Assembly (NCBI RefSeq): GCF_900169785.1 | Contig: NZ_FWER01000001.1 | Coordinates: forward strand, 1,765 to 65,764 | Reading direction: 5' to 3' | Length of the DNA: 64,000 bases | Source: Rhizobium sullae | GTDB lineage: Bacteria; Pseudomonadota; Alphaproteobacteria; Rhizobiales; Rhizobiaceae | Shown: one piece after another, positions 1-64,000 of the stretch | Layout: the number at the start of each line of letters is the position of its first letter | Position numbering within the stretch: position 1 is the first letter of the stretch | The notes under the pieces: model-generated | What the model saw: only the letters and a program-made list of their open reading frames with translations | What the model was told of the DNA's origin: nothing | The model's database searches: none | Position numbers and translations under genes: made by a program

Positions 1-1
1 C

Positions 2-313
2 GGCGAACCGCGGCTAGACCTCGAAGGCGCGGAAGAGCCGGACCTGTCGGTCACGCCCTTCTCCAACACCTTTCCCATCCGCAGGACGCCCACTGCCGCC
101 GGGGAAAGCCTTACGCTCGACACCGCTTTCATCGATGGGCCAGCGCTGACGGTCGCCCGTTCGAAGCAGCGCTACGACCGGCAGGGTCCCGGGCGAGTAC
201 GTTACGTCGACCTGGGCCTTTCCGCCGGTTTTCAAGCTGACCTAGCGGTCGATGAGGAGGGATTGGTGCTGCAATACGAACACCTTTTCGAGCGGTTGCC
301 GGTGCCTGCCTGA
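2..313 (+). CDS. Putative glycolipid-binding protein (DUF1089), 3' part
   Basis: An open frame enters from the left edge and gives 103 residues before TGA at 311-313. The motif FSNTFPIRR and the C-terminal run beginning VRYVDLGLSAGF and ending in YEHLFERL match the putative glycolipid-binding family PF06475 (DUF1089) as I remember it. That family is usually about 180-190 residues, so roughly the N-terminal 80 lie outside the window. The biochemical role of the family is poorly defined. The frame has no start codon here and is not part of an obvious operon; gshB lies about 370 bp away on the opposite strand and converges on it. Confidence 0.6.
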   Translation, partial: GEPRLDLEGAEEPDLSVTPFSNTFPIRRTPTAAGESLTLDTAFIDGPALTVARSKQRYDRQGPGRVRYVDLGLSAGFQADLAVDEEGLVLQYEHLFERLPVPA

Positions 314-687
314 CACTGCGCCGAGTCCTACTGGAGAAGGGGTTCAGGGATCATAGCACCACCACATGGCCGCGCTCGTTCTTAAGAAGCGTATATCCCA
401 AACGGTCTCGAAGTTCCGGTTTGGTGTAGGTTTTTCGATGCGGGCGGCGGCGCGAGGGTTCGGACTGGAGGCTTGCCCGTTCAATGGGAGTCAAACACGC
501 CGCAGACCTATATGGATTAATGTCCCCGCAACCTTTTACATGCCCCTTTGCGACTTCTCATCGTCGCCAATTGCAATCTTGCGTAGAAAAAGAGTAAAAC
601 AAGAGCAATAAAGGAACAGATTCACGCCGCCGCTGCAGTTGCAGCGGGTTGCAAAGCGTGAACGAAGAGGAACAGAAGCCGGAACGC
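314..687. other. Intergenic, no convincing gene
   Basis: The stretch separates the convergent DUF1089 fragment and gshB. Open frames here have no recognisable domain and no good ribosome binding site. The only structure I see is a short hairpin close to the gshB end, listed separately. Confidence 0.5.
630..647 (-). terminator. Weak hairpin downstream of gshB
   Basis: CCGCTGC and GCAGCGG form a perfect 7-bp stem around a 4-base loop, about 40 bp after the gshB stop. On the minus strand it is followed by a moderately T-rich run rather than a clean U-tract, so it is at best a weak intrinsic terminator. Confidence 0.35.
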
Positions 688-1635
688 TTAAGGCCGTTTG
701 CGCTCGATTGCATCCCAGAGAAGGCTTGCGATATCCGCGCCGCCGAACTTGCGAACCTCACGAAGTCCGGTCGGCGAGGTAACGTTGATCTCGGTCATAT
801 AGTCGCCGATGACATCGATGCCCACGAGCAGGAAGCCACGTTCCCTGAGCGCCGGACCGATGCGCTTGCAGATTTCCTTTTCGCGCGCAGTCAACTCAGT
901 CGCTTCCGCGCGGCCGCCGACATGCATGTTGGAGCGGCTGTCGTGCTCCGCCGGCACGCGGTTGATTGCACCCGCCGGTTCGCCGTCGACGAGGATAATG
1001 CGTTTGTCGCCCTTGCGGACATCCGGGAGATACTGCTGGGCGATGAAGGGTTCGCGGAAGAGCTGGCCGAACATTTCGAGTAGCGAGGAGAGGTTGCGGT
1101 CATCCCTCGTCGAGTGAAAGACGCCGGCACCGCCGTTTCCGTAAAGCGGCTTCAGGATGATATCGCCCATCTCGTCGCGGAAGCGACGGACTTCGGCAGC
1201 GTCCTTGGTGATCAACGTCTTCGGCATGAGGTCGGCGAATTCGGTGACGAAGATCTTTTCCGGCGAATTGCGCACCCAGGCAGGATCGTTGACAACGAGC
1301 GTCTTCGGGTGAATGCGCTCCAAAAGATGCGTCGAGGTGATGTATGCCATGTCGAAGGGCGGGTCCTGGCGGAGCAGCACGACATCCATGGTCGAAAGGT
1401 CGACACGCTCGGGCGCACCGAGCTCGAAATGATCGCCCTTCACGTCGCGCAGCAGCATCGGCTCGACGGAGGCATAAAGCTTGCCGTCGCGGAGGCTCAG
1501 CCGCTCAGGAGTATAATGGAAAAGCTTGTAGCCCCGGGCCTGCGCTTCGAGGCTCATGGCGAAGGTGGAATCGCCTGCGATATTGATGCCCGCGACATGG
1601 TCCATCTGGACCGCTACGTTCTTGATCTTGGCCAT
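688..1635 (-). CDS. gshB: Glutathione synthetase
   Basis: This 315-residue protein has the normal length of bacterial GshB, the ATP-grasp ligase that joins glycine to gamma-glutamylcysteine in the second step of glutathione synthesis in the cytosol. The N-terminal pre-ATP-grasp segment ([14 protein letters not shown]) is typical. In the ATP-grasp part I see the glycine-rich loop [12 protein letters not shown] near residue 165, the DKRIILVDG strand, and the metal and phosphate site ending in the conserved [10 protein letters not shown] near residue 287. The ATG at 1635 gives the family N-terminus. It appears to be a single-gene unit followed by the hairpin at 630-647. All key motifs are intact and I am confident of the call. 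Confidence 0.96.
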
Positions 1636-1731
1636 TTCCGTCCCTCAGTGAGTGCCGGACAGATGTAGGTCGCAAGCAGAGCAAACGCAACGGCCAACCA
1701 AGGCCTTCCGAGCGCTGGCATCAAGGATTTT

Positions 1732-2235
1732 TCAGGCCGCGAGCCCCTGCTGGCCGCCGCTGCGCAACAGGTTGCGAAGACGGTAGAGGATTGCCACCGG
1801 CTTGGGGAAGGGCTTGCGCAGAAACGCTACCTTCCGGACGTAGTTGTCCACCCGCCAGCTCGCCCATGTGCCGCCTGCGAAGAAGGCAACATCGCCGGCT
1901 CGTAGCATGCGCTCCGTTCCATCTTCGGCCGTGATGTGAACCTCGCCTTCGAGGATCATCACCGTCTCGTCCCAGCCGAAGAACCAGCGGAATTCGCCGG
2001 CTGTGCAATCCCAGATCGCCGTCAGCGACGCGTCGTCATGGCCGCGGGAATGTTCCGCCGTGCGCGCCTGCGGGTCGCCGCCGACGATCCAGTCAGGATT
2101 GATCGGCGTCGATTTCATCGGCAGATGGTCGCTGGAGTGCGCAACGAAATTCTTGCCGCGCGTTGGCGCAATGGCATACGGCACCGAACGCGCAGCCATT
2201 GCGACCGCGCTTGCGAGCATGAGCTTCATGGCCAT
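1732..2235 (-). CDS. Cupin (DUF861-type) protein
   Basis: The 167-residue product has a single cupin barrel of the (S)-ureidoglycine aminohydrolase-like Cupin_3 type (PF05899). The signature is the central stretch starting WDCTAGEFRWFFGWDE, then VMILEGEVHITAEDG, then LRAGDVAFFAGGTWASW. An N-terminal region of about 60 residues starts with a short hydrophobic segment (MKLMLASAVAMAARSVPYA) that could be a weak membrane anchor or leader. In rhizobia such proteins sit beside many operons and their substrate is generally unknown. The gene lies between gshB and ugpC on the same strand with about 90 bp on each side, so it is probably transcribed on its own. Confidence 0.75.
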   Translation of the reverse strand: MAMKLMLASAVAMAARSVPYAIAPTRGKNFVAHSSDHLPMKSTPINPDWIVGGDPQARTAEHSRGHDDASLTAIWDCTAGEFRWFFGWDETVMILEGEVHITAEDGTERMLRAGDVAFFAGGTWASWRVDNYVRKVAFLRKPFPKPVAILYRLRNLLRSGGQQGLAA

Positions 2236-2327
2236 GGACCCCCCAATTTGCTACCCCAATCATTGCGAAATAGCAGAGAGTCGTAACGGAGGCGTTCAAG
2301 CGGCCGCTAAAATTTTAACGACGCGTT

Positions 2328-3434
2328 TCAAACCTTTACGACATCAGCAACTGTCGAATGATGGGCAGTGACCACAGCACCGGCACCGATTCGTTTGCCT
2401 GTGTCGTGCGCGAAGAAATGCAGCTTCTCCGGCGGGATCACGAAACGCAACTCCGATGGCAGCGCTGTTTCCGGGGTAACGACAGCCGTCAGCGGCTGAT
2501 CGCCCAAAAGACCATGCACGAGGCGCTGCGAGCCGAGTTCTTCAACATATTCCACCGTCAATGGCATCGCATATTCATTTGAACCCGCCAGCCGCAGATC
2601 CTCGGCGCGAATGCCGATAGTCACAGGGCCGGAGGCAGGCGCGTTACCTGCGAGACCGATCAAGGTCGGGCCGAGCGCCAGCTTGTCGCCATGCAGTTCG
2701 CCCTTCAAGAGGTTCATGGCTGGCGAGCCGATGAAGCTTGCAACGAAGGTGGAGGCAGGCGTGTGATAGACATCGAGCGGCGCGCCGATCTGCTCGATCC
2801 TGCCGCCATTCAGCACGACAAGGCGATCGGCCAGCGTCATCGCCTCCAGCTGGTCGTGGGTGACGTAGATCGAGGTGGTGCCGAGACGGCGCTGCAGGCG
2901 TTTGATCTCGCCGCGCATCGAAACACGGAGCTTGGCATCGAGGTTCGACAGCGGCTCGTCGAAGAGGAAGACAGCCGGCTTACGGACGATAGCTCGGCCC
3001 ATGGCAACGCGCTGGCGCTGGCCGCCGGAAAGCGCCTTGGGCTTGCGCTGCAGATAGGGCTCGATCTGCAGCATGCGGGCAGCTTCCGCAACGCGCGCTT
3101 CGATTTCCTCCTTTGGCGTGCCGCGGTTCCTCAGGCCATAGGCGAGATTGTCATAGACAGACATATGCGGATAGAGCGCATAATTCTGGAAGACCATGGC
3201 GATGTCGCGGTCGGCAGGCTCGACATTGTTGACGACGCGATCGCCAATCTTTACCCGGCCTTCCGAAATGGTCTCAAGACCCGCGATCATGCGCAGCAGC
3301 GTGGACTTGCCGCAGCCCGACGGACCGACCAGCACGATGAATTCACCATCCCTGATATTGATGCCGACGCCGGAAACGGCCTTAACGCCACCGTGGTAGA
3401 TCTTGCCGACGCTTTCGACCTCGATGGAAGCCAT
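2328..3434 (-). CDS. ugpC: sn-Glycerol-3-phosphate ABC transporter, ATP-binding protein
   Basis: UgpC powers import of glycerol-3-phosphate and glycerophosphodiesters. The product of about 368 residues has Walker [10 protein letters not shown]-loop [10 protein letters not shown], signature LSGGQRQR, Walker [13 protein letters not shown], the H-loop [10 protein letters not shown], and the C-terminal regulatory OB/TOBE region of the MalK/UgpC subfamily. Two ATGs are possible, at 3440 (ATGA overlap with the ugpE stop) and at 3434. I prefer 3434 because it lies 8 bases from GGAG and gives the family N-terminus MASIEVES. It is the last gene of ugpB-A-E-C. Context separates it from the many other MalK-like ATPases in the window. 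Confidence 0.93.
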
Positions 3435-3436
3435 TG

Positions 3437-4285
3437 TCATTTCTCCGTTTCGACCAGGCCTTTAACGAAGAGGCGCTGCATGACGATGATGACGAGAACC
3501 GGCGGCAGGGTGGCCAGGATGACACCGGCCATCACCAGGTTCCATTGGGTATCGCCGTCGAGCACCGAGGCGAGGCGCTTGATGCCCATGACGGCCGTGT
3601 AATATTGCGGATCGGTGGTGATCAGCATCGGCCAGAGATACTGGTTCCAGCCGTAGATGAAGAGGATGATGAAGAGCGCTGCAATATTGGTGCGCGACAG
3701 CGGCAGCAGGATATCGCGGAAGAATTTCATCGCGCCGGCACCATCAACGCGGGCCGCTTCCATCAGTTCCTCAGGGATGGTCAGAAAGAACTGGCGGAAC
3801 AGGAAGGTCGCGGTCGCGGATGCGATCAGCGGAATGACAAGACCGGGATAGGAGTTCAGCATGCCGAGATCGGCAACGACCTTGTAGGTTGGCAGGATGC
3901 GGACTTCGACCGGCAGCATCAGCGTCAGGAAAATGATCCAGAAGGCCACTAGGCGCAGCGGAAAGCGGAAATAGACGATCGCGAAGGCCGAGATGATCGA
4001 AATTGCGATTTTGCCGACGGCGATCAATATCGCCATCAGCAGGCTGTTTGCGAGCATCAGTGCGAAGGGTGGAGCGCCTGCCACCGAATTGCCGACGTTC
4101 AACAACTGGCTGAAATTCGACGCCAATTGATCGCCCGGAAGCATCGGCACGAGGCCGCTCATGAAATCGCTCGCACCGTGGGTGGAAGCAATGAAGGCAA
4201 GGTAGACCGGGAATACCACGGTTGCGGCGCCAATGATGAGGATCAGATGTGTGAAGAAATTCAGATAGGGACGATTTTCGACCAT
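3437..4285 (-). CDS. ugpE: sn-Glycerol-3-phosphate ABC transporter permease UgpE
   Basis: This inner-membrane permease of the MalG type has about six predicted helices and the cytoplasmic EAA loop ([18 protein letters not shown]) that contacts UgpC. The start at 4285 gives [11 protein letters not shown], the usual UgpE N-terminus. The open frame extends 23 residues further upstream but that part is hydrophilic and overlaps ugpA. The gene begins 10 bp after the ugpA stop and its own stop overlaps the first possible ugpC start. Known family role: one half of the heterodimeric G3P channel. Confidence 0.93.
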
Positions 4286-4295
4286 CGCATGAGCC

Positions 4296-5180
4296 TCAGT
4301 ACTGCACTTTGTTTTCGATCCAGCGGAACTGGACGACAGTGAGCGCGACGACAATCAGCATCAGCACGACGGATTGGGCGGCGGACGGCCCCAGGTTCAG
4401 CCCGACGAAACCGTCGGCATAGACCTTGTAGACCAGCGTGTTGGTCGATTGCGAAGGGCCGCCGGAGGTCGTCGAATCGACAATTGGAAAGGTGTCGAAG
4501 AGCGCATAGGTGATGTTAATGACCGCCAGGAAGAACGTCGTCGGGGAGAGCAGCGGGAAAATCACCGTCCAGAAGCGCTTGAAGGGACCAGCGCCATCGA
4601 TCGCTGCCGCCTCGATCACCGATTGCGGCACGGACTGCAGGCCGGCGACGAAGAACAGGAAGTTGTAGGAAATCTGCTTCCAGGCCGAGGCAACGACGAT
4701 CAGCACCATGGCATCGCCTTCATGCAGCCGATAATTCCAGTCATAGCCGAAATAACGCAGCCCATAAGGCAGGATACCAATGCTGGGGTTGAACATGAAC
4801 CACCAGAGCAGACCGGCGGCGGCCGGAGCAACCGCATAAGGCCAGACGAGCAACGTCGTATAGAACCGGCCACTCCGCAGCACGCGGTTGACACAGACGG
4901 CAAAGAGCAGCGACAGGCTCATGGACAGTGCCGTCACCGAGACAGCGAAGATGAGCGTCACCCATAGCGCATTCAGATAATCCGCATTCTCGAAGAGCCT
5001 GGTGTAGTTGCTGAACCAGACGAAAGTGGTCTTCATGCCGAAGGGATCTTCGCGCAGGAACGATTGCCGAAAAGCCTGGAATGCGGGCCAGATGAAGAAA
5101 ATGAGAGTAATCGCGAGCTGCGGCGCCAAAAGAACGTATGGCAAGACGCGGTTCGAAAAAATGGTGCGTTTTGTCTGCAT
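4296..5180 (-). CDS. ugpA: sn-Glycerol-3-phosphate ABC transporter permease UgpA
   Basis: The 294-residue MalF-type permease begins MQTKRTIFSNRVLPYVLLAPQ and has six hydrophobic segments and the EAA loop VIEAAAIDGAGPFKRF. The C-terminal end RWIENKVQY is typical of UgpA. It pairs with UgpE to form the transmembrane channel for glycerol-3-phosphate. It follows ugpB by about 60 bp and precedes ugpE by 10 bp, giving the canonical rhizobial order B-A-E-C. Confidence 0.94.
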   Translation of the reverse strand: MQTKRTIFSNRVLPYVLLAPQLAITLIFFIWPAFQAFRQSFLREDPFGMKTTFVWFSNYTRLFENADYLNALWVTLIFAVSVTALSMSLSLLFAVCVNRVLRSGRFYTTLLVWPYAVAPAAAGLLWWFMFNPSIGILPYGLRYFGYDWNYRLHEGDAMVLIVVASAWKQISYNFLFFVAGLQSVPQSVIEAAAIDGAGPFKRFWTVIFPLLSPTTFFLAVINITYALFDTFPIVDSTTSGGPSQSTNTLVYKVYADGFVGLNLGPSAAQSVVLMLIVVALTVVQFRWIENKVQY

Positions 5181-5241
5181 GGCTCGCTCGCATGGAAAGG
5201 TCCTCCCCGTGTGGGGAGGACTCAGGGGTCAGCTCGCGAAC

Positions 5242-6567
5242 CTAGTTCGAATTTGCGGCTTCGAATTCGCGCAGCATGGCGTTGCCCTCCTTGACGGCTG
5301 CGTCGAGCGCCTGCTTTGCCGTCTGCTTGCCTGAGAGCACGGTTTCGAACTGCTGGTCGACAACGTCGCGGATCTGCGTGAAGTTGCCGAAACGAACGCC
5401 TTTGGAATTGTCGGACGGCGTGCCACGGGTGATTTGCTTGATGCCGACGTCGGAGCCCGGGTTCTTTTCGTAGTAACCCTGCGACTTGCCGAGATCGTAA
5501 GCAGCATTGGTAATCGGCAGGTAGCCGGAGAACTGATGCCAGTCAGCCTGAACTTCAGGCTGGCTGAGATAGGTGAAGAACTTGGCAACACCCTTGTAAA
5601 CCTCCGGCTTCTGACCGTTCAGCGTCCACAGCGTTGCGCCGCCGATGATCGAGTTCTTCGGATCCTTGGTGACGTCGTCGTAGTAAGGGAGCGTCGAGAA
5701 GCCGACCTGGAAGTTCTTGGCGTTGGCGATGACGCCGGCGCGCGAGCCCGAGGAGCCCATGTAGATGGCGCATTCCTGCGAATAGAACTTCGGAGCAGAG
5801 TCAGGACCACCGCCCGGACCGCCGTACTGGAAGTAGCCGGCGTCCTGCCACTTCTTCAGGTCGTCCCAGAGACGAACCTGGGTCGGGCCGTTGAAGGTGA
5901 ATTCGGCAGCCGGACCGCCGAAGCCGTTCTGAAGCGTGCCGTAAGGCAGGTCATGGATGGCCGAGAAGTTTTCGAGGCCGATCCAGGTTGCAGCGTAGGT
6001 GATCGTAAAGCCGCACTTTGCAGCACCGGAGGAAACGATCTTCTTGGAGAAGTCTGCAAGTTCTGCATAGGTCTTCGGGGCAACGTCCGGATCAAGGCCG
6101 GCCTTCTTGAAGACGTCCTTGTTGTAATAGAGGATCGGCGTCGAGGAATTGAACGGGAAGGACAAGATGTTGCCTTCCGGATCGGAATAGTAGCCGACGA
6201 CGGGAGCGATGAACTTCGACGGATCCCACGGCTCGCCTTCATCGGCCATAAGCTTATAGACAGGGTAAATAGCGCCTTTAGCGGCCATCATCGTGCCTGT
6301 GCCGACTTCGAAGACCTGAACGATGGCAGGCTGCTGACCGGCGCGGAAAGCGGCGATCGCGGACGTCAGCGTTTCCGGATAGGTGCCCTTGAAAACCGGA
6401 GTGACGTGATAATCAGACTGGCTGTCATTGAATTTCTGGACGATCTGCTCGAGCTTCTTGCCGAGTTCGCCACCCATGGCGTGCCACCAGGTGACTTCGG
6501 TCGCAGCAAAGGACGTGGATGCAGACAATGCGACCGCAGCGGCGGCCAAAGAAAGCTTTTTGAACAT
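5242..6567 (-). CDS. ugpB: sn-Glycerol-3-phosphate ABC transporter substrate-binding protein
   Basis: This periplasmic binding protein (441 residues from ATG 6567) starts with a clear Sec signal, MFKKLSLAAAAVALSASTSFA, cleaved before ATEVTWWHAMGGELG. The mature start WWHAM, the GTYPETLTSAIAAFRAG segment and the PFNSSTPILYYNKD block are hallmarks of UgpB. The frame is open 13 residues further upstream, but the chosen ATG has an AGAGGA ribosome site and starts exactly at the signal peptide. It is the first gene of the ugp operon and lies just downstream of a PhoB-like box at 6634-6651, so expression under phosphate limitation is expected. Confidence 0.95.
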   Translation of the reverse strand: MFKKLSLAAAAVALSASTSFAATEVTWWHAMGGELGKKLEQIVQKFNDSQSDYHVTPVFKGTYPETLTSAIAAFRAGQQPAIVQVFEVGTGTMMAAKGAIYPVYKLMADEGEPWDPSKFIAPVVGYYSDPEGNILSFPFNSSTPILYYNKDVFKKAGLDPDVAPKTYAELADFSKKIVSSGAAKCGFTITYAATWIGLENFSAIHDLPYGTLQNGFGGPAAEFTFNGPTQVRLWDDLKKWQDAGYFQYGGPGGGPDSAPKFYSQECAIYMGSSGSRAGVIANAKNFQVGFSTLPYYDDVTKDPKNSIIGGATLWTLNGQKPEVYKGVAKFFTYLSQPEVQADWHQFSGYLPITNAAYDLGKSQGYYEKNPGSDVGIKQITRGTPSDNSKGVRFGNFTQIRDVVDQQFETVLSGKQTAKQALDAAVKEGNAMLREFEAANSN

Positions 6568-6633
6568 GGATAAAATCCTCTCCACCAGTCGTTGGGGTGA
6601 GGACACGCAATAGAGGCCTTGTATGACGCCTCC

Positions 6634-6651
6634 TTAACAGTTCAGTGACAG
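6634..6651 (-). promoter_or_regulatory. Pho box upstream of ugpB
   Basis: Read on the minus strand, CTGTCAC-TGAA-CTGTTAA is two 7-base direct repeats with the 11-base period of PhoB binding sites (consensus half-site CTGTCAT). It lies about 67 bp upstream of the ugpB start. PhoB control of ugp operons is established in enteric bacteria and rhizobia, so a match in this position is credible. Confidence 0.7.
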
Positions 6652-6695
6652 AAAGATTACAAAAACCGGACGTTTTGCACGCCTATGCAAAGCAA

Positions 6696-7067
6696 TCAAA
6701 AAGCGTCCGGAAAATGCCGGGGCAGACGGTCGGGCATTACTGCTACAATATCATCTCGTTGCGACAAACGGCCATCATCCGGCTGGTGCGAAAGCCAGAG
6801 ATCGCTGGCGTCACGGATGCGTTTTTGGGCAGCGTAACGAACCGCATCTATGGCGCCTATTTCGTCGCGCCGGGCCTTTACCTCGACGAAGGCTGCCAGG
6901 TCGCGCTTCCCGGCGATGATATCAATCTCGCCGAGGTTGATGCGATGGCGGAGCGCCACGATGCGATAGCCCTTCAGCATCAAAACGAGTGTCGCGATAT
7001 ATTCCGAGACGTGGCCGCGGCGCTGCGCGCCTTTCGCCGGCTAATGATCGCGCCGGCTATGACTCAT
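6696..7067 (-). pseudogene. yraN: YraN/UPF0102 family gene with an early in-frame amber stop
   Basis: YraN proteins are small, nuclease-fold proteins usually encoded right after rsmI. The natural start here is ATG 7067, overlapping the rsmI stop. It reads eight codons (MSHSRRDH), then TAG at 7041-7043, then continues in the same frame with PAKGAQRRGHVSEYIATL and MLKGYRIVALRHR. The rest is a normal family sequence including GEIDIIA and FVEVKAR. Residues after the stop (RRGHVSEY) still match the conserved family N-terminus, so the stop is within the old coding region. Restarting at TTG 6983 would lose the conserved glycine and glutamate. Either the gene is inactive, it uses a weak internal start, or the stop is a sequencing error. 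Confidence 0.75.
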
Positions 7068-7974
7068 TCCTGACCTTCATATCGAGCAGACGCTGGTAGA
7101 GTTCCTTGCGTGGCAGACCGGTGAGGCGTGCGGCTTCCGCGGCCGCCTTTGCCGTCGGCATGGACGTGACGAGGTCAGCAAGGATGGCCGCGACATCCGC
7201 TTCGTCCGCCGGCCGCTCTTCCGGAGGGCCTATGACGAGCACGATCTCGCCCTTCACGTTGTCGTTTTCGGCATAATGCGCCGCAAGCTCCGCGAGCGTG
7301 CCACGGCGGAATTCCTCATAGGTCTTCGTCAACTCGCGGCAAACGGACGCCCTGCGGGTAGACCCGAGCACGTCGGCAGCGGCAGCCAGCGTCGCGCCGA
7401 TCCGGTGCGGCGATTCAAAGAAGAGGAGCGTCGCCGGCGCGACGGCAAATTCCGCCAGCCGGTCACGCCGCGCCTTGTCCTTCGCCGGGAGGAACCCCGC
7501 GAACAAAAAGGCGTCGTTCGGCAGACCCGAGCCGACGAGCGCGGCAAGCGGCGCCGATGCTCCAGGAATGGGAACGACGCGGTAACCGGCTTCGATCGCC
7601 GACTGTGCAAGGCGATAGCCGGGATCGGAGACAAGCGGGGTCCCGGCGTCAGAGACGAGTGCGACAGACTTGCCTGCTTCCAAGGCCTGTAGCAATCGCG
7701 GACCCGCCTCATCCGCATTGTGTTCGTGATAAGCAAAGGGGCGGTTATGGATACCGTATCGATCGAGCAGAACGCGGGTCACGCGCGTGTCCTCGCAGGC
7801 GAGCACATCGGCACCCGCCAGCGTTTCCAGCGCCCGCAAGGTGATATCGCCAAGGTTACCGATCGGCGTCGCGACAAGATAAAGTGCCGCTTCCAGCGGG
7901 CGGGCCGGGATGGCGACATTGTGCAGGCGATAGCTGTGCCGGCTATCCCCGGGTGATGCTTCCCTGACGGTCAC
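7057..7974 (-). CDS. rsmI: 16S rRNA (cytidine1402-2'-O)-methyltransferase
   Basis: RsmI methylates the ribose of C1402 in the ribosomal decoding centre using SAM. The product of up to 305 residues has the tetrapyrrole-methylase-fold signatures LYLVATPIGNLGDITLRA, LACEDTRVT, ALVSDAGTPLVSDPGYRL, PIPGASAPLAAL and FFESPHRI. A C-terminal helical part (TAKAAAEAARLTGLPRKELYQRLL) matches the family. The start at 7974 gives a 30-residue extension before the conserved core. A later start is possible, but I see no better ATG. The downstream yraN start overlaps the end of this gene. Confidence 0.95.
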   Translation of the reverse strand: MTVREASPGDSRHSYRLHNVAIPARPLEAALYLVATPIGNLGDITLRALETLAGADVLACEDTRVTRVLLDRYGIHNRPFAYHEHNADEAGPRLLQALEAGKSVALVSDAGTPLVSDPGYRLAQSAIEAGYRVVPIPGASAPLAALVGSGLPNDAFLFAGFLPAKDKARRDRLAEFAVAPATLLFFESPHRIGATLAAAADVLGSTRRASVCRELTKTYEEFRRGTLAELAAHYAENDNVKGEIVLVIGPPEERPADEADVAAILADLVTSMPTAKAAAEAARLTGLPRKELYQRLLDMKVRNES

Positions 7975-8047
7975 CGTTCTTATTCCCTCGTTGCTGTCTG
8001 GCTGGAAACTTTGACGTTTCGGAATGCCGTCGTCACCTCGCAGCTTG

Positions 8048-8521
8048 CTAGGCTATGAGCGGTACCGCCCTGCCGTTCACTACTTTCAAAGCATCCCGCG
8101 GCGCAAGACGCACCTGCAATCCGCGCTGACCGCCATTCATGTAAACCAAAAGTTCATTGAGTGCTGCTTCCTCCAGCGCCGTGGGAACCAGCTTTCTCTG
8201 GCCGAATGGACTGATGCCGCCGACATGATATCCGGTCAGCCGCTCGGCGTCCGCCGGCTTCATCATATTTGCCGACTTGCCGCCGAAGGCGCTCGCAAGC
8301 TTCTTCATGCTGACTTCACGATCGGACGGTACAACGACGCAGACCGGCTTACCATCCACTTCCGCCATTAATGTTTTCAGCACGCGATGCGGCTCCTCGC
8401 GCAGCGCTTCGGCGGCTTGGAGACCGACACGGTCTGCATTCGGATCATAGTCGTAGTTATGTACCGTGAAACCGACGCCGGCTTTGAAAAGAACCTGTGT
8501 GGCGCGCGTCGTTTTTGACAT
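8048..8521 (-). CDS. ybaK: Cys-tRNA(Pro)/Cys-tRNA(Cys) deacylase YbaK
   Basis: The 157-residue YbaK protein hydrolyses Cys wrongly attached to tRNA-Pro. It begins MSKTTRATQVLFKAGVGFTVHNYDYD and contains the conserved catalytic lysine region (EEPHRVLKTLM), the VVPSDREVSMKKLA block, and GYHVGGISPFGQ, which are diagnostic for YbaK as opposed to ProX or the ProRS INS domain. It starts one base after the stop of the arsC-like gene, so the two are translated from one message. Confidence 0.93.
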   Translation of the reverse strand: MSKTTRATQVLFKAGVGFTVHNYDYDPNADRVGLQAAEALREEPHRVLKTLMAEVDGKPVCVVVPSDREVSMKKLASAFGGKSANMMKPADAERLTGYHVGGISPFGQRKLVPTALEEAALNELLVYMNGGQRGLQVRLAPRDALKVVNGRAVPLIA

Positions 8522-8522
8522 C

Positions 8523-8873
8523 TTATGTTCCGAATTCTGTCCCGTAATTCTCAGGCTTGAAGCCGATCAGCAGCTTGTCGCCCGCTTCAAGAACCGGCCG
8601 CTTGATCATCGACGGCTGGTCAAGCATCAGGGAAATCGCTTTTTCTCGTGTGAGGTTTTCGCGGTCGGCGTCCGGCAGTTTGCGGAATGTTGTGCCGGCA
8701 CGGTTGAGCACGATGTCCCATCCGGCTCTGTCGACCCATTGCTCCAGATGGGCGCGGTCGATACCCACGGCCTTGTAGTCGTGAAAATCATAGGCAATGC
8801 CATGCTCCTCCAGCCAGGCGCGCGCCTTCTTCATCGTGTCGCAATTCTTGATACCATAAATGATGGCAGTCAT
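8523..8873 (-). CDS. ArsC/Spx family reductase (YffB-like)
   Basis: This 116-residue thioredoxin-fold protein starts TAIIYGIKNCDTMKKARAWLEEHGI and has a single N-terminal Cys in a KNCDT motif, followed by the FRKLP and MIKRPVLE segments typical of the ArsC-like YffB group. Family members use glutathione or thioredoxin and mostly do not reduce arsenate; the real substrate is unknown. It is wedged between the AstE/AspA-like gene and ybaK with one-base gaps, indicating tight translational coupling. Confidence 0.85.
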   Translation of the reverse strand: MTAIIYGIKNCDTMKKARAWLEEHGIAYDFHDYKAVGIDRAHLEQWVDRAGWDIVLNRAGTTFRKLPDADRENLTREKAISLMLDQPSMIKRPVLEAGDKLLIGFKPENYGTEFGT

Positions 8874-8874
8874 C

Positions 8875-9936
8875 TTAGTGCTCGAGGGTTCCGGCTTTGC
8901 GTACTATGCCACTGGGCTGGCTGCAGGCGATCTTCATCAGGTCGGCGCGTCGGCGCACCAGCCGGTCGGATGTGCGGGTGACGATAAGGCCGGCTTGCGG
9001 CGCACGAATTTCAATGCTGCCGTGCGCCATGCCGGGACGCGTGATAATCGTTGCCAGCAGATCGCCTTCGGTAACCTCTTCACCGATATTGCAGTGAAAG
9101 AGGACCGTGCCGGACTCCGGCGAGCGGATCATCTCGATATTGTCCAGCGGCACGGCCGGACCAGCGAACGTGCTCGGCGATATGCTCTCGTCTCTGATGA
9201 TCCCGCGTGCCGCGAGGAAGCGCCACAGGCCTTCTGCATCCGCTTTGGCCATATGCGGATAGACATCGCGTTGGCCGCGAAGCTCCACGGTGACAGAAAG
9301 CTTGCCAGGAAGACGGGCGTGCCTCTCGCCGGGCACTTCATATTTCCAGGCAAAGCCAATTGCCTCCTCAAACGCCGAGCTCTCGCCGTCTGAAAGCAGC
9401 ACCGCGTCCATCGCCAAGGCGGCGGCAAGGTCGCTTGCCTCCGGCCAGAACGCCTCATCGATATAGGCGTATTGCAGGGATTCGTCGTCGCAATGCAGAT
9501 CGAGCACGAGATCGGCGCCAAGCGCCACATGCATCAGCTGCCGCTTCAGCTGGTCGGTTGCCGGGTAACGATCGAGATCTTCGATTAGGCTGTTGCGGTC
9601 CCGCAGCGAAATCAGCGGGAAATCCCGGTTGAAATTGGTCCGTGAGCCGAGATCGAAACGGCCCTGCAGTTCGCCGAAATGCGACTGCGCTGCGCCAATC
9701 GGATTGGCCTGCGGCGCGATGGTGATGTCGCCCGCGATGCTGCCGGTACTTTCTGCATCACGTAGCTTCTCGCACAGGAAGTGCAGAAGCGCTGTGCCCG
9801 GAACCTCGTCGGCATGGAGAGCCGCCTGGATATAAACCTTCGGCGCCGCCGGGTCGTCACCCTTGAACCGAAAAACCGGCAGACGCCACTCGATGCCGGG
9901 TGTGTCGCCGGGAATGATGATTTCGGAAACATTCAT
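8875..9936 (-). CDS. Succinylglutamate desuccinylase/aspartoacylase family protein
   Basis: The 353-residue zinc hydrolase belongs to the M14-like AstE/AspA family. I see the zinc site HADE near residue 42 in LHADEVPGTALLHFL, the FNRDFP motif, and the third ligand region LDLHCDDE. A C-terminal beta-rich domain (ESGTVLFHCNIGEEVTEGDLL) resembles a biotinyl-lipoyl-like fold. It is too long and divergent to name as AstE, and the neighbours are not arginine-catabolic genes, so its amide substrate is unknown. It is the first gene of a three-gene unit with the arsC-like gene and ybaK. Confidence 0.82.
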   Translation of the reverse strand: MNVSEIIIPGDTPGIEWRLPVFRFKGDDPAAPKVYIQAALHADEVPGTALLHFLCEKLRDAESTGSIAGDITIAPQANPIGAAQSHFGELQGRFDLGSRTNFNRDFPLISLRDRNSLIEDLDRYPATDQLKRQLMHVALGADLVLDLHCDDESLQYAYIDEAFWPEASDLAAALAMDAVLLSDGESSAFEEAIGFAWKYEVPGERHARLPGKLSVTVELRGQRDVYPHMAKADAEGLWRFLAARGIIRDESISPSTFAGPAVPLDNIEMIRSPESGTVLFHCNIGEEVTEGDLLATIITRPGMAHGSIEIRAPQAGLIVTRTSDRLVRRRADLMKIACSQPSGIVRKAGTLEH

Positions 9937-10461
9937 GCTACGTCGCTCCGCAAATTCTGCTCAACGGAGCTTTATGCGAGTCCGGCGGACAAGTGCAAGG
10001 CGGCAGAGCGCCGCTCTTCGCTTGAGGTAGGCTTTCCCATTGCCGACGCGATACAGCGAAACATGAAGCAGATCGCGCGGTCGCGGCCGCCCCTGTAAAC
10101 CAAATCTATTTTGAAGATCTGACGCAATGCTGGCGGCACGAACGCCAATTGCCAGTCAGGCAAAATCGCAAAATGCAGGTTGGAGCTTCCGTTCCGAATG
10201 TCCCCGCGAGGCGGCGGACGTCCGGTTCCTACGTGGGCGAAAGGAAGTTCGAATTGTTCCGGGACAGGCATGCGTCGCGGTCGCCTCCTTCTTTCCTGGA
10301 TCTCGAAGTCTACCGAACTGAAGTCGAAAACAAGAACAGAAATAGAACATCGATCTCTTGGCCAACGTTGCACGAAATGGCAAACTACGGCAAGAATCGG
10401 GTTGAATTGTCGGTGCGGCTGCACGATTTTCAGGTGAAGTAAAAAGCACGGAGGCGATATC
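9937..10461. other. Intergenic, no gene recognised
   Basis: The stretch separates two divergent genes. Long open frames on both strands have no domain that I recognise and look like chance frames in GC-rich DNA. No tRNA, hairpin or clear operator was seen. It should hold the promoters of the AstE-like gene and of ogt. Confidence 0.4.
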
Positions 10462-11025
10462 ATGGCTGAGAAAGCGCACCAGTATCTGATCTTCGAAACG
10501 GCTGCCGGCTTCTGTGGAATTGCCTGGAACGATGTCGGCGTCACACGTTTCCAGTTGCCAACAAAAGCCGCGGATGCGACGGAGCGGCTGCTGTTGCGCC
10601 GCCTTCCGGCGGCCGAACCAGGCATGCCGACGCCTGAGGTTGACGAGGTGATCGCTGCTGTAAAGCGCTACTTCAACGGCGAAAAAACAGATTTTTCAGG
10701 CGTAAAGCTCGACCTTGAGGGACAGGATGCATTCTTTAAGAGCATCTATGCTGCTGCGCGCCACGTCGGCTGGGGCCGAACGACTACCTATGGCGCGCTG
10801 GCGAAGGAGCTTGGCGCCGGCCCGGAAGCGGCGAAGGATGTGGGTCAAGCGATGGCAAAGAATCCAATTGCCCTCATCATCCCGTGCCACCGGGTGCTCG
10901 CCGCAGGCGGCAAGATCGGCGGATTTTCGGCGCCGGGCGGCTCGAATTCCAAACTCAGAATGCTCGAACTGGAAGGTGTCCGCCTCGCCCCGCCGGAGCC
11001 GGCGCAGCAATCGCTGGGATTTTAA
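10462..11025 (+). CDS. ogt: Methylated-DNA--protein-cysteine methyltransferase
   Basis: The 187-residue suicide repair enzyme takes the alkyl group from O6-alkylguanine onto its own cysteine. The active site IPCHRVLAAGGKIGGFSAPGGSNSK is complete (acceptor Cys in PCHR), and the upstream winged-helix DNA-binding segment VGWGRTTTYGALAKELG is normal. The N-terminal domain is the short Ogt type, without an AdaA regulatory domain. An AGGCG ribosome site precedes the ATG. The gene is followed by a hairpin terminator. Confidence 0.93.
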   Translation: MAEKAHQYLIFETAAGFCGIAWNDVGVTRFQLPTKAADATERLLLRRLPAAEPGMPTPEVDEVIAAVKRYFNGEKTDFSGVKLDLEGQDAFFKSIYAAARHVGWGRTTTYGALAKELGAGPEAAKDVGQAMAKNPIALIIPCHRVLAAGGKIGGFSAPGGSNSKLRMLELEGVRLAPPEPAQQSLGF

Positions 11026-11029
11026 GCAG

Positions 11030-11051
11030 TGGGAATGAAAAGTCATTCCCA
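11030..11051 (+). terminator. Hairpin terminator after ogt
   Basis: TGGGAATGA and TCATTCCCA form a perfect 9-bp stem with a 4-base loop immediately after the ogt stop. It is followed by a short T-containing run (ATTCGACTGTTTT), consistent with an intrinsic terminator. Confidence 0.6.
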
Positions 11052-11324
11052 TTCGACTGTTTTGAGCGATCCTAACACTTTGATATAACAGCGCATTTTT
11101 TCGAACGCCACGAAGAACCGACTCTACGATCCGTCAGAAATTTCCGCTCTTGATTTCAAACGGGAATTTCTGCGATTCGCGATCTGCTTGGTTCAGCGAT
11201 TATCGGCATCGATCGGACGATTTTCGAAGTCTCGAGCGATAAGAGCGCCTTTGGCCTGGAGCACAAAAGACCGTCAGCTTCGCATCCGTGTTATCACTAT
11301 CAAGCTTACTACGATGACTTTGGC

Positions 11325-12347
11325 TCAGAATTGCAAGCGTGTTGTCGCACCCGCAATGACTTCGACGGGCAGACAAATACTGCTTGGAACTCTGGAACCT
11401 CTGATGCGCGCCAGCAGGTTGCGTGCCCCCATTACGCCCATCAATCTGCGTGGGGTGGAAACGGTCGTTATCGGCACGGATAGCACTTTCGTTAACCCGA
11501 GCGCGTTGAAGCCGACTACTCCTATGTCCCGCGGAATCTGCAATCCAAGCGCTTGGCAAGCCGTTGACCCGCCGAACGCAAGATGGTCATTGAGATAAAA
11601 GATGACGTCCGGCTTATACTCGCTCGATTCAGCGAGCAACGTTAGCGTGCCAGTGCGACCGGCCTCAAATGCATTTGTCTCGACGGGACGCGCTATCGAA
11701 GCCTCTCTCCTTGAAGTAGTTCCGAAGGCTGCCATGAAGCCAGCCAGGCGCTCTTCGGCTCGCGGATCCCGAAATTCCGGGGCGCCGACGAAAGCGGGCC
11801 GCCGATAGCCAAGCCTGAAAACGTGCCTCCCTATCGCAAGGCCGGCGGCATAGTGGTCGATGCCCACGCAAATATCGATAGGATCGTCTGTGTATTGCCA
11901 CAACTCGAGAGTGGGCACGCCTCGTACTTTCAGGCAATCGCGAAGTTGTGGATCGGAGTGGGCGCCCGTGAGAATCATAGCAGCCGGTCGCCAGGACAGG
12001 ACCCGTTCAACCCATGCCAGCTCGGCTGCCGGACTGTAGTCGGTTGTATCGATTACTGTCTCGTAGCCAGCGGACTGGAAAGTGCTGCGCATTCCCTCCA
12101 GTATTTCCGCGAAGACGTCATTGAACAATGTCGGAACGGAAATACCAATCAAGTTCGAGCAAGGTTGGCTGAGCGCCCGTGCCGTGCTGTCGGGAACGTA
12201 ATTCATCGCTTCGGCCATGCGCAAGATTGCGGACCGGGTGCTCTCTGACACGCCTTCGATGCCTCGCAGCGCGCGTGATACACTCATTGTGCTCACCCCG
12301 AGTGCCCTCGCTATATCAACTGTCGTACAACCACGCTTTCTTCGCAC
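11325..12347 (-). CDS. LacI-family transcriptional regulator
   Basis: A LacI/GalR repressor with an N-terminal HTH (TTVDIARALGVSTMSVSRALRG) and a periplasmic-binding-protein-like effector domain ending VEVIAGATTRLQF. The frame is open to 12482. I choose GTG 12347 because it has a G-rich ribosome site, gives the usual length of about 340 residues, and leaves both operator-like palindromes (12365-12378 and 12425-12440) outside the coding region; ATG 12425 is the alternative. It is divergent from the ABC operon at 12459, which it most likely controls along with itself in response to the transported sugar. Confidence 0.85.
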   Translation of the reverse strand: MRRKRGCTTVDIARALGVSTMSVSRALRGIEGVSESTRSAILRMAEAMNYVPDSTARALSQPCSNLIGISVPTLFNDVFAEILEGMRSTFQSAGYETVIDTTDYSPAAELAWVERVLSWRPAAMILTGAHSDPQLRDCLKVRGVPTLELWQYTDDPIDICVGIDHYAAGLAIGRHVFRLGYRRPAFVGAPEFRDPRAEERLAGFMAAFGTTSRREASIARPVETNAFEAGRTGTLTLLAESSEYKPDVIFYLNDHLAFGGSTACQALGLQIPRDIGVVGFNALGLTKVLSVPITTVSTPRRLMGVMGARNLLARIRGSRVPSSICLPVEVIAGATTRLQF

Positions 12348-12364
12348 CGGCGCCCCCCCAGCAA

Positions 12365-12378
12365 CGTTATCGGTAACG
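12365..12378. promoter_or_regulatory. LacI-type operator-like palindrome
   Basis: CGTTATCGGTAACG has perfect 5-base arms (CGTTA/TAACG) around a central TCGG. It lies just upstream of the proposed GTG start of the divergent LacI gene, where an autoregulatory operator would be expected. Confidence 0.5.
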
Positions 12379-12424
12379 CTGATTCCCCAGATCAAAATCT
12401 TCCTCGTGTTCAAAATATACGCCA

Positions 12425-12440
12425 TTGGTATCGATAACAA
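12425..12440. promoter_or_regulatory. LacI-type operator-like palindrome
   Basis: TTGGTATCGATAACAA is a near-perfect inverted repeat (14 of 16 positions symmetric) centred on ATCGAT, 19 bp upstream of the ABC operon start. The central CG and the spacing fit LacI-family operators. It resembles the operator of the second LacI gene at 17730-17749. Confidence 0.55.
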
Positions 12441-12458
12441 AACTGCTGGGGGAGCGCT

Positions 12459-13544
12459 GTGCCGCAGATCGTATTTGAACACGTCACTAAGCGATTTGGG
12501 TCGCTTGAAGTTCTGCCGCCAATCGACCTAACCCTGGAGAACGGCGAGTTTACCGTTCTCGTCGGGCCCTCCGGTTGTGGAAAGTCGACCACCTTGCGGA
12601 TTCTTGCCGGATTAGAACAGTTGAGTGGCGGCGAGATCTATTTTGATGATCGCGCCATCGGTCGGCTGGAGCCGAAGGAACGCGACATCGCGATGGTGTT
12701 CCAGGACTACGCGCTGTATCCGCACATGAATGTCGCGCGAAATATGTCTTTTGGTCTGCGCCTGGCACGCGTACCCAGGCCTGAGATCGACGCCCGCGTC
12801 CAACGGGTAGCTAAGATGCTGAGCATCACGCACCTGCTCGAGCGCAAGCCGGCGGAACTCTCTGGGGGGCAGCGTCAGCGCGTGGCGATGGGGAGAGCCT
12901 TGGTGCGCGATGCGTCGACTTTTCTCTTTGACGAACCTCTGTCTAACCTCGACGCCAAATTACGGGCCCAGATGCGAACTGAGCTCGGCGAAATGCGCGA
13001 CCGGCTGGAAAAGAACATGGTCTATGTCACGCATGACCAAGTCGAAGCAATGACGCTTGGCGATCGCATTGTTGTGATGAACGAAGGAGTCGTTCAGCAA
13101 CAGGGAACGCCCGAAGAGCTCTTCAAGCGGCCGAACAACAAGTTCGTGGCGGGTTTTATCGGCAGTCCGGCGATCAATTTCATCGATGGCATGCTCGTCG
13201 AGGAAAAGGGCCGCCTTTGGGCTCGCGGAGCCGGGTTCCTTCTGCCTTTGTCCCAGGAGACTGCAAATCGGGTCCGCCCTCACAAGGCAAGCGACGTCAC
13301 ACTCGGCATTCGGCCCTCTTCTATCAACTTGGACACCGACTCCGGCGCACCCATCGAGTTGCAGGTGGTCGTTTCCGAATATCTCGGAGCGCAGACGACC
13401 CTCGTTACCAAGTTGCCGAGCGGCGAGGAAGTACTTGTCGAATTGCCGTCTGCCGTGTCCCCACGACCAGGGACCTTGGCGGCGTTCGGAGTCGTGACCG
13501 ACGACATCTTGATCTTCGACCGCACGACCACATTGAGACTTTGA
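12459..13544 (+). CDS. Sugar ABC transporter ATP-binding protein (UgpC/MalK type)
   Basis: The 361-residue ATPase has Walker [10 protein letters not shown]-loop FQDYALYPHMN, signature LSGGQRQR, Walker [12 protein letters not shown] and H-loop VTHDQVEAMT, then the C-terminal MalK-type regulatory domain (LGIRPSSINL). The start is GTG 12459 with a GGGGGAG ribosome site. It is the first gene of an operon with a binding protein, two permeases and a cytochrome b561-like gene. MalK-type ATPases can be shared between sugar importers; the substrate cannot be deduced from this protein. Confidence 0.93.
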   Translation: MPQIVFEHVTKRFGSLEVLPPIDLTLENGEFTVLVGPSGCGKSTTLRILAGLEQLSGGEIYFDDRAIGRLEPKERDIAMVFQDYALYPHMNVARNMSFGLRLARVPRPEIDARVQRVAKMLSITHLLERKPAELSGGQRQRVAMGRALVRDASTFLFDEPLSNLDAKLRAQMRTELGEMRDRLEKNMVYVTHDQVEAMTLGDRIVVMNEGVVQQQGTPEELFKRPNNKFVAGFIGSPAINFIDGMLVEEKGRLWARGAGFLLPLSQETANRVRPHKASDVTLGIRPSSINLDTDSGAPIELQVVVSEYLGAQTTLVTKLPSGEEVLVELPSAVSPRPGTLAAFGVVTDDILIFDRTTTLRL

Positions 13545-13566
13545 TGACTGCAAAGGGAGGACGAAC

Positions 13567-14892
13567 ATGCGCAGACTACCCATTCTAGCAGGGGCATTCG
13601 CCGGTTTCTTGCTACAAACCATAGCGGCCAGTGCGAACCCGTATGAGGCATACAAAGGCACCACGCTCGTGGTGAATTTCCCTGCCCACCCACACTACGA
13701 CGCCGTGGTGAAGATCCTGCCGCAGTTCACGGCCGAGACCGGGATCGAGGTCGAGGTCGATCAACTCGAGTATCTCAAGATGCGCGAGAAGCAGACGCTT
13801 GAGCTCACCAAAGCCGAGGGTGATTACGACCTGATTTCCTATGTCGTGTTCTCGAAGGCCGACTATGTGTATGCCGATCAGCTTGAGAACCTCGCAAGAT
13901 ATTTCATGAACCCGAGGCTTGCCGATCCGACCTATGATGCTGCCGACATCATAGACGGCTATATACAGAACATCGGTATCGCAGGTGGCATCAAGGGATA
14001 TTTGCCAGGGCCGACGGGTTCGCTGTTCGGGCTCCCGTTCGGCGCGGAGACCTCAATTCTTGGCTATCGCAAGGATATTTTCGAGAAGCACGGCCTGAAG
14101 GTGCCAGAGACTTACGAGGAGCTCCTCGAGCTGGCTTGCCGAATTCCCCAGCTTGAGCCAGGCATGGGCGGACTCGCCAGCCGTGCGGCATCCGGGCAGC
14201 ATGCGAGTCATGCCTTCCTGTTGCACCTGGCGCCGCTGGGAGGCCGCATCTTCGATGAAAACTGGAACCCGGTCGTCAACAACGAGAAGGGCATAGCTGC
14301 GGCCAATGCTTTGAAGAAAATCGTCGACTGCGGACCAGAGGGGGCCAAGACCTTCGGCTTCGCTGAAGCGGGTACGGCTTTTCTACAGGGCAAAACTGCG
14401 ATGTATTTGGACAGCACTGTTTTCGCGGGACAGGTCAACGATCCGACGAAAAGCCAAGTCGTCGGCAAAGTGGGTTGGGCGCTGCATCCGAAGAGTGTGC
14501 GAAGAGGTTCCCAGACGGGCGGCTTCGGTCTGGCTATTCCAAAGAATGCCGCTCACAAGGAAGCGGCGTTCCTGCTCCTACAGTGGCTCACCTCCAAACA
14601 TGCCGACAAGCTAATTGCGCTGGAGGGCGGAAACCCGATTCGCCGATCGACTCACGATGACCCGGACGTCAACGCCACGTTTCCCTACATGGCAACATTC
14701 GGCGAGGCGCTCACCTACGCGGATCCCGACTGGCGACCCATCATCCCAACCTGGGGAAAGATCAATGGTGATCTCGGAACGGCACTGAGCAAGGTGCTCA
14801 CGGAGGGACTTGACGCAAAGACCGCTCTCGACGGGGTTGCCGAACGCGCCCGGTCTTCCATGCAGGAGGCCGGCTATTACAGCTGGCAGTAA
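13567..14892 (+). CDS. Sugar ABC transporter substrate-binding protein
   Basis: This extracytoplasmic solute-binding protein of family 1 (441 residues) has an N-terminal signal (MRRLPILAGAFAGFLLQTIAASA) and a mature start NPYEAYKGTTLVVNFPAHPHYDAV. The features GDYDLISYVVFSKADYVYADQL and LFGLPFGAETSILGYRKDIFEKHGLKVPETYEEL are typical of carbohydrate-binding members. An AGGGAGGA ribosome site lies 22 bp after the ATPase gene. The ligand is unknown; the fold class suggests a sugar, polyol or oligosaccharide. Confidence 0.9.
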   Translation: MRRLPILAGAFAGFLLQTIAASANPYEAYKGTTLVVNFPAHPHYDAVVKILPQFTAETGIEVEVDQLEYLKMREKQTLELTKAEGDYDLISYVVFSKADYVYADQLENLARYFMNPRLADPTYDAADIIDGYIQNIGIAGGIKGYLPGPTGSLFGLPFGAETSILGYRKDIFEKHGLKVPETYEELLELACRIPQLEPGMGGLASRAASGQHASHAFLLHLAPLGGRIFDENWNPVVNNEKGIAAANALKKIVDCGPEGAKTFGFAEAGTAFLQGKTAMYLDSTVFAGQVNDPTKSQVVGKVGWALHPKSVRRGSQTGGFGLAIPKNAAHKEAAFLLLQWLTSKHADKLIALEGGNPIRRSTHDDPDVNATFPYMATFGEALTYADPDWRPIIPTWGKINGDLGTALSKVLTEGLDAKTALDGVAERARSSMQEAGYYSWQ

Positions 14893-14951
14893 TCGCCGAT
14901 TTCGCGCTGCGCGGGCCGGGTGCCGGCCCGCTTAGAATCTACCTGGAGGAC

Positions 14952-15872
14952 ATGATGCAGGCTGCCAACGTGAATCGGCTGACCCCTTACTTATTTCTCG
15001 CGCCAGCTACGCTCATTCTTGGCGCTGCGTTGCTCTACCCGATCGGCTACATGATCTATGCCAGCTTCTTGAACTGGAATCCCAGTCAACGGATCGGTGA
15101 GGCGGACTGGGTAGGGCTCGGCAACTATGTGAAGCTTCTCAGCGACGCACAGTTTCACGAGAGCGTCGCAGTTACCATCACTTTCGCCGGGGTAGTCGTG
15201 GCTGCCGAGATGGTGCTGGGCGTAGGCCTCGCACTTCTGCTGGATCGCAATATCCGCGGATTGTCGATATTGAAAACCTTGTTCATCCTGCCGATGATGA
15301 TCGCGCCAATCGTTGTTGGATTGATGTGGCGGTACATGTACCATCCGACAGTCGGCGTCTTCAACCGAGCGTTGGTGTCTCTCGGCTTCGAGCCGGCCCC
15401 CTGGCTGTCCGAGAGCCGATGGGCTCTTACCTCTGTCATCATTGCAGACATATGGCAGTGGACTCCGTTCATCTTCATTCTATCGCTCGCTGCCCTTCAA
15501 TCACTGCCCCGCTCCACATTGGAAGCTGCCAGGATCGATGGTGCGACCGGCTGGCAGCAAGTGCTCTATATCAAGCTGCCGCTGATGCTTCCTGTCTTGG
15601 TTGTTGCGACGTTGCTTCGGCTGATCGATGCGTTCAAGGTTCTCGAAGTGATCCTGGTACTGACGAACGGAGGGCCAGGTCTGTCCACCGAAATCCTTTC
15701 GCTGCGCATTTCTCGAACAGCGTCAGAGTTTCGCGAGCTTGGGCTGGCGGCTGCAATGTCGAACCTGTTGCTTGTCCTCCTCCTCGGGCTGACGCTTGGG
15801 ATGTTCACTTACAACAAGATGATTGAAGGCCGTGCGGCGCGACTGCGGTCCGCAGCCCTGAAAGGCGAATAA
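14952..15872 (+). CDS. Sugar ABC transporter permease (MalF type)
   Basis: The 306-residue integral membrane protein has six hydrophobic segments and the EAA loop STLEAARIDGATGWQQVLYIKLP. It begins with an ATG pair at 14952 behind CTGGAGG. It is the first of two permeases of the importer and is followed 3 bp later by its partner. Residues near the C-terminus (NGGPGLSTEILSLRI) are typical of MalF-type sugar permeases. Confidence 0.92.
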   Translation: MMQAANVNRLTPYLFLAPATLILGAALLYPIGYMIYASFLNWNPSQRIGEADWVGLGNYVKLLSDAQFHESVAVTITFAGVVVAAEMVLGVGLALLLDRNIRGLSILKTLFILPMMIAPIVVGLMWRYMYHPTVGVFNRALVSLGFEPAPWLSESRWALTSVIIADIWQWTPFIFILSLAALQSLPRSTLEAARIDGATGWQQVLYIKLPLMLPVLVVATLLRLIDAFKVLEVILVLTNGGPGLSTEILSLRISRTASEFRELGLAAAMSNLLLVLLLGLTLGMFTYNKMIEGRAARLRSAALKGE

Positions 15873-15875
15873 TAG

Positions 15876-16745
15876 ATGATCGCGCGTGACCAGAAAACGA
15901 ACCCCTCTTTTTATGCTCTTCTGGCAGTCCTGGTGATGATGGCTGTCGGGCCGATCGCGCTGATGCTTCTTACTTCACTGCGGCTGAACGTCGATATCAT
16001 GTCCGACGGCGCTAGCCTGTTTTTCTTACCGACATTACACAACTACGAGAAGGTGTTGTGCGACGTGCTCTGGTTTTCGCCGCAGAATGTAGGTCGTTGT
16101 GACCCGACCTTCGCGCGTTCGCTCGGAAATTCCCTGATCGTCGGCTTGGCGTCGACCGCCCTGACGCTCATTATCGGTTGCATGGCAGCGTACGCGCTCG
16201 TCCGCTTTCGGTTCATGGGCCGCGACGTCGTTTCTTTGACGACGTTGATCATGCGCATGGTGCCGCCAGCGGTACTCCTCGTTCCGGTGTTTGGAATATG
16301 GACCTACCAATTCGGGCTCGATGGAACCCTCACCGGACTTGTTCTGGTCTACGTCGCGATGAATCTTCCCTTCGTGATATGGATCCTGCAGAGTTTCATC
16401 GTGCAGGTTCCGATCCAGCTCGAAGAAGCGGCCCGGATGGACGGCGCTGGCCCATTGCAGGTGTTTTTCCTGGTGGTGTTGCCGGTCATCCGGCCAGGAC
16501 TTGCAGCAGCGGCGATATTCACTTTCCGCATCGCCTGGAATGAATTCCTCCTTGGCAACGCGTTGACCAATAGGCACACCCGAACCGTGCCGGTGACGAT
16601 CGTCAACTCGCTTACCGAATACGATATCGATTGGGGCGTCGTCATGGCTACCGGCATGTTGCTAGCGATCCCTCCGATCATCTTCACCTTCGTCGCTTCA
16701 AGACAAATCATTACAGGCATGACCGCCGGCGCTGTGAAAGGGTGA
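15876..16745 (+). CDS. Sugar ABC transporter permease (MalG type)
   Basis: The 289-residue permease has six predicted helices and the EAA loop QLEEAARMDGAGPLQVFFLVVLP. The segment ending ATGMLLAIPPIIFTFVASRQ and the terminus GMTAGAVKG are typical of MalG-type sugar permeases. The start is 3 bp after the partner gene. A 40-residue periplasmic loop after helix 1 (NYEKVLCDVLWFSPQNVGRC) contains two cysteines that might form a disulfide. Confidence 0.92.
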   Translation: MIARDQKTNPSFYALLAVLVMMAVGPIALMLLTSLRLNVDIMSDGASLFFLPTLHNYEKVLCDVLWFSPQNVGRCDPTFARSLGNSLIVGLASTALTLIIGCMAAYALVRFRFMGRDVVSLTTLIMRMVPPAVLLVPVFGIWTYQFGLDGTLTGLVLVYVAMNLPFVIWILQSFIVQVPIQLEEAARMDGAGPLQVFFLVVLPVIRPGLAAAAIFTFRIAWNEFLLGNALTNRHTRTVPVTIVNSLTEYDIDWGVVMATGMLLAIPPIIFTFVASRQIITGMTAGAVKG

Positions 16746-16747
16746 CA

Positions 16748-17476
16748 ATGTTCGAGTGGCTGCTCGCGCCCTGCGATCCGACAAGAGTTCATGAAGTCGG
16801 AATGCACCTGTCATGGCACGCGCGATCAATGGTGATGGCCTGGTCGGTACTCGTCCCCATCGGCGTGATCGCAGCGCGATTCTTCAAGATCTTCCCTGGC
16901 CAGGACTGGCCTCGTGTGTTGGACGATCGCCGATGGTGGCACCTTCATCGTGGCGCCCAGTACGCCGCGTTGGCGCTGATGCTGATTGGCTTGCTCCTGA
17001 TACTTTCCGCTCCCGCGGCAACCAAATCGATTACCGCCTCGTCTTGGGCGCATCAGCTGACAGGATGGGTGGCCCTGGCACTCGGCGGCATGCAGTATCT
17101 TACGGGATGGCTCAGAGGAACGAAGGGCGGCCCGTCGGCACCGACCGCAGACGGCAGCTGGAGCGGCGATCACTACGATATGACACGCCGCCGCCGTCTC
17201 TTTGAGCGCATTCATAAGTCAATGGGATATCTGGTGCTGCTGGTCTCCATGGCCGCCGTTTCAACAGGTCTGTGGCAGGCGAACGCCCCGCGGTGGATGC
17301 TCCTGTTCATCGGCACATGGTATCTGATGGTGGCGGTGGTGTTTGCCATGCTGCAGCGGAGCGGGATGGCGTATGACACGTATCAAGCCATCTGGGGTCC
17401 AGATCCGCGCCATCCGGGCAACAGCCTTCGGCCGATCGGCCTGGGTGTCAGAAAGCTACCGTCTGAAGTCGAATAG
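16748..17476 (+). CDS. Cytochrome b561-like membrane protein
   Basis: The 242-residue product starts two bases after the permease stop, so it belongs to the sugar operon. It has about five membrane segments and four well-placed histidines: H24 at the start of helix 1, H67 before helix 2, H102 in helix 3 and H156 before helix 4. That is the bis-haem b pattern of the eukaryote-like b561/FRRS1 group. Members move electrons across the membrane; an inner-membrane site is expected here. I see no DOMON or other redox domain fused to it. Why a haem protein is co-transcribed with a sugar importer is unclear. The frame is open further upstream, but that part overlaps the permease. Confidence 0.75.
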   Translation: MFEWLLAPCDPTRVHEVGMHLSWHARSMVMAWSVLVPIGVIAARFFKIFPGQDWPRVLDDRRWWHLHRGAQYAALALMLIGLLLILSAPAATKSITASSWAHQLTGWVALALGGMQYLTGWLRGTKGGPSAPTADGSWSGDHYDMTRRRRLFERIHKSMGYLVLLVSMAAVSTGLWQANAPRWMLLFIGTWYLMVAVVFAMLQRSGMAYDTYQAIWGPDPRHPGNSLRPIGLGVRKLPSEVE

Positions 17477-17485
17477 TCTAAGGAC

Positions 17486-17508
17486 GCGAGACGTCTCAGG
17501 CGTCTCGC
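17486..17508 (+). terminator. Hairpin after the b561-like gene
   Basis: GCGAGACG and CGTCTCGC form a perfect 8-bp stem with a 7-base loop 10 bp after the stop. There is no U-tract, so it may only stabilise the mRNA 3' end or act as a weak terminator. The rest of the stretch to 17729 shows nothing I recognise. Confidence 0.45.
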
Positions 17509-17729
17509 CCACGCGGCATCATCATCCAGTTCAGCCTCGGCGACATGAGCCTGCCGATGAGGCGATCACCGCCAAGGAGCTCGAACTACAACCGGCGTCG
17601 AGCTGATGCAGAAGTCCGCTGACTTCTCGAATTCGGAAAGGCCGTTGCCATAGCCGCGTTCGAGAAGCCTGCGGCCCCAGCTTGGCGTTCTTGAGGACTT
17701 GACTCATTGGAACTCAATTGGTATTTCGA

Positions 17730-17749
17730 TTGGGTAATCGATAACCCAA
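17730..17749. promoter_or_regulatory. LacI operator upstream of the fructan operon
   Basis: TTGGGTAATCGATAACCCAA is a 20-bp inverted repeat with 18 of 20 symmetric positions, centred on ATCGAT. It lies 11 bp upstream of the GTG start of the LacI gene, which heads the operon, so it is the probable autoregulatory and operon operator. Confidence 0.7.
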
Positions 17750-17760
17750 GGCGAACCCCT

Positions 17761-18765
17761 GTGACCGCTTCCCTCAGCGACATAGCCGAACGTGCCGGCG
17801 TTTCGGTCAAGACGGTGTCAGGCGCATTGCATGGCGGCTCGGCGCGGATGTCGGAGCAGACCAAGCAGCGCATCAAGGAGATTGCCGAGGAGCTCGGCTA
17901 TGTCACCAATCTGGCCGCGCGCAGCATGCGCCAGGGCTGGATGCCGCTGATCGGCGTTGTCGCCGACGAATTGATCACCTCGCCATTTGCGACTGAAATT
18001 ATTCGCGGGCTCGATGGCGCCGCGCGGACGGCACAGATGGCCGTCTTCGCGATGACGTTGAGCGGGCGGCGCGACGTGGCCTCGGTGATCGAGGAGGTTC
18101 GGCGCTTCCGACCGCGGGCGATCGCCTATGCCGCCATGTACCATAAGGTCGTGGCGTTGCCGGAGGCGTTTGTCGATACGGTCGGCGTGATGATCAATTG
18201 CCGCGAGGCAAACGACCGGGTAACCGCGCTGGTGCCGGACGAAACAGGCGCTGCGCACGAGATCGCCAGTTACTTGATCGGTGCCGGCCGGCGCAACATC
18301 GCCTTCGTCAATCTACCGGGCCTGCTCGCCGGAGATCTACGCGAGGCGGGTTTTCGCCAAGCGTTGACCGAAGCAGGCCTCGACGGCGCCGGCGCAAGAG
18401 TCTTGCCGGCCGTGCGCCGTGGCATATACAGCGACAGGGCGCCGAGCCTCGTTCTGTCGCATATCACCGAACTGATAGGCGGCCCCGAGCGCCCCGACGC
18501 CATCCTGTGCGGCAACGACCGGGTTGCGATGGAGGTCTACGCGGCGCTGCGCCGGGTCGGCGCCAAGATTCCGGACGATGTCGCCGTCGCCAGCTTTGAC
18601 AATCAGATCGAAATCGCCTCGCGCCTCGATCCGCCGCTGACGACCATGGCGCTGCCGCATCGCGCCATGGGTCGCATGGCCGCCGAGATCTTGCTTGTGG
18701 GCGATGCGACACCCGGCGACGTGCGAAAGCTGCCGTTCCAACTTGTGGAGCGATCATCCGTATAA
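17761..18765 (+). CDS. LacI-family transcriptional regulator
   Basis: A LacI/GalR regulator with HTH LSDIAERAGVSVKTVSGALHGG at residues 4-25 and a sugar-binding effector domain (GVVADELITSPFATEIIRGLDG; AILCGNDRVAMEVYAALRRVGAKIPDDVAVASFDN). I choose GTG 17761: it has an AAGGCG ribosome site, gives the usual 334-residue length, and keeps the operator at 17730-17749 out of the coding region. The open frame reaches back to 17707 but would include the operator. It is the first gene of a six-gene operon (binding protein, two permeases, GH32, ATPase) and probably represses it until a fructose-containing sugar or its product binds. Confidence 0.88.
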   Translation: MTASLSDIAERAGVSVKTVSGALHGGSARMSEQTKQRIKEIAEELGYVTNLAARSMRQGWMPLIGVVADELITSPFATEIIRGLDGAARTAQMAVFAMTLSGRRDVASVIEEVRRFRPRAIAYAAMYHKVVALPEAFVDTVGVMINCREANDRVTALVPDETGAAHEIASYLIGAGRRNIAFVNLPGLLAGDLREAGFRQALTEAGLDGAGARVLPAVRRGIYSDRAPSLVLSHITELIGGPERPDAILCGNDRVAMEVYAALRRVGAKIPDDVAVASFDNQIEIASRLDPPLTTMALPHRAMGRMAAEILLVGDATPGDVRKLPFQLVERSSV

Positions 18766-18806
18766 ATGCAATTGGAAGTAGAACCTATTGAGGAGGAGTG
18801 AAGCAA

Positions 18807-20096
18807 ATGGGTAATCGTTTACTTTCTATGCTCGTAGCATCCGCGGCGCTGGGATTCGCCATAAGTCCGGCCGAATCAAAGACCGTCATCCAGGTCATGC
18901 ATCAGGGCGATCCCGATACGGTCTCGGCCTATGGCGCGGTGGCCAAACGCTTCGAAGATGCCAATCCGGACGTGGATATCGAACTGATCTACGCGCCGCA
19001 CGACGCCTATAACGAGAAGTTCAGCGCCGCCGTCATGTCCGAGCAGATGCCTGACATCATGGAGCTCGACGCGCCGTTTCTCGCAAACTACGTCTGGTCC
19101 GGCTACCTGCAGAAAATCAAACCTTTGATCGATCCGGGTGTCCTCGACGACATGACAGACTCCAACATCGCCCAGGGCACCTACCCCGTCGACGAGGACC
19201 TCTATGCGCTCGGCCTGACGGACTCCTCGGTCGTCCTTTACGGCAACAAAAAGTATCTCAAAGCGATTGGCGCCCGGATTCCAAAATCCGTCGACGACGC
19301 CTGGACGCGAGAGGAGTTCGAAGGCTACCTCGAAAAGCTGTCGAAGCTCGAAGGCGTCAAATGGCCGATCGACACGTTTCGCGGCTACGGCATCAAGACC
19401 GAATGGATCACCTATGCCTATAGCCCGATCCTGCAATCGGCAGGCTGCGACCTGATCGACCGGAAGACCTGGAAATCCGTGGGAACGCTCGACAGCGAAC
19501 CTTGCGTCGATGCGCTGACGTTGATGCAGACTTGGGTCAAGAACGGCTGGGTCGTGCCGCAATCCTCCGGTACCAACCAGTTCTACGCTGAAGGGCATCC
19601 GGCTGCTCTCGCGCTGGGCGGCCATTGGGTCTACGCGGAAGCCGCCGCCTCGATGAAGGACGACATCGTCGTCATGCCGCTGCCCAAATTCGGACCGAAG
19701 GGCGCAAGTCCGAACGGCACCTGGATCTGGGCCATCACCACTGCCTCCAAGCATCCTGATATCGCCGGCAAGTTCGTAAGCTTCATGCTCAAGGACAGGC
19801 AGTTTCGCGAACATGCGCGCGATACGTCTGCCTATCCGGGATTGAAGAGCTTTGCCGCGGAATCTCCGCTCTACGCCACTGGCGGCCAGATGGCCATTGC
19901 CTTCGAGCAGGCCTCAAAGACGGCGATCGCCAGGCCGCCGCATCCCGCTTATCCGACGATCACCTCCACCTTCATGCAGGCGGTAGATGAGATCTTCAAT
20001 GGCGGCGACGTCAAGGCGGCGCTGACCGCCGCGGCCGAGAAGATAGACGAGGACATCGAAGACAACGACGGCTACCCGCCCTTCAACGGACAATAA
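18807..20096 (+). CDS. Oligosaccharide ABC transporter substrate-binding protein
   Basis: This family-1 solute-binding protein of about 429 residues has signal peptide MGNRLLSMLVASAALGFAISPAES and mature start KTVIQVMHQGDPDTVSAYGAV. The start ATG 18807 is 10 bases from GAGGAGG; GTG 18798 is too close to it. GNKKYLKAIGARIPKSVDDAWTREEFEGYLEKLSKL and ALGGHWVYAEAAASMKDD are typical of sugar-binding members. The GH32 gene in the same operon suggests a fructosyl oligosaccharide or sucrose-like ligand. Confidence 0.9.
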   Translation: MGNRLLSMLVASAALGFAISPAESKTVIQVMHQGDPDTVSAYGAVAKRFEDANPDVDIELIYAPHDAYNEKFSAAVMSEQMPDIMELDAPFLANYVWSGYLQKIKPLIDPGVLDDMTDSNIAQGTYPVDEDLYALGLTDSSVVLYGNKKYLKAIGARIPKSVDDAWTREEFEGYLEKLSKLEGVKWPIDTFRGYGIKTEWITYAYSPILQSAGCDLIDRKTWKSVGTLDSEPCVDALTLMQTWVKNGWVVPQSSGTNQFYAEGHPAALALGGHWVYAEAAASMKDDIVVMPLPKFGPKGASPNGTWIWAITTASKHPDIAGKFVSFMLKDRQFREHARDTSAYPGLKSFAAESPLYATGGQMAIAFEQASKTAIARPPHPAYPTITSTFMQAVDEIFNGGDVKAALTAAAEKIDEDIEDNDGYPPFNGQ

Positions 20097-20198
20097 TGAC
20101 GCGATGAGGCCACCGCGCGGTGCCAATCCGCGCGGCCACCCGATGCGGTCGCCGCATGGCGATCGACCGGTCCGCGATCGAGTGAGGAGGAGGAGATC

Positions 20199-21125
20199 AT
20201 GACCTTGCAGCAACCAGCGCCCATGACGCGTCCCGTGGGGCGCGGAGACAGAGTCCGAATGTTCCAGGAGATCGGCATGCTGGCGCCCGCGCTCGTGTTG
20301 CTGACGATCTTCCTGGTCGTGCCGTTCCTTCTGTCGTTCTGGACGGCAATGACCAATCAACCTTTGGTACCGCGCCCGACACCGGTCCGCTTCGTCGGCT
20401 TCACCAATTTCCTGCGCATCTTCAAGGACGATCTCTTCTGGATCTCGCTTTGGAACGTGTCGCGCTTCACCTTCTGGATCCTGCCCGCTCAATGCGGCCT
20501 GGCATTTGCCACCGCATTGCTGCTGCACCAGAAGCTACCGTTCCGAAATTTCTTCCGTGGCCTCTTCTTCCTGCCCGCGATCACCTCGATCGTTGTCGTC
20601 TGCGTCGTCTGGGGCACATTATTCCAGTATCCCACCGGACCGCTTAACCAGATCCTCGGCTTCGCCTCGGGCGGATATATCCAGCCGATCGATTGGCTCG
20701 GCGATCCGCAATGGGCGATGTTCTCGATCGTCCTGCTTTCGGCATGGCAGGCCTATGGCTTCCAGATGATCGTCTACCTCGCTGGTTTGCAGGGCATTCC
20801 CGACGAACTCTACGACGCAGCCAAGATCGACGGCGCCAATGTCCTTCAGCGCTTCTGGCACGTGACCATGCCGGGTCTCAGGCCGACGCACATCTTCGTG
20901 TTGGTCATCACCACCATTCAGGCCTTCAAGCTCTACACCCAGGTCGCGATCCTGACCCAAGGGGGTCCGAAGAGCAGTACCGAAACCGTGGTGCATTACA
21001 TGGTGCGCGCCGGCTTCGAGGAACAAAAGCTTGGATATGCGTCCGCCGTATCGGTCATCCTCTTTCTGATCGTTCTCGTCATCGCGCTCGTGCAGCGCCA
21101 GCTCCTGAGGCGTTACGATGTCTGA
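20199..21125 (+). CDS. Sugar ABC transporter permease (MalF type)
   Basis: The 308-residue permease has an unusually long cytoplasmic N-terminus (about 25 residues) before six hydrophobic segments. The EAA loop DELYDAAKIDGANVLQRFWHVTMPGL is intact, and GGPKSSTETVVHYMVRAGFEEQKLGYASA is typical of MalF-type sugar permeases. A strong GGAGGAGGAG ribosome site precedes ATG 20199. Its last codons overlap the next permease gene by 8 bp. Confidence 0.92.
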   Translation: MTLQQPAPMTRPVGRGDRVRMFQEIGMLAPALVLLTIFLVVPFLLSFWTAMTNQPLVPRPTPVRFVGFTNFLRIFKDDLFWISLWNVSRFTFWILPAQCGLAFATALLLHQKLPFRNFFRGLFFLPAITSIVVVCVVWGTLFQYPTGPLNQILGFASGGYIQPIDWLGDPQWAMFSIVLLSAWQAYGFQMIVYLAGLQGIPDELYDAAKIDGANVLQRFWHVTMPGLRPTHIFVLVITTIQAFKLYTQVAILTQGGPKSSTETVVHYMVRAGFEEQKLGYASAVSVILFLIVLVIALVQRQLLRRYDV

Positions 21126-22011
21126 TCTCGCTCTTTCCGCAATGAATGCCGAGGCAAAGCGTGAGCGCTCGGCGGCCGGTTCCCTGCGCATCGTGCAGAC
21201 CGCCTGCATCTTCGTCATCGCGCTGGTCATCATCTCGCCACTGTTCATGCTCGTCATCGCCAGCCTGAAGGACGACCGGTTCCAGATTCTGGCCGACATG
21301 GGCAGCTTCAGGGCCTTCTGGGTATCGAATCCGACGCTCTCGAATTTCGCGGAGGTCGGAAACCTCTCAGGCGAACTCGCCTTCGGCCGCTATCTCGTCA
21401 ATTCGCTAATCATTCTGGCGTCGACCGTGAGCGCCGGCCTCATCGTCAATTCGATGGCCGGCTTCGTGCTGGCCTGGGGCTCGCTGCGCGGGCGGGCGCT
21501 GATCCTGTCCCTAGTGATCGCTCTCTATGTCATCCCGCAGGAGAGCATCATCATGCCGCTCGTCATCATGGTGTCGCGCGCCGGCATGACCGACACCTTC
21601 GCCGTCCAGATCGTGCCGTGGATCGCGAGCCCGCTCTATATCTACCTCTTCTACCAGTTCTTCGCGCAATTGCCCAAGGAACTGTTCGAAGCGGCCCAGA
21701 TCGATGGCGCCTCGGTATTCCGTATCTACCGGTCGATCTTCCTGCCCCTGAGCCTCCCGGCGCTTGCCACCGTCTCGATCCTCATGGGGATCGAGACTTG
21801 GAATCAGTATCTCTGGCCGATCCTGGTGACGCAGACCGACTATGCACGGCCGATCTCCGTCGCCATCGCGACGTTCTTCGGCCAGGACAGTATCTACTGG
21901 GATCGCGCCATGGCCGCCTCCGTCCTTATGATGCTCCCGATCCTCGCCCTCTATCTCGTTTTCCAGCGTTGGTTCGTCAGTTCCTTCGTGGGCTCCGCCG
22001 TGAAAGGTTGA
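21118..22011 (+). CDS. Sugar ABC transporter permease (MalG type)
   Basis: The 297-residue partner permease has six helices and EAA loop KELFEAAQIDGASVFRIYRSIFLPLS, with the typical end QRWFVSSFVGSAVKG. The 8-bp overlap with the upstream gene indicates translational coupling. It is followed 3 bp later by the GH32 gene. Confidence 0.92.
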   Translation: MSDLALSAMNAEAKRERSAAGSLRIVQTACIFVIALVIISPLFMLVIASLKDDRFQILADMGSFRAFWVSNPTLSNFAEVGNLSGELAFGRYLVNSLIILASTVSAGLIVNSMAGFVLAWGSLRGRALILSLVIALYVIPQESIIMPLVIMVSRAGMTDTFAVQIVPWIASPLYIYLFYQFFAQLPKELFEAAQIDGASVFRIYRSIFLPLSLPALATVSILMGIETWNQYLWPILVTQTDYARPISVAIATFFGQDSIYWDRAMAASVLMMLPILALYLVFQRWFVSSFVGSAVKG

Positions 22012-22014
22012 TAA

Positions 22015-23736
22015 ATGACACCTCATGCAAACCCCGCTTCGCTTGTCGATGGCACCACCGAGACGCTGAGCGCTGTGCTGCCTGCCGGTACCATGCTGCA
22101 TGCGTGGCTCAAGGCCGCCCATCCGGGCAGGCCCGCGGAGCTGAAGGTAGCTCAGGGGGAACGCGAGCTCGCTTGTCTCATAGCCAAAAACGCCGAGGAG
22201 TTCGAGCTCCTGACGCTGGCGGTCGAAACAGGCGGTGAAATGTTATTCAGTTATGACACCGCCACCACTGTCATCTCGATCATCTATGCCTACGCGCCGG
22301 CCGACGTCCTGGATACGGGCATGACCGTACTTTACAGCGCTGACGCCAATGCGGCACCTGACGTCCCCGACGGCTATCATTTCCGGCCGCCCTTCGGCTG
22401 GATGAACGACCCGAACGGCTTTGGTCGCTTCGGCGACAAGGTGCACCTGTTTTATCAGCACTATCCGCATAGTCTGCGCTGGAACACGATGCATTGGGGC
22501 CACGCCGTCTCCGACGACCTCCTCCACTGGACGCATCTACCGATCTTCCTCTTTCCCTCGGCGGAGCTTTCGGCGCGGGCCGATGGGCGTGGCGGCGCCT
22601 TTTCCGGCACTGCAATTCCGCTCGGAGAAGACGCACCCGGCGTCCGCGTCTTCTTCACCGAGCAGGTCAGGGATCGCGTGCCCGAGGAGCAAATCCAGCT
22701 GACAGCGGTCAGCAATGACATGGTCACTGCAAACCCGCCGGAGGTCATCCTCCCGGACCGTCCAGCAGGCCTCGAGCTGACGCTCGATTTTCGCGATCCC
22801 TATGTCGTTAAAGGTCCGGATGGGCGCTGGAAAATGCTGCTCGGAAGCCGAGACCATGCCGGCGGCGTCATCCTGCTCTACGAAACCAACGATCCAGGGG
22901 CTGCGGGCAGCTGGACGTTCGTGGGCATTCTTCACCGCGAGGATCGTTTCGGCATGACGGCGGCCGAATGCCCTTGCCTCGTGCCGCTCGATGGCCCGGC
23001 GAACGACCCTCAAACCCGTTGGGCACTGACTTTTGGACTTCTCACGAGCCGTGATCCGGCAACCGGCCGGCGCAATATCACCATTGCCACTGTCGGCCGT
23101 TTCGACGGCCGGAACTTCATCAAGGAATTCGAACAGGAACTTGATTTCGGAACCGACGCCTATGCCTTCCAGGCCTTCGTGGACGGCTCCGGCCCGGTTG
23201 GTATCGCCTGGCTGGCCAATTGGACTGATGTCTCTAACAAGGCGAATTTTCCCTCGGCGATGACGCTGCCACGACAGGTCCTTCTTCGGGACGGCGCGCT
23301 TCTCACACCACCGGTCGCGGCTGTCGAGCGTCTGCGCCAACGACCTGTCGACGACATCATGCTGCGTTCCGGCGAAACGGTCGGTCTCGGCAATGGCGCC
23401 GTCGAGATCGTGATCGATCTCGCAGCGCCCGGCGCGGTGTTCGATCTCGAGCTTGATCATCCCGATGTCGAGCTCGGTTTAAGGGTCGGTCAGGAAGGCT
23501 TGAGCATCATCTACGACATCCGCAACGGCAAATCGCCGCCGCGCTACATCGCGGCCGGCGCGCGTCCTTCGACGCTTCGGGTCTTTCTGGACGTTGGCTC
23601 CATCGAGGTCTTCGCCGACGGTGGCCGCTGGACCGGGACGAAACGACTGCCGGGGTCGGGCGCTGTTCGCTCGGCGCGCCTCGTCGCCCCCCAAGACAAT
23701 GTCGCAACCGCGCGCATCTGGCAGCTCAAGCTCTGA
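22015..23736 (+). CDS. GH32 beta-fructosidase (sucrose/fructo-oligosaccharide hydrolase)
   Basis: The 573-residue enzyme is a glycoside hydrolase family 32 protein. The nucleophile is in WMNDPNG (residues 129-135, D132), the transition-state stabiliser in RDP (260-262), and the acid/base in EC (318-319). A C-terminal beta-sandwich (about 430-573) includes the GSIEVFADGG strand. An extra N-terminal region of about 115 residues precedes the catalytic propeller and is not a signal peptide, so hydrolysis is intracellular. With the importer around it, it probably releases fructose from imported sucrose-like or inulin-type oligosaccharides. The exact linkage cannot be read from sequence. Confidence 0.93.
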   Translation: MTPHANPASLVDGTTETLSAVLPAGTMLHAWLKAAHPGRPAELKVAQGERELACLIAKNAEEFELLTLAVETGGEMLFSYDTATTVISIIYAYAPADVLDTGMTVLYSADANAAPDVPDGYHFRPPFGWMNDPNGFGRFGDKVHLFYQHYPHSLRWNTMHWGHAVSDDLLHWTHLPIFLFPSAELSARADGRGGAFSGTAIPLGEDAPGVRVFFTEQVRDRVPEEQIQLTAVSNDMVTANPPEVILPDRPAGLELTLDFRDPYVVKGPDGRWKMLLGSRDHAGGVILLYETNDPGAAGSWTFVGILHREDRFGMTAAECPCLVPLDGPANDPQTRWALTFGLLTSRDPATGRRNITIATVGRFDGRNFIKEFEQELDFGTDAYAFQAFVDGSGPVGIAWLANWTDVSNKANFPSAMTLPRQVLLRDGALLTPPVAAVERLRQRPVDDIMLRSGETVGLGNGAVEIVIDLAAPGAVFDLELDHPDVELGLRVGQEGLSIIYDIRNGKSPPRYIAAGARPSTLRVFLDVGSIEVFADGGRWTGTKRLPGSGAVRSARLVAPQDNVATARIWQLKL

Positions 23737-23755
23737 CCGAACCGAGGAGGAAATC

Positions 23756-24799
23756 ATGGCATCCATATCGATCGAAGAGGTTCGCAAGCAATATGGCGCG
23801 GTGCCCGTAATCCACGGCGTTTCCGTCGACATCCAAGACGGTGAATTCGTTACCCTCGTCGGCCCCTCCGGCTGTGGCAAGTCCACGCTGTTGCGCATGC
23901 TTGCGGGGCTCGAGGATATCAGCGCCGGCGAAATCCGCATCGGCGGCCGCATCGTCAACGATGTCGCGCCGAAAGAGCGCGACATCGCCATGGTATTCCA
24001 GAGTTATGCGCTCTACCCGCACATGACGGTCGCGGAAAACATGGGATTTGCACTCAAGCTGAAAGGTCAGGACAGGGCGACGATCCGAAAACGTGTTGGA
24101 GAGGCCGCTGATATTCTGGCGCTTGAACCGCTGCTCGATCGGCTGCCCAGGCAACTGTCAGGCGGCCAACGTCAACGCGTTGCGATGGGGCGAGCCATCG
24201 TTCGTCATCCGCAGGTGTTTCTCTTCGACGAACCGCTTTCGAATCTCGACGCCAAGCTCCGCGTCACGATGCGTGCGGAGATCAAGGAACTTCATCAGCG
24301 GCTGAAGACCACGACCGTCTATGTCACCCACGACCAGATCGAAGCCATGACCATGGCCGACAAGATCGTGGTGATGCGGAATGGTCGCGTCGAGCAGATC
24401 GGCAAACCGCTCGAATTGTTCGATCGTCCGGTAAACACCTTCGTGGCAACATTCATCGGCTCGCCCTCGATGAATCTCTTTGAGGGCAAGGTTTCGGCGG
24501 GCAAATTCGTCACAGGCGGCGCAGCATTGCCGCTGCCGCCTGGTCAGGACGGTGCTGCTGCCAAAGCCTATGGCATTCGGCCAGAGCATCTCTCCATCCA
24601 CGAAGGCGGAGCATCCGCGACCGTGGTCGTCGTGGAACCGACCGGGTCCGAAACGCAAGTCATTGTCAGGCTCGGAGATGTGGATGTGACCTTGCTATTC
24701 AGGGATCGTGTCGAGCTTCGTCCGGGACAGACGATATCGATCGCTCCGGATCTGACCAAGGTTCATCTGTTTGGTGGGGATGGAAGGCGCGTGAATTGA
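23756..24799 (+). CDS. Oligosaccharide ABC transporter ATP-binding protein
   Basis: This 347-residue MalK/UgpC-type ATPase closes the fructosyl-oligosaccharide operon. Walker A GPSGCGKS, signature LSGGQRQR, Walker [12 protein letters not shown] and H-loop VTHDQIEAMT are intact, followed by a TOBE-type regulatory domain (YGIRPEHLSI). The start ATG 23756 follows GAGGAGG and lies 19 bp after the GH32 stop. The open frame reaches further into GH32 but that part is a shadow. Confidence 0.93.
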   Translation: MASISIEEVRKQYGAVPVIHGVSVDIQDGEFVTLVGPSGCGKSTLLRMLAGLEDISAGEIRIGGRIVNDVAPKERDIAMVFQSYALYPHMTVAENMGFALKLKGQDRATIRKRVGEAADILALEPLLDRLPRQLSGGQRQRVAMGRAIVRHPQVFLFDEPLSNLDAKLRVTMRAEIKELHQRLKTTTVYVTHDQIEAMTMADKIVVMRNGRVEQIGKPLELFDRPVNTFVATFIGSPSMNLFEGKVSAGKFVTGGAALPLPPGQDGAAAKAYGIRPEHLSIHEGGASATVVVVEPTGSETQVIVRLGDVDVTLLFRDRVELRPGQTISIAPDLTKVHLFGGDGRRVN

Positions 24800-25184
24800 G
24801 GTCCGTGCGGGACGGAGGTTGCACTCAAGGTGTCTCGAATGATGGTTGTCGTGCGTGCTCCGAGAGGGAGCTATTTGGTGGAGCGGAATGTCTCCAGACT
24901 GCCGGCCTGAGCAGCGTGTGGAACACAGCTCTTGATCGTTTTAAGCTCGGCCAAAAGCGCAGCTTCGGGCCAGTCAGACGACCAAGAGCAGCAACCTGCG
25001 CTACAATCGAAATCCCCTGTTCGGAAGCAGGGGCCGTCGGGAGCTTCGACGACACTCTCGCTTTGCGGAAACGGGTCTTCCTTCCCGAGTCTGTCGAAAT
25101 GGAGAAGACGAACGAGCGCTGGGTGAAGAAGAAGACAGCCGAGCCGGAAAACGCCACCTTGTTTTGAGGCTTTCCGGCTCCGCA
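24800..25184. other. Intergenic with a long hairpin, no gene recognised
   Basis: The stretch separates two convergent genes. The only clear structure is a perfect inverted repeat, GAGCCGGAAA at 25141-25150 and TTTCCGGCTC at 25171-25180 with a 20-base spacer. It lies at the 3' end of the phospholipase-D-like gene and could serve as a bidirectional transcription stop. Open frames here look like chance. Confidence 0.45.
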
Positions 25185-26942
25185 TCAGTCGGCGCGTGCA
25201 AAAAGCTGGCGATCGCGCGCGCGTACCGGATCGGTCCAGTCACGCTCGAACCAGGCCGCTTCGCCCGCCTGCGGCGGCAATCGCAGCTCAAGGGGCTGTC
25301 CTGTTTCTTCCCCATCTTCGGATGCCACGCGGAATCGATAATGGTCGTACATGCGCAGCGCTTCGATCATGTAGCTGGTCGCCACCGTGCGATCGCGGAC
25401 GAGCACCAGATTTTCGCCGTTCTTGAGGTCGGCCGGTTCCGAGAAATTGTAGGAGCCGAGGTAAACCCGCGCCGTCGGCTTGTCGAAATCCAGCACGACA
25501 AATTTGTGGTGCATCCTCGTCCCGCGCTGATTTCCATGGACACCGGCAAGACCGGACGGTTCCGTCAGGAACGGCGGAGGGACGTTGCCCGTCAGTGCTG
25601 CGGCCCGCACGACGCGGCGGCGATTGTCGGGACTAAACACGGTCAGTCCGAGGTTTTCCGCTTCGACCCGGCCGTCTGCAATGCCCATGACATGCACATC
25701 CGGCTTTCGCATCGCCCGCCCCAAGGCCGGACCGATCGGCCCTCTGGTGGTCTGGCCGAGGAAAGCAAGTGAGAAGAACACGCTCGACCCGGCCACGTCG
25801 ATGTCGGCGCCGATCTCGTTGAGGAGGCCATTGGCTTCGCTGTGCGGAGAAAAGGCGACCTTGGCGTCGACGCCGTCCAGCCCCAGGTCATGCCAGCCGA
25901 CGGAACTGGCCGAGGCGATGAAATCCGCAGCGCCTCCCGCCGTGAAGTAATTCTCGAAGGCGGCAAAATAATCTTCCACCGCGCTTGCGCTGTGAACGAC
26001 AAGGCTATTGTTCGACTGAACATAAAAGCCCCGCCAACTGTGGTTCGTCGAACCGTAGACGACCGTATCGATATCGCCGCCGCGGACCGCGATCGACTTA
26101 TGGTGCTGCAGGTTTGCCATGTTCTGGCGCTTCACGTTTGCCGCGCCCGCCGAGTCGATCAGGCGTTCGGCCGCATGGGTCTCGGGGGAGTCCGGTCGTC
26201 CGTGTCCCTTGGTTCGCGCGCTGTCATCGATAATGATCTTGAGATTTGGCCCAAGCGCTTCCAGCCGTTCGACCACTTCCGGCAGGTTGAGGTCGTAAGC
26301 AATGATGCGGACCTCCGCGCCTTCATCGCCTGCGCGTTCGAGCAGCGAAAGCGTTTCCGCGCGCGCTTCGAACCCCATCCAGGCGAGAGCTCTGTCGGCA
26401 TCGGCGTGGGTGGGCACGAAGTCCAAGCCCTCATCCCCATCGGGCGGCACTAGCGTGATCAATGGCCCGCCGGCTGCGAAGTTGCGCACGAATGCCTGCG
26501 ATGAGACAAAGCCCCGGGTGAAGGCGACGTTGAGCTTACCGGGAATGGTTTCGCGCATCAGCGCGAGTTCCGCTTCCTGCGCCTCGCCGGCGGTCAGCGC
26601 GCCATCGGCATCCATGAACATCGGCATCACTCGATAGACAAAGGCGCCCGGCAGATCTGCATTGAAGGGAAAATGCACCCAGCGAAATTTTTGGATCGGC
26701 GCATCAGTGGTGCGAATGCCGTCATCAGGGACATCCTGGCCAGGGAAACCGATGCGATTTCGAACGTTCTTGAAGAAGTCGGTTCCAGGCTCACGATACT
26801 GGATCGCAAAGCCGACGAAACTGGCCGGGGGCCGGCCGTCCTTCCAGTCCATTCCCAGAAGCAGCATGCCATCGCCGCGATGGATGGTGAGAGAAAATAC
26901 CGCCGCCGCATTCTTGCCAGTGACCCGATAGTTCGTATCCAC
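25185..26942 (-). CDS. Phospholipase D-like (HKD) domain protein
   Basis: The 585-residue protein has two HKD half-sites. The first is HHKSIAVRGGD followed by VVYGSTNHSWRG (around residues 285-310). The second is HHKFVVLDFD followed by VYLGSYNFSEPADLKNGENL (around 500-530). The N-terminal 140 residues form a separate domain beginning MDTNYRVTGKNAAAVFSLTIHRGDGMLLLG. There is no signal peptide or membrane segment, so it is probably cytosolic. The family includes phospholipases, nucleases and transphosphatidylases; I cannot pick the substrate. It is a single-gene unit, with no helicase, kinase or defence gene next to it. Confidence 0.85.
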   Translation of the reverse strand: MDTNYRVTGKNAAAVFSLTIHRGDGMLLLGMDWKDGRPPASFVGFAIQYREPGTDFFKNVRNRIGFPGQDVPDDGIRTTDAPIQKFRWVHFPFNADLPGAFVYRVMPMFMDADGALTAGEAQEAELALMRETIPGKLNVAFTRGFVSSQAFVRNFAAGGPLITLVPPDGDEGLDFVPTHADADRALAWMGFEARAETLSLLERAGDEGAEVRIIAYDLNLPEVVERLEALGPNLKIIIDDSARTKGHGRPDSPETHAAERLIDSAGAANVKRQNMANLQHHKSIAVRGGDIDTVVYGSTNHSWRGFYVQSNNSLVVHSASAVEDYFAAFENYFTAGGAADFIASASSVGWHDLGLDGVDAKVAFSPHSEANGLLNEIGADIDVAGSSVFFSLAFLGQTTRGPIGPALGRAMRKPDVHVMGIADGRVEAENLGLTVFSPDNRRRVVRAAALTGNVPPPFLTEPSGLAGVHGNQRGTRMHHKFVVLDFDKPTARVYLGSYNFSEPADLKNGENLVLVRDRTVATSYMIEALRMYDHYRFRVASEDGEETGQPLELRLPPQAGEAAWFERDWTDPVRARDRQLFARAD

Positions 26943-27064
26943 ACCCGCCTCCCTCCGTTGACTGGCCGAAATCTACCACGGTTGTGCGACAGTATGGAGA
27001 TGCGCGATAAAGTTTCAGTCCGAAAATAGTACGGTTGAGAGCAAATGGATTCTGGCGATGCGGT

Positions 27065-27293
27065 TCATAAAGCAAGTGCGAGCTGCGGTTCGTCTTTCTC
27101 ATCATCATGGTCGAGGGACGAGAGGGTCACGCCCCAGCGGTCGGAACAGGAAAGATCGGAAAGAGCAACAGCTTCGCAATGGCAGCGATTTCGGCCGCGT
27201 TCGTAGCCGGTACGGCTGCGGTCTCACTCCTAGTAATCTGCGTGAAATCTCCCCACTTCACCTTCAGCGTCACGGTCTTGCGCTGGCGGCCTT
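27065..27293 (-). pseudogene. dinB: Relic of DNA polymerase IV (dinB) 3' end
   Basis: On the minus strand a segment reads GRQRKTVTLKVKWGDFTQITRS and, after a frame change, WGVTLSSLDHDDEKDEPQL ending at TGA 27065-27067. This is the little-finger domain and C-terminus of DinB/PolIV (family pattern KTVTLKVKW.DF, then LGVTLS). An in-frame stop lies just upstream and the catalytic palm is absent. It is a short decayed fragment lying next to SOS-type genes. Confidence 0.65.
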
Positions 27294-27471
27294 CACATCA
27301 CTGCGCGCCAAATGAATGCTTCGAGGACGACAACAACGAAAGATACCGAACAGCGCTAGCACTCTGTGATTGGCTCCGGCACGGAACCGGATTTCGCTAG
27401 CGCTGATCACCTTCGAGCGTCGGGTCGCAGCGGCAGTTAGTCGTGTCGTGCGACGACATCCGCATTTTGCA

Positions 27472-28062
27472 TCACCCTACCTGCTCGACGTGCAGCATGC
27501 CGGGCGAAAGCGGCTTTATCAGTGACTTTGCCGGAACGGACGGGTCGAGCCAGTCAGCCCATGCGTCGCGAGCGAGAATGACGATCTGCCGATCATGGTA
27601 TGGCGCAATGTCAGGCCCGGGCTCCATGGTCAGCATCGTGAAGGCTTCCCCGACATCCTTGGTCTCACGCCAGATGCCCGCGATGCAGAAAATCGGCTCG
27701 TCCTTCTTCGTGAACAGCCATTTGTCCTTGCGCTTCTTTTCCTTCTCGGTGGGATCGGTAAACTCGTAGAAGCCGTCCGCCACGATCAGGCAGCGGTTCG
27801 ACGTGAACTCACGACCGTCCGAGCGGAAGTTGTAGACAGGCCGCTTGTTCTGCCCGGGCCAGCTCCAACGCCGCTGGACCAGTTCGCCTTCACCGCGAAC
27901 GTCGTCGACCGTTCGGACGATCGGCCCCATATCGGTAATTTTGATGTCGTCGCGGGGCTCGAGGTTAGGCGCGCCCTCCCCAAACCGGATCTTGATCTTC
28001 AGGTCAGCGAAGTCCTCGACGATCGTCGCGACATCGACCTTCAAGCGATAGTCATTGCACAT
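27472..28062 (-). CDS. SRAP-domain abasic-site processing protein (YedK/HMCES family)
   Basis: SRAP proteins trap abasic sites in single-stranded DNA through a thiazolidine link to the N-terminal cysteine that follows the removed Met. The product (196 residues from ATG 28062) starts MCNDYRLKVD with the catalytic Cys2. It also shows the YNFRSDGREF asparagine region, GFYEF with the catalytic Glu, and PYHDRQIVIL with the catalytic His. The frame is open 12 residues upstream, but Cys2 fixes the start. It is divergent from a second SRAP gene, and a LexA box lies between them. Confidence 0.93.
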   Translation of the reverse strand: MCNDYRLKVDVATIVEDFADLKIKIRFGEGAPNLEPRDDIKITDMGPIVRTVDDVRGEGELVQRRWSWPGQNKRPVYNFRSDGREFTSNRCLIVADGFYEFTDPTEKEKKRKDKWLFTKKDEPIFCIAGIWRETKDVGEAFTMLTMEPGPDIAPYHDRQIVILARDAWADWLDPSVPAKSLIKPLSPGMLHVEQVG

Positions 28063-28099
28063 CGGACCTCCTTCTCGATCACGGTTGCCTCTCGACAAG

Positions 28100-28114
28100 G
28101 TTCTTGTTATGTTC
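28100..28114. promoter_or_regulatory. LexA (SOS) box
   Basis: GTTCTTGTTATGTTC is an exact GTTC-N7-GTTC, the established alphaproteobacterial LexA-binding motif. It lies 38 bp upstream of the canonical SRAP start and 8 bp upstream of the start of the second SRAP gene, so both could be SOS-induced. Confidence 0.85.
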
Positions 28115-28121
28115 GCATGCT

Positions 28122-28628
28122 ATGAGCGCGAAGGTTTTCGATCCCGACGCAGAGCTCGACGAACGCCGCGTCATCATAAGGCGCGAAGGCAGCAATGTTG
28201 AGATGGTCGAGCTACCTTGGGGCCTTCAGCCCCGTGAGGCTGGCGGCAAGCCCTTCGCTGTGATCCCTTCGGAAGGCCGCACGTTTCCAAGCCACCGTTG
28301 CCTCGTTCCAGTCTCGGAATTTCGTCGTCGCAGGCACGGCAAGCTCTTGAGGTTCTCGCTGTCGGACGGGGACTGGTTCTATTTTGCTGGCATTTGGAGA
28401 CCTGCGACCCGGGATTGGCCGGAGGCCTATGCCATCCTGACGATCAGGGCGAATGAGGACATTGTCCCCTATCACGATCGCCAGATGGCGGTGCTTCGCC
28501 GGGATCAGCGAATGGAATGGCTCGACCTGACCAAGCCGGAAGCCGAGTTACTACAGCCGTTGCCGATAGGTACTTTTCGTGTCTTCACCCATGAGCCCAA
28601 GTCCGACCAGATGATGCTGATCCTCTGA
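28122..28628 (+). CDS. Divergent SRAP-family protein lacking the catalytic cysteine
   Basis: The 168-residue product is related to YedK/HMCES: FPSHRCLVPVSEFRRRR, FYFAGIWRPATRDWPEAYAILTI and VPYHDRQMAVL match the SRAP core, with the Glu and His of the active site still present. The N-terminus from ATG 28122 is MSAKVFDPDAELDERRV, with no cysteine at position 2 and no MCNDYR or MCGR motif. An upstream TTG at 28104 would not restore one. It is shorter than the neighbouring paralogue by about 28 residues. It may bind DNA without covalent trapping, or act with the canonical SRAP from the shared LexA-box promoter. Confidence 0.82.
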   Translation: MSAKVFDPDAELDERRVIIRREGSNVEMVELPWGLQPREAGGKPFAVIPSEGRTFPSHRCLVPVSEFRRRRHGKLLRFSLSDGDWFYFAGIWRPATRDWPEAYAILTIRANEDIVPYHDRQMAVLRRDQRMEWLDLTKPEAELLQPLPIGTFRVFTHEPKSDQMMLIL

Positions 28629-28766
28629 TCGCATGGAGGAACAACAGTGCCGGTACAGTGCGCAATTGATTAGCATCGGGAGGCCATTGCGTTCAGCGTG
28701 TCCGATCGAAAATTTCTCTCGCGCGGTGCACCCCACTCGACGTCCGCCGATTTTTCGGTATGATAT

Positions 28767-28784
28767 GATATGTTATAACATTGC
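28767..28784. promoter_or_regulatory. Zur-type box upstream of the zinc operon
   Basis: GATATGTTATAACATTGC contains a perfect 12-bp palindrome ATGTTATAACAT (28770-28781). This matches the AT-rich TGTTATAACA core of Zur sites in rhizobia and Agrobacterium as I remember it. It lies 18 bp upstream of the first gene of the metal ABC operon. The palindrome upstream of folE at 61939 shares the GTTATAAC core. Confidence 0.7.
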
Positions 28785-28801
28785 ATTGAGTCGAATAATC
28801 G

Positions 28802-28975
28802 GTGGAAGCGTCCTTGGCGTCAAAATTTACAAATGATCGGAGACCGACTGAGCGGCCTCCCCGCATCACTATCCTTCAACGATCTGCCTTCGACAGAATC
28901 GCGATGGCCTTCGTAGTCTGCGCGCCGCTTTGGCTCGTCGTCGGTTGGGCGCTGGACTGGTGGGTGCGCGCATGA
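28802..28975 (+). CDS. Small single-pass membrane protein in the zinc operon
   Basis: A frame from GTG 28802 to TGA 28975 encodes 57 residues. The first 35 are basic and hydrophilic (KFTNDRRPTERPPRITILQR), and the rest is one hydrophobic helix, AMAFVVCAPLWLVVGWALDW, ending in WVRA. Its stop overlaps the ATPase start as ATGA, so it is translationally coupled. An internal ATG at 28904 would give only the helix. The ribosome site is weak. I do not know the family; the position suggests an accessory or regulatory subunit of the zinc transporter. Confidence 0.6.
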   Translation: MEASLASKFTNDRRPTERPPRITILQRSAFDRIAMAFVVCAPLWLVVGWALDWWVRA

Positions 28976-29721
28976 TGAAAGCACCTTCTGTCTGCATCCA
29001 CGATCTGACGCTAACCTATCGTCGGCACCCGGCTATCCATCATCTGAGCGGAGCTTTCGAGGCCGGTTCATTGACGGCTATTGTCGGACCCAATGGCGCC
29101 GGGAAGTCGACCTTGCTCAAAGGCATCGTCGGCGCGCTGCGGCCGGATAGCGGACGCATCCACCTCGACGGCGTCAAACGGCACGATATCGGCTACCTAC
29201 CGCAGCTCAGCGAACTCGACCGGAGCTTCCCCATTACGGTTCTCGATCTCGTCTCACTTGGCGCCTGGCGTCAGATCGGGACGTTCCGGCGGCTCACCGG
29301 TCCTGGTCGTGACAGGACACTCGCCTGTATCGCGGCGGTCGGATTGACGGGCTTTGAACAGCGCACAATCAGCACATTGTCGGGTGGTCAGCTACAGCGC
29401 GCGCTCTTTGCCCGCCTGATGCTCCAGAACGCGCGCCTTCTGCTGCTCGATGAACCATTCACCGGGATCGACACACGCACGACGGCGGATCTGATCACAC
29501 TTATCAAGGAATGGCACGGCGAGGGCCGCACGATCATCGCGGTCCTGCACGACATGGCGCTGGTCCGCGATCACTTCCCATCCACCCTGCTCATCGCCCG
29601 CAAGCAGATTGCTTGGGGTGCGACCATCGACGCTCTCGCTCCTGGGAATCTGGAAGCGAGCCGTCGGCTCAGCGAGCGATGGGATGACGACGCCGAGCTC
29701 TGCGAGGTCGTTGCCGCATGA
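28972..29721 (+). CDS. aztA: Zinc ABC transporter ATP-binding protein (AztA type)
   Basis: The ATPase of about 249 residues belongs to the metal-chelate (cluster 9) group: Walker A GPNGAGKS, Q-loop GYLPQLSELDRSFPITVLDLVSLG, signature LSGGQLQR, Walker B LLLLDEPFTGID and a switch His in AVLHDMALV. The start is ATG 28972 or 28975. It is followed by a permease with a 4-bp ATGA overlap and a cluster A-I binding protein. The order ATPase, permease, binding protein fits AztABC of Paracoccus and relatives. The Zur-type box upstream supports zinc rather than manganese. Confidence 0.85.
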   Translation: MMKAPSVCIHDLTLTYRRHPAIHHLSGAFEAGSLTAIVGPNGAGKSTLLKGIVGALRPDSGRIHLDGVKRHDIGYLPQLSELDRSFPITVLDLVSLGAWRQIGTFRRLTGPGRDRTLACIAAVGLTGFEQRTISTLSGGQLQRALFARLMLQNARLLLLDEPFTGIDTRTTADLITLIKEWHGEGRTIIAVLHDMALVRDHFPSTLLIARKQIAWGATIDALAPGNLEASRRLSERWDDDAELCEVVAA

Positions 29722-30590
29722 CGTTCGCCGACTATCTGATCGCCCCGTTCCTGGACTACAGCTTCATGCGCCGTGGGCTTGCCGGCTGCTTAGCGCTGTC
29801 GATCGGCTGCTGCCCGCTTGGCGTCGTTCTCGTTCTTCGCCGCATCAGCCTGATGGGCGACGCCATGTCCCATGCCATCCTGCCTGGCGCCGCCATCGGC
29901 TTCCTGATTGCGGGCTTCTCACTTACCGCGATGACCATCGGTGGGTTTGCGGCTGGCCTGATTGTTGCGGTCCTGGCGGGATTGGTCACGCGCTTCACCG
30001 CCTTGCGCGAAGACGCGAGCTTCGCTGCTTTCTACCTAGCCTCGCTCGGCCTCGGGGTCCTGCTGATCTCGATGCACGGGTCGAATATCGACCTTCTCAA
30101 CATTCTCTTCGGCACCGTCCTTTCCCTGAGCGACCCGGCGCTACTCCTGATGGCGACGATCGCGAGCCTGACTATGTTCTCGCTCGCGCTCCTCTTTCGG
30201 CCGCTCGTCGCGGAATGCCTCGACTCCGGATTCCTCCGCTCGGTGAGCGGCGCGGGCGGGTTCATCCATCTCGCATTCCTGATTCTCGTCGTCCTCAATC
30301 TCGTCGGCGGCTTCCATGCGCTCGGCACCCTGATGGTGGTCGGCATCATGATGCTGCCGGCAGCCTCGGCGCGCTTCTGGGCCGAAACCGTGGCCGGCCA
30401 AATGCTGGTCGCCGTAACCTTCGGCATCGCCTCATCCATCGTCGGGCTCCTCATTTCCTATCACGACGACCTTCCCGCTTCGCCCGCGATCATCCTCTCG
30501 GCAAGCGCGATCTATGTCTTCTCGTTCCTTGCCGGCCCGCAGGACAGCATCGGCGCACGCGCGCTGCGCCGCCGCCACTTCAAACGCTAA
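29718..30590 (+). CDS. aztB: Zinc ABC transporter permease (AztB type)
   Basis: The 290-residue ABC-3 family permease has eight or nine hydrophobic segments. Typical motifs are CCPLGVVLVLRRISLMGDAMSHAILPGAAIGFL and VVGIMMLPAASARFWA, found in ZnuB/MntB-like proteins. The start overlaps the ATPase stop. The C-terminus is a short basic tail (RALRRRHFKR). Confidence 0.88.
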   Translation: MTFADYLIAPFLDYSFMRRGLAGCLALSIGCCPLGVVLVLRRISLMGDAMSHAILPGAAIGFLIAGFSLTAMTIGGFAAGLIVAVLAGLVTRFTALREDASFAAFYLASLGLGVLLISMHGSNIDLLNILFGTVLSLSDPALLLMATIASLTMFSLALLFRPLVAECLDSGFLRSVSGAGGFIHLAFLILVVLNLVGGFHALGTLMVVGIMMLPAASARFWAETVAGQMLVAVTFGIASSIVGLLISYHDDLPASPAIILSASAIYVFSFLAGPQDSIGARALRRRHFKR

Positions 30591-30615
30591 CCCCCAAACC
30601 AAAGGCTAGAACATC

Positions 30616-31548
30616 ATGATAAACCGCCGCAAACTCCTCGCACTCTCTCTCGGAGCAACGCTCCTCTCGCTGCCATTCACCGCAACGCTTATCGCCCACT
30701 CAAGCCCCGCACGGGCCGCCGAGAGGGTGAAGGTCGTGACCAGCTTCTCCATTCTCGGCGATATGGTGCGGGAGGTCGGCGGAGACCGGGTGGATCTGAC
30801 GACGCTGGTGGGTCCTAACGCTGACGCCCACACATTCGAGCCAAGGCCGACCCACTCGCGCGCTGTGGGCGCCGCCGACATCATCTTCATCAATGGTCTT
30901 GGCTTCGAGCCATGGTTCGCGCGCCTCGCAGCATCAGCCGGCGCGAAAGGCAAAATCGTGACCGCATCGGAAGGCGTGAAAGCCCTCGCATTCCAAGGTG
31001 ACGAAGGTGATGGCCACCAGCAAGACCCGCATGCCTGGCAGAACCTGGAGAACGGCAAGCTCTATGTCCGCAACATCGCCGCAGGCCTTGCCTCGGTCGA
31101 CCCGGACCATGCGGCCGAGTACAAGAGCCGAGCCGATGCCTATTCCGCCCAGATCGAGTCCTTGCACGCTTCGATCAAGGCAGAACTTGACGCCATTCCC
31201 GCCGACCAGCGCAAGGTCGTGACCTCCCACGACGCGTTCGGCTATTTCGCCGCGGCCTACGGCATCGAGTTCATCGCGCCGCAGGGGGTGTCGACCGAAG
31301 GCGAAGCGTCCGCCAGCGACGTCGCGAAGATCATCGACCAGATCCGCGCACAAGGTATCCGCGCCGTCTTCCTTGAGAACATCGCAAATTCGCGCCTTGT
31401 TGAGCGTATCGCCAAGGAGACCAGCGCAAGGGTCGGAGGCACGTTGTTCTCCGACGCGCTTTCCGATCCGAGCGGCCCCGCGCCGACCTATGTGAAAATG
31501 TTCGAGCACAATGCCCACGAGCTCGTGACGGCGCTGAAGCCGAGCTGA
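30616..31548 (+). CDS. aztC: Zinc ABC transporter substrate-binding protein (AztC type)
   Basis: The 310-residue cluster A-I binding protein has a twin-arginine-like N-terminus (MINRRKLLALSLGATLLSLP) and a cleavage region SSPARAAERV. Likely metal ligands are His in NADAHTFEP, His in QDPHAWQN, His in VVTSHDAFGYF, and the acidic residues of SDALSDPSG. The His-rich flexible loop is short (DEGDGHQQDPH) compared with ZnuA, which is like AztC. It lies 25 bp after the permease. Zinc is inferred from family and the upstream box; manganese is less likely. Confidence 0.85.
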   Translation: MINRRKLLALSLGATLLSLPFTATLIAHSSPARAAERVKVVTSFSILGDMVREVGGDRVDLTTLVGPNADAHTFEPRPTHSRAVGAADIIFINGLGFEPWFARLAASAGAKGKIVTASEGVKALAFQGDEGDGHQQDPHAWQNLENGKLYVRNIAAGLASVDPDHAAEYKSRADAYSAQIESLHASIKAELDAIPADQRKVVTSHDAFGYFAAAYGIEFIAPQGVSTEGEASASDVAKIIDQIRAQGIRAVFLENIANSRLVERIAKETSARVGGTLFSDALSDPSGPAPTYVKMFEHNAHELVTALKPS

Positions 31549-31747
31549 TCAGACGGCACTGGAAGATCGGCGACGGGTGCGATTGCCGATCTTCCATAGG
31601 CAGGGGGCCACTGTTTCCGTATCCACGCCTCTCAGGCTTTCCGGATTCCTCCTTGGCGACGTAAAAGAGGAAGAGTGCGGATGGGTTTTCCGTGACGGGT
31701 TTGAAGGCTGGGAGAGAGGCTTCCGGCGCCCGTCGCGGAGAACTGCG

Positions 31748-32060
31748 ATGTCGAGGAAAGACCACCCGAGGGCTGCCGGAAGCGACTGGAAGCTACGATG
31801 AAATAATCGACAAGGTCATTGCTCGAAGCTGGGCGCGTGCCGTCGACCCTGGGGAAGCACAGCGGCGAAGGAACCGCTCGCCATGCCGAGGAACGCCGCG
31901 ACCAGCCGGCAGTATTCTGGAATCAATGTCCTGATCCTTTGGGGCGCCGTCATCGAGCACGGCTTCCCGAGCCAAAGTTGGCTCACCTTTCGCCAAGCCG
32001 TCTCGCTTGGCTGATATGCGCAAAGGGGCGAGCGCGGCACGAGCGCATGGTGGACACGTT
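31748..32060 (+). pseudogene. ardC: Relic of ArdC-type antirestriction gene (DUF1738)
   Basis: Pieces in different frames read SYDEIIDKVIA, LEAGRVPS, then RQYSGINVLILWGAVIEHGFPSQ, WLTFRQAVSLG, an in-frame TGA, and YAQRGERGT. In order, these match the N-terminal ssDNA-binding domain of ArdC-like proteins (family pattern Y.GINVL.LW, then W.T..QA..LG..VRKGE.G). At least two frameshifts and one stop are present and the C-terminal protease-like domain is gone. Such genes live on conjugative plasmids and ICEs, marking the left edge of the accessory island. Confidence 0.65.
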
Positions 32061-32095
32061 GCCCTTCCCTCTGCTTGTTGTGTTGACCGCGCCCG

Positions 32096-32115
32096 TTCTA
32101 TCTGCATAGATAGAA
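32096..32115. promoter_or_regulatory. Palindrome upstream of the LysR gene
   Basis: TTCTATCT and AGATAGAA are perfect 8-bp arms with a 4-base spacer. They contain the same TATCT/AGATA half-sites as the 19-bp box at 32141-32159 but with shorter spacing. Two such sites upstream of a LysR gene look like the paired recognition and activation sites of this family. A 7-base direct repeat (ATGCATG, two full copies and one partial, 32115-32134) lies between them. Confidence 0.5.
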
Positions 32116-32140
32116 TGCATGATGCATGATGCATCAAGTA

Positions 32141-32159
32141 GTATCTGGAATATAGATAG
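32141..32159. promoter_or_regulatory. LysR-type box, copy 1
   Basis: GTATCTGGAATATAGATAG is the inverted repeat TATCT-N7-AGATA, which contains the ATC-N9-GAT form of LysR-family boxes. It abuts the LysR start region. Four further copies occur in the island at 35306, 35871, 49609 and 50275. Confidence 0.65.
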
Positions 32160-32171
32160 ATGCACGTTTCT

Positions 32172-33092
32172 ATGGATCAATTGGAAGCCTTCGTTGCGGT
32201 CGCCGAACACGGGTCGTTCTCCGCCGCAGGCCGGGCTTTGCGAAAAGCGCAGTCGGCCGTCAGCACGCAGGTTGCAAATCTTGAGGAGGACCTCGGTCTC
32301 GCGCTGTTCAGCCGATCAGGACGCAATCCGGTACTGACTTCGGCCGGAGAACGGCTCCTGCTTGAGGCCAAGGTGATCCTGGATCGCCGCGAGCACCTGA
32401 TCGGTGTCGCCAGCAGCTTCGAAGCCGGTGCCGAGACGCGTCTGGTCGCCGCGATCGATGAGCTCTACCCGGATCGGGAATTGGGCGCAGTTTTCTCGGA
32501 GTTTGTGTCTCACTTTCCGCACGTCGAGCTCGAGCTCTTGTTTCCGATGATGGAAGATGTCAGCCGCCTTGTGTTGGATGGAAAGGCCGACGTGGGTGTT
32601 ACGTGGCGTCAGTACTCTCGGCCCGCTGAACTTGGATTCCAAATCCTTGGATCGGTTCCGCTCAAAATGGTGTGCTCAAAAGATCACCCGCTGGCGAAGG
32701 CTGATGTCGGCTGGGAGGAACTCAAGCGCCACCGGCAGATCATGGTTGCCATGAGGAGCGAAGGGCGAGCAAAACAACGATTGCGAATGGCTGCGGAAGT
32801 CTGGTGGGTCGAAAGTCAATGGGTCATATTGCGGTTGGTCAGGCAAGGGATCGGTTGGGCGCTTGTTCCCGACCACATCATAGAACACTCGCGGTGTGCC
32901 GCCGATCTTGTTACTCCCGCGCTGCAGTTTGGCGACGGCCAGTTTCCCGTCGTACTGGAAATGGTCTGGCACAAGCAACGGCCTTGCGGGTCAGCTGCGA
33001 GGTGGCTTCGCAAGCGCCTCGCCGCCACAAAACTCAATGCCTCCACGCGGATGGCACTCAGTTGCAGTCCGAAGACTAATCTGGCTGGCTGA
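32172..33092 (+). CDS. LysR-family transcriptional regulator (island)
   Basis: The product of 306 residues (310 if ATG 32160 is used) has the LysR HTH (MDQLEAFVAVAEHGSFSAAGRALRKAQSAVSTQVANLEEDLGLALF) and an effector domain starting near residue 90. The C-terminal part from GWALVPDHIIE onward ends with a longer tail than usual. It is the only intact copy; fragments of the same gene lie at 35283, 41116, 49594 and 51000 (inverted), mostly with the same upstream box. It probably regulates the island operons carrying that box. The effector is unknown. Confidence 0.88.
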   Translation: MDQLEAFVAVAEHGSFSAAGRALRKAQSAVSTQVANLEEDLGLALFSRSGRNPVLTSAGERLLLEAKVILDRREHLIGVASSFEAGAETRLVAAIDELYPDRELGAVFSEFVSHFPHVELELLFPMMEDVSRLVLDGKADVGVTWRQYSRPAELGFQILGSVPLKMVCSKDHPLAKADVGWEELKRHRQIMVAMRSEGRAKQRLRMAAEVWWVESQWVILRLVRQGIGWALVPDHIIEHSRCAADLVTPALQFGDGQFPVVLEMVWHKQRPCGSAARWLRKRLAATKLNASTRMALSCSPKTNLAG

Positions 33093-33113
33093 GGCCCTGG
33101 CGGCCATCGCCGT

Positions 33114-33476
33114 TCATCTAGCACTCTTGCGCGCCCCATCCGCCCTTCCCGCCATTTGCCGGTGCCGTAGCAGCCTTCGACGCGATCCGGTCTGCTGGCA
33201 CCGCCGCGCCATGTAGGCGTTCGTACCGAAGACACCGACGAGCAGGTCCAGGATCGAATGGGCGACATCCACAGCCTCCCAATGCAGGCCGCAGCCGCGA
33301 CCAAGAATTTCGATCGCTGCAAGCTGATCGTCCGTCGCTTTCTCCAGCCCCTGCGGCAGACGCGGCGGAACGCGGAGGTGCAGCCATGCGATCGCGCTGC
33401 TTCTCGTAGCGTTCCCGACGCCGCGCGGTTCCGTCTCGCGGCTGCGCCTCATCGCGTCATCCGTCAGTTCAATCAT
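33114..33476 (-). pseudogene. DUF2442-domain protein with frameshifted C-terminus
   Basis: The 120-residue frame contains LPQGLEKATDDQLAAIEILGRGCGLHWEAVDVAHSILDLLVGVFGTNAYMARR, matching the DUF2442 proteins common in alphaproteobacteria (pattern L..A..EELA.IE..G.G.GLHWE..D.D.SV..LL.G.FG). After NAYMARR the family usually continues with an alanine- and lysine-rich tail ending in GGRPRK. Here that tail appears in another frame (ASKAATAPANGGKGG), so a frameshift has changed the end. DUF2442 genes often pair with DUF4160; no partner is visible. It lies just downstream of the ABC exporter on the same strand. Confidence 0.55.
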
Positions 33477-33530
33477 GGATTTCCCCCCATCTGTCGAGGA
33501 AGAGCCGTTGCTGCTCGGGGTAAGGCGGCC

Positions 33531-35180
33531 TCACCTGGAGCAAGCCACGACCTTATCCCTCTCGGCGATGACGCTCCGCCGGTGGGTGATCGCGAGCACA
33601 GTCACATCCGTGGCGAGCACGCGAATATGCTCCATGATGTCGCGTTCAGTCGCCTCATCGAGCGCTGAGCTGGCCTCGTCGAGAAAGAGGATCGCCGGAT
33701 CGCCGTAAAGCGCGCGGGCGATGGCGATGCGCTGACGTTCGCCGCCCGACAGCTTCAAGCCCCGTTCGCCTACGGTCGTCTCGAGGCCCTCGGGCAGAGC
33801 CTCGATGAAGGGCAAAATCGCCGCCTTCTCCGCCGCCCGGCGCAAGCGCTTCTCATCGCGCGGCCGGCCGAGAAGGATGTTGTCGGCCAGGCTCTCGTTG
33901 AGCAGCACGACGTCCTGAGGCACGACGGCAACCGCACTGTACCAGTCGGCCCGGTCGATGGTCGCTAGATCGACGCCATCGACAAGGATGCGACCCTGAT
34001 CCGGCTCGACCGATTTCAGCGCCAGCTTGAAGATGGTCGACTTGCCGGAGCCGGTCTCGCCGACGAGGAAGGTGATCCCGCCGCGCTCGGCCGTGAAGTC
34101 GATATCCTTCACGCCACGCCCGTTGCCATAGACGTAGCCGACACCCTCGGCGACGATGCGCCCCTCGCTCGGCACGAAGGCCGGCGCATGCGAGACCTGC
34201 CGCTCCTCGGGCGCCGCCCACATGGTTGCGAGCGGGACGAGGGTCGCCCGCGAGCGCGCCACGTCGTCGATGGCGTGGGCGATCATCTCGAACGGCATGT
34301 TGAGCTGCAGCAGCAGTGTGTTGAACAGCACGATGTCGCCGATGGTCAGCGCGCCGGCCTCATAGCGCGGCACGAGCAGCAGGAACGTGACGGCGAACTG
34401 GACGGTGAGACCGAGCCCGAGGAGCGCGATGTAGCCGACACGCTGCAGCACATAGGCACGCCAGTTGTCGCGTACCTCTTCGGCCTTCGCCGTGAAGCGC
34501 CGACTCATCCAGCCATGGCTGCCGAAATGCCTCAGCGTCTCCATGGCGTTCATGGCGTTGCCGACGAAGCGGGCATTCTCCTGGCCGGCCTCAATGGCCT
34601 TGTCGAGGAAGACGCGGGCCCGACGGGCGGAGATCAGCGTGAATGTGACGGCGGCGACGCCATAAATCACGACGACCGCAGCCACCTCAATATTGATCAA
34701 CGCGCCAAGGGTGATGAGCGTGAGCAGGATCTGCGTCGCGCCGGGGATGAAGACGATGAGGCCAAGCTGCACTAGCGTTGTTAGCGCCTCGCGCCCACGC
34801 GAACTCGCATTCTGGATCTCTGCCGGATTGTGCTCGACGAAGAACGCGCTGGTCTTCCTCAGGATGCGTTCAAAGAAGCGCGTGCCGCTGATGAAGCCGA
34901 GATTCTCCGCGCTCATGAAGGAGAGGTACTGCATCATGTCCTGTAACGCCGACGAGAGCCCCAAGAGCACCGCATAGCCCACGAAGCCCCAGGCCAGCAC
35001 GGCAACCGCACCTTCCTGTGGCAGGCGATCGACGAGACGCGAGAAGAGATAGGGTGCAGCGACACTGGCGACACTGGAGAGCAAGACGACGACCGCCACG
35101 ACGAGCAGCATCCAGCGGTCGGACTTCCAGTAGGCACGGAGGATTTCGGAGATCGGAGCGAGAACGGCAGGTTCGGTCAT
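33531..35180 (-). CDS. ABC exporter, fused membrane and ATPase domains
   Basis: The 549-residue half-transporter has six helices in the first 310 residues (type IV exporter fold) and a C-terminal NBD with Walker A GETGSGKS, signature LSGGERQR, Walker B ILFLDEASSALD and H-loop ITHRR. The sequence most resembles the ATM1/HMT1-like and peptide-exporter group. There is no C39 peptidase domain. It is divergent from a LysR box and LysR relic at 35283-35400. Because a decayed lasso-peptide B2 gene lies in the same island, it could once have been a lasso-peptide D-type exporter, but this is speculation. Confidence 0.85.
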   Translation of the reverse strand: MTEPAVLAPISEILRAYWKSDRWMLLVVAVVVLLSSVASVAAPYLFSRLVDRLPQEGAVAVLAWGFVGYAVLLGLSSALQDMMQYLSFMSAENLGFISGTRFFERILRKTSAFFVEHNPAEIQNASSRGREALTTLVQLGLIVFIPGATQILLTLITLGALINIEVAAVVVIYGVAAVTFTLISARRARVFLDKAIEAGQENARFVGNAMNAMETLRHFGSHGWMSRRFTAKAEEVRDNWRAYVLQRVGYIALLGLGLTVQFAVTFLLLVPRYEAGALTIGDIVLFNTLLLQLNMPFEMIAHAIDDVARSRATLVPLATMWAAPEERQVSHAPAFVPSEGRIVAEGVGYVYGNGRGVKDIDFTAERGGITFLVGETGSGKSTIFKLALKSVEPDQGRILVDGVDLATIDRADWYSAVAVVPQDVVLLNESLADNILLGRPRDEKRLRRAAEKAAILPFIEALPEGLETTVGERGLKLSGGERQRIAIARALYGDPAILFLDEASSALDEATERDIMEHIRVLATDVTVLAITHRRSVIAERDKVVACSR

Positions 35181-35282
35181 CGGTCGGCACGGATCGGGTT
35201 CGGGGACAGCCAGACTCTCGACCGCCGAACGACGCGGGGCCTAGCGGTGGCGGGCATACCTTAATGGACTGTGCTCTCCGGC

Positions 35283-35400
35283 CGTTGAGTATATCAAGTT
35301 AGGTGGTATCTGGAATTTAGATAGATTTCCGTGTCCATGGATAAGTTGGAAGCCTTCGTTGCGGCCGCCGAACGGTCGTTCTCAGCCGCGGATGGAAGTT
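35283..35400 (+). pseudogene. LysR 5' fragment with operator, copy 2
   Basis: The sequence repeats the leader and first 20 codons of the intact LysR gene at 32131-32240: the box GTATCTGGAATTTAGATAG (35306-35324), then ATGGATAAGTTGGAAGCC and the codons for AFVAAAE, with small gaps. It then ends abruptly. The box has a 5-bp insertion upstream of it relative to copy 1. It is placed to serve the exporter gene divergent at 35180. Confidence 0.8.
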
Positions 35401-35535
35401 AGCGGTTTCTATTGACGTGATGTCCGGCGCCGCGCGCCAGATAGCGCGGGCCCCGTGGCTACCGCTTGCGTCATTTGACCCGCACAACAGCGAGTACAGT
35501 ACATCGCTCCTATATGTGAGCTTTGAGAGCGGTTC

Positions 35536-35740
35536 TTAAAGCGCCAGGACTCGTTTCCGGTTGCGACAATCTTGCAGTGATGGGTCAGAAGGAATGGCGA
35601 CGATTTCATTGGACTCTGCGCCACCTTGGCCTGCCCGAGCACCAGGCGCTGACGGGCGGCGAAGCCCGAGACCATGTGAATGGGGTTCAGGCCGCCTTCT
35701 TGACGGATACTGTAACGTAGGATGGCGGGCACGAGAAATT
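35536..35740 (-). mobile_element. ISAs1-family transposase relic
   Basis: On the minus strand one frame reads GGLNPIHMVSGFAARQRLVLGQAKVAQ and the next frame continues ESNEIVAIPS. Together these match the conserved block of ISAs1/H-repeat transposases (HMVSAFA...LVLGQ.KV.EKSNEI.AIP). A frameshift separates the two parts and both ends of the gene are missing. I could not find terminal inverted repeats. Confidence 0.65.
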
Positions 35741-35851
35741 CCAACATTCGTCGACGATGTAATCAAAGCGGGGTTGTTACATCTGCGCCGTCGGTCACGA
35801 CATGTACACCTATTAGGAGATGCTGACCTCCCGCCCGGCCCGCCAGCAAGT

Positions 35852-36034
35852 GCGCTTAACCGGCCGCGATCTATCTATTCTGCAGATACTTCCTAACTTG
35901 AAAGCAGCACCAGAAGCGTCGAGAAAGCGCGCTTAACGGGTGAAAAAGGACGGGTGTCAGAGATGCGCCATTTTCGCGGTCACATGCGCCGGAACAACAT
36001 AAATACGAGCGCGGGTTCAGAAGATGTTCTGCTG
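35852..36034 (+). repeat. Long direct repeat, left copy (with LysR-type box)
   Basis: This stretch is nearly identical to 50256-50485: the shared part starts GCGCT(T/C)AA, includes the box CTATCTATTCTGCAGATAC (35871-35889), runs past CATGCGCCGGAACAA, and resumes at TCAGAAGATGTTCTGCT after a deletion of about 45 bp relative to the right copy. The right copy leads into the lasso B2 gene, so the left copy is a truncated duplicate of that gene's 5' end. The two copies, in the same orientation, flank about 14.4 kb. Confidence 0.75.
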
Positions 36035-36194
36035 CGCTCGCGCTTCTTGCTGGCGGAGAGCCGGAAGGACCGGCTGGCTGGTAGACATTGTCGAACGCTT
36101 TGGACTCCCGCAACCGCTCGAGCGGCTGGATAGAGAATACAACCCTTGACTTGCCGGCACAGGACTCCTGCTGTCCGGCGGTCGTCAAAGTCAT

Positions 36195-37724
36195 GTGGCG
36201 GGAATTGGTTCCGTTGCAAACTCTTCAGTAGTGCACCGATATTTCAGGACCGATTATTTGACGACGCCGCTTGTTCGCCTGGTAGTACTCACGGCCTTTC
36301 TGCCCTTGATGCCAGCGTGTGTAGCCGTTGGTCCCGACTATCAAAAGCCTGTCGTGTTGACGCCGTCCAAATGGAACAGCAAGGTCAGCGCCGCAACACC
36401 GCGTCTCGGCGACTGGTGGAAGAATCTCGACGATCCTGTACTCAATCAGTTGATCGCGGATGGCATTGCAACAAGTCCCAATGTTGCCACCGCAAAGGCG
36501 AGGGTGCGGAAGGCCAGGGCCAATTATGCGTCCGCAGGCGGCATGTTTTATCCCTCGCTCGACGGTAGTGGGAGCTATACGCGCTCCGATGCGTCGAGCC
36601 GGTCGAACCTCGGCTTCAAGACTCAGTGGGAACTCGATCTGTTCGGCGCCAATCATCGAGGCGCGGAGGCTGCTTACTACAGTATGGAAGCGGCCAGTGA
36701 GCAGCTTCGCGGGGCACTCGTCACACTTATAGGCGATATTGCGACGAATTATGCGCAATTGCGCGGTGTGCAGTCGAACATCGCAATAGCGCAGCGCAAC
36801 GCGGCATCGCAACGCCAGACCGTCGAGTTAACACGCACTCAACTGGAGGCTGGTCACGTATCGCAGGTCGATCTGCTCAGGGCAGAAACGCAAGCCGGAT
36901 CCACGGAAGCTCGGATACCCAGCCAGCGCATCACCTATGCGAAGTATCTCAACACCCTTTCTGTTTTGACTGGCAGTTCCTCGTCCGCTCTTGCGGCCAT
37001 GCTCGACAAAACTCGCCCCATTCCTTCCGTGCCGCGCAGTGTCTCCGTCGGATTACCCGCCGGAGTACTAGCGAGTAGGCCAGATATTCGTGCGGCCGAA
37101 CGTGAATATGCGAGTTCGACAGCAGGCGTCGGACAGAAGCAAGCCGCTCTTTATCCCAGCATTTCGTTGAGTGGTGATATCAATGCGGACGGCACAGACT
37201 TCGGCGATCTGGCTCTGCGATCAACGATCGGGTGGAGTTTCGGTCCAAGTCTCAGCGTACCGCTTTTCCAAGGCGGCAAGCTGAATGCCGCTGTCGATGT
37301 GGCCAGGGCCACACGCGACCAGTCATTTATCGCCTATCGCAAGGCAGTATTGACGGCGCTGAGCGAAGTTGAAAACGCAAGCGTATCGCTCAACCAGAAC
37401 CGTTTGCGTGTGGCGCAGCTGCAGAAGATCATGAGCAACAGCTGGAAAATCAACGAACTAACGTTGAGTCAATACAAAGCTGGCAAGAAGAGCTTTATCG
37501 ACGTGCTGACGGCGCAGCGTGACCTCTTTGACGCGGAGACAAGTCTTGCTGAAGCCAGAACGGATCTTGTGACCGATTACGTCGCCTTGCACAAAGCACT
37601 TGGAGGCGGCTGGAATGGCCGCGTCGATGTCAGCGAACCGGAAGTCGTTGACGGTTACACAGGACCGCATTTCGTCAGGCCAACCATACCGGCCTCGCCG
37701 ACACCAGAAAAGAGGCCGCTGTGA
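36195..37724 (+). CDS. Outer-membrane efflux lipoprotein (TolC-like, NodT family)
   Basis: The product of 497-509 residues is an outer-membrane channel of the RND/MacAB type. After a hydrophobic leader (LVRLVVLTAFLPLMPAC) a lipobox cysteine gives a lipoprotein, and two OEP repeats follow (QLIADGIATSPNVATAKARVRKARA and DIRAAEREYASSTAGVGQKQAALYPSISLSG). GTG 36195 is the first start; GTG 36231 is an alternative that shortens the n-region. The stop overlaps the next gene. It forms a tripartite pump with the MacA- and MacB-like proteins. OpmQ of the pyoverdine pump PvdRT-OpmQ is a comparable partner. Confidence 0.9.
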   Translation: MAGIGSVANSSVVHRYFRTDYLTTPLVRLVVLTAFLPLMPACVAVGPDYQKPVVLTPSKWNSKVSAATPRLGDWWKNLDDPVLNQLIADGIATSPNVATAKARVRKARANYASAGGMFYPSLDGSGSYTRSDASSRSNLGFKTQWELDLFGANHRGAEAAYYSMEAASEQLRGALVTLIGDIATNYAQLRGVQSNIAIAQRNAASQRQTVELTRTQLEAGHVSQVDLLRAETQAGSTEARIPSQRITYAKYLNTLSVLTGSSSSALAAMLDKTRPIPSVPRSVSVGLPAGVLASRPDIRAAEREYASSTAGVGQKQAALYPSISLSGDINADGTDFGDLALRSTIGWSFGPSLSVPLFQGGKLNAAVDVARATRDQSFIAYRKAVLTALSEVENASVSLNQNRLRVAQLQKIMSNSWKINELTLSQYKAGKKSFIDVLTAQRDLFDAETSLAEARTDLVTDYVALHKALGGGWNGRVDVSEPEVVDGYTGPHFVRPTIPASPTPEKRPL

Positions 37725-38923
37725 AACCCAGATCGAGACGACGTTTCCGCTGGCGTCTTTGGTTCGCCGTTGTGGCGGCATTGCTGATCGTGGCCTATTT
37801 CGCAGTCCGTCACTGGACGAAAGGAGCGCCGCTTCCGAGCACGACGACCATCCGGCGTGGCGACATAGAAAGCTCGGTTCTTGCTACCGGAACCTTGAGA
37901 CCGAAAAGCCTCGTCGCCATCGGCGCGCAGGCGACAGGCCGGATCCTGTCACTCAACGTGAAGCCAGGACATCAGGTTAAGGCTGGTGATGTCATTGCAC
38001 TCATCGACTCGACCAACCAGCAGAATAAGCTCAACAAGGCCCAGGCGACCTTGCTGCAAAATCAGGCTACTCGCGATCAGTGTATCGCGGATCTGGAACT
38101 GGCGCGGCAAGACCTTGCCCGCTATCAAATGATGATCGACAAGAACGCTGTCGCCAGATCCGAGTATGACAAGGCTGTCGCCACGCTGAAGGCGAAGGAA
38201 GCGCAGCTTGCCAACAGTGAAGCGGCCATCGCTGCTTCCAAAATTGATGTGCAAATTGCCGAGACCGACCTCGGCTATACGCGTATCACCGCTCCCATCG
38301 ACGGGACCATTCTCGCCACGGTGGTCCAGGAAGGCCAGACCGTCAATGCGGAACAAAGCGCGCCGACGATCGCAATTCTGGGTCAGGTGGACATGATGAC
38401 CGTCGAGGCGGCTATCTCCGAAGCGGACATTACGCAGGTGCACGAAGGCCTGCCGCTTTATTTCACCATTCCCGGTCAGAATTCAACGCGTTACGAAGCG
38501 ACGCTGGAAAAGATCGAGCCCGCGCCGGGCTCCATCGTCAACGATAAGAGCTTCAGTTCGAGCCGCGGCAGCAGCAGCGCATCTTCATCGAACGGGGAGA
38601 CGGCTTCGGCTATTTACTACAAGGGCATATTCAGCGTGCCAAACCCGGGCGGGCTGCTGAGAACCTATATGACGACTGAAATTCACATTCTGCTTGCCCA
38701 GGCTAGGAATGTGCTTCTGGCTCCTGTGTCGGCACAGCGGATATCGGATGATCCAAACAAGGCGACCGTTCGCGTTGTTACGAGTAGCGGCACTATCGAA
38801 GAGCGAACCGTTGAGACTGGCATCACAGACAAGATCAATGTGGAAATTCGTTCGGGCTTGAAGGAAGGCGACAAGATTGTCACCGACAATCATACACCCG
38901 TTCCAACCCCTGCCGGAACGTGA
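37721..38923 (+). CDS. macA: MacA-like periplasmic adaptor
   Basis: This HlyD/RND-type membrane-fusion protein (400 residues) has an N-terminal anchor helix (FRWRLWFAVVAALLIVAYFAV), a lipoyl domain (LVAIGAQATGRILSLNVKPGHQVKAGDVIALID), a coiled-coil hairpin (about residues 95-180), and a beta-barrel domain. A serine-rich insert (SFSSSRGSSSASSSNG, about residue 275) is typical of MacA-like adaptors. It overlaps the upstream gene by 4 bp and ends 2 bp before macB. It links the MacB-like ATPase/permease to the outer-membrane channel. Confidence 0.92.
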   Translation: MKPRSRRRFRWRLWFAVVAALLIVAYFAVRHWTKGAPLPSTTTIRRGDIESSVLATGTLRPKSLVAIGAQATGRILSLNVKPGHQVKAGDVIALIDSTNQQNKLNKAQATLLQNQATRDQCIADLELARQDLARYQMMIDKNAVARSEYDKAVATLKAKEAQLANSEAAIAASKIDVQIAETDLGYTRITAPIDGTILATVVQEGQTVNAEQSAPTIAILGQVDMMTVEAAISEADITQVHEGLPLYFTIPGQNSTRYEATLEKIEPAPGSIVNDKSFSSSRGSSSASSSNGETASAIYYKGIFSVPNPGGLLRTYMTTEIHILLAQARNVLLAPVSAQRISDDPNKATVRVVTSSGTIEERTVETGITDKINVEIRSGLKEGDKIVTDNHTPVPTPAGT

Positions 38924-38925
38924 CA

Positions 38926-40881
38926 ATGAGCGAAGCGCCCCTGATATCGCTCAAAGGCGTCACCCGACGATATCCGTCGGGTGACGCCGTGACCACAGTC
39001 CTGCATCATATCGACCTCACCATTCATCGCGGAGAGATGGTGGCCATTATCGGCGCTTCCGGGTCGGGCAAGTCTACGCTGATGAACATTCTCGGATGTC
39101 TGGACCGACCTTCCGAGGGAGAATATCAGATCTCGGGACGACCGACCTCGGAGCTTGAGGCCGATGAACTGGCGGAACTGCGGCGTGAACATTTCGGCTT
39201 CATTTTCCAGCGCTATCATCTGCTGAACGAACTCGACGCCGTCGGCAACGTCGAAATCCCGGCGATCTATGCCGGACGAAGCCGCGACGAGCGGCGCGAA
39301 AAGGCCGAAGCAATTCTGCACCGCCTTGGGATGGGAGAGCGCACGCATCATCGACCAAACCAGCTTTCAGGCGGTCAGCAGCAGCGTGTTTCCATTGCGC
39401 GCGCGCTGATCAATGACGCCGATGTCATACTTGCCGACGAACCGACCGGCGCACTGGACAGCCATAGCGGGGAAGAGGTCCTCGGGATACTTCAGCAACT
39501 GAACCGCGATGGCCGGACGATCATCATCGTTACCCATGACCGCTATGTGGCGACGCGCGCGCAGCGGATTATAGAGATCAGAGATGGTGAAATTATCGCT
39601 GATATGCGGAACGACGCTGCCGCAGATGCGCGCGCAAGCAATGATCTCCCGATAGATAGAAAGCCAGAAAAGCCTAAATTGTTCAACGGAATGCGGGATC
39701 GCTTCAACGAAGCCTTTGCAATGGCGTTGCGATCCTTGAATGCGCATCGTATGCGGACATTCCTCACCATGCTGGGTGTCATCATCGGGACGGCGTCGGT
39801 GGTCTGCGTGGTAGCACTCGGCCAGGGTTCGCAGAAACAGATTCTCGATCAGATCAGCGATCTCGGCACCAACTCACTCGATATCCGTCCCGGCCGCAGT
39901 TTCGGCGACCTGAAGGCCGCACAGATTACCACGCTGACGGTGGGCGATGCGAACGAACTCGCCAAACTGCCCTATGTGGTAGCAGCTACGCCCATGAGTT
40001 CATCGCCATCGACGGTACGGGTTGGCGACAAGGAAGTCAGCGTAATAGTGAGCGGGGTCGGTTATCAGCATTTTGTCACGCGCAACAGCAAACTGCTGGA
40101 GGGGCGCTTCTTCGACGAGAAGAGCGTCGACGATCTGGCGCAGGATGCGGTTATTGATGCGAATGCGAAGAAGACCCTTTTCCCACACGAATACGGTTCG
40201 GTCATTGGGAAGATCGTGCTTCTGAAAGACATGCCCGTGCGCATCATCGGCGTCGTCAAGGAAATGGGAGAAGCACAAAATCTGGAAGTGCTCCTGCCAT
40301 ATACGACGGTGCAAACGCGGATGACAGGTTCGCGCTCACTGCAATCCATCGTGGTGCGTGTCAACGATACGATGGACGCCGCCGAAGCGGAGAAGATGGT
40401 AACGACGTTTCTAACAAAACGTCATGGCGAGCAAGACTTCGTCATCTTCAATATCGCCAGTTGGCAGAATAGCATTCAAGTGACGACGGAAACCCTTGCT
40501 CTGCTGATCGCCTGCATTGCCGGCATATCTCTGTTCGTCGGCGGTATCGGCGTTATGAATATCATGCTCGTCGCGGTCTCGGAAAGAACCAACGAGATCG
40601 GCGTGCGCATGGCGATCGGCGCACGCCAGAGCGATATCCTGCAGCAATTCCTTATCGAAGCCGTTCTGGTCTGCCTGATAGGTGGCCTGCTCGGCCTTTT
40701 CATCGCCGCCGTGTTCGGGGTGCTGTTCGCGCAATTCAACACCATGTTTCCTCTTATCTACTCGTCGGCTTCCATTGTCCTGGCGCTGGTGTGTTCGAGC
40801 CTGATCGGAATCGGGTTCGGCTTTATCCCCGCCCGCAACGCCTCTAAACTCGATCCTGTTGTGGCGCTGGCACGTGATTAG
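38926..40881 (+). CDS. macB: MacB-like ABC transporter, ATPase-permease fusion
   Basis: The 651-residue protein has an N-terminal NBD (Walker A GASGSGKS, signature LSGGQQQR, Walker B VILADEPTGALD, H-loop VTHDRYVA) followed by a MacB permease domain: one helix (MRTFLTMLGVIIGTASVVCVVALG), a large periplasmic domain, and three helices from about residue 520. This is the mechanotransmission type of efflux pump that expels substrates such as macrolides, siderophores or peptides from the periplasm through TolC. ATG 38926 is preferred over GTG 38920. A strong 14-bp hairpin lies in the codons just after the start. Confidence 0.94.
   Translation: MSEAPLISLKGVTRRYPSGDAVTTVLHHIDLTIHRGEMVAIIGASGSGKSTLMNILGCLDRPSEGEYQISGRPTSELEADELAELRREHFGFIFQRYHLLNELDAVGNVEIPAIYAGRSRDERREKAEAILHRLGMGERTHHRPNQLSGGQQQRVSIARALINDADVILADEPTGALDSHSGEEVLGILQQLNRDGRTIIIVTHDRYVATRAQRIIEIRDGEIIADMRNDAAADARASNDLPIDRKPEKPKLFNGMRDRFNEAFAMALRSLNAHRMRTFLTMLGVIIGTASVVCVVALGQGSQKQILDQISDLGTNSLDIRPGRSFGDLKAAQITTLTVGDANELAKLPYVVAATPMSSSPSTVRVGDKEVSVIVSGVGYQHFVTRNSKLLEGRFFDEKSVDDLAQDAVIDANAKKTLFPHEYGSVIGKIVLLKDMPVRIIGVVKEMGEAQNLEVLLPYTTVQTRMTGSRSLQSIVVRVNDTMDAAEAEKMVTTFLTKRHGEQDFVIFNIASWQNSIQVTTETLALLIACIAGISLFVGGIGVMNIMLVAVSERTNEIGVRMAIGARQSDILQQFLIEAVLVCLIGGLLGLFIAAVFGVLFAQFNTMFPLIYSSASIVLALVCSSLIGIGFGFIPARNASKLDPVVALARD
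38956..38988 (+). repeat. Perfect 14-bp inverted repeat inside the macB 5' coding region
   Basis: GGCGTCACCCGACG (38956-38969) and CGTCGGGTGACGCC (38975-38988) are perfect complements around the 5-base loop ATATC. They begin 30 bases into macB. In mRNA this would form a very stable stem-loop close to the ribosome start, which could slow translation or mark an RNA-level control. Confidence 0.85.
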
Positions 40882-41115
40882 GCGGCGGTTCCTGTAGATG
40901 ACCGGGATGGTCATCGCTCTGGTGCATGTCTTCGAGTCTCTCGTCGTGATCGCGGTCTGGGCCTCGCTTCACGATAGTCCTCTCCGCTGCTTGGGGGAGT
41001 GGTTGAACTTGCTTCGCTGAGTGCCTTGCGCCGTAAGCCCGGAGCGGTCCCGGTGTGGAGGATGACGGGCAAGGGCGGCGAAGTCGGCGCAACGGACAGG
41101 ACGCTATCCAGCATT
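40882..41115. other. Intergenic, no gene recognised
   Basis: The stretch lies between macB and the GNAT gene. I see no domain in any frame. A minus-strand frame starting MLDSVLSVAP has a proline- and arginine-rich composition and no homology that I recognise. Confidence 0.35.
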
Positions 41116-41168
41116 GACTTCGGCTGGAGAACAACTCCTGCTTGAAGCCAAGGTGATTCTGGATCGTC
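41116..41168 (+). pseudogene. LysR internal fragment, copy 3
   Basis: The 53 bases are about 90% identical to 32336-32388 of the intact LysR gene (coding for SAGERLLLEAKVILDR). The fragment ends directly before the GNAT start. It is a further relic of the same regulator. Confidence 0.75.
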
Positions 41169-41169
41169 T

Positions 41170-41730
41170 ATGAACTTGTTCTCGAACCGTCAAATACCCG
41201 CAACGATCCGCGTTGCCTTACCGTCCGATGCCACGGCTATAGCCACGGTGCATGTAGCGTCGTGGAAAGAAACGTATGATGGCCTCATGCCTGAGGCGAT
41301 ACTCGCCGGCCTCTCCGTCACCGAACGTACACTAAGATGGCAGAAAATCCTTGATCAAGCCGAGCCCACTCTCGGAACAACATTTGTGGCCGAGCATGAT
41401 GGATCGATCGTCGGATTTGCACACGGCGCGGACCAACGGTCACCATCCCTGCGGGATCTTGGCTTTACCGGTGAGATCACCGGCATTTACATGCTGAAAT
41501 CCTTCCAACAACAGGGAATTGGCACCGCCCTGATGAGAGCAACGGCTGAAATGCTACAAGCTCGCCGTCACCGCGCAGCGAGTTTATGGGTGCTGCGCGA
41601 AAATGCGGTGGCGCGCAGGTTTTATGAGAGGCTCGGCGGAGAATTAGTCAGCGAGAAAGAAGATCGCAGAGACACGATGACACTGGTCGAGGTCGCGTAT
41701 GGTTGGCGCGATCTAAGCCCACTTTTATAG
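41170..41730 (+). CDS. GNAT-family N-acetyltransferase
   Basis: The 186-residue acetyltransferase shows the GNAT fold: N-terminal TIRVALPSDATAIATVHVASW, motif A ITGIYMLKSFQQQGIGTALMRAT with the Q-x-x-G-x-G/A pyrophosphate loop, and motif B LWVLRENAVARRFYERLGG. The substrate is unknown. It lies immediately after a LysR relic and converges with the second GNAT gene, which overlaps its 3' end. Acetyltransferases near peptide-antibiotic clusters sometimes give self-protection, but nothing here proves such a link. Confidence 0.88.
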   Translation: MNLFSNRQIPATIRVALPSDATAIATVHVASWKETYDGLMPEAILAGLSVTERTLRWQKILDQAEPTLGTTFVAEHDGSIVGFAHGADQRSPSLRDLGFTGEITGIYMLKSFQQQGIGTALMRATAEMLQARRHRAASLWVLRENAVARRFYERLGGELVSEKEDRRDTMTLVEVAYGWRDLSPLL

Positions 41731-42265
41731 GAGGTCTTTCTGTTTCGCATACTGGAATAGATTTAATGCTATCGAGACCTCCTCCGAGCCCATTCTTTGG
41801 ACCGCTGGAGGCTGGAGTTTTCTGGCTTCTCTTGGAAAGCCCGATCTTTTCGAGATGGGAACCGTCATCCAGTCGGCCGCGAAGCCTGTAATCGACAGTG
41901 AAGCCCCGGCGCTGATAGAGCGGCAGTCCGGTGTGCCTAGTCGTCGTCACGAGCCTCACGTCCAGAAGGTCATTTATGGCCGCCAGCTTCTCGGCTGTGT
42001 CAAGCAGGCGGTCTCCGATCCCGCGCCCCCTATGATCTGCGTCCACCCAGAGCTTTTCGATATGCATCCATCCGAACCGGCAGGACGTGACGCAGCCGCC
42101 AAGGCGCTCGTCATGATCGTTGCTTCGGGCCACGAAAATATGTTGCGCGGCCACAACTGGGCCGAACGCTGTAGCTTGATCGAACTCCGACAGGCGCTGC
42201 GATATCCAGACATAATCCTTCATGTCTTCGCGCAGGATGGCGTAGCCCTCGACACTAAATTCCAT
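41648..42265 (-). CDS. GNAT-family acetyltransferase, extended C-terminus
   Basis: From ATG 42265 the product begins MEFSVEGYAILREDMKDYVW and contains IEKLWVDADHRGRGIGDRLLDTAEKLA, a clear acetyl-CoA binding motif (RGRGIG), and LPLYQRRGFTV. The conserved part ends near residue 145. The frame then runs on for about 60 residues of unusual composition (PASSGPKNGLGGG) antisense to the end of the convergent GNAT gene, so the original stop may have been lost by deletion. Another start at 42289 is possible. It overlaps the XRE gene by about 11 bp. Confidence 0.7.
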   Translation of the reverse strand: MEFSVEGYAILREDMKDYVWISQRLSEFDQATAFGPVVAAQHIFVARSNDHDERLGGCVTSCRFGWMHIEKLWVDADHRGRGIGDRLLDTAEKLAAINDLLDVRLVTTTRHTGLPLYQRRGFTVDYRLRGRLDDGSHLEKIGLSKRSQKTPASSGPKNGLGGGLDSIKSIPVCETERPPIKVGLDRANHTRPRPVSSCLCDLLSR

Positions 42266-42494
42266 CGGAATTTCGGGTCTCGACGTCATCGTCCGGCACA
42301 TATTCGAGGATGTCGCCGGGCTGGCAGGACAGGTGCTTGCAGATCGCGTCCAGCGTCGAGAAACGCATCGCACGAACGCGACCGGATCTCAGGAGGGAGA
42401 TATTGCTTTCCGTGATGCCTACGGCTTCCGCAAGATCCTTTGACCGGACCTTTCGCTGCGCCAGCATCACATCAAGTCGAACGACAATTGCCAT
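42255..42494 (-). CDS. XRE-family helix-turn-helix regulator (YozG-like)
   Basis: The 79-residue Cro/CI-type protein reads MAIVVRLDVMLAQRKVRSKDLAEAVGITESNISLLRSGRVRAMRFSTLDAICKHLSCQPGDILEY, a complete five-helix HTH. Such small regulators are regularly found directly after DUF2975 membrane proteins, as here (4-bp gap). It could act on the similar promoters at 43043-43080 and 47684-47720, although this has not been shown. Confidence 0.88.
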   Translation of the reverse strand: MAIVVRLDVMLAQRKVRSKDLAEAVGITESNISLLRSGRVRAMRFSTLDAICKHLSCQPGDILEYVPDDDVETRNSDGI

Positions 42495-42498
42495 ACCA

Positions 42499-43014
42499 TC
42501 AAACCGTGAGTGACTGCTCTTCTTCCAGCTTGCGTGCCTCTTCCATAACCCAGGCGATCACGACCACGACGAATCCGACACCCAGGGCCACGGCTGCGCC
42601 GGAGCTGAACGAGATGCTGATGGTGCGCTCACCCGGAGAGCCGAATCCTGCTGAGGCCAGCGACGAAAGCGGAAAATAGGCCAACTGCGTGAGGCCGAAC
42701 AACAGGAGCGCCGATCCGAATTTACCGATCCGCGCGACGTTCTCCCTTCCGAACATCTCGCCTTCGCCGAAAAGGGCGAACAGGCGCCGAAGATGAACGA
42801 GCCCCAGCACGAGCGGCCCGCCCGCGAGAAGAACGACAGCGAGTTGAAGGAAATGGGGGCTAAGGTTGCCCCTGTTCGCCGGCGGCAGCGTCAAGTACCA
42901 ATGCGCGACGATCAGGATGGGAACGATGCAGGCCAGCACCCCCCAGAGCGTGGAGAAGAGGCGCCCCACCCGTCGGATTCTCCAGAGATTGTCGTCTGTC
43001 TTCAAGGCGCTCAT
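42499..43014 (-). CDS. DUF2975 membrane protein
   Basis: The 171-residue protein has four hydrophobic segments (LWGVLACIVPILIVAHWYL; FLQLAVVLLAGGPLVLGLVHL; FGSALLLFGLTQLAYFPL; VALGVGFVVVVIAWVM) and the FALFGEGEMFGRENVARIGKFG loop that is diagnostic for DUF2975. The family accompanies small XRE regulators and probably senses or transmits an unknown membrane signal. It follows the RiPP pump genes by about 190 bp on the same strand and has its own probable promoter. A role in immunity or regulation is inference from context. Confidence 0.85.
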   Translation of the reverse strand: MSALKTDDNLWRIRRVGRLFSTLWGVLACIVPILIVAHWYLTLPPANRGNLSPHFLQLAVVLLAGGPLVLGLVHLRRLFALFGEGEMFGRENVARIGKFGSALLLFGLTQLAYFPLSSLASAGFGSPGERTISISFSSGAAVALGVGFVVVVIAWVMEEARKLEEEQSLTV

Positions 43015-43042
43015 GACAAGTCCTTCAGGTGCTCATTTGCTT

Positions 43043-43080
43043 GTTGTAGGTCAGCAATTTATTGTTGGCAAACAGATAAC
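43043..43080 (-). promoter_or_regulatory. Probable sigma-70 promoter of the DUF2975-XRE unit
   Basis: On the minus strand, TTGCCA (43066-43071) and TACAAC (43043-43048) are separated by 17 bp. The region 43051-43080 is similar over 30 bases (about 22 identical) to 47691-47720 in front of the pump permease gene, including the identical runs TCAGCAATTT and CAAACAGA. The shared sequence may be an operator as well as a promoter. Confidence 0.45.
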
Positions 43081-43204
43081 CTTGCGTGAGACTGGTGCCG
43101 AATGCGCGTCTTCCCAGAGTGCCGCTATGGTATCTTTCCCTGTCCAATCGGCGGCGCACGGTCCCCTACGGTCGAGATCGTCTGCGATCTCTGGGACGAA
43201 GCGA

Positions 43205-43867
43205 TCAGTGAAGGATGCGACCGTCTTTCATCGAGACCATCCGATATGCCCGGCTGGCCTGTCGATCGTCATGGGTTACCATGATGACCGTTTTTCCGGT
43301 CGCGGCGATATTCTCCAGCATGTCCAGGACCTGCTCGCCATTTCCGCTGTCGAGGTTCCCGGTGGGCTCGTCAGCTAGAACGATGGCGGGATCGCCAACG
43401 AGAGCCCTCGCGATCGCTGCCCGTTGCTGCTGGCCGCCCGAGAGCTGCGCCGGATAGTGGCGGGCGCGGGCGTCGAGCCCTACCGCTTTCAGGACGCTCA
43501 TACTGCGATCACGGCGTTCGGCCCTGGCGATACCGCGATATTTCAATCCCAACTCCACATTCCGCTCGACGCTGAGATGGGGGATGAGGTTGAATGCCTG
43601 GAAAACGAAGCCAATATGCTTTCGGCGTAGATCGGTCAGCAAGCGATCGTTGCCGTCACTGATGTCGATGTCGGCGAACTGCATGATCCCCTCGCTTGGC
43701 GCGTCCAACAATCCCATAATGCTTAGCAAGGTTGACTTTCCCGAGCCGGAGGGTCCCATGATAGAGAGAAATTCGCCCCTTCCGACATCGAGATTAATAT
43801 CGGCCAGCGCCCGTGTTTCGAGATCTTCGGTGCGGTAGGTTTTTCCGACTTTTCTCAGCTTGATCAT
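43205..43867 (-). CDS. RiPP pump ATPase (DarD/MacB/LolD-like)
   Basis: The 220-residue stand-alone NBD has Walker A GPSGSGKS, signature LSGGQQQR, Walker B IVLADEPTGNLD and H-loop VTHDDRQA, with the LolD/MacB-type Q-loop FVFQAFNLIPHLSVERNV. It begins 11 bp after the membrane-fusion gene and is the third component of a split MacAB-type pump with the 800-residue permease. In darobactin clusters the equivalent protein is DarD. It should drive export of the modified peptide. Confidence 0.92.
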   Translation of the reverse strand: MIKLRKVGKTYRTEDLETRALADINLDVGRGEFLSIMGPSGSGKSTLLSIMGLLDAPSEGIMQFADIDISDGNDRLLTDLRRKHIGFVFQAFNLIPHLSVERNVELGLKYRGIARAERRDRSMSVLKAVGLDARARHYPAQLSGGQQQRAAIARALVGDPAIVLADEPTGNLDSGNGEQVLDMLENIAATGKTVIMVTHDDRQASRAYRMVSMKDGRILH

Positions 43868-43878
43868 GTTGGTGGTTC

Positions 43879-45192
43879 CTAGTTGATAGAGAGGCTTTGG
43901 TAGTCCCCAAAGCCTTGGTAGCTTGAGGTGATGACGCGATCGCCTTCCTTCAGACCGCCGACGATTTCGACGCTTTCGACCGTCCGACGACCGACCTGAA
44001 TATTCCTGCGCTCGGCGGTCGAGCCGTTGACGACGAAGATCCAGTTGCCCCCTGTCGTTTCCCAGAAGGCCCCGAGAGGAATCGTCAGGACGTCGGTTTC
44101 CCGCTGCGCCAGATCAAGCCGGCCGGTGATCGCCTGCCCCCTAGTGACGTTCGACATCGGAACCGATGGGTCAAACTCCGCCTCAATCTTGAATTTTCCA
44201 TCGGTGATCCGGGGCGAAATGCTCGCCACGGAAAGCGTGACGGCCACGCCATCTACAGTACCGGAAGCGTGCTGCCCAACACGGACTCGGCCGAGGTAGA
44301 ATTCGTCAAGCATGGCCTCAACCTTGAAGCCCTCGTTGTCGTCGATCTGCCCGATCGATTGCCCTGTCGCGAGATGCCGGCCAAGGCTCACGTCGAGATG
44401 GGTGAGATAGCCAGTGATCGGCGCCCGTATCACGAGCGCATCGAGCTGAGACCGGGCGGCGGCGATGGTTTCCTGAAGCCGGCTGGAGGTCTCACTGACC
44501 GAACGTTCGATGCTTTCGGCCTGAGAATTTACTCGATCTAGGGTGCGGCGCCGTATCTCAAAGATCGACTTCCAGTAGGCCAGATCCTCATTGAGGCGCT
44601 GTTCCTCGGCCGCAGGACCAACCCCGCGCACCACGAGCCGCGACTGCATGGTGTGCTGACGCTGTAGCTGCTCGACGCGATACCGCGCCTCTTCGAGGGC
44701 CGCTTCCGCGCCGGTCATCGTCTGCGAAACATTCAGCCGGAGCGCCATCTGACTGTTGAGATGATCGATGGCGCTGGATTCCTGCGTAGCGATCGACAGT
44801 TCCAGGTTGGGATTGGAGATCCTGACCAGGGGCGCTCCCGCCGCAACATGATCTCCGGCCCGATGGAAGATCTCTTCAACCCGGCCATCCTGTACCATGT
44901 CCAGAAAGACCGTTTCCTGCGGAAGGATACGGCCCCTCAGTGGGATGAACTCAGTAAATGCGCCTTTCGTGGCGGTCGCGATCGTCAGGCCCTCGGTCGG
45001 GACTGAGAGCGTGAAAGCGGTTCGGGCGGATATGATGTAGAGCGCCACTAGCGCGGCAGCCAGGAGTGCGATCCCCGTCGCGAGCGCATAGGGCCACACC
45101 CGCCGTCGGCTGATGGGACGATCAGTCGCGAGCAGGACAACCTTGCTCGGATCGCCTTCCAAAAACTGATCGTGCGAGAATGAATGACGCAT
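43879..45192 (-). CDS. RiPP pump membrane-fusion protein (DarC/HlyD-like)
   Basis: The 437-residue periplasmic adaptor has a cytoplasmic N-terminus of about 32 residues, one anchor helix (VWPYALATGIALLAAALVALYII), a split lipoyl domain (GRILPQETVFLDMVQDGRVEEIFHRAGDHVAAGAPLVRI and APITGYLTHLDVSLGRHLATGQ), a coiled-coil hairpin at about 140-260, and a beta-barrel domain. It begins 9 bp after the permease. Family members connect the inner-membrane permease to TolC; no outer-membrane gene lies in this operon, but the NodT-type channel at 36195 is close. Confidence 0.9.
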   Translation of the reverse strand: MRHSFSHDQFLEGDPSKVVLLATDRPISRRRVWPYALATGIALLAAALVALYIISARTAFTLSVPTEGLTIATATKGAFTEFIPLRGRILPQETVFLDMVQDGRVEEIFHRAGDHVAAGAPLVRISNPNLELSIATQESSAIDHLNSQMALRLNVSQTMTGAEAALEEARYRVEQLQRQHTMQSRLVVRGVGPAAEEQRLNEDLAYWKSIFEIRRRTLDRVNSQAESIERSVSETSSRLQETIAAARSQLDALVIRAPITGYLTHLDVSLGRHLATGQSIGQIDDNEGFKVEAMLDEFYLGRVRVGQHASGTVDGVAVTLSVASISPRITDGKFKIEAEFDPSVPMSNVTRGQAITGRLDLAQRETDVLTIPLGAFWETTGGNWIFVVNGSTAERRNIQVGRRTVESVEIVGGLKEGDRVITSSYQGFGDYQSLSIN

Positions 45193-45201
45193 CGCGCGGC
45201 C

Positions 45202-47604
45202 TTATGTCCGTAGAACCGCTGCCGGCTCGGTTCGAGCCAACTGGATCGTGTGCTGCAAGACAGCCAGCATTCCGACTGCCACCATGCCGACGGCGGTCGC
45301 CAGAAACGGATAAGGGCTCAGGGCGATGCGGTGGCTGTAACCACTGAGCCAGTACACCGCGATGAAAGCCGATGCGGGAAGACCGAGCAGAACCCCAGCA
45401 AGGATCGGCATGAAGAACCGCATTGAGACATAGGTTGTGACATTGCCGCGCGTGGCGCCCAACGCCCGCCGAATACCGATCTCCCGGCGCTGCCGTACAG
45501 ACAGAAGAGAGGTGAGCGCATAGATGCCGAGGCATGACGTGACGATCGCGACGATGCTAAGTGCGACGAGAACGCGTCTGGACTGCTCAAGGGGCCGATA
45601 GAGGTCAGCAAGCCTGTCGTCGAGAAAGCGCCCATTCATTGCCCTCTCGTTGGTCACTTCCAGCCAGACTGAATTGATCTGGTCGATCACCGCCGGGTCC
45701 CTTGGATTGTCGATCGCAATCGATACGAACCGGCCGCGCTCGGCCACCGGGAAGTAGACAATGGGCTCGGGCGGCAGATCGACGGATTTCATGGTGATAT
45801 CGGGCACCACGCCCAGGACCTCGAACGGAACCGGCCCTTGGGGTCCAATCATGGCGATCGACGTGCCGATCGCGGATCGAGCGTCGCGGAAGCCCAGAAC
45901 GGGAAGCGCCGCTTCGCTGAGAACTGTGACCTGTCCTCCTGCCTGCGCGGCATCGGTATCGGGGAAGAGCCTGCCGGCAACAGGGGCGAGGCCATAGGTG
46001 TCGAAGAACGCCGAATCGACCGCGTTGGACGGGAAACCGCTCGGCGCTGCCTGGCCCAACTCCTGGTTCATCAGGCCGACCATCGAAGTCGTGAAGTTTG
46101 TCGGAACGATCTGCGAGACGGATGCGGCCCGTACCCCTGGTATTCTGGACGCCTCATCCCGGAATGTCGCAAGCACGGAAGGCGACAACGCCGCGGTGCC
46201 GCTCTCGATGATGTACACGCCGGTTCCGATCGCTTGAAGGCTCTTGCGGACAGCGAAAGTCGTCTGCCCCGCGACAATGAAAGAGAGAACCACGATTACC
46301 GTCGAAAGACCGAACTGCACGACGATAGGAATCGACTCCCAGGCCGCCTTCCGCTTTGGCATCTCCTGTTTGAGGGCGACGACCGGCGGCATGCGCGCGA
46401 CCGCACCCGCTGGCAGCATCGTGGCGGCGGTGGCGCCCAGGGCCACGATGACAGGCGGTGCAAGGAGGAACAGGAGATCCGGCGCGGTCACCAGAATTGT
46501 GACGCCCAGCACGGCCGAGATTATCGGATGGGCAGCCAGAATGAGCGAGGCTGCAAGCGTCATCGACGCAACTGTTATGGCCGCGCCCTCACGCAGGTTC
46601 CCGAGCATGATCTGAAGCCGCGTTGCTCCGAACGACCGGCGAACGCCGTATTCGAGTGTCCGAGCCTCGGCCCTCGAAATCATCAGCACCGAGAAGTTGA
46701 TGCAGACGATGACAACAATCATCGTAGCGATGGCAACCAGAACGCCGATCATCGTCCGGCTTCCCCCCGGCTTCAGCTCGCCAGACGGGAAATTGTTCAG
46801 GTGGATCTCCGTGACGGGCATCATCCCAAGGACCGGATTCACCACGGACGCCTGTTCTGGCGGCATGATAGGCGTCGTCACAAGCAGATTGGAGAGCTGC
46901 ACCGCTACCTCTTTCGCCGCGATGCCGTCATCCAGCCAGAAATAGGTGTACGCGATGCTCTCGCCAGGGCCTGCGGATTGGAACTGCCGGTTCAGAATGG
47001 TGAAAGGCGATGCACTGCTAACAAGCAGATTGAGATTGAGATGGGTGTTCTCTGGCACCGATCGCAACACGCCTGTCACCTGGAGGCTGTCGCCCGTGTC
47101 AAGCTCAAGCGTCTGGCCGATCGGGTTGGCCGTGCCGAAGTATTTCTGCGCAGCCTGCTGCGAAAGCACAGCGTTACCCGGTGCCTGAAGTGCGTGTGCG
47201 AGGCTCCCCGCGCGCAACTCCAGACCGAACGCCTCCAGGAAATTCTCGTCTACGACCTGCACGGTTTCGGAAAACCTTTCCCCGTTTCGCGAGATGACCA
47301 TGTTCTCTCGCGAAAGGCGGGTGACCGCTTCAACGCCCGGCAAACCCTTCAGCGAATCGGCCAGCCGGGGGCTGATGGCGGGCAGAGATATCTTTCCCGC
47401 GCCGGGCGGCGAGATCGTTACGAAGAGCCGATACGCTTGGCCGCTGTTGCGAACCCAACTGTCGTAAGAGAGATCGGTCCTGACAATCAGGATGCACAGT
47501 CCGACGGCCACAAACGCAACCGTCGTGCCAATGAAATTGACGATGATCGGGACGAAATCCTTTGCCGTCCTTATGCCGAAGAATTCCCGGAATCGATGCT
47601 GCAT
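45202..47604 (-). CDS. RiPP pump permease (DarB-like, duplicated FtsX/MacB domain)
   Basis: This 800-residue permease contains two FtsX/MacB_PCD units. The first has helix NFIGTTVAFVAVGLCILIV, a periplasmic domain, and helices from about residue 285 around GVRRSFGATRLQIMLGNL. The second has helix IVVQFGLSTVIVVLSFIVAG, another periplasmic domain, and helices from about 680 around GIRRALGATRGNVTTYVSM. Each GxRR.FGA/ALGAT motif is the cytoplasmic coupling helix. The length and duplication match DarB. A promoter-like and terminator-like pair precedes it, so its expression may be separate from the precursor. Confidence 0.9.
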   Translation of the reverse strand: MQHRFREFFGIRTAKDFVPIIVNFIGTTVAFVAVGLCILIVRTDLSYDSWVRNSGQAYRLFVTISPPGAGKISLPAISPRLADSLKGLPGVEAVTRLSRENMVISRNGERFSETVQVVDENFLEAFGLELRAGSLAHALQAPGNAVLSQQAAQKYFGTANPIGQTLELDTGDSLQVTGVLRSVPENTHLNLNLLVSSASPFTILNRQFQSAGPGESIAYTYFWLDDGIAAKEVAVQLSNLLVTTPIMPPEQASVVNPVLGMMPVTEIHLNNFPSGELKPGGSRTMIGVLVAIATMIVVIVCINFSVLMISRAEARTLEYGVRRSFGATRLQIMLGNLREGAAITVASMTLAASLILAAHPIISAVLGVTILVTAPDLLFLLAPPVIVALGATAATMLPAGAVARMPPVVALKQEMPKRKAAWESIPIVVQFGLSTVIVVLSFIVAGQTTFAVRKSLQAIGTGVYIIESGTAALSPSVLATFRDEASRIPGVRAASVSQIVPTNFTTSMVGLMNQELGQAAPSGFPSNAVDSAFFDTYGLAPVAGRLFPDTDAAQAGGQVTVLSEAALPVLGFRDARSAIGTSIAMIGPQGPVPFEVLGVVPDITMKSVDLPPEPIVYFPVAERGRFVSIAIDNPRDPAVIDQINSVWLEVTNERAMNGRFLDDRLADLYRPLEQSRRVLVALSIVAIVTSCLGIYALTSLLSVRQRREIGIRRALGATRGNVTTYVSMRFFMPILAGVLLGLPASAFIAVYWLSGYSHRIALSPYPFLATAVGMVAVGMLAVLQHTIQLARTEPAAVLRT

Positions 47605-47683
47605 CCCAACCTCGCAGTCTCATGCTGCGCCGAAGAGTCCCTGGGCGCGGGCTGAACTCACCTCGGCAAACGTTCATAAGATA

Positions 47684-47713
47684 GTATTATTCAGCAATTT
47701 CTTTCTGTCAAAC
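47684..47713 (-). promoter_or_regulatory. Probable sigma-70 promoter of the pump genes
   Basis: On the minus strand, TTGACA (47708-47713) is followed by a 16- to 18-bp spacer and AATAATAC (47684-47691). It lies about 80 bp upstream of the permease ATG and directly after the hairpin that follows the precursor gene, so the pump could be transcribed independently of the maturase and precursor. Confidence 0.55.
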
Positions 47714-47720
47714 AGAAACT

Positions 47721-47751
47721 CTCCTCGGGTTGGCCGCGCCCGAGGAGAGCT
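47721..47751 (-). terminator. Strong hairpin between precursor and pump genes
   Basis: CTCTCCTCGGG and CCCGAGGAGAG are perfect 11-bp arms with a 9-base loop, about 55 bp after the precursor stop. On the minus strand it is followed by TTTCTGTTTG. As in many RiPP operons, a partial terminator here would allow much more precursor than transporter mRNA. Confidence 0.65.
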
Positions 47752-47805
47752 GAATCGCGTGGTTCACGTGAAGATGCCTATGAATTTGGCCGCCCGTCGG
47801 CGGGA

Positions 47806-48048
47806 TCAGATTTGGTATTTCCAGATGTTGAAGATCCACATTGTCGGCGCGGTGCCGTCACGGAAGGCTTCATCGAACTGCGCATCGACCATATCGGGCT
47901 CGAGCTTCGTCGGCTCGATGGGCAGGCGGTCCAGCGCGGTTTGAAGCATCCGCGAGACCAGCTCCTGCTGACGAGGCGAAAGGCTCTTGCTGTGGTCGCG
48001 AACGCGCTTCGCCATATCCTGGCGCGCGTCAAGAAGTGCAGCGTCCAT
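47806..48048 (-). CDS. Candidate RiPP precursor peptide, 80 residues
   Basis: From ATG 48048, placed behind AAAAGGAGAGACAGC (a very strong ribosome site), the product has 80 residues. The first 70 are a charged helical leader (DARQDMAKRVRDHSKSLSPRQ, then MLQTALDRLPIEPTKLEP, ending DGTAPTM). The last ten, WIFNIWKYQI, are strongly aromatic and unlike the leader. A longer frame reaches 48150, but only the shorter form has a ribosome site. It lies 89 bp after the radical SAM gene and before a MacAB-like pump. DarA of darobactin ends with core WNWSKSF and tail QEI, so WIFNIWKY followed by QI is a plausible core plus tail. Which residues are crosslinked is not predictable. Confidence 0.8.
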   Translation of the reverse strand: MDAALLDARQDMAKRVRDHSKSLSPRQQELVSRMLQTALDRLPIEPTKLEPDMVDAQFDEAFRDGTAPTMWIFNIWKYQI

Positions 48049-48137
48049 GCTGTCTCTCCTTTTCTGGGCGGGGTTCCATAGATCGCGGAACGTGTCGTCG
48101 GACGCCCAGAATCCGGCGGCTCCGCGATTCAAATGAG

Positions 48138-49559
48138 CTAAGGCAGGCAAATGGTGCCGCGCGCAGTGTCCTTTTCCATGAGGGACAGCAGCGGCCCAAG
48201 CCCGCAGCAGCCGGACGTGTCGTTCAGGAGCCTGCGCGAGGTTTTACGATCGTGCGGACAACCGCCCGTGCAGACCGAGTACCATTGGCATTGCGAGGAT
48301 CCTGTCTTGTAGCCGTCCAGTTCGGCCTTCGCTCGCTTGAGATTTTGCGATCCCGCCAACGACCGGTTCAAACTGCCTTTGAAGATGTTGCCGTAAAGAT
48401 AGTTGTCATCGCCGACATATTTGTCGCAAGCGGCAATATTGCCATTGCTTTCGATCGTCAGATATTTGCCCTGGCAATCACCGGCGAAAATGCACAGACC
48501 ATGTTCCCTGTTGGCGACTTTGTTCAACAGTGAGATGAAGGTGCGTATCTCAAGCCTGTCCTGATACTCATCCCGCCAGACTTCATAGAGGCGGCACATG
48601 AATTTCACGTATTCAGGCCAGGGGATATAGGTGCCGATAACATTGCAAGATTCGTCGTTCTCCGGCAGGGCATTTAGGATGTCGAGGGATCTGGCGCCGG
48701 TCAGGACAAAGTAGTCCAGGAGCTCTCGCGGCGGCATGGCGGCGACCTCGGAATCGATCACGGCAAGCAAGCCATGCTTGATGCCGTTCTGCCGGAGCTG
48801 TCGCAGCGTAGCAAGTATACGCTGTGAGGTGCCGGCCCCGTTCACATCGACCCGGCGCGTATCATTGATAGCGGGAGGACCGTCAATGCTCACACCGATA
48901 GAAATGCTGTAGTCCCGAAGGAACTTCAGCATGTCATCCGAGATGTCCACGGCATTGGTCTGGATCGCATTCGAGAAACTGACACCCTTGGACGTATATC
49001 GCTGTTGAAGCCACAGGGCCTTGCGATAGAACTTGACGCCCAGAAGGGTGGCTTCCCCACCATGCCAGACGAACTCAATATGCCGCGCGCCGGGCGCCTG
49101 CAGCGCGTCCCGTATCGTGCGGGCCAGGACGGCGAACGACATCACATGGCCCGGCCCCTCTCGCCAGGCGTGGCAATAGGTGCAGCGCAGGTTGCACAGC
49201 CGGGTCGCCTTCATGACGATGATCATGCTCGACGACTGCGCTGGCGTCTTATCCACCGGGATTTGTTCGATCTGGCGGAGCATGGCGCGCTCGCGCCTGT
49301 TCAGAACCGCTTCCTCGGGCAGGCTCAAGCGCTGGTGAAGCGTAGGCTTTGGATCGGCGAAGAGCAGGCTTCCGAAGATCGATTTCTCGTCATCGTTCAG
49401 CGTGTCCATGAAGCTCTTCAGGCCCGCGCGCAGCGCCACGACATCATCGCGGCTGGTGATAGTGAGGCCGGTAGGCTCGACACCATTGGCCGGGCTTGCG
49501 TCGCTTGCCCCTTTCTGAAGCTGCGAGTCCAGGCGCACAGCGCTTACCCTCCGAGACAT
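48138..49559 (-). CDS. Radical SAM/SPASM peptide maturase
   Basis: The 473-residue enzyme has the [4Fe-4S]-SAM motif CNLRCTYC (C122, C126, C129), then VWHGGEATLLG, IQTNA and SIDGPPAINDTRR, characteristic of peptide-modifying SPASM enzymes (FxsB, XyeB, GrrM and DarE types). The C-terminal SPASM region has many cysteines (C356, C362, C378, C424, C430, C434, C451, C452) for two auxiliary clusters. An N-terminal extension of about 110 residues precedes the barrel. Known relatives form carbon-carbon or ether cyclophane links on aromatic residues of a precursor C-terminus; the neighbouring 80-residue peptide is the evident substrate. A LysR-type box lies about 50 bp upstream. Confidence 0.92.
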   Translation of the reverse strand: MSRRVSAVRLDSQLQKGASDASPANGVEPTGLTITSRDDVVALRAGLKSFMDTLNDDEKSIFGSLLFADPKPTLHQRLSLPEEAVLNRRERAMLRQIEQIPVDKTPAQSSSMIIVMKATRLCNLRCTYCHAWREGPGHVMSFAVLARTIRDALQAPGARHIEFVWHGGEATLLGVKFYRKALWLQQRYTSKGVSFSNAIQTNAVDISDDMLKFLRDYSISIGVSIDGPPAINDTRRVDVNGAGTSQRILATLRQLRQNGIKHGLLAVIDSEVAAMPPRELLDYFVLTGARSLDILNALPENDESCNVIGTYIPWPEYVKFMCRLYEVWRDEYQDRLEIRTFISLLNKVANREHGLCIFAGDCQGKYLTIESNGNIAACDKYVGDDNYLYGNIFKGSLNRSLAGSQNLKRAKAELDGYKTGSSQCQWYSVCTGGCPHDRKTSRRLLNDTSGCCGLGPLLSLMEKDTARGTICLP

Positions 49560-49593
49560 ATTGACTGTGCATATCCTATCTGCAACTTGGAGC

Positions 49594-49830
49594 GCATCAA
49601 GTTAGACACTATCTGGAATGCAGATAGGTGCGCCGTTTGCATGGATCAAATGGAAGTCAAATCTTGAGGAGGATCTTGGTCTCGATCTGGTCAACCGATC
49701 GGGGACGCAGGGTTCCACTCAAAAATCGTGTGCGCGAAGGATCACCCGCTGGCGAGCACTGATGTCGGCCGGAGGAACTTGAGCGCCATGGCAGATCATG
49801 GCTGCCCTTCGGAGCGGAGGGCGGGCTCAA
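49594..49830 (+). pseudogene. LysR relic with internal deletions, copy 4
   Basis: Three blocks match the intact LysR gene in order: the leader, box and ATGGATCAAATGGAA; then the region coding for NLEEDLGLALFSRSG; then the region coding for VPLKMVCSKDHPLAKADVGWEELKRHRQI. Large parts between them are deleted and frames are lost. It shows that the RiPP operon once had its own adjacent divergent LysR gene. Confidence 0.8.
49609..49627. promoter_or_regulatory. LysR-type box upstream of the radical SAM gene, copy 4
   Basis: CTATCTGGAATGCAGATAG is TATCT-N7-AGATA, the same inverted repeat found upstream of the intact LysR gene. It lies 50 bp upstream of the maturase start, in a position suited to activation of the RiPP operon by the island LysR protein. 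Confidence 0.6.
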
Positions 49831-49923
49831 ACGATCACCTCAAGGTATGCACCTTGCAGCGACACGCATTGCACTGAGCATCACGTGGAAGCGTTGACCG
49901 GCGCGTGGTCACTCCAGTGTCAG

Positions 49924-50214
49924 TCACGTTGTCTCCCAAGCTGCCACGACACCGATCCTCCTTGCACTGCACTGCGCCCGTGACGTCGCGGCAGAACTGG
50001 CGGTCAATGACAGGACGCCAGGGACAAGGGTGAACTCATGGCCTTTCTCGACGATGGCGAACTTGCCGCTCGATAGCTGGACCGTGCCGGTGAACTTGCC
50101 GCTTACGGTTTCACCCTCTGCGGTCCCCGAAACGGCATGGGGCTTGCTAGCCGCCAACTCCGTACCCGGCGCGGGCGACCTCGCGCTCGCGTAACCCAGC
50201 AAAATTGCCCGCAC
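49924..50214 (-). pseudogene. Relic of a DUF3363 relaxase (VirD2-like) C-terminus
   Basis: The minus-strand frame contains VSGTAEGETVSGKFTGTVQLSSGKFAIVEKGHEFTLVP, and after a one-base frame change WRPVIDRQFCRDVTGAV. This matches the C-terminal end of DUF3363 relaxases of rhizobial plasmids and ICEs (pattern G..Y...V.LASGRFA.IE....F.LVPWRPV...LG). The catalytic relaxase domain is absent. It marks the right part of the island as former mobilisable DNA. Confidence 0.65.
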
Positions 50215-50255
50215 ATGCGCAAATTTGGCTGAACGAGGATCCAGCTTAGCCGCAA

Positions 50256-50485
50256 GCGCTCAATCGGCCGCGATCTATCTATTCTGCAGATACTTCCTAA
50301 CTTGAACGCAGCACCAGAAGCGTAGAGAAAGCGCGCTCAACGGGTGAAAAAGGACGGCCTCAAGGTGTCAGAGATGCACCATTTTCCCGGTCACATGCGC
50401 CGGAACAATGTAAATACTGTCGCAGGTTTGAACGTTGATCTTCGTTTCACGCATACATCTGAATTCTCAGAAGATGTTCTGCTCT
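50256..50485 (+). repeat. Long direct repeat, right copy (with LysR-type box)
   Basis: This is the fuller copy of the repeat at 35852-36034 and contains the identical box CTATCTATTCTGCAGATAC at 50275-50293. Downstream it merges into the lasso B2-like frame. Same orientation and about 14.4 kb spacing from the left copy would allow excision or amplification of the DNA between by homologous recombination. Confidence 0.75.
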
Positions 50486-51024
50486 TTCCGCGCTTTCAGG
50501 GTGCCACGATGCGTGCGAGGCTATATTGCTTTAGGTCGACAAGGACCATAGTAAAGCTTGCGAAAGACCGTGCGAGTCGGATGGCAAATGCACCAGAAAC
50601 GTCGCTTGATGATATTGCCTGCTTGATTGTGGCATACAACCGCTTGAAAGCCCTCCGCCTATTCCCTCTAAGTTGCGTTCTGGACTCTTTGGCTTGTCTA
50701 TTCTTCTTCGCCGAAGAGGGATGTAGCGCAAATCTTGTGATTGGCGTGAAAGAAGCCCCCTTCGCGACTCGCACCTGGCTCGAAATAAATGGAGTGGTAG
50801 CGAATGACGACGATGCACTCGTCTTAAGCTACCTCCCGGTTCTGCAAACGAACAGCGAAAGCGATCGACATCAGGCTTTGGGAGGGACCGCTGCTGGCAC
50901 ATGCATTGGATCAAAGACCAAGGATGCTCCGGCCAAGCGACGGCTGAGGCATCATCCGCAAATTGGAGCGTTTTCAATCGGAGCGACCCAGGCGCTCATC
51001 TCGTCCTGGCGTCGATTTTCGTAG
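50344..51024 (+). pseudogene. Decayed lasso-peptide B2 (transglutaminase-like) gene
   Basis: The central part matches lasso-peptide B2 leader peptidases: LDDIACLIVAYNRLKALRLFPL, then SCVLDSLACLFFF with the catalytic Cys, LVIGVKEAPF, WLEINGVVAND and SYLPVL. In functional enzymes the sequence before W is usually AAHAW; here it is ATRTW, so the catalytic His is replaced by Arg. Beyond about residue 175 the frame runs into an inverted LysR fragment, so the true stop is lost. No precursor, B1 or cyclase gene remains. The start is uncertain. Confidence 0.6.
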
Positions 51025-51226
51025 TGGCAAGGCGCTTGCAAAGCCATTTTGCAGCCGCCCCGCAAGGCCGTTGCTTGTGCCAGATCATTCCCAATGCGAC
51101 CTGAAACTGACCGTCGCCAAACTGCAGCGAGGGCTAGTAAGGTCCGGCTCACATGGGGGGTATGCAATGACATGGTCGGGGGCAAAGGCTCAGCCGATCC
51201 CGTGCTTGACCAGGGTGGGTATACAA
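51000..51226 (-). pseudogene. Inverted LysR 3' fragment, copy 5
   Basis: Read on the minus strand, this aligns with about 32820-33030 of the intact LysR gene: GTCAAGCACGGGATCGGCTG (compare GTCAGGCAAGGGATCGGTTG), then CTGCAGTTTGGCGACGG, then GGCACAAGCAACGGCCTTGC and AAGCGCCT(T/C)GCC. Frames are broken. Its opposite orientation suggests inversion or a separate insertion event. Confidence 0.75.
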
Positions 51227-51227
51227 A

Positions 51228-51853
51228 TACGCGAGAAGAAGTTGATAGGTTGGCGAGTTCGCCGAAATGCTGCTCAGGCATGGTCTGGGCGGAAAGGTCG
51301 TCCAGATGGCAGCGGGCCGCGGCCGCGATGCCCTGATCGTCCTCGCCGGCGTATTCATCGATCCAAACGCGATAGAGGTGCCCATCGAGGACCCAGACGC
51401 CGTGCGGTGCCAGGGCACGGCCAAGTTCAGCATATCCGACGGCGCAAGGGGCGAGAGCGACATGCAGGTCGAGCAGATCGGCGGCCGCCCCGCAGTCCAG
51501 CACGAAACAGGTATAGGCGATGGTCGCCTGGTGCTCGGGCGCGGCCTCAATATCCTGCGGCGACGGGCCCCCTCGCCCGTGTAACCGCACATGGAGTTCG
51601 GTCGCGTCGAGGATGGCGGCAAGGGCCAGCTGCGCCGCGCGGATGTCGGCAACGGTGCGGCTCTTGTAGGCGGCGAGGGCATAGGCGCCGGCGAGCTGCC
51701 TGAGGAACTGGCGGTCCAGCACCAGATAGGCGCGGAAGGTCGCCGCGGGCAGCGTTCCCGCGCCGAGCCGGCGCACGAAAGGCTAGGCGCTGCACGACGT
51801 GGAACCGCACCCGTCCTTTGAGCCTGTTCGCAGTCGAAGAGCGCGGGCATTGG
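51228..51853 (-). pseudogene. Frameshifted TenA/thiaminase II-family gene
   Basis: The main frame reads VRRLGAGTLPAATFRAYLVLDRQFL and continues through AYALAAYKSRTVADIRAAQLALAAI, CAVGYAELGRALAPHG, DEYAGEDDQGIAAAARCHLDDL and MPEQHFGELANL, a recognisable TENA/THI-4 protein. The expected N-terminus (PALFD) is in another frame from about 51853, with a frameshift before PFVRRLG, and the C-terminus degenerates into the LysR fragment. TenA hydrolyses aminopyrimidines for thiamin salvage; this copy looks inactive. Confidence 0.65.
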
Positions 51854-51901
51854 CATCACGCGTCATTTGCAGGAAGATGCCTCCGGAAAGGATCGAGCAA
51901 T

Positions 51902-52792
51902 ATGAACCTGCGCTTCGTCGAAACGTTCCTCTGGATCGTCCGCCTCGGCAGTTTTAGTGCCGCTGCGGAGAAATTGAATACAACTCAGGCTTCGATTTCC
52001 AACCGCATCGCTACACTCGAGCGCGAGCTTGGTGTTCAGCTGTTTGATCGCGATATGCGCACTGTCAAACTTACACCGGTCGGGCAGCAAGCGGTCTCCA
52101 AAGCGGAAGAGATCGTGAAGGCGGTTGGAGAATTTCGCGAGACGATAGCCGATCCGACCAGCCTAAAAGGTTCAGTCAGTATCGGCACGATCGACTCCAT
52201 TGTTCACTCGTTTCTGCCACGCCTTGTCGAGCGGGTGCAGGAGCGCTATCCGGGGATCGCCATCGATCTCAATGTCGACACGAGCCTCAACATGGCGCGG
52301 GAAATCATTGAACGGAAAATCGACCTAGCGTTGATCATGGGCCCAGCGCTTGATCATGGATTGGTCAACATCAATCTTGGGACGTATGGCTGCGTCTGGG
52401 TGGCAAGCCCGAAATACGGCTTGGCAGGCAAAAAACTGACACTTGCGGACCTTGCAAGCTACCCATTGCTGGCCTTTTCAAAAGGAAGCGTTCCTCATCA
52501 TGGGCTGTTGCAGCAGTTTCGCGAAGCAGGGCTTGAGGTGCCGGCGATCTCGAATTCCAACTCGCTTGCCACCATCATGCGCCTTGCCAAAGATGGTCTT
52601 GGTGTCGCGCCTCTGCCGCGCGTCATCCTGGGCGAATATATTGACGCAGGTGCATTGGAGATTCTTGACGTTGCACCGGCATTTCATCCGCTTACCTTCC
52701 ATGCGGTCTATGCCGATCACCCGGACAGTCTTCTGCCGTCGATCATTGCCCAGATGGCAGCTGAAGTATCACTCTGCATGGCGGATGCCTGA
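51902..52792 (+). CDS. LysR-family regulator of the amidohydrolase/ABC operon
   Basis: The 296-residue protein starts MNLRFVETFLWIVRLGSFSAAAEKLNTTQASISNRIATLERELGVQLFDRD, a normal LysR HTH, followed by an effector domain (SVSIGTIDSIVHSFLPRLVERVQERYPGIAIDLNVDTS). The ATG at 51902 has GGAAAGGA upstream; the open frame reaches back to 51818. It is co-directional with and 126 bp from the nitrilase gene, and is the likely activator of that operon. It is unrelated at sequence level to the island LysR. Confidence 0.9.
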   Translation: MNLRFVETFLWIVRLGSFSAAAEKLNTTQASISNRIATLERELGVQLFDRDMRTVKLTPVGQQAVSKAEEIVKAVGEFRETIADPTSLKGSVSIGTIDSIVHSFLPRLVERVQERYPGIAIDLNVDTSLNMAREIIERKIDLALIMGPALDHGLVNINLGTYGCVWVASPKYGLAGKKLTLADLASYPLLAFSKGSVPHHGLLQQFREAGLEVPAISNSNSLATIMRLAKDGLGVAPLPRVILGEYIDAGALEILDVAPAFHPLTFHAVYADHPDSLLPSIIAQMAAEVSLCMADA

Positions 52793-52918
52793 GAGTCATT
52801 TCGATCGAATGCAACAGCCAGCCACGAATGCATAAGAAAATTCTATAGGACTGCTCAATTATTTCGAGTTTGTCTCACCACGATATTTTGCGCACGATCC
52901 CTTCACCGCAATGGAGGT

Positions 52919-53728
52919 ATGAGCGTGAAAGTCAGCCTGGTGCAAATGAACTCGCAAGACAGCAAGGCCGCAAATCTGGAAATCGCGGCACGTTTGATCA
53001 ACGAAGCCGTTGAGAATGATGCCCCTGATCTCGTCGTGTTGCCCGAATACTATGCCTTCCTTGGCGAGGGCCGGGACAATATCTACGCCAATGCCGAGAC
53101 GTTTCCGGATGGCGACGGCTACCGGCTGATGTCGGGACTGGCCGCAAAGCATAGTGTTACGATTCATGCTGGCAGCATCGTCGAACAGGATGGCAACAAA
53201 TATTACAACACGACGATCGTCTTTGGCCCTGACGGCAAGGAACTGGCGAAATACCGCAAGATTCACTTGTTCGATGTGGATACGCCAGGCGGCACGGTCT
53301 ACCGCGAGTCAGATACGATCAGCCGCGGCGATGAGGTCGTCACATATCAAGTTGGCAGCACAAAAGTCGGTTGCGCTATTTGCTATGATGTGCGCTTCCC
53401 CGAATTGTTCCGCAAACTGCGCGACGAGGGTGCCGAAGTCATCGTTCTTCCTGCAGCGTTCACGCTGATGACCGGCAAGGACCATTGGGAAGTGCTTGCC
53501 CGCGCCCGCGCCATCGAAACGCAGACCTATTTTCTTGCGGTGGGGCAGACACTTTCCCACGCCGAGGGACGCAAATGGTGCTGGGGTCATTCCATGGTCA
53601 TCGACCCATGGGGGCATATAGTAGCGCAGTGCTCAGATGGCGTCGGAACCACCAGTTCCAAACTGGATCTCGGCTATGTCACAAAAGTACGCGGCGATGT
53701 TCCCGTTGCCCGTCACCATGTCCTTTGA
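52919..53728 (+). CDS. Carbon-nitrogen hydrolase (nitrilase superfamily)
   Basis: The 269-residue enzyme has the Glu-Lys-Cys catalytic triad: Glu in VVLPEYYAF, Lys in KYRKIHLFDVD, Cys in VGCAICYDVRFPELFR. The pattern KIHLFD and CYDLRFPE places it in the Nit/omega-amidase-like branch, so an amidase acting on a small amide or ureido compound is more likely than a true nitrilase. GGAGG precedes ATG 52919. It is the first gene of an operon with an RraA-like protein and an ABC importer, suggesting hydrolysis of the imported nitrogen compound. Confidence 0.9.
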   Translation: MSVKVSLVQMNSQDSKAANLEIAARLINEAVENDAPDLVVLPEYYAFLGEGRDNIYANAETFPDGDGYRLMSGLAAKHSVTIHAGSIVEQDGNKYYNTTIVFGPDGKELAKYRKIHLFDVDTPGGTVYRESDTISRGDEVVTYQVGSTKVGCAICYDVRFPELFRKLRDEGAEVIVLPAAFTLMTGKDHWEVLARARAIETQTYFLAVGQTLSHAEGRKWCWGHSMVIDPWGHIVAQCSDGVGTTSSKLDLGYVTKVRGDVPVARHHVL

Positions 53729-53739
53729 GAGGTCAGCCC

Positions 53740-54411
53740 ATGTTTGAAGTCAACGAAATGCCGCGTCAGATCGATGCTGATTTGATCAAGCTCATGGAAC
53801 AGGTCGAGACAGCCACGATTGGACATTTCCTGCATTCGGGTTTCGTCGATCGGGAAATTCGAGCTGTTCTGCCGGAAAAACGTGTCGCTGGAACTGCTGT
53901 CACTATTCGCATTCCGCATGCGGATTCGACTATCCTGCATTACTTGACCAAGATTGTCCGTCCTGGCGATTTCGTTGCAATCGAACGGTGTGGCGATGAT
54001 CGCCATGCCTGCTGGGGCGGCGTTGTGACGCACGCCATGAAGCTGGCCGGCGTTGTCGGCGCGGTAATCGATGGTCCCGCGACGGATTTCTCCGAGATAC
54101 GCAAGGTGCAAATGCCAATGTGGTGCCGCGGACCGTCACCGATAACAACCAAAATTCTGGGTCTGGAAGGGGCGATCAACGTCTCGGTCACGGTCGGCGG
54201 TCAAGTCATCAACCCAGGTGATGCTATCATCGCCGATGAAAGTGGCGTCGTTGTCCTGGCACCATCCCAAGCCCAGGCTGCCGCTGAGAAAGCGCTCGGC
54301 ATGCAGGAAAACGAAATCGTATTGCTCGAACGCTTGCGTAAAGGTGAATTCCTTCCCGACATTTCGGGGGCAACGAAAATCGTGGAGGGCCAGAAGCGCC
54401 AAGTCGCCTGA
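53740..54411 (+). CDS. RraA-like protein (HMG aldolase family)
   Basis: The 223-residue product from ATG 53740 (ribosome site GAGAGG) has the RraA/HMG-aldolase fold: TATIGHFLHSGF, VAGTAVTIRIPHADST, VTHAMKLAGVVGAVIDGPATDFSEI, CRGPSPITTK and DAIIADESGVVVLAP. In active aldolases the strand ends in G..RD with a substrate-binding Arg; here it is GPATD, so the Arg is replaced by Thr while the Asp metal ligand remains. It may be a decarboxylase or aldolase with altered substrate. It lies 11 bp after the amidohydrolase gene. Confidence 0.85.
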   Translation: MFEVNEMPRQIDADLIKLMEQVETATIGHFLHSGFVDREIRAVLPEKRVAGTAVTIRIPHADSTILHYLTKIVRPGDFVAIERCGDDRHACWGGVVTHAMKLAGVVGAVIDGPATDFSEIRKVQMPMWCRGPSPITTKILGLEGAINVSVTVGGQVINPGDAIIADESGVVVLAPSQAQAAAEKALGMQENEIVLLERLRKGEFLPDISGATKIVEGQKRQVA

Positions 54412-54447
54412 TCGATAACATTCAACTCATAAAAAACAGGGAACGAG

Positions 54448-55488
54448 ATGATGTTTGCAAGACTTTCAATTGCTGTTTCAGCGCTTACGATCGCCGCGGT
54501 CACCAGCGCATCGGCGGAGACCGTAACGCTGACGGCCTATAGCGGGATCTTTCAAGAACACTATACGAAGGCCGTCATCGAGCCGTTCATGAAAAAATAT
54601 CCTGATATCATCGTGCAGTTCTATGGGATGCCGAACTCGGCGCAGATGCTCGGGACCTTGCGTGCGCAAAAGAGCAGTCCGCAAGTAGATGTGGCGATAC
54701 TTGATGTGAGCGTGGCGAAGGCGGGCACGGATGAGGGCCTGTTCGACAAGGTCGATGAAAGTGTGTCTGCAAACGTCAAGGATCTTTATCCGAACGCTCA
54801 CGCCGAAGGTGTTGCAGGCGTCGGCGTTACCTTCGACAATCTGGTGATCATCTACAACACTGACCAGGTGAAGACAGCCCCGACCTCATGGAACGCCCTT
54901 TGGGACAAGCAGTATGAAGGGAAGGTGATCATACAGGCTGCTCCGGATATTCAAGGAACAACATTTACGATCATTTCAAACAAGCTTGCCGGCGGCGGAG
55001 ATTACAAGACCGACGTTTCGGCAGGCATCGCCAAGATTGGTGAACTCGCTCCGGGCGTGCAGACCTGGGATCCGAAGCCGGATGTCTATGCTCCAATCGC
55101 CAATGGACAGGCCGCCTTGGGTATCGGCTGGAATGCGCGCGCTCAGATCTACTCCGGAACCTCTGGTGGCAAACTGGGCGTTGCCCTGCCGCAAGAAGGC
55201 AGCGGTTTCCAGATCAATACGATCAATCTAGTGAAGAATGCTCCGGCGAGCGATGCGGCGAAGAAATTCATAGATTACGCACTCAGCCCTGAAGCCCAGG
55301 CGGCTTTCACCGGCGAAATGTTCTATGCTCCAACGAATTCCAAAACTGTCATCGCACCAGATGCTTTGAAGCGCACCGCCGCAGACGATATGGACAAGAT
55401 GATCGATATTGACTGGCTGGCAGTGGCGAAAGTCCGTGATGGCATCACCGAGCAATGGCGTCGTCGCATCATTCCGCTCAGCCGCTAA
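54448..55488 (+). CDS. ABC transporter substrate-binding protein (PotD/Fe3+ type)
   Basis: The 346-residue family-1-type binding protein has signal MMFARLSIAVSALTIAAVTSASA, and a mature start ETVTLTAYSGIFQEHYTKAVIEPFMKKYPDIIVQFY. The sequence GVAGVGVTFDNLVIIYNTDQVKTAPTSWNALWDKQYEGKVII is typical of the polyamine/opine/iron(III) binding subclass. A GGGAACGAG ribosome site precedes it. The partner genes are of the PotABC class. The ligand is unknown; the operon's amidohydrolase suggests a nitrogen-containing organic compound. Confidence 0.88.
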   Translation: MMFARLSIAVSALTIAAVTSASAETVTLTAYSGIFQEHYTKAVIEPFMKKYPDIIVQFYGMPNSAQMLGTLRAQKSSPQVDVAILDVSVAKAGTDEGLFDKVDESVSANVKDLYPNAHAEGVAGVGVTFDNLVIIYNTDQVKTAPTSWNALWDKQYEGKVIIQAAPDIQGTTFTIISNKLAGGGDYKTDVSAGIAKIGELAPGVQTWDPKPDVYAPIANGQAALGIGWNARAQIYSGTSGGKLGVALPQEGSGFQINTINLVKNAPASDAAKKFIDYALSPEAQAAFTGEMFYAPTNSKTVIAPDALKRTAADDMDKMIDIDWLAVAKVRDGITEQWRRRIIPLSR

Positions 55489-55518
55489 ACTTCAAGCCGT
55501 GAAAATTTGGAGGCTACC

Positions 55519-56631
55519 ATGATGCATCAGACCATCAAACGCGATGACGTTGAAACGATTGGCGATCCGTATCTCAGGCTGGAAGGTATCAAGAAGAAAT
55601 ATGGTCCTGTCGAAGTTATCTCAAATCTGAATCTCGAGGTCCGCAAGGGCGAGCTGATCGCTCTGCTTGGCCCTTCTGGATGCGGCAAAACGACAACTCT
55701 GCGTATGATTGCGGGATTGATTTCTCCCTCTGCCGGAAAGATCGCTGTCGAGGGACGCGACATTACCCAAATCGCACCTCATGGCAGGGACATGGGGCTT
55801 GTCTTTCAAAGCTATGCCCTGTTTCCGCATATGACCGTGGCGAAGAATGTCGCTTTTGGTCTCGAAATGCGCGGCCTGTCGCGTTCCGATATTGCCAACA
55901 AGGTGGCCAAGGCGCTGGCCATGGTCCAGCTTGGCCATCTTGCCGAGCGAAAACCACGCGAGCTGTCCGGTGGTCAACAGCAACGCGTTGCCTTGGCTCG
56001 CGCGCTTGTTATCGAACCGTCCATTCTGCTGCTCGATGAACCACTCTCGAATCTCGACGCAAAACTGCGCGATGAAATGCGCACTCAGATCCGGGACATA
56101 CAGCAGCAGCTGGGCATCACAACAGTTTTTGTGACGCATGATCAGGTGGAAGCCTTGAGCATGTGTGATCGTATCGTGGTCATGAAAGGCGGACTGATTG
56201 AACAGGTCGGCACGCCGCATGAGATCTACGAGCGGCCGGCGACGCCGTTCGTGGCCTCCTTTGTCGGTCGCACGAACCGCGTCAAAGGCAAGCGCACGGC
56301 AGACGGTTCTATACGAATTGGTTCAACGGCCATTCGGTCGACAAAACCGGCGGCGCAGGACGACGTTGTGGTGATGGTGCGCCCACACCGCCTTCATATC
56401 GATTGGAACGCAACGTCACCGGAACAAGATGAAACGGCAAACCGAACGGCCGCTATGCTTTCGCGTATTACTTTTGTCGGCGACGTCATCCAGTATCATT
56501 TTGATGTCGACGGTTCCGAGTTTATCGTCGAAGAATCGACCAAAAAAACTCAAATCAGCCGTCGCCAGGGTGACAAAGCCGTTCTCTGCTGGAGCGTCGA
56601 GGACACGCTCGTCTTCGGAGCGGATCAATGA
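55519..56631 (+). CDS. ABC transporter ATP-binding protein (PotA type)
   Basis: The ATPase of about 370 residues has Walker A GPSGCGKT, Q-loop FQSYALFPHMTVAKNV, signature LSGGQQQR, Walker [12 protein letters not shown] and H-loop VTHDQVEALS, followed by a TOBE domain (VMVRPHRLHID). ATG 55519 lies 8 bases after TTGGAGG; the TTG at 55507 within that ribosome site is unlikely to be used. It precedes the permease gene with a 4-bp overlap (ATGA). Confidence 0.92.
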   Translation: MMHQTIKRDDVETIGDPYLRLEGIKKKYGPVEVISNLNLEVRKGELIALLGPSGCGKTTTLRMIAGLISPSAGKIAVEGRDITQIAPHGRDMGLVFQSYALFPHMTVAKNVAFGLEMRGLSRSDIANKVAKALAMVQLGHLAERKPRELSGGQQQRVALARALVIEPSILLLDEPLSNLDAKLRDEMRTQIRDIQQQLGITTVFVTHDQVEALSMCDRIVVMKGGLIEQVGTPHEIYERPATPFVASFVGRTNRVKGKRTADGSIRIGSTAIRSTKPAAQDDVVVMVRPHRLHIDWNATSPEQDETANRTAAMLSRITFVGDVIQYHFDVDGSEFIVEESTKKTQISRRQGDKAVLCWSVEDTLVFGADQ

Positions 56632-57509
56632 CGACGGCAACTCTTGATATACCTCTCAGCGACCAGAAATCATCCAGCGCTGCCGGCATCGCTATTACCT
56701 TGCTGTTGCCAATCGCTCTGGTCAACGCCATCGGATTTATTCTTCCGGTTCTCAATCTGGCAAGAATGTCCTTTAACGAAGCTCTGCCTGGCGGCGGGAT
56801 TGCAGAGGCGTTCACTGCAGCCAACTGGACGGGATTGCTTGAGGATAGTTTCTATATCGAGCTGATCACGAACTCGATCGTGGTCAGTTTGGGGATTACC
56901 CTCGCGACCCTGTTGGTGAGCTATCCCATCGCCCTATATCTTCATCGCGCGTCCGGTGCGTGGCGGACATTCTTGACGGTTCTCGTCATCTCACCGCTCC
57001 TCACCTCAGCGGTCGTGCGGACCTATGGCTGGATCGCCCTACTGGCCGAACAGGGGCCGGTTGCCAATGTGATTGCGTCGATGGGGTTTGAGCCGCCGCG
57101 TATGATGTTCAACACCACCGGCGTCGTCATTGGACTGACCGAGATCCTGATGCCCTACATGATCTTGTCGTTGATGGCTGGATTTGGGCGGCTCGACCCC
57201 AAGGTAGAGGAGGCAGCACGAACTCTCGGTGCGCCACCATTCAGGACGTTCTGGCGTGTGATCCTGCCTCTCACTCTACCAGGTATCGCCCTTGGCTGCC
57301 TTCTTTGCTTTGTCCTCGCCATCTCTTCCTTCATTACGCCGAAGCTGATGGGCGGCGGACGGGTATTCTTGCTTGCGACGGAAATCTACGATCAGGCAAT
57401 CGTAACATTGAACTGGCCGCTGGCTGCGACGTTGTCGATGCTGGTGCTCGTCATTTTCGGTGCTGCATTGGCTGTCTACTCGCGCATCCTGCATGTAATC
57501 GAAGGGTAA
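56628..57509 (+). CDS. ABC transporter permease (PotB type)
   Basis: The 293-residue permease has six hydrophobic segments and the EAA loop PKVEEAARTLGAPPFRTFWRVILPLTLPG. The segment SPLLTSAVVRTYGWIALLAEQGPVA is typical of PotB-like permeases of polyamine, opine and related importers. It overlaps the ATPase gene and is followed 4 bp later by its partner. Confidence 0.92.
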   Translation: MTTATLDIPLSDQKSSSAAGIAITLLLPIALVNAIGFILPVLNLARMSFNEALPGGGIAEAFTAANWTGLLEDSFYIELITNSIVVSLGITLATLLVSYPIALYLHRASGAWRTFLTVLVISPLLTSAVVRTYGWIALLAEQGPVANVIASMGFEPPRMMFNTTGVVIGLTEILMPYMILSLMAGFGRLDPKVEEAARTLGAPPFRTFWRVILPLTLPGIALGCLLCFVLAISSFITPKLMGGGRVFLLATEIYDQAIVTLNWPLAATLSMLVLVIFGAALAVYSRILHVIEG

Positions 57510-57513
57510 CGGT

Positions 57514-58308
57514 ATGGAAGAAAATCCCACCTCCTGGTTTATGCGTATAGCCGTTACCATCCTGTTCCTGTTTCTTCTGGCGCCGGTCCTGCTCGTGTTT
57601 CCGATCTCTTTCAGCGGCGATCAGATCCTCGCCTTTCCGCCGAGCTCGTGGTCGCTGCGATGGTATGAGGCCCTGCTCGGAAACAACGTTATGATGTCGG
57701 CGTTTCTGACAAGTCTCGGGCTTGCAACGGTTGTTACCGTTTTGTCGTTGATTATCGCGATTCCCGCGTCTTATGCGATCGTCCGGTTAAAGGTCACAGG
57801 GTCGGAATTCCTGTTCAACCTTTTCACCGCCCCATTGCTGTTGCCGACAATCGTTCTCGGGTTGGCCATACTGATTATTTTTGCATCGATGGGTCTGCTG
57901 GCGACATTCACAGGTCTTGTTATTGGCCATCTGGTGATCACACTTCCCTATGCGTTGCGGGTGCTCTCCGTCTCTCTCGGCAACCTTAACCTTGCGTGTG
58001 AAGAGGCGGCTTCGTCGCTAGGAGCCAAGCCCCTAGCCGTTTTCGGGAAGGTCACCCTGCCGATGATGGCACCGGGTATCGTTGCGGCTACTGCGCTCTG
58101 TTTCCTCGTTTCATTTGATGAAGTGGTCATCACGCTGTTTCTGACAGGACCGAGAATGACCACGCTGCCCGTTGAGCTATTCCATCATGTCGAGAGTCAG
58201 GCGGATCCGTTAGTGGCAAGTGTCTCAGTTCTGTTGATCCTGATGACGCTGGCAGTGGTTATTATCGTGGACCGGACAATGGGTCTGACGAAGGCCTTCG
58301 TGAAGTAG
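57514..58308 (+). CDS. ABC transporter permease (PotC type)
   Basis: The 264-residue permease has six helices and a divergent EAA loop (LACEEAASSLGAKPLAVFGKVTLPMMAPG). SFDEVVITLFLTGPRMTTLPVELF is a hallmark of PotC-like proteins. It is the last gene of the operon, and no clear terminator follows. Confidence 0.92.
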   Translation: MEENPTSWFMRIAVTILFLFLLAPVLLVFPISFSGDQILAFPPSSWSLRWYEALLGNNVMMSAFLTSLGLATVVTVLSLIIAIPASYAIVRLKVTGSEFLFNLFTAPLLLPTIVLGLAILIIFASMGLLATFTGLVIGHLVITLPYALRVLSVSLGNLNLACEEAASSLGAKPLAVFGKVTLPMMAPGIVAATALCFLVSFDEVVITLFLTGPRMTTLPVELFHHVESQADPLVASVSVLLILMTLAVVIIVDRTMGLTKAFVK

Positions 58309-58818
58309 TGGATTTCTCACGCGTGACTTGCCCGCCGCGAGGGCGGAGCCCTTAGCGACTTGGCTGGGCGTGAGCGCCAACGGGAGCCGAACCCAAAACT
58401 GGATCAGGATATAAGGGATCGGAAAGCTAGCCGGTGCGGCATCCAGATCGCCGTATCATACGTTCCACCAGGCTCGGCAACCACTCTCACTCTTCCACAG
58501 CAGGTCATATGATCGAGACCTCGCCAAGGCTTTCGCCTGCCGCGGCGAGCGCAAGCGGCCGCGAACTCCGTTCGCAAGAGCATTCGCCTGGCCGCCAAGC
58601 GTGCCTGCAGATCGCTCGCCCTTCGACCGCAGTTCCTGCCGCGACAAACCTACCTCTGTCGCCGCGCAATCCCGGGCCTGGCCTGCATTCAATAAATTTC
58701 TAACCAAATGCTTTCACCAAAATGAAGGCCAAGTACGCTATGGAGTTTGTCGAGACATGCCGCTTAGCGATGTCGTAGCATCAATCGAAAACGCTAACGT
58801 GCTGGTCAGTTCATTCAC
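58309..58818. other. Intergenic, no gene recognised
   Basis: About 500 bp between the PotC-type permease and the GGDEF gene. Open frames on both strands (for example minus 58456-58707) are arginine- and serine-rich with no domain that I recognise. No IS end, tRNA or strong hairpin was seen. Confidence 0.4.
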
Positions 58819-60702
58819 ATGCTGAAGAGCTTCATTCCACTTAAATTCAAGTTAGACAGCTCTATTATTGATAAGCACTCGGCTGGCCGCACCCAGGCTC
58901 GGTTCACTCAAGGATTCTTCCAGCGTAGCTTTGATCGCAAACTGTTAATCCGCGTCTTCCTGGCCATTATTTGCACAACGATTCTCGCTTTCTCGATCGT
59001 TGCGCCAACCTATCGCGACTTCACCCTTTCGCGACAGAACCTCCATGACATCCGGCAATATCGGCTCGTCCTCGATACGGCAAACTTCCTGTCCGCCGAG
59101 CGCGGTCCCGCCAACATCGTCATGTCCGAGGAACCGTCTCTCGATAGTGCGGGGATGAAGCGATTGGTAGAATTCAGGCAGCGTATTGATGCCGCCTTAG
59201 CGCAGCTCGCCGATGTGTCAGACGTTCCCCTCGGACTGCACAACCACACCGTCCCACCGGACATGCTGCAACGGATCCGCTACCAACTCACCCTTGCACG
59301 AAGCAAGGTTGACAGAATCGCGGCAATCCCGAGAGCTGCGCTGAAAACGGCCGAAATCCAGGACGCGATCGAGAGCATGTTCGAGGCATCAGAGCTATTC
59401 CGGGCGGTGATCGCCTGGAATGCCGACGAACTCGTCCAGCACGACACAGGGCTCTCGGCACCTGCCCTTCTGGGGCAGATGCTCAGCGATCTCCGCGAAT
59501 ACGGCGGCAGAGTCGCCTCTCAGATCATCGCCCCACTTACGACAGGGCAGAGATTGCCGCTGCAGAATGTGATCGAGAGCCGCCGCAGCCAAGGAAGGCT
59601 CCTCGAACTCTGGCAACTGATCAATAGCCAGAACGCCCTCTACAATACGCCGTCACTGATAAAGAGCCGCGACGAAATTGAACGGCTCTTCTTCCGCGGC
59701 GGTCTTGATCTGGTCGACCAGGTTATCGACGAGGGCCGGCGCGAGTCGCGCTACACCCTAACCGCGACAGAATTCACTCAACGCTTCGTCCCAACAATGC
59801 GGCCGATCGAAACATATCGAAGCGAGTTCCTCGACGCCGTCGTCGAAAAGTTTGCCGACGCAAGAACAAACGCCCTCATCGGCCTCGCGATAGTGGTGCT
59901 GGTGACGGCGATCGTTCTTGCGACGCTCATTGGTATCATCCTCTCCGTGCGAACACATGTGTTTCGTCCGCTCATGCAAGCGCATGACGACGTCCTTCGA
60001 CTGGCAGAAGATCGCCCCATTGCCACAGCGACTAGCCCGACGCAGGCCGGTGAGATTCGCGACCTTTTCCAGGCGATCGAAGTCCTTCAGGGCAAGCTGC
60101 AAGAGCGCGCCTCCCTCACCAGGGAATTGAAAGTCCAGGCGGAAACTGACGGACTGACGGCGCTCCTCAACCGGCGGATGCTCGACCGCTTTGCCCAATC
60201 ATCGCCTATTGGAGAACGCACGAACGAGAGCATGTGCCTTATCCTCATGGACATCGACCATTTCAAAAAGGTGAACGACACCTATGGACATGTCACGGGC
60301 GATCGCGTGCTCATCCAAACCGCGGAACTCTTGCGGTCCCAACTGCGGGCCGGCGATCTGATCGCCCGCTTCGGCGGCGAAGAATTCGCGGTTCTCGTCT
60401 CCAGCAATGATCTCTCCGGCGCCATTTCGATTGCAAGAAAGATCCGCCTCGCTATGCAACGAGAGACGTTCACGACACCCGATGGAACACCCTTCCGCGT
60501 GACAGCGAGCTTCGGCGTCGCGTCCGGCCGACGTGGCGAACGCGCGTGGTCGGAGTTGATCGAGCTCGCAGATACTGCCCTCTACCGCGCGAAATCAGAC
60601 GGTCGCAATCGTGTTCGCTTCGCGCGAAACACGCTCTCAGCGCCGGCCATAATGTCTACGATACGCGATAATCTGGCACTGGAACGACGTTCACCCAAAT
60701 AG
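58819..60702 (+). CDS. Membrane-bound diguanylate cyclase (GGDEF)
   Basis: The 627-residue protein has a first helix (LLIRVFLAIICTTILAFSIVAP, about residues 42-63), a periplasmic helical sensor of about 290 residues, a second helix (LIGLAIVVLVTAIVLATLIGIIL, about 354-376), a HAMP-like linker, and a GGDEF domain at the C-terminus. The active site is RFGGEEF, and an I-site RAGD lies five residues before it, so product inhibition by c-di-GMP is expected. The MDIDHFKKVNDTYGHVTGD segment is intact. There is no EAL domain. The sensor domain has no annotated family that I recognise. Confidence 0.92.
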   Translation: MLKSFIPLKFKLDSSIIDKHSAGRTQARFTQGFFQRSFDRKLLIRVFLAIICTTILAFSIVAPTYRDFTLSRQNLHDIRQYRLVLDTANFLSAERGPANIVMSEEPSLDSAGMKRLVEFRQRIDAALAQLADVSDVPLGLHNHTVPPDMLQRIRYQLTLARSKVDRIAAIPRAALKTAEIQDAIESMFEASELFRAVIAWNADELVQHDTGLSAPALLGQMLSDLREYGGRVASQIIAPLTTGQRLPLQNVIESRRSQGRLLELWQLINSQNALYNTPSLIKSRDEIERLFFRGGLDLVDQVIDEGRRESRYTLTATEFTQRFVPTMRPIETYRSEFLDAVVEKFADARTNALIGLAIVVLVTAIVLATLIGIILSVRTHVFRPLMQAHDDVLRLAEDRPIATATSPTQAGEIRDLFQAIEVLQGKLQERASLTRELKVQAETDGLTALLNRRMLDRFAQSSPIGERTNESMCLILMDIDHFKKVNDTYGHVTGDRVLIQTAELLRSQLRAGDLIARFGGEEFAVLVSSNDLSGAISIARKIRLAMQRETFTTPDGTPFRVTASFGVASGRRGERAWSELIELADTALYRAKSDGRNRVRFARNTLSAPAIMSTIRDNLALERRSPK

Positions 60703-60779
60703 CTAAAGCACGGAACCTGCGGTGCAATCCGCTTCATAACGCGAGTTCCGTACATGAGGTGCGCGATGCGTGGGACTCG

Positions 60780-61264
60780 TCACAACTGCGTCGGGTTCGG
60801 TGCGTGCCCGTAGACGGCGACCGGATCGAAGACCTTTGCCTTCTCCTCCAAGGTGAGAATAATCGGGGTCTCGCCGAGAGGTCCAACGGGGATCGAGCGA
60901 TAGAAGCACGACCGGTAGCCCACATGGCAGCTCGCGATGCCCGCGATCTCGACCCGCAACCAGATCCAATGCGTATCTGCATGACTTTCTGAACAAGCCC
61001 GCTCTTCGCCCCCTTGTGCCACAAGCACTGCCGGCTACGACTCCAATAGTGCGCTTCGCCCGTCTCGATCGTCTGCAGCAATGCATCCGCGTTCATCACG
61101 CCCATCATAAGGACCTCGCCCGATGAGGCACCGGTCGTCACGACCGGGATCAAACCTTCAGCGTTGAACTTCGGCGCAAGAAGTAAGCCCTCCTCGACTC
61201 CTTCGATCGTCAACCGCGGCGCAAACTGCTTCGGCCGATCACCGCCACGATCAATCCTACTCAT
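60780..61264 (-). pseudogene. hisI: Frameshifted phosphoribosyl-AMP cyclohydrolase paralogue
   Basis: The gene starts at ATG 61264, overlapping the folE stop as ATGA, and reads [18 protein letters not shown] through MMGVMNADALLQTIETGEAHYWSRSRQCLWHKGAKSGLVQKVMQI, a normal HisI. The rest (THWIWLRVEIAGIASCHVGYRSCFYRSI) is in another frame from about 60980, and about four residues that normally hold the TDCDQD metal motif are missing. This looks like an 11-bp or similar deletion. HisI hydrolyses phosphoribosyl-AMP in histidine synthesis. A paralogue next to folE behind a Zur-type palindrome suggests a zinc-limitation role, now probably lost. Confidence 0.75.
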
Positions 61265-61905
61265 CCGAATGCCTCCCGCGATCCCGAAATCGAACCGAGG
61301 AAGTCGCGCCGAAGCTCGGTATCCGTCTCGAAGGCGCCTATCAGGCGGCGTGTGACCATGGTGACACCGGGCTTTCGGATCCCACGTGTCGTCATGCACA
61401 TGTGTGCCGCTTCGATCATCACAGCGACACCCTTCGGCTTGAGCACCTGATCGATGGCGTCGGCGATCTGCGCCGTCAGCGTCTCCTGAATTTGCAGCCG
61501 CTTGCCGTAGACCTCGACCAGCCGGGCGAGTTTGCTGATCCCGACCACGCGACCCGAAGGGAGATAGGCGACATGGGCCCTGCCGATGATCGGAACAATG
61601 TGGTGCTCGCAGTGCGATTCTAAGCGAACGTCGCGCAGCACGACCATGTCTCCATAGTTCTGCGTCTCCTCGAAGGTTCGGCCAAGCAGATCCACCGGAT
61701 CGATGCGATACCCTTCGAAAAACTCCTCATAGGCCCGCACCACGCGATCCGGCGTTCCGACCAAGCCTTCGCGGTCCGGATCATCGCCCGCCCATTCGAT
61801 CAACGTCCGAACCGCGGCCTCGGCGGCCTCGCGCGTCGGGCGCTTTCGTGGCGCATGAGATTGCCCCAAGCCCGCGACGGGCTCACTCAACAAAACGTCA
61901 CTCAT
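61261..61905 (-). CDS. folE: GTP cyclohydrolase I (type IA), zinc-regulon-linked copy
   Basis: The 214-residue enzyme converts GTP to dihydroneopterin triphosphate. Diagnostic parts are [44 protein letters not shown] with zinc ligands Cys and His, [20 protein letters not shown], and [15 protein letters not shown] with the third ligand Cys. All three zinc ligands are present, so it is an ordinary metal-dependent FolE. It overlaps hisI, and a perfect palindrome lies 34 bp upstream of its start. Such a location is typical of duplicated, zinc-regulated metabolic genes; a housekeeping folE probably exists elsewhere. Confidence 0.93.
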
Positions 61906-61938
61906 GATTTCTCCAGTCAGCTCGTTGCGAATGCATGC

Positions 61939-61954
61939 ATACGTTATAACGTAT
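61939..61954. promoter_or_regulatory. Zur-type palindrome upstream of folE-hisI
   Basis: ATACGTTATAACGTAT is a perfect 16-bp palindrome 34 bp upstream of the folE ATG. Its core GTTATAAC is shared with the box in front of the AztABC-type operon at 28767-28784. Zur control of duplicate folE and hisI genes is known from comparative genomics of zinc homeostasis, which supports this call. Confidence 0.65.
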
Positions 61955-62245
61955 CGTTCAAGAGACTATCTCGCTCGCCATGAAATGATGGAGAAATCCA
62001 TGGCCCACGCTTCACCCCAGCGCTTCGTAGCAATCCCAACATGCTTGAGGAGAGAGCGGATGAGTCAAGGCCCGTAGTAGCATCACGGAGACGATTAGAC
62101 GGCAGCACCTTCGCAAGATCGTGCCGCTTTCCGTACATCGAGCGCCACCAGGCATCCTCGTAGGATCGCCCTGCCGGAAACGCGCGAAGACTTGCCGCGC
62201 CGGATTTCCCTTCACGACGAAGACGTCAACCATGCGCGTATCGTG
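61955..62245. other. Intergenic, no gene recognised
   Basis: The region between the Zur-type palindrome and the TetR stop. A minus-strand frame (62012-62233) starts MVDVFVVKGNPARQVFARFRQGDP but has no domain I recognise; it may be a decayed gene. Confidence 0.35.
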
Positions 62246-62857
62246 TCATGTTGCTGGGTTCCCCAGCCCTTCCACCAGCGTGCTCAGTGCCGCATCCAAG
62301 GGGGCCAATCCCACCTTCTCGGGGACCAAGAGCCCATCGATCGCAAGCATGGTCATACCGTGGATGAGGCCCCAGCCGGCCGCCGCCTGACCTTCTATAG
62401 GCCGCTTGCGAATGCTCCCCGCGGCTTGGCCGCGCCGGAGGATCTCGAGGAGAACATCGAATACCGCCAGCGCCCGCTCATTGAGATGCATTCCCACCGC
62501 CTTCCCCTCCTCCGCGCTAAACATCAGGCGGTAGAGAGCCGGGTTGTCGGTTCCAAACGCGACGTAGGCACGAGCTATCGGGGTAATTTCGTCGCGCAGC
62601 GTTGTGGGCGCTTTGGACTTCGCAGCGGATAGAGACTCCCGCAGCCGGTCGAAGCCAATCATGGCGAGTTCTGCAAGCAGCGAGGCTTTGTCCGGAAAGT
62701 GCTTGTAGGGGGCCGCGTGGCTTACGCCAGCCCGGCGGGCGACTTCGCGCAGCGTGAACTGCCAGCCCTTCTCCTCCCGAAGCATGTCCAGCGCCGTCTC
62801 GATAACCGCACGACGGAGATCACCGTGGTGATAGGGGCGGTTGGGTGCGTCCTGCAT
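62246..62857 (-). CDS. TetR/AcrR-family regulator
   Basis: The 203-residue protein has an N-terminal TetR HTH (HHGDLRRAVIETALDMLREEKG, then FTLREVARRAGVSHAAPYKHFPDKASLLAELA) and a helical ligand domain of the TetR_C_33/WHG type (PALYRLMFSAEEGKAV). It is divergent from the aldehyde dehydrogenase gene with about 97 bp between the starts, and probably represses that gene or operon. I could not find a convincing operator palindrome. Confidence 0.9.
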   Translation of the reverse strand: MQDAPNRPYHHGDLRRAVIETALDMLREEKGWQFTLREVARRAGVSHAAPYKHFPDKASLLAELAMIGFDRLRESLSAAKSKAPTTLRDEITPIARAYVAFGTDNPALYRLMFSAEEGKAVGMHLNERALAVFDVLLEILRRGQAAGSIRKRPIEGQAAAGWGLIHGMTMLAIDGLLVPEKVGLAPLDAALSTLVEGLGNPAT

Positions 62858-62954
62858 GGTACCTCAAAGTTTCTTGTGATTACATTGTTGACAGTGACTA
62901 CTTAAGCGCCTATGTCAAGGGCATAAGTTTCTCCTGTCTACATTGGGGTGGACC

Positions 62955-64000
62955 ATGAACGCAATCGAAAAAATCACCGACGCTGATCGGCTAGGCAGTC
63001 TCCTCGCGGCCCAGCGTGCTGCCTTTCTGCGTGACGGACCGCCTTCGCTGGCGCAGCGGCGCGCTGATCTGGCTAGGTTCAGGGCCACGATAATCGGGCA
63101 CCGCAAAGCGATCGAAGATGCCATCAATGCCGATTTCGGGCATCGCTCGAGGTATGAGACGGCGATCATGGAGGTTGGAGGGGTCGCCGAGGGCACGAAG
63201 TACCTGATCCGCAACCTTCACAAATTCATGGCGCCGACCCGCCGCCACGTTGCTCTGCACATGCGGACGGGCAACGCCCGCATCGAATATCAGCCGCTTG
63301 GCGTCGTCGGCGTGATGTCACCGTGGAACTATCCGGTGAACCTCGCGCTGATGCCGGTCGCAACAGCCATCGCTGCCGGAAACCGGGTGATGCTGAAACC
63401 CTCGGAGTTTACACCCGTCACCAATGCGCTACTCGCAAAAATGTTCAGCGAGATATTCTCAGAGGACCAGTTCGCGATCGTGACCGGTGATGCGGCGGTA
63501 GGGGCGGCATTCACTGCCCTGCCGTTTGACCATCTCATCTTCACCGGCAGCACCGCAGTGGGGCGGGCGGTGATGAAGGCTGCTAGCGCCAACCTCGTCC
63601 CGATCACCCTTGAACTTGGGGGCAAATCGCCGGTCATTGTCGCCAAAGGCCACTCCCTCGACCAAGCGGCGGCGTCCATTGCTTTCGGCAAGCTGCTCAA
63701 CGCTGGCCAGACGTGCATCGCCCCGGATTACGCGCTTGTCCACGAAAACGACGTCGAGTCGTTCGTTGGGGCGTATGACCGGAAAGTCGCGTCCTTCTAT
63801 GCGGACGGGCCGACGAGTGAACACTATACTTCCATCATCAATGAGCGGCACCACGCTCGGCTCCAGGGCCTGATCGAGGATGCTGGCGCCAGGGGAGCGC
63901 GGATCATCGAGGTCGGCAACCGGCCCGGTGATGCATCTCGTCGCCCCAACACGCTGGCGCCAACCGTCGTGCTTGGCGTCACAGACACCATGCGCATCGC
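62955..64000 (+). CDS. Aldehyde dehydrogenase (coniferyl-aldehyde type), 5' part
   Basis: From ATG 62955 the frame stays open to the window end (348 codons). It encodes an ALDH with VGVMSPWNYPVNLALMPVATAIAAGNRVMLKPSEFTP, the NAD-binding loop FTGSTAVGRAVM, catalytic Glu in LELGGKSPVIV and catalytic Cys in GQTCIAPDYALVHE. The GQTCIAPDY form and the N-terminus (LAAQRAAFLRDGPPSLAQRRADL) are characteristic of coniferyl-aldehyde dehydrogenases (CalB-like), which oxidise aromatic or long-chain aldehydes. About 120-130 residues are missing beyond the edge. It is divergent from a TetR gene. Confidence 0.9.
   Translation, partial: MNAIEKITDADRLGSLLAAQRAAFLRDGPPSLAQRRADLARFRATIIGHRKAIEDAINADFGHRSRYETAIMEVGGVAEGTKYLIRNLHKFMAPTRRHVALHMRTGNARIEYQPLGVVGVMSPWNYPVNLALMPVATAIAAGNRVMLKPSEFTPVTNALLAKMFSEIFSEDQFAIVTGDAAVGAAFTALPFDHLIFTGSTAVGRAVMKAASANLVPITLELGGKSPVIVAKGHSLDQAAASIAFGKLLNAGQTCIAPDYALVHENDVESFVGAYDRKVASFYADGPTSEHYTSIINERHHARLQGLIEDAGARGARIIEVGNRPGDASRRPNTLAPTVVLGVTDTMRI

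Follow-up and report, generated by a model that had tools for sequence, protein, structure and literature searches.

A probable RiPP cluster of the darobactin/dynobactin superfamily in Rhizobium sullae

Within the window studied here, the whole 64-kb stretch of Rhizobium sullae DNA that was analysed, seven adjacent genes are read as a RiPP cluster that makes a crosslinked peptide and encodes a dedicated split MacAB-like pump, an interpretation first offered by a sequence-only reading and now strongly supported by family matches, a tree of the maturase and the presence of the cluster in another genome of the species. We suggest, with a probability of about one half, that the cluster belongs to the darobactin/dynobactin superfamily and that its maturase ties the core WIFNIWKYQI into two separate rings, W1–F3 and W6–Y8. 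Darobactin and dynobactin are antibiotics that kill Gram-negative bacteria, the peptides of this superfamily acting by blocking BamA, and to our knowledge few cores of the superfamily have been characterized. Because the second strain carries a different core, the cluster likely represents an uncharacterized branch of this antibiotic class.

All of the named genes are open on the minus strand (Table 1), in the order radical SAM/SPASM maturase, 80-residue precursor, split MacAB-like exporter, DUF2975 protein and XRE regulator, and the gene row proposed from the letters alone is thereby confirmed by open frames and family matches. The tight spacing ascribed to it applies only within the pump trio, whose genes are 9 and 11 nt apart, and at the DUF2975–XRE junction (4 nt), whereas the remaining gaps are wider: 89 nt between maturase and precursor, 201 nt between precursor and permease and 190 nt between ATPase and DUF2975. 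Two transcription units are likely, because the 201-nt gap contains both a hairpin with a T-rich tail and a promoter-like element, TTGACA-17-AATACT. None of 200 shuffles folds as well as the hairpin, which a pattern scan with a loop limit of 8 omitted (its loop is 9) and the pairing of which is preserved in the second strain; the promoter-like element, identical in that strain, is the best of four sites found, where shuffled sequence averages 2.6. Upstream of the maturase, the outer pair of the inverted repeat is altered on both sides between the strains. An Rfam scan of positions 41000–52000 gave no match. In the second strain the XRE frame is preserved, and the DUF2975 gene is open for its initial 136 codons, where the locus ends; PADLOC returned two weak HTH matches for the XRE regulator. 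An acetyltransferase gene adjoining the XRE gene was considered as a tailoring enzyme, by comparison with cluster IV daropeptides, and rejected, its frame being shortened in the second strain.

Table 1. Features of the cluster and its non-coding elements, in window coordinates.
Feature	Position	Strand	Basis
XRE-type regulator (HTH_26)	42255..42494	-	PF13443, 87.8 bits
DUF2975 membrane protein, possibly half of a regulator pair	42499..43014	-	PF11188, 48.9 bits
ABC ATPase, DarD-like	43205..43867	-	ABC_tran
HlyD-type periplasmic adaptor, DarC-like	43879..45192	-	HlyD_3
Duplicated FtsX/MacB-type permease, DarB-like	45202..47604	-	MacB_PCD twice, FtsX twice
Promoter-like TTGACA-17-AATACT ahead of the pump genes	47683..47711	-	10/12 matches
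Likely terminator or attenuator in the precursor/pump gap: 12-pair hairpin, then T-rich tail TTTCTGTTT	47718..47750	-	Fold z -3.25
Core decapeptide, predicted mature product	47809..47838	-	Strain change pattern, profile read-out; predicted cut site
Precursor peptide, 80 aa (leader 1-70, core 71-80)	47806..48048	-	NF041299; AGGAG ahead of ATG
DarE-type radical SAM/SPASM maturase	48138..49559	-	Radical_SAM PF04055; SPASM below its cut-off
10-nt perfect inverted repeat 5' of the maturase; candidate operator or leader hairpin	49575..49628	.	

The precursor matches NF041299, the DynW-associated RiPP peptide family, at 110.6 bits (cut-off 40, E 4.6e-32), and its second-strain counterpart (L123:14558-14800) does so at 121.4 bits; the small frame is thus conserved beside a homologous maturase in another genome of the species. 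A whole-word literature search for DynW or DarW gave none on RiPPs among the matches listed. The second-strain core reads WSFNIWNYRF, so that the strains differ at 4 of 10 core and 2 of 70 leader positions, a pattern that describes one pair of strains and in which the nucleotide divergence of the core is unexceptional for the cluster. Residues W1, F3, N4, I5, W6 and Y8 are invariant, and the core contains two W-x-aromatic triplets. In the NF041299 profile, a single curated model, W71, F73, I75, W76 and Y78 give most of the core score and N74 contributes little (2.2 bits, Ser scoring nearly as high as Asn), while between W and F the residues T, V and N outscore I, as in the cluster IV core WT(F/Y)RF.

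The maturase falls below the cut-offs of all the peptide-maturase models compared: 426.6 bits against DarW (NF041300; cut-off 650, although bona fide DarE proteins also score 506–521 on this model), 386.9 against DarE (NF038005; cut-off 650, with two DarE references at 715 and 760), 188.3 against DynA (450), 63.6 against XyeB (450), 109.1 against FxsB (370), 122.4 against GrrM (310) and 138 against YhhB (445). The window precursor is a member of its NCBI family by score, whereas the maturase stays under the DarW cut-off. In the tree the maturase groups with DarE, apart from the anaerobic sulfatase maturases (anSME) and hence not with that non-RiPP SPASM family. The signature of the DarE superclade, in which the first Cys of a C-x2-C pair is absent and CCG stands near the C-terminus, occurs in the maturases of both strains, in 2/2 DarE proteins and in all 115 readable homologues (of 120 taken, the other five being unreadable by the motif), and is absent from 2/2 sulfatase maturases. 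Since it groups with DarE by tree and signature yet lies below the DarE, DarW and DynA cut-offs, the maturase is, as judged by sequence, a sister branch beside DarE. Its ATG at 49559 reads ATA in the second strain; the start common to both strains is 49538 (GTG here, ATG there), behind GGAGGG. PADLOC gave weak viperin matches, as expected for a radical SAM protein. The idea that the N-terminal helices of the maturase mimic the precursor leader was rejected, as scores lay near those of shuffles: with a profile built from 120 maturase N-termini, the window precursor reached 9.0 bits (E 0.16) and the highest of its 500 shuffles 8.0, and the three darobactin precursors divided into one without a hit and two that scored lower than their best shuffle.

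The pump genes tell a similar story, with DarC and DarD the best NCBIfam models of the adaptor (177.8 bits, cut-off 450) and the ATPase (268.9 bits, cut-off 375), both cut-offs being missed; the adaptor also matches RND_mfp at 122.7 bits, above its cut-off, and the permease scores 223.1 bits on ADOP and 94.7 on DarB (cut-off 700), under both cut-offs. The association of maturase and pump is based on two genomes of R. sullae. A channel/adaptor/MacB operon at 36195-40881 was rejected as a missing pump part, since the cluster exists without it in the second strain, in whose whole genome (G1229) no match to the operon exceeded 128 bp, at identities of 71–89%. Like darobactin's darABCDE, the cluster combines a DarBCD-type exporter (permease, adaptor and ATPase) with a precursor and a maturase that has the DarE cysteine signature. 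It differs in gene order (maturase first here, last in the Vibrio order darA-B-C-D-E), in precursor length (80 residues as against 55–60 in Vibrio and Photorhabdus), in missing the DarE, DarB, DarC and DarD cut-offs and in its core, which is not WNWxKxF and shares 2 of 7 residues at the best offset. The original label ‘darobactin-like’ thus stands at the level of the superfamily and fails below it, the precursor falling in a separate NCBI family.

Searches of 148 genomes of the genus detected the precursor family in 2, and three additional samples, which overlap, added no other genome. A first maturase scan of genome contigs found no relative, and plasmids held neither a near DNA match nor a precursor match. 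Viral contigs yielded 45 loci, one with 42% identity across 50 residues and the others with at most 31%. No frame of this precursor type lay near the relatives in Streptomyces (L004), Cupriavidus (L069) and a further genome (G265, L071), and the genomes of P. asymbiotica and V. crassostreae gave no match to the dynobactin precursor model. More distant maturases occur in metagenomes and in Devosia, that of Devosia sp. Leaf64 at 60%. A 173-bp repeat, of which the genome has just two copies, brackets the cluster, and a right-flank stretch had one long match besides its own, at 65%, among 100 genomes of the genus. The proposal of a rhizobial island is in keeping with these accessory surroundings; against it, no tRNA gene was found in the window, the sequence composition across it is fairly even, and the second-strain cluster lies on a 4.1-Mb contig.

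In the mechanism we favour, leader residues 1–70 would guide the DarE-type enzyme, which would tie two three-residue side-chain rings, W1–F3 and W6–Y8; a protease would then cut after M70 and, because no protease match turned up among the seven cluster genes, it would be encoded elsewhere in the genome. The W1–F3 link is likely an ether, since DarE enzymes make an ether on W-x-F, and the W6–Y8 link may be an ether or a carbon–carbon bond. For the free window core the calculated [M+H]+ is 1410.757 in linear form, 1438.715 carrying two ethers, 1422.720 if an ether is paired with a carbon–carbon link and 1406.726 if both links lack oxygen. Daropeptides carry such aromatic–aliphatic ethers, predicted here from the W-x-F triplet, and in the cluster IV core WT(F/Y)RF the W–F ether was demonstrated by mass spectrometry (PMC9055067); cluster IV shares the W-x-aromatic triplet and differs in having one triplet rather than two, an N-acetyltransferase gene and no DarBCD. 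The DarBCD-like pump would export the peptide through an outer-membrane channel supplied from elsewhere, and the product may inhibit competing Gram-negative bacteria through BamA, a target suggested by analogy. The two-ring assignment draws on the NF041299 match and the residues that its profile weights, on the placement and cysteine signature of the maturase, on the DarC and DarD matches, and on six residues held constant despite the changes in the core. Against it, N4 is invariant too, and agreement with the dynobactin register at W1, N4 and Y8 favours a W1–N4 link; apart from the model for the precursor, no dar model reaches its cut-off, and the cluster yielded no immunity gene.

The main rival, possible though clearly less probable, keeps the same kind of cluster and shifts the register to that of dynobactin A, WNSNVHSYRF, with carbon–carbon W1–N4 and with W6–Y8 replacing His6–Tyr8, made without oxygen insertion. 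The known dynobactin links are W1–N4 and H6–Y8, according to PMC13067283 and PMC11002830. The predicted core and dynobactin A are C-terminal decapeptides with W1, N4 and Y8 in common, joined in the second strain by R9 and F10, and gapless identity to dynobactin A is 3/10 in the window (permutation p 0.015) and 5/10 in the second strain (p 0.004), weakening to p 0.061 and 0.016 when W1 is fixed. By sequence the core register is thus closer to dynobactin's than to darobactin's, the match being partial: position 6 is Trp rather than His, position 3 is Phe, and the profile gives N74 little weight. The dynobactin precursor model (cut-off 40) scores 13.0 bits on the window precursor and aligns weakly, at 14.1 bits (E 0.043), to the extreme C-terminus of the second-strain copy, and the DynA maturase model is missed as well.

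Less probable again, and in our view unlikely, is a reading that keeps synthesis and export but makes the peptide a signal rather than a BamA antibiotic, acting among cells or in plant association and, in either role, under XRE/DUF2975 control. The regulator pair inside the cluster would suit a signal, as would the lack of a recognizable immunity gene in the cluster and of an evident second BamA in the genome; a second BamA as self-immunity was rejected, since of two Omp85 hits in the genome one is BamA and the other, of 651 codons, would by its size be TamA-like. The best-characterized relatives by core and maturase are, however, BamA antibiotics, and amino-acid change focused on unlinked core positions, in this one strain pair, is more readily explained by an arms race than by a fixed signal. 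We judge refuted the remaining alternative, in which the enzyme would be a standard anaerobic sulfatase maturase and the small frame would encode no precursor. The maturase scores 228.8 bits on TIGR03942, and anSME heads the structural neighbours of its predicted model, but that score is below the cut-off of 349.45, ChlB, solved with its RiPP leader, is structurally as close, the tree and cysteine signature exclude this reading, and the second strain retains the small frame, itself a match to a named RiPP family.

We tentatively raise the possibility of a new branch of BamA antibiotics, with two independent W-x-aromatic rings, a DarE-type oxygen-inserting enzyme and a core that suits the dynobactin register as well. 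If true, darobactin and dynobactin chemistry would be joined in one Rhizobium system, in which unlinked core residues diversify between conspecific strains. A maturase branch beside DarE acting on a dynobactin-like core could reveal how one radical SAM scaffold selects either ether or carbon–carbon or carbon–nitrogen bonds, and the two natural cores on a near-identical leader offer a ready-made substrate test. If active, the peptide would point to bacterial antagonism in soil and at the root as a role for such peptides.

The locus is a genuine gene cluster for a crosslinked peptide and is conserved in two Rhizobium sullae strains. The gene row proposed by the sequence-only reading is present in the order it described (see table), with the Pfam domains Radical_SAM, MacB_PCD (two), FtsX (two), HlyD_3, ABC_tran, DUF2975 and HTH_26. 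The precursor scores 110.6 bits against the NCBIfam model NF041299 (DynW-associated RiPP peptide; cut-off 40), and its family has already been named by NCBI. The maturase scores 426.6 against DarW, 386.9 against DarE, 228.8 against the sulfatase maturase model and 188.3 against DynA, all four below their own cut-offs. The best models for the adaptor (DarC, 177.8) and the ATPase (DarD, 268.9) also stay below cut-off, as do ADOP (223.1) and DarB (94.7) for the permease; the adaptor exceeds the cut-off of the general model RND_mfp.

Features of the cluster and its surroundings (window coordinates)
Feature	Position	Strand
Maturase, precursor, permease, adaptor, ATPase, DUF2975, XRE (in this order)	49559 -> 42255	-
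Maturase	48138-49559	-
Precursor	47806-48048	-
Hairpin 3' of precursor	47718-47750	
Promoter-like site	47683-47711	
Inverted repeat	49575-49628	
Its middle copy (CTATCTG)	49609-49615	
Outer-membrane efflux protein, HlyD adaptor and MacB-type operon	36195-40881	+
GNAT acetyltransferase, overlapping and convergent with the next	41170-41730	+
GNAT acetyltransferase	41648-42373	-
Direct repeat, 166-173 bp, 88%	35852-36017 and 50256-50428	
Additional decayed repeats, paired	32275-33041 and 49658-51212	
DUF3363 fragment	49924-50214	-

Besides the window's own genome, the precursor model matched one other in the genus, that of a second strain, G1229. In that genome, of the same species, the precursor again lies beside the maturase, as had been expected of another genome. 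The DNA is collinear (window 42046-58464, 96.4% identity). Between the strains the maturases are 95.1% identical, the permeases 94.6%, the adaptors 94.5% and the ATPases 95.9%; the XRE frame is intact in G1229, and that of DUF2975 is open for 136 codons, up to the end of the locus. Two neighbours were dropped as cluster members on the same comparison: the channel/adaptor/MacB operon, because it is absent from G1229, and the minus-strand acetyltransferase, because its frame is shortened there.

Genomes with a precursor match number 1/61 among relatives, 2/148 in the genus, 1/394 in the family and 1/398 in the phylum, in overlapping samples that each include the window's own genome. The maturase model (E <= 1e-60) matched 2/397 genomes in the order and 2/385 in the class, own genome counted in both; the remaining matches, in genomes G265 and G486, reach 250 and 241 bits, versus 427 for the window, and the G265 enzyme has neighbours of another kind. 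This locus in G265, from the same order (L071:1387-3170), holds a different small radical SAM system, its enzyme (DarE 258, DarW 250 bits) followed directly by a frame predicted as P-loop ATPase-like. Among the matches listed, closer maturases come from Devosia sp. Leaf64 (60%) and mostly metagenomic sequences, and permease relatives show 64-66% identity. Apart from the window's own, no contig common to maturase and permease relatives was recognised among the top matches listed, so that co-occurrence of pump and maturase is established within this species only. Upstream of the DarE gene of Photorhabdus asymbiotica are two darobactin-type precursor frames (L003:3332-3505 and 3869-4048; cores WNWTKRF and WNWSKSF), separated by about 360 bp. 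Among the papers listed, none mentions R. sullae, and 'rhizobi' is absent from the main text of Guo et al. (PMC9055067); the dynobactin paper of Miller et al. (2022) may list the cluster.

That the maturase might belong to a non-RiPP SPASM family is countered by its placement. The maturase was placed in a quick maximum-likelihood tree with 44 rows (itself, 13 references and 30 of the 120 listed homologues). It falls inside a nine-row clade (support 100) adjoining DarE and the listed homologue P0019 (support of the fork 92), and the sulfatase maturases stay outside this grouping; the tree is without bootstrap, leaves 11 of 41 inner branches open, has very long YhhB and G265 branches, and its named outgroup is not one side of a branch. 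The cysteine signature is an independent mark that agrees with this position: in the window, G1229 and 2/2 DarE the C-x2-C pair is missing its first Cys and the CCG ending is present, whereas 2/2 sulfatase maturases have that Cys. All 115 homologues with a readable motif (of 120 listed) likewise lack the Cys and carry CCG. The predicted structure (pLDDT 80.9, pTM 0.77; residues 1-33 below 50) places helices 37-53, 56-67 and 88-99 ahead of the radical SAM part. Among solved structures anSME and ChlB come closest; that of ChlB includes its RiPP leader.

The precursor is followed by a hairpin of 12 pairs that ends in a T-rich tail (z -3.25, 0/200 shuffles as good), unlisted by the pattern scan because its loop of 9 exceeds the limit. 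Downstream lies a promoter-like site, the best of 4 found (shuffle mean 2.6 sites). The site is identical in G1229, and the single changed stem pair of the hairpin remains paired there, as G-U; the cluster is therefore likely to form two transcription units. Immediately upstream of the maturase, a 10-nt perfect inverted repeat, its outer pair altered on both sides in G1229 (C-G to T-A), may serve as an XRE operator or a leader hairpin; its 9-nt word is not rare in the window (21 matches at <=1 mismatch versus 10.25 in shuffles). Its middle copy could pair with the transcript's left-hand arm as a shorter alternative hairpin.

The direct repeat flanks the cluster on both sides, its two copies the only ones in the 7.9-Mb genome, and additional decayed repeats also occur. 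The fragment matching DUF3363 (42.5 bits), a relaxase-associated family, is possibly a mobile-element remnant adjoining the cluster.

What, then, would the maturase link? The C-terminal decapeptide reads WIFNIWKYQI in the window and WSFNIWNYRF in G1229, with W1 (residue 71), F3, N4, I5, W6 and Y8 identical. In this single pair of strains, 4/10 core residues differ versus 2/70 in the leader (Fisher p 0.0017), and every one of the four codon changes in the core is nonsynonymous (synonymous versus nonsynonymous: 2 versus 6 in the whole precursor, 46 versus 23 in the maturase); as a point against, the nucleotide divergence of the core, 5/30, is unexceptional for the cluster (274/7474 windows, 16 peaks). 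We also rescored NF041299, one curated model with seeds not inspected, masking single residues at positions 70-79 (10 of 80). Losses were largest at W71 (8.7 bits), W76 (8.6) and F73 (6.1), intermediate at Y78 (4.2, the alignment ending early) and I75 (4.0), and smaller at M70 (2.7), N74 (2.2), K77 (1.9) and Q79 (0.3); masking I72 raised the score by 0.9. In ten single exchanges, T, V and N outscored I at 72, S fell slightly below N at 74, T was slightly above and R lower than K at 77, Y and W were lower than F at 73, and F lower than Y at 78. Losses and exchanges together suggest a pattern of roughly W-x-F-(N/S)-I-W-x-Y, that is, two W-x-aromatic triplets.

The product would then carry rings W1-F3 and W6-Y8, a reading to which we give a probability of about one half. 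It is favoured by the work of Guo et al. (PMC9055067), in which DarE enzymes join W-x-W by an ether together with a carbon-carbon link at W-x-K or W-x-R; with WTFRF or a mutant of DarA as substrate, they form the ether at W-x-F (+14 Da). Dynobactin, WNSNVHSYRF, is instead described in passages of two papers (PMC13067283, PMC11002830) as linked W1-N4 and H6-Y8, and its register would put the first link at W1-N4 and the second within W6-x-Y8. Gapless identity to dynobactin (3/10 in the window, 5/10 in G1229; permutation p 0.015 and 0.004) speaks for this register, but p rises to 0.061 and 0.016 with W1 held fixed. We consider this reading, the main rival, less probable than the first. A link within W6-x-Y8 is common to both, and the first ring is where they diverge. 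The cluster, whose product's activity and target are inferred, is an uncharacterised variant inside the darobactin/dynobactin superfamily.
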